A DNA stretch of 25,067 nt from a virus: the IMG/VR virus record IMGVR_UViG_3300004369_000134, positions 1-25,067 of that record; one strand, written 5' to 3'. Position numbers and translations under genes: made by a program. A model generated the notes under the pieces. The model was not told where the DNA came from and ran no database searches. It saw nothing but the letters and a program-made list of their open reading frames with translations. Positions 1 to 25,067 of this stretch are shown piece after piece (the first letter of the stretch is position 1; the number at the start of each line of letters is the position of its first letter).

Positions 1-5
1 AGATC

Positions 6-3000
6 ATGATCCGGTCGTTCGCCTCGCTGGCGACGGTCGTCGAGGGCGTTGTTCGGGTCTATTCCTTCTACCTGAACACGGTCAATCAAATTCTGCAAAC
101 CCCACTGGGGCGCTACATCAACGAGATCAGTGCGCAATGGGCGGCCCTTGAAAAGCTCGGGGTAATGCCCCTAGCCAGGATCATCTACTTCGTCCCTGGT
201 GTCATCCGCTCACTCAAGGCTGTGAGCGGCGTCATCCGCGAAGTCGGTGCATTCATCGCAAGCGCAGCATCCTCAGCCCTTAGCGCAGCGGGCGCAGCGA
301 TCGCAGGCATTACCGGATTTGCAGCAAAGGGATCGGCCCAGCTTGTCGCCCTGTTCACTGCCGGTTTCGCGCGGGTAGCTACCGCCATAAACGGTCTAGC
401 TCTCAGGCTGAAAGCCTTTTTTGCGGAGCTCGCGGGAGAAATCCAGCGCGCCTACCCCCAGTTCGAGATCCTTAGCCGCCTGGTTTTAAGCGTCGGCGAA
501 GCGTTTGGCCGCCTCGGTGCCGCAGCCAAAGTCGCACAAGCCAGTGTCACCACATTTGGCGCCCGAGCTCGGGTATCCATCGGTGAAGCCGAGGTCGCTG
601 CAAACCGTGCTGCCATTGCAACACAGCGCCTAGGTACAAGCCTTGGTCAAACCGTAACGGCGGGAGCGCAAGCGGCGGGCCGAGGAATCATGGGCCTCGC
701 CGGAATGGTGGCGCGTTCCATCGGTGGCTTCTTGCTGTGGCAGATCGCGATCACAGCAGTATTCGACATCTTCCGCCGACTGTCGGAATGGATGGAAGCG
801 CGCAGCAGCAACGCGCGCTACCGGATGGCGGTCGACTCTTTAACAGACGGCCTCAATGCACAGGCGATTGCCGCTGCCCGAGCGGGGAGAGAACTGGATT
901 CCGCGACTGCGGCGATCTATCGGAATGCGCGTGCGGCACTGGAAGCGCGGGACACGAAGGCTCTTGCGCGCTACCTCGAGTTGCAGGACGAGGTCATCAA
1001 GCGCGAGAAAAACCTGAGCGCACTGGAGAAAAGCGGCGGCCGAGACGCCAGCCCCACGCGTATCCGCGCCCTCAACCAAGAGCGAAATCCAGGACTGTTC
1101 AAAGAACTGGATCAGCTACGTGCAGAACGCAAACGAATCGAGGACCTGCTTAACGCCCCCGAGAAAGCAAAACAGCGTCAAGAGGCTCTCCAGCTTCGGC
1201 AGCGAGAGAACAAGCAACAGATTGAGGAGCTAGCGCGTTTCGAGAAGGACAGCCGCAAGGCACTGGATGATCAAGTCTTCCAGAACCGAATGGCGGGTGC
1301 TCGGAAGGAGATCGAGATCTATCGAGCTGCGGGTGAACTGCGGATTGCGCAGGTCGAGCAAGCGAACGCAAAGCTGATCAAGGGGACGAACACGAATGCG
1401 CAGGAGTCGCTGCGTGCCCTGAGCGAGTACATCTCGTCACGCCAGCGAGGTGAGCTGACCATCGAAGCGCGGAAGCGCGAAGCGCAGATTGCTGCAGCCG
1501 AGCTTGACCGCTCGCTGATGGAGACGCGTTTAAACCTCGAGAAACAGATTGCGGAACTGAAGAAGAAGGTCAATCAATACGAGATCGAGGTACTCGACAA
1601 GCGTCTGAAGACGGAGCAAGAGATTGCAAGTATCCGCAACGGCTCGATCATCACAACGCCCGGCGGAGCTGGTGGCCAGCTGAAAGGCGGTGCAGTTGTA
1701 ACGGCCAGAAACGACCGCGACGCGGAGCAAACTGGATCCGACATCGCACTGAAAGGTGGAAACGGGGCCGCAATTCAAAACCCCTTCACCTCGCTGCGCA
1801 TTACGGGAACGGGCTTCCAAGGCAAAGGCTCCGGGACGAAAGGGAAGGGTTATGGCAGCTGGGTGACGGGCCAAACCACGATCAACGGAAAGGACTACGA
1901 AATCCTTCTAGGTCACCTTGCAGAAACGCTGGTCAAGAAGGGCGATGTTGTCTCTGGCGGTGCAGTTCTCGGGAAACAGGGAATCACCGGCCGCGCCTCA
2001 GGCCCGCATGTCACGACCCACGTCAACGCACTGAACGGTGGAGATGCCGGAGCAGTCCTCAGTGCAATTGAGAAGGCGTGGACGAAGGGCGGGGATCCGA
2101 TTCAAACGGCGACGCAAACAGCAAACCAAGCGCCGGTCCGCCTGAACCTAGACACCACGGCCCTGGAGGGCTCGATCGGCCGACTAAAAGCGCTTGAAAC
2201 CCAACTGATCGCGCTCGGGGAAGCAGCAAACGAATTGGACAGTGCGGACAAATGGCAAAAGTTTGTCGACACGCTGTACGACCCGAACGGCCTACAGCCC
2301 ACAATCGACAACCTCGAGAAGGCAAAACTTGCATTTCAAGCACTTGCCACCACGAGCGCAGCTGCGTACGACCCCGAGCGCATCCGCATCTTCAACGATG
2401 CGCAGAACGAGAACTACCAGCGTGAGGAGAAAACCAAGGCGCTTCTCAAGGACGTCAACAAGCTGGAAGGCCTAACGGCCGAGGCCCGCAAGAAAGCAGC
2501 CGCCGAAATCGAAGAAGCGGACAAGAAACAGAAAAAGCAAATCGAAGACCGTATGGCACTGCGCCTACAGGAGCGGGCGATCATCGAGCAGACCGCAAAA
2601 CTGGAAGGCCTCAAGGGCGATACCAAAAACGTCGGTCTGAGCACAGGCCGCACGCTGATCTCAAGCACCTTCGACCGTGCCGCCAACGGAACCAACGATT
2701 TCCTGGAAAGGCGAATGATCCAGGCCAGACGCGACATCGCCCTGAAGCGCTACGACCTCTCCGAGGGCGGCACCAAGGACATCAGCGGTCTAGCCACCGA
2801 AATGAACGCCTTCGCTGAGGCGACCATGAAAGCGGCACGGGAGCTCGCCGCCATGGACAAAGCCGCTAGCCAAACCCGAGTGCGGGACATGCTGATCCAG
2901 TGGGAAAACGAACTGACCGACACCCAAGGCATCATCACCAGCCTCGGAGGCTCAATCAAAAACGAATTGAGCGGCGCAATGAGCAACGCCGTAATGGGCG

Positions 3001-3761
3001 TCATTCAAGGAACCGCCACGGTGACGGAATCGTTCCAAACGATGTTCCAGAACATCGGAGCAGCTTTCCTGCAAATGGCAACGGAAATGATTGCCAAAGC
3101 GCTGATCATGCAGGTGCTCGGGCTACTGAACCCAACGAAATCGAAGACAAACTTCGATCTGGACGCCGTATTCCCCGGCAGCTTCGGCCTCCCCAAACGG
3201 GCAGCGGGCGGCCCACTCAACGCCAATCAACCGAGCCTTGTCGGTGAACTTGGTCCCGAACTGTTTATCCCCGAGAGAGCTGGCACTGTAATTCCGGCAA
3301 ATCAAACCGCGTCGCTGCTTTCCGGCAACCGCACAGCGCTGAACAACCTGACAAACAGCTTCGGCAGCGCAGAGAGTACCGACGGGAACAGCGAAGGGAC
3401 ACTGGAACGCCGCGCACAGGTTGAGCGTGCGATGACAAGCAACCGCACCGCGATCAGCAACACTGCGTACAGCGCGAGCACCACGTACAACTCCGCATTT
3501 ACCGATAATCGCGACAGCCTGAGCGCCGTCACCTCAGCGGTGATGGAGCGGAGTATGGCCAACGGCATGAATGCCCCGAGCTCAATGAACGTGAACTACA
3601 ACGTGGATCGAATCAACTCTGTGGACTACGTGACGGCAGATGAATTCCGCCAGGGCATTAGCCAAGCCGCCAACCTCGGGGCACGGCGCGGTCAACAGCA
3701 AACTTTGGACGCGCTCCGCCAGCGGCCTGCAGTCCGTCGCTCTCTGGGTCTGGGTCAATGA
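6..3761 (+). CDS. Tape measure protein with degenerate M23-like domain (5' end may be outside window)
   Basis: Sets tail length and occupies the tail lumen before DNA ejection. The 1251 visible residues fit a siphovirus tape measure: Ala-rich hydrophobic stretches near residues 75-115 and 225-255, long charged heptad-like regions (about 300-410, 430-545, 800-870), and a C-terminal hydrophobic helix followed by GELGPELFIPERAGTVIP from residue 1080, a hallmark of tape measure C-termini. Residues about 560-690 resemble an M23 (LytM) endopeptidase: QTGSDIAL at 575, LLGHL ending at 638, and GRASGPHV before 670. The expected first Zn ligand His is Gln575, and the usual HxH is H668-V-T, with the next His at 672; Asp579 is kept. 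The frame is open to the window edge, so the ATG at position 6 may be internal. Its stop overlaps the next start (ATGA). Confident on family; enzymatic activity doubtful. Confidence 0.9.
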   Translation: MIRSFASLATVVEGVVRVYSFYLNTVNQILQTPLGRYINEISAQWAALEKLGVMPLARIIYFVPGVIRSLKAVSGVIREVGAFIASAASSALSAAGAAIAGITGFAAKGSAQLVALFTAGFARVATAINGLALRLKAFFAELAGEIQRAYPQFEILSRLVLSVGEAFGRLGAAAKVAQASVTTFGARARVSIGEAEVAANRAAIATQRLGTSLGQTVTAGAQAAGRGIMGLAGMVARSIGGFLLWQIAITAVFDIFRRLSEWMEARSSNARYRMAVDSLTDGLNAQAIAAARAGRELDSATAAIYRNARAALEARDTKALARYLELQDEVIKREKNLSALEKSGGRDASPTRIRALNQERNPGLFKELDQLRAERKRIEDLLNAPEKAKQRQEALQLRQRENKQQIEELARFEKDSRKALDDQVFQNRMAGARKEIEIYRAAGELRIAQVEQANAKLIKGTNTNAQESLRALSEYISSRQRGELTIEARKREAQIAAAELDRSLMETRLNLEKQIAELKKKVNQYEIEVLDKRLKTEQEIASIRNGSIITTPGGAGGQLKGGAVVTARNDRDAEQTGSDIALKGGNGAAIQNPFTSLRITGTGFQGKGSGTKGKGYGSWVTGQTTINGKDYEILLGHLAETLVKKGDVVSGGAVLGKQGITGRASGPHVTTHVNALNGGDAGAVLSAIEKAWTKGGDPIQTATQTANQAPVRLNLDTTALEGSIGRLKALETQLIALGEAANELDSADKWQKFVDTLYDPNGLQPTIDNLEKAKLAFQALATTSAAAYDPERIRIFNDAQNENYQREEKTKALLKDVNKLEGLTAEARKKAAAEIEEADKKQKKQIEDRMALRLQERAIIEQTAKLEGLKGDTKNVGLSTGRTLISSTFDRAANGTNDFLERRMIQARRDIALKRYDLSEGGTKDISGLATEMNAFAEATMKAARELAAMDKAASQTRVRDMLIQWENELTDTQGIITSLGGSIKNELSGAMSNAVMGVIQGTATVTESFQTMFQNIGAAFLQMATEMIAKALIMQVLGLLNPTKSKTNFDLDAVFPGSFGLPKRAAGGPLNANQPSLVGELGPELFIPERAGTVIPANQTASLLSGNRTALNNLTNSFGSAESTDGNSEGTLERRAQVERAMTSNRTAISNTAYSASTTYNSAFTDNRDSLSAVTSAVMERSMANGMNAPSSMNVNYNVDRINSVDYVTADEFRQGISQAANLGARRGQQQTLDALRQRPAVRRSLGLGQ

Positions 3762-4228
3762 CATTAGCAATCGGAACGTACATCTCCTTTCGTACGCGAA
3801 GCGACGGAGTAACGCCCTACAACTTCCAAAACTTTTTCCCGAGTGAGACGCGGGACTACGACGGCCAGACGTACCTCTTTGCGTGTTTCGGTTTCAGCGG
3901 AGGAAGTGTGGACCTTGAAGCATCAGATGTTCAAGCAACACTGGCTTTCGGTCAAAGCCAGCTGTGTAGCACGTTTGTCAAGCAAAGCTGTGATGAATAC
4001 TGGATCGTCCGAATCCGAAGCGTGTGGCTAGACCCTGAAACCCTAGAGGAGACAACGACATTTTTAGAGGAGATTTATAGCTGTATAAGCTACGAAAACG
4101 ACCTATCTCGCTTAAACCTGACGCTCGGATCGCCCTTAGATGCAGTGCGTTCCGAGGTGCCGCAGCGAGTCTTATCGCAAGAGCTTGTCGGTAGTCTGCC
4201 AACAACGGGGGCAATCAACGTTCAATAA
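3758..4228 (+). CDS. Minor tail protein, gpL/BR0599-like (tail tip)
   Basis: A 156-residue protein placed between the tape measure and the gpJ-like hub, the position of lambda M/L/K/I-type tip genes. The sequence runs from a beta-rich N-terminus to a C-terminal segment SPLDAVRSEVPQRVLSQELV followed by GSLPTTG. That C-terminus resembles phage minor tail proteins of the gpL / BR0599 kind, where an acidic strand region precedes a conserved V-P-R-R/K-x-L motif. Four Cys lie at about 43, 67, 75 and 104; gpL-type proteins often bind a metal or Fe-S cluster through Cys, but the spacing here does not prove it. The start ATG overlaps the tape measure stop, and its own stop overlaps the next ATG (TAATG), so it is coupled on both sides. 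Function is inferred from position plus weak family resemblance. Confidence 0.6.
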   Translation: MTLAIGTYISFRTRSDGVTPYNFQNFFPSETRDYDGQTYLFACFGFSGGSVDLEASDVQATLAFGQSQLCSTFVKQSCDEYWIVRIRSVWLDPETLEETTTFLEEIYSCISYENDLSRLNLTLGSPLDAVRSEVPQRVLSQELVGSLPTTGAINVQ

Positions 4229-7200
4229 TGCTAAGACCTGACGCGGTACCCATTGTTCTACTACCGCAAGAACGAGCCCTAATCCAAACATTAGGTATTT
4301 CAGAGACGGAATACCGCTGGTTCGTGCGTGAGACGTTAAAGAAGAGCCGAATTCAGCCGTCAGGTCCCCAAGCCTTTCTGGTTATTCCGTTTCTTATCCA
4401 GCTGGCGATCGGCGCGATTATTTCGATCGGTGCTGCGTACCTCTTTTCCCGTAACCAATCCAATCAGTCAGCGGGAAGCAGCGAAATCCGCCAAACGCGC
4501 CAGCAAGGCGAGACGATTACTAACGCGAGTGAGTTCGCCCCAAAAGCAGGCTTTGACGCCCTGCAGCGAGTTGTTGAACTCGGCAGCACAATCCCACTCG
4601 TCTACGCCCGCCGCCGCAACGCGCAAGGGGGAGTCCGAATCAACACACCCCTTCTTTGGTCGCAGCTCTGGAGTCTGGGCGGCAGCCAACTGCTCCGCGC
4701 CATCTTCTCGCTTGGTGAAGGGCCGATTGCCGAACTCGATCCAAACGGCTTCGCCATCGGCGACAACACGGTCAACAACTTCAGCTTCCTCAACTCAGCG
4801 GCAGCAGGCGAAAGCGCCAAGCTCACGATCTACCTCAACCCCGAGGGGGGCCGCCTAAAGGGCGAAAGCTACGTCGGACGTAAAGCCGCAAACGACCCTG
4901 GTAACGCTGAGACCGCAGGTGCTTCCGACATTTTCCAAGTTCGCACCGACTCCAACACATACGAACCATGGTTCAGCAACGTCAAAATCCCGAGCACGAC
5001 GCGAGATTTCGGCGTCTACACGCTGATTCCCAACGACTTTGGCTACCGGGTCAACCCCCAATTCAGTCCCAACTACAGCTTTGAGCTTCGCACCACAACC
5101 GACGCCCCGGAAAACCTGCAACAGGCAGCAGAACGCCGTGGAGCTGCAGTACCTGATCCAGGAGGCACATCAAGGCTATGGAAAAACGGCTGGATGTTCA
5201 GCGGTCGAAGCGGCATCACCAGCACATCTACCGGCAGCACGAGCCTGAAAGAGGGCGATACTTTCACCTACGTCCTCAACGCCAGTAGCGATAAGAACTC
5301 AGAGTTCGTCGCCTCAAACAAGGAAGGGACGAACAACGAAGCAATCGCCGAGTGTGGCGACGTCGCAAGCGGGGTGGCCTCTCGGCAGAACGTAGCGGAC
5401 GACGCATTAAGCATCGGCAACGTCTTCAAGGCAGGCTCCTGTCTGGCGGTGCTTGAAACCCGAAGCCCCGAGGACGAGATCTTTCAAAGCAGCGATGGAG
5501 TCACAGGATCGGGTCAAACGATGACCTACACCTTCCGTGTGATCCGCGCGGGCCAGGTCACGTTGATTTCCCAAAACGACCTAGCCCCCGGCACGCAACG
5601 GGTGGAAATTGGAACCGGCTACCCCAACTCAGACAACGTCAGCGGAGAGCCGCGCTACGGCGTTGCAAGCACCCGGGCCCAAATTTTTCAGTTCTCCATC
5701 GGTGGTTTCACGATTGACCGCCCCTCACGAATCATCGAGCTCGGGCTGCGCTCAAGGCTTGGCATCACCGTCGGCGGCATTTGCAACTTCCGCTCAACCC
5801 CAAACCAATACCGCATCAACCTCCAAGCCGGTCTCGCGCTGGACCGAACGTTCTTCGCCACAGCGACGCAGATCAACCTCATCAACTTCACGAGCGGCCA
5901 GGTCAGCACGCCCCTAATCCGCTACAGCTTCTTCCGAGTCTCGTATCGACCCGAAGAACAAACCACCTGGACAGACTTCCCCGAGATTTTCGGAGTCCGC
6001 AGCCTGACGCGGGAAAACGTCTTCAACTACATGCGGTTCGTCATGCCAACGGTGAAGCGCTGGGAATTCCGCATCGAACCAGTGACGGCATGGGAGCTAC
6101 GCAACGTCATCACGACACCTGAGGTCAACATCCTCGATAACCGACTGGCCGGAATCGAATCCGCAACTGCTCAAGGCGTCACCATCTCGTGGTCCGGAAC
6201 AAAAATCGCGCGCGCCGCCAGCAGCTTCCGGCATCCCGAAATCGAACCCAGTGAAGACCTAGGTATCGGCTTTACCGAAGGCACCTCGATGTACGACGAG
6301 TGGGCGGCGGTAGCCGAAGCCTTCTGCTACGGAGAAATCACCACCACCGCAAGCGGCAGTCCAGAACACTCCATCGCATACGTCAACACGCTGATACCCA
6401 ACGACCCAGTCCCTCAGTACACAAGCATGGCGACAGTAGGCTTCAACCTCTTCGCCACCAACGAGTTCACCCAACTCGAGCAGTTCAGTTCATACGTACT
6501 AGGCGGCATCAAAGTGCGCCGTTTCGTTGAGGGAGATGTCGGCCCTAGCAACAACTTCGCTGACATCCTGTACGACCTGCTTACCAACACGACATACGGG
6601 GCCGGAAAGATCCTGTCCCCGAGCATGATCGACACCGACAGCTTCGCTAAAGCCGCTGCCTGGTGCGAAGCGCGCGGCTACGCCTGGGATGGGGCGATTA
6701 CCACACAGCTCAACATCCGCAGCTGGGCCGCACAAACTGCTTCGTACTTCCTCCTGGATTTCCTAATCGCGAACGGCCGGTTTGCCCTAGCCCCGGCGGC
6801 GCCCTTCAACACCCCAGTCGAGGTAAGCGCCCTATTCACATCGGGCAACATCCTAGAAGATAGCTTTACCTTTGGATACTTAGATCAAACTTCCCGCCAA
6901 GCGGTTCAAGTCTCCGTCAAATGGCGAGAGGAACGGATCTCCACCCAGGAGGGCAGCAAAGGATTGTTCCCCGTACTCCGAGAAGTCTTGGTACGCGAAG
7001 CGGGAACAGAGGCAGGTGCCCCCCTCGAAACCATTGACCTTTCTGATTTCTGTACGTCCCAAGCGCACGCCATCGACGTCGCGAAGTACCTCATCCGCAG
7101 CAAGCGCCTAACAACAAGTCGCGTCAGCTTCAAAACAACCCCGAGCGAGGTACCACTGCGCCCTGGAGCAGTATTCAAGCTCGGGCTGGAAACAGTTACT

Positions 7201-7539
7201 TATAACCAACCAAATAATGGTTTTATTCTTGGTGATGGCAGCGTAGATAGTTTTACTCCAACACCTGATGGAACCTACGAGGTCGCGTACTGGGATGGCA
7301 AGAGTGCCGACATACGAGAAACAACTACAACAATCACCAACGGCTTCAGCAACAACTTAAAAAACTGCGTATTCTGCATTCAATCTGCAACTGTGACAGC
7401 ACCGACCTATAAGGTCCAATCCCTGGCCTTTGACGAGGACGGGAACATCGAGGTCGAGGCAAACCTTTACCCAACCGATGAGGCTGGCTACTCGCTGCTT
7501 ACGCAGAATTGGGACACTGGCTGGGAGATTATTGACTAA
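4228..7539 (+). CDS. Tail tip / central hub protein, gpJ-like
   Basis: An 1103-residue protein expected to form the tail tip that closes the tube and contacts the cell. It has a short N-terminal region, then a hydrophobic helix at about residues 50-73 (FLVIPFLIQLAIGAIISIGA), a common feature of gpI/gpJ-type tip proteins. After this comes the gpJ-like core: GFDALQRVVELGSTIPLVYA, then SLGEGPIAEL, the familiar patterns where these proteins begin their first hub domain. The C-terminal third carries LEDSFTFGYLDQTSRQ and RVSFKTTPSEVPLRPGAVF, typical of the hub-to-fibre transition. A Ser/Thr/Gly-rich beta domain at about 325-475 looks inserted. Near nt 7198-7260 the DNA turns sharply AT-rich inside otherwise GC-rich coding sequence. 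Downstream tube-like and fibre genes agree with a tip role. Receptor binding itself is inferred. Confidence 0.8.
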   Translation: MLRPDAVPIVLLPQERALIQTLGISETEYRWFVRETLKKSRIQPSGPQAFLVIPFLIQLAIGAIISIGAAYLFSRNQSNQSAGSSEIRQTRQQGETITNASEFAPKAGFDALQRVVELGSTIPLVYARRRNAQGGVRINTPLLWSQLWSLGGSQLLRAIFSLGEGPIAELDPNGFAIGDNTVNNFSFLNSAAAGESAKLTIYLNPEGGRLKGESYVGRKAANDPGNAETAGASDIFQVRTDSNTYEPWFSNVKIPSTTRDFGVYTLIPNDFGYRVNPQFSPNYSFELRTTTDAPENLQQAAERRGAAVPDPGGTSRLWKNGWMFSGRSGITSTSTGSTSLKEGDTFTYVLNASSDKNSEFVASNKEGTNNEAIAECGDVASGVASRQNVADDALSIGNVFKAGSCLAVLETRSPEDEIFQSSDGVTGSGQTMTYTFRVIRAGQVTLISQNDLAPGTQRVEIGTGYPNSDNVSGEPRYGVASTRAQIFQFSIGGFTIDRPSRIIELGLRSRLGITVGGICNFRSTPNQYRINLQAGLALDRTFFATATQINLINFTSGQVSTPLIRYSFFRVSYRPEEQTTWTDFPEIFGVRSLTRENVFNYMRFVMPTVKRWEFRIEPVTAWELRNVITTPEVNILDNRLAGIESATAQGVTISWSGTKIARAASSFRHPEIEPSEDLGIGFTEGTSMYDEWAAVAEAFCYGEITTTASGSPEHSIAYVNTLIPNDPVPQYTSMATVGFNLFATNEFTQLEQFSSYVLGGIKVRRFVEGDVGPSNNFADILYDLLTNTTYGAGKILSPSMIDTDSFAKAAAWCEARGYAWDGAITTQLNIRSWAAQTASYFLLDFLIANGRFALAPAAPFNTPVEVSALFTSGNILEDSFTFGYLDQTSRQAVQVSVKWREERISTQEGSKGLFPVLREVLVREAGTEAGAPLETIDLSDFCTSQAHAIDVAKYLIRSKRLTTSRVSFKTTPSEVPLRPGAVFKLGLETVTYNQPNNGFILGDGSVDSFTPTPDGTYEVAYWDGKSADIRETTTTITNGFSNNLKNCVFCIQSATVTAPTYKVQSLAFDEDGNIEVEANLYPTDEAGYSLLTQNWDTGWEIID

Positions 7540-7541
7540 CG

Positions 7542-7928
7542 ATGAGCATCGCATTCCCGCCGATACGGCCTAGCAGCCGCAATGTTCAGACCGGCCGCTT
7601 CCCAGTCAAAGTCTTCAACGCCATCAACGGCACAAGTGTCACACGTCTATTCGGCTCCAAACGCAGCAATAGCAGCCTCCAATTAACGTTTACAGGTCTT
7701 TCAGACAAAGACCTAAAACAAATCCTTGACTGCTACGACAAAGCTTACGGAAGCTACGACGTTCTAATTCTCCCAAATGAAGTCTGGATCGGTTTCAACG
7801 ATGAAGTCCGCCTCCAGCTCCAAAGCTATTACCAATGGCGCTTTAACGACGCCCCCACTATTGCGACACCATTTCAGGGCGTATTTAACGTTACGGTGAG
7901 CCTAATCGGCACCCTTTCCTCGTCATGA
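7542..7928 (+). CDS. Minor tail protein, gpM-like
   Basis: A 128-residue protein opening with FPPIRPSSRNVQTGRFPV and then VTRLFGSKRSNSSLQLTF. This layout (FPxI.PS.R...G.FPV, a GSK-type turn, then L.LTF) resembles short minor tail proteins of the gpM kind seen in cyanophage tail clusters, probably a small beta-sandwich at the tail tip. No catalytic motif, signal peptide or membrane segment is visible. It begins two bases after the hub stop and its own stop overlaps the next ATG (ATGA), so it is likely translated with its neighbours. Virion structural role is well supported by context; the precise family is less certain. Confidence 0.6.
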   Translation: MSIAFPPIRPSSRNVQTGRFPVKVFNAINGTSVTRLFGSKRSNSSLQLTFTGLSDKDLKQILDCYDKAYGSYDVLILPNEVWIGFNDEVRLQLQSYYQWRFNDAPTIATPFQGVFNVTVSLIGTLSSS

Positions 7929-8320
7929 CTGTCCAGACCGGGGCAACGGCCGCCCTGTATTTCCAAGGAAACCGGGTAGGCAAAGTTAAAAGCTTCAACA
8001 TTCAGACTCAACGAGCTGTCCTTGATGTGACCTCGCTCGGGGACACTGACCGTACCTTTGTCCAAGGCCTACGCCAAAGCTCCGGCACGGCCACCCTGAT
8101 GTACGACCCCGAGGACGCCAATGCAGTGGCGCTCCTCAGCAGCGTTCTTGGTGACAGCACGACTGCAGCCGAAGTTATCTTTCAGATCAACAGCGGAACA
8201 GGCAAAGGTTACAACGCCACCGCCTTTATTACTGATACATCAGTAGGTGTCAATACAGGTGACGTTGTATCAGCAAATATCAACTTCCAGATTCAAGGCA
8301 AACCTGAAGAGACTCTCTAA
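7925..8320 (+). CDS. Tail-tube-like structural protein
   Basis: A 131-residue beta-rich protein with the pattern of tail tube subunits: an early strand GNRVGKVKSFNIQTQRAVLD, then a T-S-L-G turn at VTSLGDTDRTF, and a C-terminal run GVNTGDVVSANINFQIQGKP. The closing TGDVV.A.I.FQ..GKP segment is close to what gpV-type tube proteins show at the end of their tube domain. In most siphoviruses the major tail tube gene lies upstream of the tape measure, so a tube-fold protein downstream of the tip is unexpected. It may be a distal-tail or collar-like ring built on the tube fold rather than the main tube, or the genome may have an unusual order. The ATG overlaps the previous stop (ATGA). Confidence 0.6.
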   Translation: MTVQTGATAALYFQGNRVGKVKSFNIQTQRAVLDVTSLGDTDRTFVQGLRQSSGTATLMYDPEDANAVALLSSVLGDSTTAAEVIFQINSGTGKGYNATAFITDTSVGVNTGDVVSANINFQIQGKPEETL

Positions 8321-9411
8321 TGCCCGTCCTAGGTCGCTACGGCACGCTCAACCTACGTCGCGACCTACCAGCGACTACCGCCGTCCACCCCGAGGACGTC
8401 AACTTTTCACGCCAAAGCCTGTTTGTACAAGACGAGGCTTACTGGACGGGGGACCAGGTAACCCTGATCTGCCAAAAGGGTGTACCCATTGGAGTAGGGA
8501 AAAGTGGAATCGCTAACTGCCCAGACGGGTACGCCTTCTACTCAGGTGGCCAGTACAACCTGAGCCCAGCTCGCCACGCGATCAATGCCGCAGCAAGCTT
8601 CTATAACCCAGACGATCAAGTACCGTTTTACGACGACGTCAGCAAAGCTCAAAAGAACGGCACCTATTACATCTTTAGAAATGAGCTAGACGAGATTAGC
8701 TTTTACCCCACACTAGCCTCCGCTCTCAATAACGACGCAGAGTTCCGCTACGAGATCATCAACGTCGATTTCGGAGAGATGCAGATCTCCCCGAGCAGGG
8801 ATGTCTATTACCAAAATGCCCGAGCCACTTGTCGAGGACGCCTCGGCGTTTACACGTACAGCGACATCGTGTGGATGGAAACAGGCCTAAGCCTGTGCGA
8901 CTACGGTCCGACCTATACCGAACCGACAAGCGGATCCACCCGCTATGACAACGCCGACGTCCGCCCGAGAGAGGAGCTCACCGACCCCTGGCGCTTCACC
9001 GCAAACCTTACGGACTGGACGCTAAACCTCAAGTCCAACGAAATTAACACCAGCACTCTTGGTGAAAAGTTCGGCGAGAGCGTAAAAGCATTAGTGACTG
9101 GAGGCGGCTCTGTCAACTTCTTGTTGGATTACCCCGCTGACATAGAGGACTACAGCCCTGTATCTCTACTTCGCCTAATGCTCCTTATCGAAAAAGGTTG
9201 CAAAGCCGAAGCAAAGTTTCAACTAATCAAAAACGAAACCCCAAACGTTTCAGCATTAAACACAAAACCAGGTCTTTACTATACGACTGAATTACTACTG
9301 GTGGCCAGCGCGATTAACATGCGCGCAGATAGTCTCGTTGCAGGTACCGCTGACTTCGTGACCACTGGTCCGATCAATCTGCGGATGACCTCTCAGGAAG
9401 TCAAGGAATGA
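8320..9411 (+). CDS. Virion structural protein with tube-like C-terminal domain
   Basis: A 363-residue protein of uncertain identity. The N-terminal 200 residues are rich in Tyr and Asp and include GLYxY-type strands with no recognised motif; the C-terminal 150 residues (from about 210) repeat the tube-like pattern: WTLNLKSNEINTSTLGEKFG, VNFLLDYP, and a closing strand VAGTADFVTTGPINLRM. This resembles the domain in the preceding 131-residue gene, so two tube-fold proteins may be adjacent. It could be a major tail subunit with a surface-exposed extra domain, or a ring protein linking tube and fibres. It starts on the previous stop (TAATG) and ends on the next start (ATGA). Structural role is likely from context; assignment of the fold is inference. 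Confidence 0.55.
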   Translation: MPVLGRYGTLNLRRDLPATTAVHPEDVNFSRQSLFVQDEAYWTGDQVTLICQKGVPIGVGKSGIANCPDGYAFYSGGQYNLSPARHAINAAASFYNPDDQVPFYDDVSKAQKNGTYYIFRNELDEISFYPTLASALNNDAEFRYEIINVDFGEMQISPSRDVYYQNARATCRGRLGVYTYSDIVWMETGLSLCDYGPTYTEPTSGSTRYDNADVRPREELTDPWRFTANLTDWTLNLKSNEINTSTLGEKFGESVKALVTGGGSVNFLLDYPADIEDYSPVSLLRLMLLIEKGCKAEAKFQLIKNETPNVSALNTKPGLYYTTELLLVASAINMRADSLVAGTADFVTTGPINLRMTSQEVKE

Positions 9412-12400
9412 CGCGCATCCTGCCGCCTTCGGCACCCAAAGCCATTAACGGCCCCAACATCAACCAGGCGGACTTTAAGGATCAGATTGCTGCGATCGCG
9501 TCCACACTTACGCAGCTGACTGGGTATGCGGACCCAAATAGCGGCGATTCCGCTGAATCACTTATTTCCAGCCCCTATCAGCTGTACGTCAACCCGGTAA
9601 CTGGCCGAGATACATACGTTGGCGGTATTCTCAACGCGCAAACCAACCCAGTAAAGCTTAATCAGCAGACTATCTGTGGCTACACAGCCTTCACCCCATT
9701 TAAATCACTATCGCGCGCCCTCCTTGAAGCGGCCCGCATCTCGGTCGTCCTCGGGACAAACAACGACATCTACGACCGTGTCGTAATCCACTGCTCCGCC
9801 GGCACCCACTACATCGACAACCGAACCTCCAGCACGCTGGTCACAAGCTGGACCGACTTCCTCGAACCGACGGCCGAGCAGCTTGAGGCGTTTAACAGCA
9901 ACGAGACGCCTGGACTGATCCTTCCTCGGGGCGTCTCGATCGTCGGCGAAGATCTCCGCAAAACCATTATCCGTCCACGCTACGTCCCGAGCGTGGATGG
10001 CGGCTTTGACCCTACCCGAGATCGCGGTGCCATTTTCCGGGTCACAGGAGGCAGCTTCTTCTTCAACTTCACTTTCAAGGACGGAGTCGATCCTGACGGG
10101 AACCCAATCCAGCACTCGCATCACCTCCTTTCCTGCTTTGAGTTCTGCGAGAAGGACGATCTGCAGCGCTACTACGACGCAGTCAAGATCGCATTCAATA
10201 CGGCCGAAACACCAGAAGTCATCAACCCCGGTGAGACTGAGATCGTCGCACCACCTACCCCAGCAAGCCTGGCGACAGATAGCACCAAGAACTCCAGCCC
10301 CTACATCTTCAATTGCTCTCTGCGCTCCGATTGGGGCATGTGCGGGGCCTACCTAGATGGCGCGAAAGCGACCGGCTTCCGCTCGATGGTGACTGCCCAG
10401 TTCACCAACGTCAGCCTGCAAACCGACCTCCGAGCGTGGCAGGCATACGACAACGGGATCTGGACAGCCATCTCCGACTACGACGCCTATATCAACAATA
10501 TTGACATTAATAACTTACGCACCACAATTAGCGGAAACAAGAACTGGGCAACTGGTACATATGACGTTGACTGGCGCTCGTTCGGCTTCAAGTGCGTAAA
10601 CGACGCCATTATTCAAGAAGTATCTTGTTTTGTAATCGGTGACTCTATTCACCACTGGACTGCAAGTGGTGGTGAATGCACGATCACAAATAGCAACTCA
10701 AACTTCGGTCAGACCGCATTTCTGTCTGACGGCTTCAAAGGTGTAGGCAGCCCCGGCGGAGCGTTCCCTCAGGACCAAGGATTCTTAATGGATCGCCTGC
10801 GCCGTTCTCGGGCGCTGCTCTCAGATGGATCCAATATCAGCCGTGTCGTAGTCGGAACCGTCAAGTCCTACGACCCCAAAACCGGCACCCTGACACTCAA
10901 CGGAGCAGATGATCTTCAAAGTCGCCTCGCTGCTCAGGGTTACAGCCTGACCGGCGGCACTCCTGGGATCGACAACTACATCTGGATATCCAACAACTCA
11001 CGTCTTGTCGGTCCCGGAGCCAAACCGGGCGATATTGCGGGTAGTACTGCAGTCGACGTCCGCGCCCCCTTGGCTGACATGCCGTATGACCCTTCGGTCC
11101 CCGGCGTAATCAAAGTCAAGCTGACCAACAACAACTTCGACTCCCTGAATGCAGGAGATGAGCCTAACGAGATCGTCAACAACCAGGTTTACCTGCGGCG
11201 TCTGGTGGACACCCGTGGTCCCCGAGATCGCGAATACTCCCTGACGCTGCGCAACACCAACCTCCTCAGCAGCCGTCGTCCCGTCGGCAACTACGTGCTC
11301 CGCCTTGGGGGGCGCAACACCGTACAAGGCCAGCTGGACCCTTCGATCTCGAGGAACCGTATCTATCTCGTTAGTGAAACCGCCGTTGCAGAGGTTCCAA
11401 CGGACCTTGAAGCCACTAACTATTTTCGCGTGGTTCTGCGCTCTGGTGACAGCGCGCCGGTAATTAGCGGTGACATTCCCGCAAGCCGCCTGGGCTACCC
11501 AATTCAGTACCAAGGGCGCATCAAGCGGTGCAAAAAACCGTTTGTTAAGGGGGCGTACAACCCAAGCGACTGGGAAAACGCCCTGAGCATGCTCCCGAGC
11601 GTGACTGGGGTCGAAACCCCACGCAGTGGAATTGCTCCTCCGGTTGTACTGGATAAAGACCTCAGCCCATTTCCTGACGCGACCAATCTCACACCCTCAA
11701 CCGATCTCGCGATTGATTTCAACACCGATCCTGACCTGATTGATCAGATCACCTCAGCTTCGGACTATCTCGCTCTGCGAAACCTGCTGATCATCTTGGG
11801 CTACCCGGCAGACCTTGTGGGCCCAACAACAGGCAGCCCGACGTTCCGAAACAAAATCCTCGAGCCGCAATCCAGCTTCAACAGCTGCTTCTGGAACCCG
11901 AGCACGTCAGGCATCACGCCGTCTGGCCTGCTTCGCAAAGCTGAATCCTGGCCGATCGAATTCAATAGGCCCAGCCTGATCCGAGGTTATGGCCACGCAT
12001 ACGAATGGGTTGGCTACTCGAACTACTCCAAAGCACTTCCAGTTAACCAGCAGACCTCACTGACGGACCAGGCGCTGATTGACTTCCTGGCTGCCAACCT
12101 CGGGGGTGGGCGTGTCTACAACACTGGCTTCACAGAAGAAGGCCTCCTTGTCCAAGGGGATACTGTTCGAGATCTGGGCACAAACCGCGACCTCTCCATC
12201 GAAGCTGCCGGTCTCGGTGGCCTAAGCGGGGATCCCACCTTCGAGAACCTGGTCCCGAGCACGCTTGAAACCCTTCAGGTCAGCAACCGGCTATCGGTGG
12301 AGGGCAAGACACTTCTTCGCGATGTCGACATTAACGGCACGCTGAGCGGAGTAACCAAGTACGAAAACCTACCCAAGGCAACGCCGCTAGCCGAAGGTGT

Positions 12401-13382
12401 AATCAGGATTGCGTCAACATCGCAAGTTGCAGAGCTGGCCAACGAGGAGGTAGCTGTTACCCCTGCCGGGCTGCTTAGCGCACTGAGTCTGGCAATTGTC
12501 GACAAGGTGGATATGCGGATGAGCCTTTCAAAAAACCTCGCCGTACCATCAAACACTCAACCTGAGAGCGACACCTTATTTATTCACCCCTTCAGCGGAA
12601 GCGGTCTGAGCTTGTATGACAACTCCCGTAAAGCGTGGCGCTACTTTAATTTTACAGGCATACAAGCAAAATCATTAGCACAGTGTGCAAAGCCGCAAAC
12701 CAATTACGACATCTACATCTACAGGGTCTTAGACAAACTAGAGCTTGAGTTTGTTGAATGGAGTGGAGATGACGCAACTGACAGCCCCCTTAAGGACTCC
12801 ATTGACGGAGTGCTCGTTAAAAAAGGAGCACCAGAGCGCCGATATATAGGTGTAGTCAGAACAACAAGCCCAGGTAAAAGCATTATTGATTTGGGTGACT
12901 CATACAAACCAAGTACCAGCTCTACCTATCCCCGTATTTGGCTTAGTAACGTCTATAACCTGTACGGCGCCAGAGGTCTGTATCTATTTGGGCAAGGTTG
13001 GGAAGAAGCAACCAATACTTTTACCTACCCACCAGGTTATCAGGAAAAACCAAGGGTTAGCTTTGTGACTGCTATTCCGTCGTATGTTCGCGCAGATCTC
13101 GACATACTTGTAACACCACCAACAGACAACTCCGGAGTTGTTGAAGTTGCTCCCGGCTTAAACATTAGAAGCGGCGACACATCCAGTCCTACAGGCGATT
13201 GCCTATTTGGTCGTGTTGCAGGGGCAGGAGACAACCAGAGCGCTTCTTCGACATTCTCGAGAACACTAGATGTAGGCCTAAACGAAATCTTCTACCTTTA
13301 CAAGAGTTTCTTTAGCAGCGCTACAGTTCCAACAGTAAACGAGTCGCCGCAGCACGGCATGATCGTTTTCTGCCAGGCCTAG
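9408..13382 (+). CDS. Large tail fibre / baseplate fibre protein, beta-helix type
   Basis: A 1324-residue protein of a type common in cyanophages, which show a short helical N-terminus followed by NPVTGRDTYVGG, then NQQTICGYTAFTPFKSLSRA and a pectate-lyase-like beta-helix. Here those motifs lie within about residues 60-110, and the beta-rich body continues to about 480 with Asn/Gly turns. A fibre repeat typical of phage side fibres, LAEGVIRIAS with VTPAGLL, sits at about 990-1025. The last 290 residues (after about nt 12510) use more A/T-rich codons and end in HGMIVFCQA, probably the receptor-binding tip. It overlaps the upstream stop (ATGA) and is followed after two bases by the next fibre gene. 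Fibre role is firm by size, composition and position; which receptor it binds cannot be told. Confidence 0.75.
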   Translation: MTRILPPSAPKAINGPNINQADFKDQIAAIASTLTQLTGYADPNSGDSAESLISSPYQLYVNPVTGRDTYVGGILNAQTNPVKLNQQTICGYTAFTPFKSLSRALLEAARISVVLGTNNDIYDRVVIHCSAGTHYIDNRTSSTLVTSWTDFLEPTAEQLEAFNSNETPGLILPRGVSIVGEDLRKTIIRPRYVPSVDGGFDPTRDRGAIFRVTGGSFFFNFTFKDGVDPDGNPIQHSHHLLSCFEFCEKDDLQRYYDAVKIAFNTAETPEVINPGETEIVAPPTPASLATDSTKNSSPYIFNCSLRSDWGMCGAYLDGAKATGFRSMVTAQFTNVSLQTDLRAWQAYDNGIWTAISDYDAYINNIDINNLRTTISGNKNWATGTYDVDWRSFGFKCVNDAIIQEVSCFVIGDSIHHWTASGGECTITNSNSNFGQTAFLSDGFKGVGSPGGAFPQDQGFLMDRLRRSRALLSDGSNISRVVVGTVKSYDPKTGTLTLNGADDLQSRLAAQGYSLTGGTPGIDNYIWISNNSRLVGPGAKPGDIAGSTAVDVRAPLADMPYDPSVPGVIKVKLTNNNFDSLNAGDEPNEIVNNQVYLRRLVDTRGPRDREYSLTLRNTNLLSSRRPVGNYVLRLGGRNTVQGQLDPSISRNRIYLVSETAVAEVPTDLEATNYFRVVLRSGDSAPVISGDIPASRLGYPIQYQGRIKRCKKPFVKGAYNPSDWENALSMLPSVTGVETPRSGIAPPVVLDKDLSPFPDATNLTPSTDLAIDFNTDPDLIDQITSASDYLALRNLLIILGYPADLVGPTTGSPTFRNKILEPQSSFNSCFWNPSTSGITPSGLLRKAESWPIEFNRPSLIRGYGHAYEWVGYSNYSKALPVNQQTSLTDQALIDFLAANLGGGRVYNTGFTEEGLLVQGDTVRDLGTNRDLSIEAAGLGGLSGDPTFENLVPSTLETLQVSNRLSVEGKTLLRDVDINGTLSGVTKYENLPKATPLAEGVIRIASTSQVAELANEEVAVTPAGLLSALSLAIVDKVDMRMSLSKNLAVPSNTQPESDTLFIHPFSGSGLSLYDNSRKAWRYFNFTGIQAKSLAQCAKPQTNYDIYIYRVLDKLELEFVEWSGDDATDSPLKDSIDGVLVKKGAPERRYIGVVRTTSPGKSIIDLGDSYKPSTSSTYPRIWLSNVYNLYGARGLYLFGQGWEEATNTFTYPPGYQEKPRVSFVTAIPSYVRADLDILVTPPTDNSGVVEVAPGLNIRSGDTSSPTGDCLFGRVAGAGDNQSASSTFSRTLDVGLNEIFYLYKSFFSSATVPTVNESPQHGMIVFCQA

Positions 13383-13384
13383 CC

Positions 13385-16198
13385 ATGAGTCTCGAATTTA
13401 TCCTCAAAAACAGCCCACTCAGCGCAGACATTCCCGAGTCTGGCCAACTAGCCGCCGGCGAAATTGCGCTGAATTACCACAGCGACGGCTGCTTTTTGAC
13501 CTGCGTAGACACGGAAGGTGAAGTCCGCACGCTTGGTGAGGTCTGGGTTAACGAGCAAGCCCCAACCGCACCTCAAGTAGGACGACTGTGGTTCGACAAA
13601 ACAAAAAAGGTCCTGAATATCTGGCTTAGTGACCAGGTTCAGTGGTTTGCGGTCGGCAGTGGCGTGGGCCCCGAGCCTGGCGGCGGCGTTCAATCAATTT
13701 CCGTCATCCCGAACGGAGGTGTTTTTCTCTCTGGTACGGCAGCAAATCCGGTACTTTCTGTCGACACAACGGTTGTCAGGACCTCCGGCGACCAGACGAT
13801 TAGTGGTCTCAAGACGTTCCAGACAGGAATCAAAGGAAACCTCGAAGGTAACGCAAGCACTGCAAGCATCGCTGATTCGGTAAATCAAAACGTCCTCGCT
13901 GGTGCAGGTCTTACTGGCGGGGGCCAGCTCACACGCTCGGTCACGCTTGCGGTTCTTCCCGCAACCAAGTCAACAATCGGTGGCGTCAAGCAGGGAGCCG
14001 GTACCGCGATTGCTTCTGACGGAACCATCTCCGTCGATGTCACTCCGGGCAACCAGTGGCTCGGCACGATTGATGTCGGTAGCCAGGACCCACCAGAAAC
14101 CCCGCCGTCAAACGGGAGCTATTACATCAACACCGTCACGGCTCTTGCTCGAACTAGTTGGATCGGTATTGCCGGCACTCAATGCTTTGACGGCAACTAC
14201 ATTATCTGGAATTCAAAAGCAGGTCTCTGGGAGAACGCCGGAACCATTATTGGTGGGGGCGTCGAAGAGATCAAAGCTGGAAGTGGAATTGCTGTTCAAG
14301 ATCCGAAGTCAAGTGCACCTACGGTCAGTGTTGACGGCACAATTGCTCGATCCAACCTAAACATCTTTACCGGCACGGGTTTAACCGGCGGCGGCACTTT
14401 AGCTTCTGACATCACAATCGGTCTGACCAAAGCCTCGCAATCCAATCTTGGGGGTGTAATTGTTGGTAGCGGACTGCAAATCCAAGACGGAGTCCTGTCT
14501 GCTGACATTCCAAATGTCCTTGTTTTCAAAGGCAGCGTTGCTGTCGATACAGATTCAGCACCCCCGAGCCCGGCGGCAGGTTGGGCGTACATCAGTAAGA
14601 CGCAAGCAATTGCAAATGAAACCTGGGTTGGCATTGCAGGTAAGACCATTCCGTCTGGGGAGCTGATTGTCTTTGACGGTACTAACTGGGCTGAGTCCGG
14701 CAATATTGGAACCGTCGGTGTTGAATCGATTCTTGCTGGGCCTGGCATCACGGTGCTGGATCCCAACAGCAGCGCACCTACGGTTCAAGTCAACGATCAA
14801 GTTGTTCAGGTCACAGGCGATGTCACGATCAACGGTGAAAAGACCTTTACCAAAACAATTGTTGGCGACATCAGCGGTAACGCTAGCTCTGCCGACACGG
14901 CAACCCAAGCTGACGTATCAGCCGCTTGCACAAAACAAGTTCTTGCGACAAACGGCCTGAGCGGTGGTGGCGCCTTAACGGCAGATGTTGTCCTCCAGTG
15001 TGATAACACAGTCGTCCGAACCATCGGGAATCAAACCCTTGATGGGACCAAGAAATTCCTTAAGGCTATTCAGGGCAACCTCAACGGAAACGCGGATACC
15101 GCAACCAACGCTCAATTCTCCGAGCGTGCTGTGCTGGCGGACACCCTGGACAAATCCATCGTTCCTGGCGACGGCTTACAAGGTGGAGGCAAATTTCTCA
15201 CTGATGTAGACATTGCAGTTGACACTAGTGTTCTTCGCGACTTTGGTAACCAAGATATTGATGGCACCAAGAAATTCCTCAAAGGGATTCAGGGCAACCT
15301 GAACGGCAATGCCGATACAGCGACCAACGCCCAGTTTGCTCAACAGGCCGTACTTGCTAAAACCCTAGACCTTTCAATTCTGGCAGGGGATGGCCTATCG
15401 GGTGGTGGTCTGCTTACCACGAATCAGACACTTGCTGTAGATGCTTCTGTTGTCCGCACTGCAGGTGACCAAACCCTAGACGGCAACAAGAAGTTTCTGA
15501 AAGCGATTCAGGGCAACCTGAATGGCAACGCTGATACAGCTACCAATGCTGTTAATGCGACAAATTGCAGCCGCAACGTCATTGCAAGCGGAGGCTTAAC
15601 CGGCGGCGGAACGCTCAACGCAGACGTCACTATCGGACTTAACGCGACGGGCGTAACTGCTGGCACTTACACCTCAGCAACAATCACTGTCGACGCGTAC
15701 GGCCGTATTACAGCGGCAAAGAGCGATAGCGGATTCCCGGCCGGTACGCGTATGGTTTTCTGCCAATCATCCGCCCCGTCAGGCTGGACGCAGGTTACGG
15801 ACGGCGCCTTTAATGACGCAGCACTCCGTGTTGTTACAAGCTCGGGGGGCGGTACGGGCGGCTCTATTAGCTTCTCGAGCTTTTTCTCGAGCTCCTCTAC
15901 CTACTCAGGCAAGATCAATCTCAGTGGAGGTAGCGTCGGATCTACGACTCTGACCGTTGCCCAGCTTGCTTCTCACGGTCACGGTTTTAGCCCCGGAACT
16001 GTGACAGCACCAGTGGGCCAGTACTCTGCCACACGAGGGAACCAGCCCCTCGGAAACGTCGGCACCAGCGTGAGCGCCAACGGCAGCAGCCAAGGCCACA
16101 GCCACACCTTCGACGGCGCCGTCGCAGACGGTAGCTTCACAACTAACTTCTCTGTTAAATATGTAACAACAATAATCTGCGAAAAGCAGGCTGTATGA
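13385..16198 (+). CDS. Tail fibre with tail-collar (gp12-like) C-terminus
   Basis: A 937-residue fibre. The N-terminal 100 residues (LKNS..., GEIALNYH, a WF.....L.IW turn) form a module also present at the start of the 1546-residue fibre downstream, probably the tail-attachment domain. The shaft holds five copies of a GNxxGNAxTA ... GLxGGGxL repeat (residues 130-755) and two copies of a longer unit ending in SSAPTVxV. The C-terminus, from about 785, is a phage tail-collar domain: GTRMVFCQSSAPSGWT, then SHGHGF (H864, H866) and GHSHTF (H905, H907). In T4 gp12 and gp37 such HxH motifs bind metal inside an intertwined trimer; the same use here is inferred. Its stop overlaps the sulfotransferase-like start (ATGA). 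Confidence 0.85.
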   Translation: MSLEFILKNSPLSADIPESGQLAAGEIALNYHSDGCFLTCVDTEGEVRTLGEVWVNEQAPTAPQVGRLWFDKTKKVLNIWLSDQVQWFAVGSGVGPEPGGGVQSISVIPNGGVFLSGTAANPVLSVDTTVVRTSGDQTISGLKTFQTGIKGNLEGNASTASIADSVNQNVLAGAGLTGGGQLTRSVTLAVLPATKSTIGGVKQGAGTAIASDGTISVDVTPGNQWLGTIDVGSQDPPETPPSNGSYYINTVTALARTSWIGIAGTQCFDGNYIIWNSKAGLWENAGTIIGGGVEEIKAGSGIAVQDPKSSAPTVSVDGTIARSNLNIFTGTGLTGGGTLASDITIGLTKASQSNLGGVIVGSGLQIQDGVLSADIPNVLVFKGSVAVDTDSAPPSPAAGWAYISKTQAIANETWVGIAGKTIPSGELIVFDGTNWAESGNIGTVGVESILAGPGITVLDPNSSAPTVQVNDQVVQVTGDVTINGEKTFTKTIVGDISGNASSADTATQADVSAACTKQVLATNGLSGGGALTADVVLQCDNTVVRTIGNQTLDGTKKFLKAIQGNLNGNADTATNAQFSERAVLADTLDKSIVPGDGLQGGGKFLTDVDIAVDTSVLRDFGNQDIDGTKKFLKGIQGNLNGNADTATNAQFAQQAVLAKTLDLSILAGDGLSGGGLLTTNQTLAVDASVVRTAGDQTLDGNKKFLKAIQGNLNGNADTATNAVNATNCSRNVIASGGLTGGGTLNADVTIGLNATGVTAGTYTSATITVDAYGRITAAKSDSGFPAGTRMVFCQSSAPSGWTQVTDGAFNDAALRVVTSSGGGTGGSISFSSFFSSSSTYSGKINLSGGSVGSTTLTVAQLASHGHGFSPGTVTAPVGQYSATRGNQPLGNVGTSVSANGSSQGHSHTFDGAVADGSFTTNFSVKYVTTIICEKQAV
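13772..15650 (+). repeat. Five tandem/dispersed fibre repeats (GNLNGNADTA type)
   Basis: Protein-level repeats inside the collar fibre. Copies start at V130 (nt 13772), V473 (14801), V543 (15011), V616 (15230) and V689 (15449). The last three are directly tandem at 73 residues each, with near-identical IQGNLNGNADTATNA and GGG-x-L elements. Synonymous sites between the tandem copies differ clearly (for example aaattcctt / aaattcctc / aagtttctg), so they are not a very recent duplication. Copies 1 and 2 are separated by a longer unit that itself occurs twice. Confidence 0.9.
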
Positions 16199-16758
16199 CT
16201 CTATTTGTAAACAGTGAAGATAACCGCAAACTGTACCTAGCCCACCCTCCTCGCACGGGAGGTAGATTCCTAAGTCACCTACTCTCAGGAAACGGCTGGA
16301 TACCGCACTACGACAACTTCGACATAATCTACAAAAACCAAGAATTACCACACTGCGACTTGTCTCGCTATAGCAAGTTTATAGACGTAGAAAACGTAAC
16401 CATCTTAGGCATCGTAAGAGATCCACTTGAACGCTACGTTTCCGCATTAAGCATCATCTCCCACGAACCATCAGAACTTAGTCGTTGGAAATACTCTAAT
16501 TTATTTACACCGCAAACATCTTTTTTTGCCGCTAGATCGCACTGGTGGCACTTTGAGCAAGGCTTTGGACCCGACCTGATTTCCTGGGCAGAGGACACTA
16601 CAAAGTCATCGCTCCCAGAAATTCCAACAATTCCGAAAACAGACTTTGATTTATTCCCTAAAATAAAGGCAACGACCGAGCATCTAATGTTCTGTCAGCT
16701 TTTCTACTTCGAGGACTATGAGCGCTTCGGTTATAGACCCCTGCTACAGGATCATTGA
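16195..16758 (+). CDS. Sulfotransferase-like protein
   Basis: A 187-residue protein with both PAPS-binding signatures of sulfotransferases. The 5'-phosphosulfate loop is HPPRTGGRFL at residues 17-26, and the 3'-phosphate site is GIVRDPLERYVSALSI with R75 and S83 at the family spacing of eight. The C-terminus, YFEDYERFGY, matches the Y-x-D/E-F-x-x-F-G-Y close often seen in Sulfotransfer_2-type proteins. At 187 residues it is shorter than most members (about 230-300), so the substrate-binding part may be reduced. It would move sulfate from PAPS to a hydroxyl or amine on a glycan, protein or small molecule; the substrate is unknown. It starts on the fibre stop (ATGA) and overlaps the next gene by 41 bases. 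Local DNA is more AT-rich than the fibre shafts, suggesting separate acquisition. Confidence 0.72.
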   Translation: MTLFVNSEDNRKLYLAHPPRTGGRFLSHLLSGNGWIPHYDNFDIIYKNQELPHCDLSRYSKFIDVENVTILGIVRDPLERYVSALSIISHEPSELSRWKYSNLFTPQTSFFAARSHWWHFEQGFGPDLISWAEDTTKSSLPEIPTIPKTDFDLFPKIKATTEHLMFCQLFYFEDYERFGYRPLLQDH

Positions 16759-17209
16759 AACTCCATCAGGATCCTGGTGCCGTCTTGAGCTAGCTGAGGT
16801 TCCAAGCCTATTCGAAGCTAAGCGTGATCTGCACAAATACATAGTTCAGCTCAAGCAGTTCCTCGCCCCGAGCTCGGTGCGCGAGTTTAGTAGAAATGCC
16901 TCTGACCTCAGTGCGCGCGACCTCGGGGTAAGTCTCTTAACAGAGATACGAGAAATAATGCCCTCAATATTTCCCCTTTCTATCATCAGCTACGAAATAA
17001 AGACTGATGAACCTCAGCTTACTCTTGCGGATTTTTGCCCACTACTGCTAATGGGCCTACAAGGCAAAAGCACAGTCAGCTTTCTTCACGGCGAAATCAC
17101 AAAGACCTTGGAACCCGGCGATGCTTTGTTCTGCCCCGGCGGTGCACTACTTACTCCAACCCTCAGTCTCCCCGAGAGCGGCGTCTTTATAGGACGAGTC
17201 GGCCGATGA
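16718..17209 (+). CDS. Unknown protein with cupin-like C-terminus
   Basis: A 163-residue protein without a sure family. Its C-terminus contains FLHGEITKTLEPGDALF (residues 122-138) followed by CPGG, resembling the end of a cupin or a JmjC/2OG-type double-stranded beta helix: a PGDxLFxPGG turn is the usual second cupin motif. The His normally found after that turn is absent (ALLTPTL), and only H124 and E126 could serve as first-motif ligands, so metal binding is doubtful. The N-terminal 110 residues are unassigned. The only in-frame ATG near the expected start is at 16718, which makes a 41-base overlap with the sulfotransferase-like gene. The GAGG at 16711-16714 lies only three bases from that ATG, too close for a good ribosome site. 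Its stop overlaps the oxygenase start (ATGA). Confidence 0.6.
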   Translation: MSASVIDPCYRIIETPSGSWCRLELAEVPSLFEAKRDLHKYIVQLKQFLAPSSVREFSRNASDLSARDLGVSLLTEIREIMPSIFPLSIISYEIKTDEPQLTLADFCPLLLMGLQGKSTVSFLHGEITKTLEPGDALFCPGGALLTPTLSLPESGVFIGRVGR

Positions 17210-17778
17210 ACTGTCTAGAGCACGCTGATCTGATATATGAATACCCAAACGCCGTATCCCTTGAACTGTGCAACAAGCTAAGGCAAAGCATACTAGATAA
17301 TGGAACAAGTCTTAATTCTAATGAATACAGAACAGAGGCTCGCAACAATCATGCATATTTCTTAGGTCGACCTGAATTCAAAGATCAAGACACACTAGTC
17401 AACACACTATTCTCTCGTACGATAAGGCAGTATGTAACAGAGAATCCAATCATAAGAGATCATGTATATAACAATGATTTTTTGCATGACATGCGCTCAT
17501 TCTATGTATTTAGATTTTACGGACCAGAAGACGACTATAACTGGCATGCCGATCTAGACCCTCATTGCATAGCACTATTTAGCCAAATACTTTACTTTAA
17601 CGACGATTACCAAGGTGGAGAGCTTGAATTTCTGATGCACCCGCTAACACTAAAACCAAAAGCTGGAAGCATCCTATCTTTCCCATCAGACATATCACAC
17701 ATTCACCGATCACGTAAAATCACAGCAGGACACAAACACATCATTTTTGCGAGCTTCTTTAAACTACCAAGACAATGA
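17206..17778 (+). CDS. Fe(II)/2-oxoglutarate-dependent oxygenase, prolyl-4-hydroxylase type
   Basis: A 190-residue oxygenase. The double-stranded beta helix carries the iron ligands W-H114-A-D116 and H167 (in ISHIHRS), the strand pattern YQGGELEF, PKAGSILSFPSD, and K177 ten residues after H167. In collagen-type P4H that lysine binds the 2-oxoglutarate C5 carboxylate, so the active site looks intact. Known members hydroxylate prolines, lysines or small molecules; some cyanophages carry similar enzymes of unknown target. I use ATG 17206, which overlaps the upstream stop (ATGA); a longer in-frame reading from 17035 adds 57 residues that are an out-of-frame copy of the preceding gene and are not family-like. 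Composition is AT-rich (22 G/C in 60 bases at 17401-17460). Its stop overlaps the next ATG. Confidence 0.85.
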   Translation: MNCLEHADLIYEYPNAVSLELCNKLRQSILDNGTSLNSNEYRTEARNNHAYFLGRPEFKDQDTLVNTLFSRTIRQYVTENPIIRDHVYNNDFLHDMRSFYVFRFYGPEDDYNWHADLDPHCIALFSQILYFNDDYQGGELEFLMHPLTLKPKAGSILSFPSDISHIHRSRKITAGHKHIIFASFFKLPRQ

Positions 17779-18065
17779 AAAAAGGTCACTACTGCCCTCT
17801 AATCAAAAAAGAATGCATCGAGCACAAGTGTGAATGGTACTTTCAAGTAAACGGAACAAATCCAAACACAGGTGAACCGGCTGAAAGATATCAATGCGCC
17901 GTTGTACTAACACCTTTATTGCTGCTAGAAAACGCAAACCAACAACGCTCGACAGCTGCCGCTGTAGAAAGCTTTAGAAACGAATCTGTCGTAAAGAACG
18001 AGGTTACAAACCAGCTTCTTTATCGCTTTGCCCAGGTGGCCAATATCCTTCCCGCTTCCGATTAG
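17775..18065 (+). CDS. Small Cys-motif protein (possible metal binder)
   Basis: A 96-residue protein starting with HYCPLIKKECIEHKCEWYF. Four Cys lie at 7, 14, 19 and 41 (C-x6-C-x4-C-x21-C), with H5 and H17 nearby, followed by a Gly/Pro/Asn loop (NGTNPNTGEP) and a Leu-rich helical C-terminus. The N-terminal CPLxKKxCIxHxC pattern looks like a conserved phage hypothetical with a small zinc or Fe-S site, but I cannot name a function. It is coupled to the oxygenase by an ATGA overlap and is the last gene of the AT-rich cassette. It may be an adaptor or a redox partner; this is a guess. Confidence 0.7.
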   Translation: MKKGHYCPLIKKECIEHKCEWYFQVNGTNPNTGEPAERYQCAVVLTPLLLLENANQQRSTAAAVESFRNESVVKNEVTNQLLYRFAQVANILPASD

Positions 18066-18101
18066 GGTTCGTACACTCACCAGTAGCTGTTCATTATTCC
18101 G
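18066..18101. other. Short intergenic gap
   Basis: One of only two gaps of more than 30 bases between plus-strand genes here. It separates the small-gene cassette from the next fibre-assembly-like gene. An in-frame stop at 18084 confirms that the next gene cannot start further upstream than that. No clear Shine-Dalgarno sequence, terminator hairpin or consensus promoter is visible. Confidence 0.5.
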
Positions 18102-18884
18102 ATGCCCCCTTCAGCCTCAGACTACTTCCAGACAAAGATTATTCCAGTAGACGGCACTGTAGTAAGAGGTCCTGATGTAGCACTAAATGTAGACCTAAAA
18201 GACTTGAGTTTTCATTATATAGATTTTTATTCAGCCGATAAAACATCGCATGAAGGCAAAGGCGTACTGTACCCCTCCTCAAATATGCAAGGAGGAGAGG
18301 AACTCACATCTCTTGAGCCCTGGAAGTCTTACATTGAACAAGCGGACGCAATTATTTACGCTAGTAAAAACCCAAAAGTATATTATTTTACGGCTAAAAC
18401 AGAGTACCAAGGACAGACTACTTATGTAGGTGAGCAAATCACTCTGAACCGTCCCCCGCAAACTCAACCCGAGCAGACAACAGATATTAAACCCGAACCA
18501 GCTGCACAAAGTGTATACACGTGGTACCTCTACTGGAAAGAAGACACATCAGAGTGGAGCTGGGAAGTACTTAACCCGGAAGAAGAAGGTAATACAAAAG
18601 ATAAAGCCATCTCTCTAACAAAACGAGTTGCGTATAACCTTCTCCAACTGACTGACTGGGTAGTCACCAAATCAATGGAGGCACAGACGAGCGTACCCGA
18701 GGATCTGAAGCAGCTTCGCACCGAACTCCGAACTAGCGCACAAACACGTCTTGACAAGATTGATACATTAACAACCGATGAGGCTATTTTTGCCTACACA
18801 CGTAGCGAGGACTATCTCACATGGCCTGAAGTACTAAACTCTAAATATGTGCGGCAGACATACGTACAGGCGCTGTATTCCTAA
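18102..18884 (+). CDS. Fibre-assembly-like protein (XkdW/tail chaperone-like C-terminus)
   Basis: A 260-residue protein. The N-terminal half is beta-rich with many Tyr and Asp and no recognised motif. Residues about 122-135 form a Pro/Gln/Thr linker (RPPQTQPEQTTDIKPEP). The C-terminal part contains LLQLTDWVVTKSMEAQTSVP and then LRTELRTSAQTRL, closely matching the L-x-x-T-D-W-x-V-x-R-x-x-E ... P ... R-x-x-I/L-R pattern of XkdW-like and fibre-assembly proteins, and ends with a WPEV motif typical of phage tail-fibre chaperones. It may fold or attach the large fibre encoded next. Starting ATG is the only one after the stop at 18084. Function inferred from the C-terminal pattern plus position. Confidence 0.6.
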   Translation: MPPSASDYFQTKIIPVDGTVVRGPDVALNVDLKDLSFHYIDFYSADKTSHEGKGVLYPSSNMQGGEELTSLEPWKSYIEQADAIIYASKNPKVYYFTAKTEYQGQTTYVGEQITLNRPPQTQPEQTTDIKPEPAAQSVYTWYLYWKEDTSEWSWEVLNPEEEGNTKDKAISLTKRVAYNLLQLTDWVVTKSMEAQTSVPEDLKQLRTELRTSAQTRLDKIDTLTTDEAIFAYTRSEDYLTWPEVLNSKYVRQTYVQALYS

Positions 18885-18924
18885 CCCGAGAATGTATTCA
18901 TAGACTTCGTTGAGGTCCAGTCCA

Positions 18925-18930
18925 GGGAGG
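18925..18930 (+). promoter_or_regulatory. Strong ribosome binding site of the 1546-residue fibre
   Basis: GGGAGG seven bases before the ATG at 18938, in a 53-base gap. Most starts in this window rely on stop/start overlap and lack such a site, so this fibre seems able to initiate independently. Confidence 0.75.
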
Positions 18931-18937
18931 TATTCCC

Positions 18938-21900
18938 ATGTCGCTTTCGCTTCAGCTTAAGAACTCTGTAGTTGCCGGAAAACTGCCAGCACCCTCCCAG
19001 CTAGGTGTTGGTGAGATCGGCCTGAATTACCACAAAGGCGATCCTTTTCTGGTCTGCTGCGATAGCGACGGTGTCATCCGGCGTCTGAACTCCATTTCCG
19101 TAGGAAATACAGCGCCTGGATCACCTACGCCAGGTCTTCCCTGGATTGATACGTCTGGAAATGCACCTGTACTGAAAGTCTGGGTTTCCAGTGCCACCCA
19201 ATGGGCGACGCTCAGCGGAGGTAGCGGACCCAATCTGCCAATCACAACCGATGAGATTGCTGATGGTGCAGTCACATCAGCCAAGATCGCAGACGGCGGT
19301 GTCGAGGCAACCAACCTTGCAACAGCTGCGGTTGAGACCAGCGCACTCGCCGACCAAGCGGTAACCGGTCTCAAGCTTGCTGACCAAGCTGTTGACGGAT
19401 CAAAGCTGGCCGCAGCTGCAGTTACGACCGCCGCGCTCGGGAATGAAGCCGTCACCAGCGCGAAACTCGCTGCCGGCTCCGTCACTGCTGTCAAACTCTC
19501 AGCGCAGAGTGTCATTACCGCCGCCCTTGCAGATAGTTCCGTCACCACGGGCAAGATTTCGGCAGGCGCCATCATCAGCTCGCTGATCGCCAACGGCGCG
19601 GTCGGTACCGCCCAACTCGCCCCGAGCGCGGTCGACACGACAAACCTCGCAAATGGCGCGGTCACATCGGACAAATTGGCCGACGGAGGCGTCAGCTCCG
19701 CCAAGATTGCCGACGGTGCGGTCAAGTTTGAAGCAATCGATCCCACCGCCGTCACCCCGAGCACGGAAGCCTGGGTTGCTAGCGACACCGCATTCCCAAC
19801 TACCGCAGCAGTCCAAGCGCAACTGGACGCCGCTCCCGGCAAACAGGTCGACACTGACCACATCAAGGATCTGGCTGTTACGAGCGGCAAGCTGGCGGAC
19901 CGTGCAGTTACGAGCACGAAGATCAACCCCGGTGCCGTTTCCTTCAGCGGTTTAAGCGCAGGAGCAGTTCTGCCGAGCGGCCAAACATGGAGTGCCAGCG
20001 ACGTCAAGCTTCCGACTAGCGCCGCTGTTCAAGCTCAGATCGACGCAATCCCTGAACGTCAGATCGGCACAGCTCAGCTAGATGACGGGGCTGTCACTGA
20101 GCCCAAGTTAGCCGACGATGCCGTCAGCAAAGTCAAGATCGCGAACGGCGCAGTCGACCTCACCAAGATCGACCCGAGCTCGGTGCTACCTGGTACCACC
20201 AACTGGGCGAACGTTGACACGCAGCTTCCAACTGCCGCTGCTGTTCAGAAGTACGTCACCAATCTGCCCAAAGGACCGATCAACACCGGTGACATCACCG
20301 ATAAAGCGGTGACGGGAGCAAAGATCGCCGATGGGACGATCAGCAACCAGCAACTTGCAAGCTCGGCAGTCGCCTTTGGCAATATCACTGCGGGCGCAGT
20401 TCAAACCAGCACGACTGCTTGGCAGAACTCAGATGTTGTTCTCCCGACGACCGGTGCGGTTAACGCGCGTGTGAACGCGGTCATCAGCGCGCAAACCATC
20501 CAAACCAGCAACATTGCAGACCTCGCAGTCACGACCGAAAAGCTGGCCTTGGGTGCTGTCACCAACCCAATCCTCGGGCAAGGTGCGGTTCAATTCGACA
20601 ACCTCAACGAGGATCTGCTCTCCGCATCCACAGAAAGCTGGGTCCCAAGCGACACCCAAATTCCCACAACCCAGGCAGTCACCAAATACTTCCACGACCT
20701 GCCTGTACCGATCATTGATACCGCCAACCTCGCGGACAACGCTGTCACCACAGCCAAGATCGCACCAGGTGCCGTCGTCAACGACCGCATTCGTCAAGGC
20801 ACGATTCAATTCGACCGCTTATCCGTTGATGCCGTACGCGTTTCGTCTGAACCCTGGGTCGCAACAGACAGCACCATCCCAACCACAAAAGCGGTCGCTG
20901 ACGAAGTCAATACACTTCTGACCAACCTGGTCATCGGCACGGAGCAGATTGCTGACTTCGCTGTCACCACCGACAAGCTCGGTAACGTCAGTGTCACCAC
21001 GGCAAAACTAGCCACCGGCGCGGTCACCCACGAAAAGCTGGCCCCGAGCTCGGTGCAGCTGGACAATTTCACGGCAGGTCTAGTCAACAACAGCACTGAA
21101 GACTGGAACCCCAGTGACAGTGTCCTTCCAACGGTCGGTCTGGTAGACAAGCAGCTCACCACAAAGCTGCAAGACCTGGAGATTCAATCCGGTCAGATTG
21201 CCGATGAAGCTGTCACCACGTCGAAGCTTGCACCATTAGCTGTAACAAACGCGAAGCTCAGCAACAGCGCAATCACCTTCAACAAACTCGCTTCAGGCCT
21301 GGTTCTGACCAGCTCAGAGGACTGGAATGCCACCGACATCACCCTCCCGAGCACGGCAGCAACCAACTCTCGGATCACTGAGCGACTGAACAGCTGGATT
21401 GTCGATCGCGAGCACATTGGCAATGGCCAAGTCACGACTGAAAAGATCGCTGATCAGGCTGTCACCAACGCCCAGATTGCGGATCTTACGGTCGGAACAG
21501 CTCAGATTGCAGACGAGTCTGTTACTCCGATCAAGCTGGATCGCGAGTACATCTCCGGCCCTGCAACCAAAACTCACCTCGGCGGTATCAAGGTAGGCGC
21601 CAACCTGATCATCACAGCCGACGGCACGCTGAGCGCCGAATCCGGTCCCACTGGCGGCATCGTCGACACCATTGTTCCTGGCTCGGGCATCCAGGTTGAC
21701 GGAAGCTCTGATCCGGCAAACCCAGTAGTCAGCGCACTTGTCGCTAAGACGGATCAGCTCGGTAGCGTCATTGTCGGCGCCAACTTGAACATCACCCCCG
21801 AGGGTGTGCTGAGTGCAACAGCCGGCGGCGGTGACGTGGATTCGGTGGTTGCCGGAGGCGGCATCACAGTCGACAACGCAGATCCGGTCAATCCGAAGGT

Positions 21901-23578
21901 GTCGGTAAAGGTAGGGGAATCCCTGACGATTGATCCAGACGACGGAACCCTTGAGGTTAATGCGGCGCCAGGTCCGGGCATCGATATCAGCGCAGGCACT
22001 GGTAACAGCACTGGGTTCGTCGTTTCAGCGAAACCGGCAACCCCGAGCGAGCTGGGTTCGATCAAGGTCGGCGAGTATCTCTCGGTTACTCCTGACGGCA
22101 CGCTGTCAGTTGTTGGAGGCGGTGGCGGTGTCATCGACACAATCAAGACCACAGCTGACGGTCTGAACGTTGACTCGACCGATCCGACAAACGTCGTCAT
22201 CAACCTCGAGCCCGCGACTACGGGTGCAGTTGGCGGTGTCAAAGTTGGCGATGGCCTTGTTGTCACAGCCGATGGAACTTTAAGTGCTGAAGTATCTTCG
22301 CCCTCTATTACAATTTGCAAAGAAGATACGACTAGCTACACCGTAAAAAACAACGATTACAACCGCACTGTAGTCTTTCGGGAAACCACGGCTAATTCTT
22401 CTGTAATCCTAGACGGCTCTACAGAATACCGAGTCGGCTCAATTATTGACATTGTATGTTCGACCGCTTCTGATACTCAGATTGTTCCGATTAACGAAGC
22501 CCAACTTGATACTGGCTATCCCGGTGGATTTGGACGTGCCATTCCAGTAACTAAGACTTCTGCAAAGGGTACTCCGTATACAGCACAGTATGCGCGTGCG
22601 ATGTATATTGGGGACAAAATATGGACGCTGCGAGCTCCAATGCTTACCATGGGCGCCCCGTACATTTCATACGCCGGACGCGTAGACAAGAAATTTTCTG
22701 CAGGCAAAATACAAGTATTTTCAAATGCCACTGGTGAAAACCTGGCGCGTATAAGTACAATGCAATTTACAGCCACCCCAAAAGACTTTACAGGTGAGAC
22801 AAAAATTGTAAAAGGCTCCAACAAAGATACAAGCGCAGTCATTGAAGGCTTAGAGGAAGGTAAGCGTTACACAATCTCTACTCAATATATTTATGACGAC
22901 GGCACTACCCCAGATGCTGTAAGACAATCAGTAAACACAATTGATGTTTTAGTGGACAGCAGCGTTCCTCTTGCTCCACAAAACCTGAAAGTTGTCGGCT
23001 ATAGAGGAGCGCGCGCATTCATCACTTTCGACTACGACGACACGATTAGTGCACCTTGGGACTTTATTGAAGCACAAGCTCTCAGCTCAACTGGGGATGT
23101 TGTTTGCGATTGGGTTCCTGTTTGTTCAGCCAAGGACCAAAGCCCTGTATACCCCTACTACTACGTGCAGTTCTGGCCCACTAACCCAGTCCAAGGCGAC
23201 AACACTCTGATTAAAATCCGCCTTTGCACAAATAGCGGAATTAAGGGAGCTTCGTCTTTCGCAGCTACAACTAATTGGGACCAAAACCTTATCACGCCTG
23301 AAGTAACCGTAAACAATTCGCGTGGATCAACAATCGCAAAAATTACATGGAAGCTTACTGAAGGTTCTTACAACCCGCCAGATTGCAGGTACAGTGTTGT
23401 AATCCGAGAAGGTGGAGAGCGTATTGTTTACCAGTCAACGCCTGATTGGAATGACGCAAATGGTGTTACCTTTAACGGCAACACAAATGTGCAGTACTAC
23501 GTAGACGTGACAGCGCAGACCTACGGCCGCTCAAACAATACTGTAGTAACCCCATTTAAATTTGTACCTTTTAGGTAA
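18938..23578 (+). CDS. Very long repetitive tail fibre
   Basis: A 1546-residue fibre. Residues 1-100 (LKNSV..., GEIGLNYH, LKVWV..TQWATLSGG) are paralogous to the N-terminus of the collar fibre, so both probably dock at the same or a similar site. The shaft has three repeat classes: sixteen 10-residue repeats (107-266), eight repeats of about 72 residues with a W-x-x-S/T-D-x-x-x-P-T motif (261-881), and five KVGxxLxITxDGTLS units (882-1118). The C-terminal 430 residues use more A/T-rich codons and contain up to three Fn3/Ig-like beta sandwiches (about 1270-1340, 1345-1440, 1450-1546), likely the tip. No catalytic motif is seen. It has its own strong ribosome site and overlaps the next gene (TAATG). 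The fibre role is firm from repeats and context. Confidence 0.85.
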   Translation: MSLSLQLKNSVVAGKLPAPSQLGVGEIGLNYHKGDPFLVCCDSDGVIRRLNSISVGNTAPGSPTPGLPWIDTSGNAPVLKVWVSSATQWATLSGGSGPNLPITTDEIADGAVTSAKIADGGVEATNLATAAVETSALADQAVTGLKLADQAVDGSKLAAAAVTTAALGNEAVTSAKLAAGSVTAVKLSAQSVITAALADSSVTTGKISAGAIISSLIANGAVGTAQLAPSAVDTTNLANGAVTSDKLADGGVSSAKIADGAVKFEAIDPTAVTPSTEAWVASDTAFPTTAAVQAQLDAAPGKQVDTDHIKDLAVTSGKLADRAVTSTKINPGAVSFSGLSAGAVLPSGQTWSASDVKLPTSAAVQAQIDAIPERQIGTAQLDDGAVTEPKLADDAVSKVKIANGAVDLTKIDPSSVLPGTTNWANVDTQLPTAAAVQKYVTNLPKGPINTGDITDKAVTGAKIADGTISNQQLASSAVAFGNITAGAVQTSTTAWQNSDVVLPTTGAVNARVNAVISAQTIQTSNIADLAVTTEKLALGAVTNPILGQGAVQFDNLNEDLLSASTESWVPSDTQIPTTQAVTKYFHDLPVPIIDTANLADNAVTTAKIAPGAVVNDRIRQGTIQFDRLSVDAVRVSSEPWVATDSTIPTTKAVADEVNTLLTNLVIGTEQIADFAVTTDKLGNVSVTTAKLATGAVTHEKLAPSSVQLDNFTAGLVNNSTEDWNPSDSVLPTVGLVDKQLTTKLQDLEIQSGQIADEAVTTSKLAPLAVTNAKLSNSAITFNKLASGLVLTSSEDWNATDITLPSTAATNSRITERLNSWIVDREHIGNGQVTTEKIADQAVTNAQIADLTVGTAQIADESVTPIKLDREYISGPATKTHLGGIKVGANLIITADGTLSAESGPTGGIVDTIVPGSGIQVDGSSDPANPVVSALVAKTDQLGSVIVGANLNITPEGVLSATAGGGDVDSVVAGGGITVDNADPVNPKVSVKVGESLTIDPDDGTLEVNAAPGPGIDISAGTGNSTGFVVSAKPATPSELGSIKVGEYLSVTPDGTLSVVGGGGGVIDTIKTTADGLNVDSTDPTNVVINLEPATTGAVGGVKVGDGLVVTADGTLSAEVSSPSITICKEDTTSYTVKNNDYNRTVVFRETTANSSVILDGSTEYRVGSIIDIVCSTASDTQIVPINEAQLDTGYPGGFGRAIPVTKTSAKGTPYTAQYARAMYIGDKIWTLRAPMLTMGAPYISYAGRVDKKFSAGKIQVFSNATGENLARISTMQFTATPKDFTGETKIVKGSNKDTSAVIEGLEEGKRYTISTQYIYDDGTTPDAVRQSVNTIDVLVDSSVPLAPQNLKVVGYRGARAFITFDYDDTISAPWDFIEAQALSSTGDVVCDWVPVCSAKDQSPVYPYYYVQFWPTNPVQGDNTLIKIRLCTNSGIKGASSFAATTNWDQNLITPEVTVNNSRGSTIAKITWKLTEGSYNPPDCRYSVVIREGGERIVYQSTPDWNDANGVTFNGNTNVQYYVDVTAQTYGRSNNTVVTPFKFVPFR
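19256..19735 (+). repeat. Sixteen 10-residue repeats (IADGAVTSAK type)
   Basis: A strict period of 10 residues (30 bases) starting at I107 of the long fibre, with no indel across sixteen units. The pattern is hydrophobic-A-x-x-(A/S)-V-x-x-x-K/A, for example LADQAVTGLK then LADQAVDGSK. Such regular repeats suggest a thin beta-solenoid or beta-spiral segment. DNA copies are diverged. Confidence 0.9.
19718..21580 (+). repeat. Eight repeats of about 72 residues in the long fibre
   Basis: Each unit has a strand pair (AVxFxxL..G.V..S), then W-x-x-S/T-D-x-x-x-P-T/S-x-x-A, then a helical linker, then two or more copies of the 10-residue motif (IADxAVTTxKLA). Unit lengths vary slightly; units 6 and 8 carry one or two extra 10-residue motifs. 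The alternation suggests globular knots inserted along a solenoid. Confidence 0.85.
21581..22295 (+). repeat. Five KVGxxLxITxDGTLS units
   Basis: GGIKVGANLIITADGTLSAE and four diverged relatives (near nt 21750, 21905, 22055, 22220), with GGG and DPxNPxV spacers. The same GGVxxGxGLxxxDGxLS logic occurs in the collar fibre at about 13980 and 14450, so the two fibres share more than the N-terminal module. Confidence 0.8.
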
Positions 23579-23937
23579 TGACAGAAGAGCAAAATACACC
23601 CCCCAAGCGGGGGGTTTCGCGCGCAGCACCCAAGACTAATCAAATAGCTAACTCATCCACAACATGGTCAACACGTCTCATAAGCGCAGTAGTAATTAGC
23701 ATAATAGGCTTAACTTTGTTCCATTATGGAACCTGCATGTTCCGCTATCGATGGGCGGAGTGGATGCTCTATACACGATTAATTAATACTCAAGGTCTAG
23801 AAAAAATAGCCAAAATAGACATTAAATACTTAGAGGATCCGGTTTGTTTAGATGTTGAGCACGACACGCTTGGCACACTTACTGCTCTTTTGGCTACAGT
23901 TTTAGCACTACGAGCAACACGCTACCCTCATGACTGA
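23578..23937 (+). CDS. Two-helix membrane protein, holin candidate
   Basis: A 119-residue protein with a polar, basic N-terminus (about 32 residues), a clear transmembrane helix at about 33-52 (LISAVVISIIGLTLFHYG), an intervening region of about 45 residues, and a second hydrophobic segment near 97-113 (LGTLTALLATVLALRAT). It sits directly before the endolysin and overlaps it by eight bases, the usual place of a holin, which would make holes in the inner membrane to release the endolysin. No family motif was recognised, so an alternative phage membrane protein is possible. The start ATG shares bases with the fibre stop (TAATG). A strong GC hairpin lies inside its first codons. Confidence 0.6.
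   Translation: MTEEQNTPPKRGVSRAAPKTNQIANSSTTWSTRLISAVVISIIGLTLFHYGTCMFRYRWAEWMLYTRLINTQGLEKIAKIDIKYLEDPVCLDVEHDTLGTLTALLATVLALRATRYPHD
23598..23617 (+). terminator. GC-rich hairpin followed by TTT inside a coding start
   Basis: A CCCCCC (23599-23604), AAGC loop, GGGGGG (23609-23614) stem, extended by an A-T pair, then TTT. It has the stem of an intrinsic terminator but a very short U run. It lies seven codons into the holin candidate and could reduce read-through or hide the ribosome start region. Termination is not proven. Confidence 0.4.
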
Positions 23938-24526
23938 TACTCCCCTCACAGAAGACCGGTGGTTCGATTTCTGGAATAATTTTCGCGCAGAGCCGCAGCA
24001 ACGTCGAGCAATTGAAATACTCAGGCAACGCATTAATGAGGCGGACCCAACACTGCTCTGCGAAGACTCAAACTGGGTTACTGCTTTCCGTGAGCGCCCT
24101 CCAGCTCCCGCCGACTATCCCAACACTTGGGAAGGTGTTGAGGCTGCTGCTAAAGCCTGCGGCGCACGATGGCCTGAACTTGTCGCAGCTCAGTGGGCCC
24201 TTGAAAGCGCTCGCGGTACTTCAACCTCAGGCAAAAACAATTATTTTGGCATCAAAGGTTCAGGAACTAGCTGCACAACTAAAGAAGAAGTTGACGGCAA
24301 GATGGTCACTATCACAGCCGGTTTTGTAGATTTTAATAACCTAAAAGACTGCGTCAACTACTTAGTTACACGTTGGTATCTCGACTTTCGTGGGTACAAG
24401 GGTGTTAATCACGCTGTAACTGCTGAAGACGCAGCATGGGACCTGAAACGCCAGGGCTACGCAACAGACTCTCAGTATCCCCAAAAGCTCATCCGCCTCA
24501 TGCGGGAGCATCAGTCTCAGGCATAG
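23930..24526 (+). CDS. Endolysin, GH73-type N-acetylglucosaminidase
   Basis: A 198-residue lysis enzyme that would cut the glycan strands of peptidoglycan at the GlcNAc-MurNAc bond. Residues about 65-190 carry the glucosaminidase signature: WPELVAAQWALESARGTSTS with catalytic-position E92, then NNYFGIKG (about 103-110), the pattern of FlgJ/GH73 enzymes. A later Y-L-V-T-R-W-Y and the closing WDLKRQGYATDSQYPQKL are typical of the C-terminal half, where AxxLxxxGYATDxxY is a strong family hallmark. The first 60 residues are unassigned. No signal peptide is seen, consistent with release through a holin. It follows the holin candidate with an eight-base overlap and converges with a minus-strand gene, overlapping by 29 bases. 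Confidence 0.88.
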   Translation: MTDTPLTEDRWFDFWNNFRAEPQQRRAIEILRQRINEADPTLLCEDSNWVTAFRERPPAPADYPNTWEGVEAAAKACGARWPELVAAQWALESARGTSTSGKNNYFGIKGSGTSCTTKEEVDGKMVTITAGFVDFNNLKDCVNYLVTRWYLDFRGYKGVNHAVTAEDAAWDLKRQGYATDSQYPQKLIRLMREHQSQA

Positions 24527-24776
24527 CCAGAGCTTTAAGCTCGGTGGCGATGTCAAGAAGATCGGCTCGTGCGCTTTCACCAGCGACCGCACAGCAGCTT
24601 CTGGCATACAGAGAATCTACTGGCACCACCTGATCCGCAGCAGCGCGAAGGGCGGCGGCAATCAAGGGTGCTATTTCCTCTGCAAAGGCAGGCAACCCTT
24701 CTGGCGGTACGTCGTACTTCTTCAGTGTCACAGCAGTTAGCACTGCCTGGGCAGCGGGCGACAGTTCTTGGGTCAT
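24498..24776 (-). CDS. Conserved-looking hypothetical protein of minus-strand pair
   Basis: A 92-residue protein, MTQELSPAAQAVLTAVTLKK at its start, then an Ala-rich helical centre (IAPLIAAALRAAADQVVP) and a helical end (LLDIATELKAL). The SPAAQAVL ... IAAALRAAADQVVP pattern looks like a small hypothetical protein seen around Synechococcus genomes and phages; I know no function for it. It has a good GAGG ribosome site seven bases before the ATG. It runs against the late operon and its end overlaps the endolysin end by 29 bases. Reality is supported by the ribosome site, composition and the promoter-headed arrangement. Confidence 0.7.
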   Translation of the reverse strand: MTQELSPAAQAVLTAVTLKKYDVPPEGLPAFAEEIAPLIAAALRAAADQVVPVDSLYARSCCAVAGESARADLLDIATELKALAMPETDAPA

Positions 24777-24783
24777 TTTTGAA

Positions 24784-24787
24784 CCTC
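24784..24787 (-). promoter_or_regulatory. Ribosome binding site of the 92-residue minus-strand gene
   Basis: GAGG on the minus strand with a seven-base spacer to the ATG ending at 24776. It decides the start and supports that the reading frame is translated. Confidence 0.6.
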
Positions 24788-24828
24788 GTAGTGTGCGGAT
24801 CTATCGTCCGTGCTTCCCATAACTGTCG

Positions 24829-24957
24829 CTATTTGCCCTGACCGCGACTGAGCTTTTTGTTCCCCCGAGGACGAGAGCCATGTCCCTGCCCCTGCCGCGT
24901 CTTCTTGACGATGGGATCCCGGTGCTGCTCGGCAGTAGGAGACTTCTTAGGCTTCAC
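24829..24957 (-). CDS. Small basic protein, GTG start
   Basis: A 42-residue reading frame: starts with GTG (VKPKKSPTAEQHRDPIVKKT), has many Lys, Arg, Gln and Gly, and ends GNKKLSRGQGK. A stop two codons upstream of the GTG (nt 24961-24963) excludes a longer version, and no ATG is in frame near the start. The composition is protein-like: very basic, few hydrophobic residues, probably disordered and nucleic-acid binding. It lies about 16 bases after a predicted transcription start and 52 bases before the next minus-strand gene. No clear Shine-Dalgarno sequence is seen; a nearly leaderless start is possible. Function unknown; moderate confidence that it is real. Confidence 0.5.
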   Translation of the reverse strand: MKPKKSPTAEQHRDPIVKKTRQGQGHGSRPRGNKKLSRGQGK

Positions 24958-24979
24958 TGATCAGTTCATAACTTAAACA

Positions 24980-24988
24980 ATTATACCA
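24980..24988 (-). promoter_or_regulatory. Extended -10 promoter facing left
   Basis: On the minus strand the sequence reads TGGTATAAT, a perfect -10 with the extended TGn element. No good -35 is found 17 bases upstream (TGTCCT), as usual for extended -10 promoters. Transcription would start near 24973 and cover the two minus-strand genes. This is the only consensus-quality promoter I could find in the window. Confidence 0.6.
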
Positions 24989-25067
24989 ACCAGATCAGGT
25001 TTAGGACACACCGGCAACCAGGCCTGTCCAGGTGATCCCGAGACTGATTTAAGTACATCGCAAGCTC
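24989..25067. other. Non-coding right edge
   Basis: From the promoter to the window edge I see no supported gene, no clear terminator and no strong rightward promoter. A palindrome ACTGATCAGT lies just downstream of the promoter at 24956-24965 and could be an operator, though it also overlaps the GTG start. Confidence 0.4.

Follow-up and report, generated by a model that had tools for sequence, protein, structure and literature searches.

The DNA analysed here is a stretch of 25,067 nucleotides, called the window in the following, which covers positions 1 to 25,067 of IMG/VR virus record IMGVR_UViG_3300004369_000134. Its operon for the tail fibres, by which the host is gripped, carries a set of predicted enzyme genes, and the virus is probably a siphovirus with a Synechococcus-type cyanobacterium as host. 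The region contains the following features:

13385..16198, + strand: upstream tail fibre, 937 amino acids, with a collar-type (GHGH) C-terminus (open reading frame; PF18338 BppL_N, 96 bits; phrog_7911 tail protein)
16195..16758, + strand: gene 1, small PAPS-dependent-type sulfotransferase, 187 amino acids (phrog_3347; PAPS motifs; AF2 model)
16718..17209, + strand: gene 2, orphan protein, 163 amino acids (open reading frame; no family cut-off reached)
17206..17778, + strand: gene 3, Fe(II)/2-oxoglutarate (2OG) oxygenase of the prolyl-4-hydroxylase-like superfamily, 190 amino acids (PF13640; phrog_61; complete motif)
17775..18065, + strand: gene 4, small Cys-motif protein, 96 amino acids (conserved Cys set; fibre-operon neighbourhood)
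18102..18884, + strand: tail-fibre-assembly-like gene, 260 amino acids (phrog_4912; position after the Cys gene)
18938..23578, + strand: downstream tail fibre, 1546 amino acids (open reading frame; alignment; composition and sequence)

A preliminary description of this DNA had presented genes 1 to 4, at 16195-18065, as a modification cassette inserted between two fibre genes and coupled stop to start. All four reading frames are indeed intact at this place, and each is clearly coding in its own frame. ATGA overlaps were found at three junctions, joining the upstream fibre to the sulfotransferase (at 16195), the orphan gene to the oxygenase (at 17206), and the oxygenase to the Cys gene (at 17775), whereas the sulfotransferase and orphan frames share 41 nucleotides. 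By these four overlaps the block is tied to the upstream fibre. A fibre gene adjoins directly on the 5' side, but on the 3' side the assembly-like gene at 18102-18884 precedes the next fibre. The block had also been described as more AT-rich than the fibres (GC 0.54), which applies to the sulfotransferase (0.445), oxygenase (0.393), and Cys genes (0.440) but not to the orphan gene (0.51). As the neighbouring non-fibre genes at 18102-18884 and 23578-23937 are equally AT-rich (GC 0.44), base composition provides no evidence of a separate origin and was rejected as a sign of foreign DNA.

The motifs mark gene 1 as a small sulfotransferase of the PAPS type, in agreement with its first assignment. 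Residues 5-125 match phrog_3347, a profile named galactose-3-O-sulfotransferase, with an E value of 1.2e-9. Both PAPS motifs are present, the 5'-PSB motif HPPRTGGR (H17-R24) and the 3'-PB motif R75-D-P77..R80..S83 (RDPxxRxxS), and histidine 53 is conserved. The cut-off of Pfam Sulfotransfer_2 (PF03567) was missed (17.9 versus 22 bits) and membership was not assigned. The AF2 model had a pLDDT of 86.4, and its top 12 PDB matches were all sulfotransferases, weakly matched at E values of 0.01 or higher and TM scores of 0.52 or lower; they are mostly heparan sulfate sulfotransferases, carbohydrate enzymes too weakly matched to decide the substrate. A PDB sequence search with the single query yielded immunoglobulin-type chance matches only, and a search with the alignment yielded the sulfotransferase 5x2b at an E value of 0.47. 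The protein could conceivably be a degraded or noncatalytic relic, leaving the oxygenase and the Cys gene as the parts that matter, since with 187 amino acids it is among the shorter members of its family (about 183-230) and misses the Pfam cut-off. This is very improbable, however, since the gene has an intact, coding frame, the protein keeps each of the 12 positions that do not vary among 16 phage sequences, and its alignment extends to the C-terminal end. Among 84,980 species genomes a strict pattern for the subfamily found no member and a looser one six distant members, a near-absence from cellular genomes which fits a virus-specific substrate. The nearest named relative, YP_004324849.1 of P-SSM7, also in phrog_3347, is 27% identical over the whole length. 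Its start likewise overlaps the stop codon of a gene for a virion component, but this is gp5, the baseplate hub and not a fibre, and the 2OG genes of P-SSM7 lie at least 2 kb downstream.

Gene 3 is, by score and motif, a complete Fe(II)/2OG oxygenase, as had been proposed. It exceeds the PF13640 cut-off (36.4 versus 27 bits, E 1e-8, residues 102-182) and matches phrog_61 with an E value of 8.6e-27. The iron triad and the basic residue for 2-oxoglutarate binding are complete (H114-x-D116 ... H167 ... K177), and these four columns are conserved in an alignment with nine cyanophage relatives, the best of which are found in S-RIM32 (37% identity) and S-H9-2 (34%). Because the relatives align from the methionine at 17206, the start was placed there instead of at the program-called 17035. 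In a PADLOC search for defence systems a generic 2OG model was the sole match.

The protein between these two enzymes had been called cupin-like, an identity for which support was not found. It reaches the cut-off of neither cupin family PF05899 (12.5 versus 23.5 bits, E 0.13) nor PF07883, has no significant match among PHROGs and NCBIfam profiles, and with H39 and H124 as the only histidines in 163 amino acids it lacks the His/Glu metal-ligand motifs of cupins and the ligand set of 2OG enzymes. Profile and motif checks leave it devoid of an enzymatic signature. A search of 50,697 phage records gave no match at an E value of 1 or below, and no full-length relative was found. In two loci (L002 and L003) the N-terminal part of a phage 2OG oxygenase is 39% identical to the protein over 31 residues, there is also a weak C-terminal match, and hhalign against the 2OG family aligned 21 columns at 8% probability. 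A match to L002 with an iterated HMM (E 5.8e-19) was discarded as circular, L002 being already part of the model. A single-sequence AlphaFold model was set aside for its pLDDT of 33.6. The protein may be a degenerate double-stranded beta-helix or a pseudo-enzyme of the 2OG type.

The Cys motif of gene 4 (CPLIKKEC-x4-C ... C ... AVESFRNE) is present as first described, with 24 invariant columns across six sequences, but going by its relatives the gene is a widespread small fibre-operon gene and not cargo of a cassette. At least 592 relatives occur in IMG/VR, and the gene lies between or beside fibre genes in P-SSM2, S-SCSM1, S-B05, and CRP-361. Most loci have a fibre immediately 5' and an assembly-like gene immediately 3', the usual order being collar fibre, Cys, tail-fibre-assembly gene, and often then a 2OG oxygenase; in most relatives the gene directly 5' of Cys belongs to the C-terminal family of the fibre at 13385-16198. 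The gene at 18102-18884 matches phrog_4912 weakly and partially (E 3e-5) and is 26% identical over 249 amino acids to the gene directly following Cys in locus L015, whose own matches are to phrog_4912 and to a family of tail assembly chaperones. The two fibres of the window share an N-terminal attachment domain (42% over about 100 amino acids). Searching with this N-terminus found the two closest siphovirus relatives, L197 and L198, both of which end before the cassette site; no close relatives were found with the tail gene at 8320-9408. The term four-gene modification cassette is too broad, as the orphan protein has no enzymatic signature and the Cys gene belongs to the fibre operon.

The linkage of such genes to fibres was followed in other phages. 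The nearest named relatives of the oxygenase (T4-GC 104 in S-PM2 and Syn1, and the genes of S-RIM32, S-H9-2, and S-H9-1) are of the PF13640 type, 29-37% identical, and lie on the same strand directly upstream of a giant tail-fibre or virion gene, an arrangement shared by five cyanomyovirus genera. Unlike the gene in the window they stand singly, upstream of the fibre and separated from it by a short gap instead of a stop-start overlap, with no sulfotransferase adjoining. A 2OG gene lies within -4 to +5 genes of Cys in 13 of 22 dereplicated Cys loci, and the order fibre, Cys, assembly gene, 2OG, which puts it at position +2, is seen in 39 of 72 loci, or after dereplication in 10 of 19 clusters. 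Of 34 PF13640 matches on 17 larger contigs, 15 are no more than 5 kb from the Cys gene, against an expectation of 4.0, and the majority of 2OG genes in large phages lie away from it. In locus L045 a pair of 2OG genes occupies exactly the site between the collar fibre and the Cys gene.

The preliminary description named single 2OG oxygenases in cyanophages but no parallel for the combination; the pairing of sulfotransferase and 2OG oxygenase beside fibres is not unique to this phage. Going by gene content, sulfotransferase and 2OG genes beside fibres recur in several unrelated marine phage groups. Uncultured marine phages carry the same sulfotransferase family and 2OG genes, adjacent or overlapping, by fibre or assembly genes, as 2OG, sulfotransferase, a 74-amino-acid protein, and a phrog_529 fibre (L107/L143) or as collar fibre, assembly gene, 2OG, sulfotransferase, 2OG (L113/L115). 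They differ from the window in gene order, in several 2OG paralogues, in phage type, and in having no relative of the orphan protein, and L113 additionally in a split carbamoyltransferase (PF02543/PF16861). Another island (L207-L210) unites in one run fibre genes, two PF13640 genes, and a sulfotransferase of a different family (Sulfotransfer_3), but it also encodes a PAPS-making APS kinase (PF01583; clear in L207 and L209), and its fibre has a weak collagen-repeat match. A P-loop gene near the sulfotransferases of L104/L135 is ambiguous as an APS kinase. Of 33 sulfotransferase clusters, 8 have a 2OG gene as immediate neighbour (permutation mean 3.7, p 0.012), and at least 12 are located behind a gp46-like recombination gene in T4-like phages, at a distance from fibres. 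The fibre linkage expected earlier is supported for this type of 2OG gene and for the combination; as many T4-like sulfotransferases are located elsewhere, it is a tendency. In the literature searched no paper was found which describes a fibre-linked 2OG and sulfotransferase pattern.

The fibre operon could be a hotspot prone to insertion, the genes in it being auxiliary metabolic cargo which acts on free metabolites and has no functional tie to fibres. Cyanophage papers interpret 2OG genes as host-metabolism genes (PMC9602691), same-family sulfotransferases occur beside recombination genes, and cargo at fibre loci is variable, L015 having the Cys and assembly pair and none of the three cargo genes. 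Nevertheless this explanation is unlikely, as both kinds of enzyme turn up again by the fibres of unrelated phages, in one case with a sulfotransferase from another family plus an APS kinase, and 2OG genes are enriched about four-fold near the fibre-linked Cys gene. Altogether the neighbourhood data favour a fibre or tail module over general host metabolism.

Tentatively preferred, with a probability a little short of even, is the reading that oxygenase and sulfotransferase modify fibres or tail during assembly. The oxygenase, sulfotransferase, and orphan genes lie between the fibre with the collar tip and the conserved pair of Cys and assembly genes. The enzymes would be produced late, along with the fibres, and would act during fibre or tail assembly. 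With O2 and 2-oxoglutarate as cosubstrates the oxygenase would hydroxylate side chains in a fibre or tail protein by prolyl-4-hydroxylase-type chemistry, and the sulfotransferase would transfer sulfate from host PAPS to the hydroxyl so made, to tyrosine, serine, or threonine, or to an attached sugar, which would put negative charge on the receptor-binding surface. Roles in fibre assembly would fall to the Cys protein and the product of the 18102 gene, with the orphan protein an accessory subunit at most. A viral 2OG-type enzyme is also known from Chlorella virus PBCV-1, the prolyl 4-hydroxylase of which, as cited in PMC9301287, is discussed with regard to tail-fibre collagen. PBCV-1 is, however, a eukaryotic virus, and peptide substrates have been tested with its enzyme, whereas the enzyme of the window is known from sequence and neither fibre of the window contains a GXY run of four or more.

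This lack of collagen repeats counts against fibre modification, as do the sulfotransferases scattered to gp46-like genes, the carbohydrate enzymes among the weak structural neighbours, and the 2OG genes far from Cys; a single phage can have 24 2OG genes in all (PMC9602691). The earlier proposal of an action on fibres or on the glycan they bind is backed by gene linkage and weakened by the sulfotransferases away from fibres and the missing collagen repeats. Late operons, moreover, often house unrelated cargo genes.

The main alternative, though a rather unlikely one, is that the enzymes alter the host surface glycan (LPS, capsule, or exopolysaccharide), where sulfation and hydroxylation would mask the receptor, so that superinfection is blocked or progeny detach; location in the fibre operon would let fibre specificity and receptor alteration be inherited together. 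The galactose-3-O-sulfotransferase name and the heparan sulfate neighbours would suit such a role, and related islands hold other sugar-tailoring genes, namely the carbamoyltransferase of L113, a NolO-like one adjoining the sulfotransferase near fibres in S-T4, and a MannoseP_isomer cupin adjoining a 2OG gene in L102. The window, however, has no glycosyltransferase or other polysaccharide gene, 2OG oxygenases of the PF13640 type are atypical as glycan enzymes, and for masking the receptor, expression coupled to late fibre translation would come late.

Similar enzyme sets in distant viruses, assembled at comparable sites, hint at a chemical tailoring by phages of their fibres or of the sugars to which these bind. 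A broader and more doubtful proposal is that marine and freshwater tailed phages share a recurring fibre-operon system which tailors their own host-binding fibres after translation or after glycosylation. It would consist of 2OG hydroxylases and sulfotransferases, joined in some cases by carbamoyltransferases, halogenases, or a PAPS-making kinase, and through it fibre chemistry, besides fibre sequence, would help to set host binding. If fibres do bear hydroxyl or sulfate groups, host binding would not be predictable from fibre sequence alone.

The window is a virus record of 25,067 bases. Its genes form a tail module of siphovirus-like type, laid out as follows:

6-3761, tape measure
4228-7539, large tail protein; tail genes run on to 9411
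9408-13382, fibre
13385-16198, fibre directly 5' of the block
16195-16758, sulfotransferase
16718-17209, orphan
17206-17778, Fe(II)/2-oxoglutarate (2OG) oxygenase
17775-18065, small Cys-motif protein (Cys gene)
18102-18884, tail-fibre-assembly-like gene
18938-23578, fibre 3' of the block
23578-23937, small gene
23930-24526, glucosaminidase-type endolysin

As the large tail protein matches S-LBS1, S-CBS3, and S-CBS1, Synechococcus phages with genomes of 30-35 kb, the host is probably a cyanobacterium. The closest siphovirus relatives are two loci, L197:1-6916 and L198:1-8611 (tail protein 42-51%), which share two fibres and another three tail genes with the window and both stop at the fibre preceding the cassette site. 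Past the endolysin a 92-residue reading frame on the minus strand (24498-24776) may mark the beginning of a module encoded on that strand.

Codon statistics found all four reading frames of the block to be coding in the stated frame. Stop-to-start coupling of the four genes had been described; this holds for the ATGA junctions at 16195, 17206, and 17775, whereas the junction at 16718 is a 41-nt overlap. A 36-nt gap separates the last frame from the gene at 18102. The start of the oxygenase was set at 17206 because the alignment of its relatives begins at their first residue, and the gene encodes, as the preliminary description had it, a complete oxygenase, assigned to PF13640 by profile and motif alignment, its activity being predicted. 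The assignment of the first gene as sulfotransferase-like was also borne out, by a match to phrog_3347 (E 1.2e-9) and retained PAPS-type motifs (5'-PSB loop HPPRTGGR and 3'-PB motif RDPxxRxxS), though the Pfam sulfotransferase cut-off was not reached in the profile search. Every residue invariant across 16 phage sequences is retained, and a structure model from these 16 (pLDDT 86) has sulfotransferases as its top PDB matches, all weak, none below E 0.01. The name cupin-like was not borne out for the second gene, which lacks profile support, encodes two histidines in all, and has no relative among 50,697 phage records. Thirty-one residues shared with the N-terminal start of a phage 2OG oxygenase are suggestive of a degenerate relative of such enzymes.

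The Cys gene is very common in phages (at least 592 IMG/VR relatives). It adjoins tail fibre genes in P-SSM2, S-SCSM1, and S-B05, and in CRP-361 a tail assembly chaperone lies directly 3' of it. Over 81 loci the operon order is collar fibre, Cys gene, assembly-like gene, 2OG oxygenase, with the collar fibre at -1 in 70/80, the assembly-like gene at +1 in 66/78, and the oxygenase at +2 in 39/72. As these include many near duplicates they were dereplicated to 22 clusters, yielding 17/22, 18/20, and 10/19, respectively, and an oxygenase near the Cys gene in 13 of the 22. The assembly-like label is based on an iterated profile; of the members checked against phrog_4912, three matched weakly and three not at all. 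On 17 larger contigs, 15 of 34 PF13640 matches lay no more than 5 kb from the Cys gene (4.0 expected at random); as some of these contigs are interrelated, any probability attached to this excess is approximate. Unlike this usual position after the Cys gene, the cargo genes of the window precede it; one compared locus, L045, has two 2OG genes at the same site, 5' of the Cys gene.

Named relatives of the oxygenase also point to fibres, lying immediately upstream of a giant tail fibre or virion gene in five cyanomyovirus genera and a few genes from a structural or fibre gene in S-RS29, Sf-CH11, Sf-FP1, and S-RIM2. Genes named ferrochelatase in S-SCSM1 and P-SSM2 and DNA endonuclease V in S-RS29, P-SSM7, and Sf-CH11 are classed by Pfam as 2OG oxygenases (PF13640/PF13759, scores above the cut-off), and none of the five has a ferrochelatase or endonuclease Pfam match (L020:7713-9074, L021:6871-7464, L191:4266-4820, L004:11593-12171, and L193:5462-6016). 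The remark that pelagiphage ferrochelatases always adjoin 2OG genes (PMC9599517) may stem from such misnaming. Four loci (L007, L008, L010, and L014) contain about six to eight oxygenase-like stretches in series within 9-11 kb.

Among the best 80 IMG/VR sulfotransferase loci, forming 33 clusters, a 2OG gene is immediately adjacent in eight (permutation mean 3.7, p 0.012) and within three genes in 11. The neighbourhoods are of two kinds, fibre-linked and SbcC/gp46-linked, at least 12 of the 33 clusters sitting instead behind an SbcC/gp46-like gene of T4-like phages. Gene-neighbourhood searching supported the proposed fibre linkage, as a tendency, for the oxygenase and for its combination with the sulfotransferase. 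The order is 2OG, sulfotransferase, a 74-residue protein, and fibre phrog_529 in L107 and L143, and collar fibre, assembly gene, 2OG, sulfotransferase, 2OG, and carbamoyltransferase in L113 and L115. The carbamoyltransferase of the L113 island (6255-7713) consists of two adjacent genes (PF02543, PF16861); in a marine phage (L155:3959-7480) two tryptophan halogenases (PF04820) directly follow sulfotransferase and oxygenase. The strongest sign of recurrence is L207-L210, as these have another sulfotransferase family and were reached by a fibre N-terminus search with neither enzyme as query: an APS kinase (PF01583, 48 bits against a cut-off of 21) and a Sulfotransfer_3 enzyme, together with two oxygenases of PF13640, are interleaved with fibre genes in one run (L207:11049-15044), one fibre having a weak collagen-repeat match.

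That phages without close kinship repeatedly have hydroxylating and sulfating enzymes at their fibres favours the fibre, the tail, or its receptor as the site of the target. Coupling to the fibre would make the enzymes appear together with it, and modification of fibre or tail has, in our estimate, a little under an even chance. That they act on a host glycan is rather unlikely. Papers class these phage genes as auxiliary metabolic genes, and action on a free metabolite, or mere hitch-hiking cargo, seems slightly more doubtful still.

Phage sulfotransferase function has been called unclear (PMC10580990), co-located 2OG genes were noted in pelagiphages (PMC9599517), and prolyl 4-hydroxylase of viruses has been mentioned along with tail-fibre collagen (PMC9301287). 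No paper describing fibre-linked 2OG/sulfotransferase sets was found in a search which covered only a minority of subscription papers and preprints, so that this absence is weak evidence. The parts of the block are of known kinds; their combination inside a fibre operon, in the lineage of the window, is a new version of a recurrent arrangement which has apparently remained undescribed so far.
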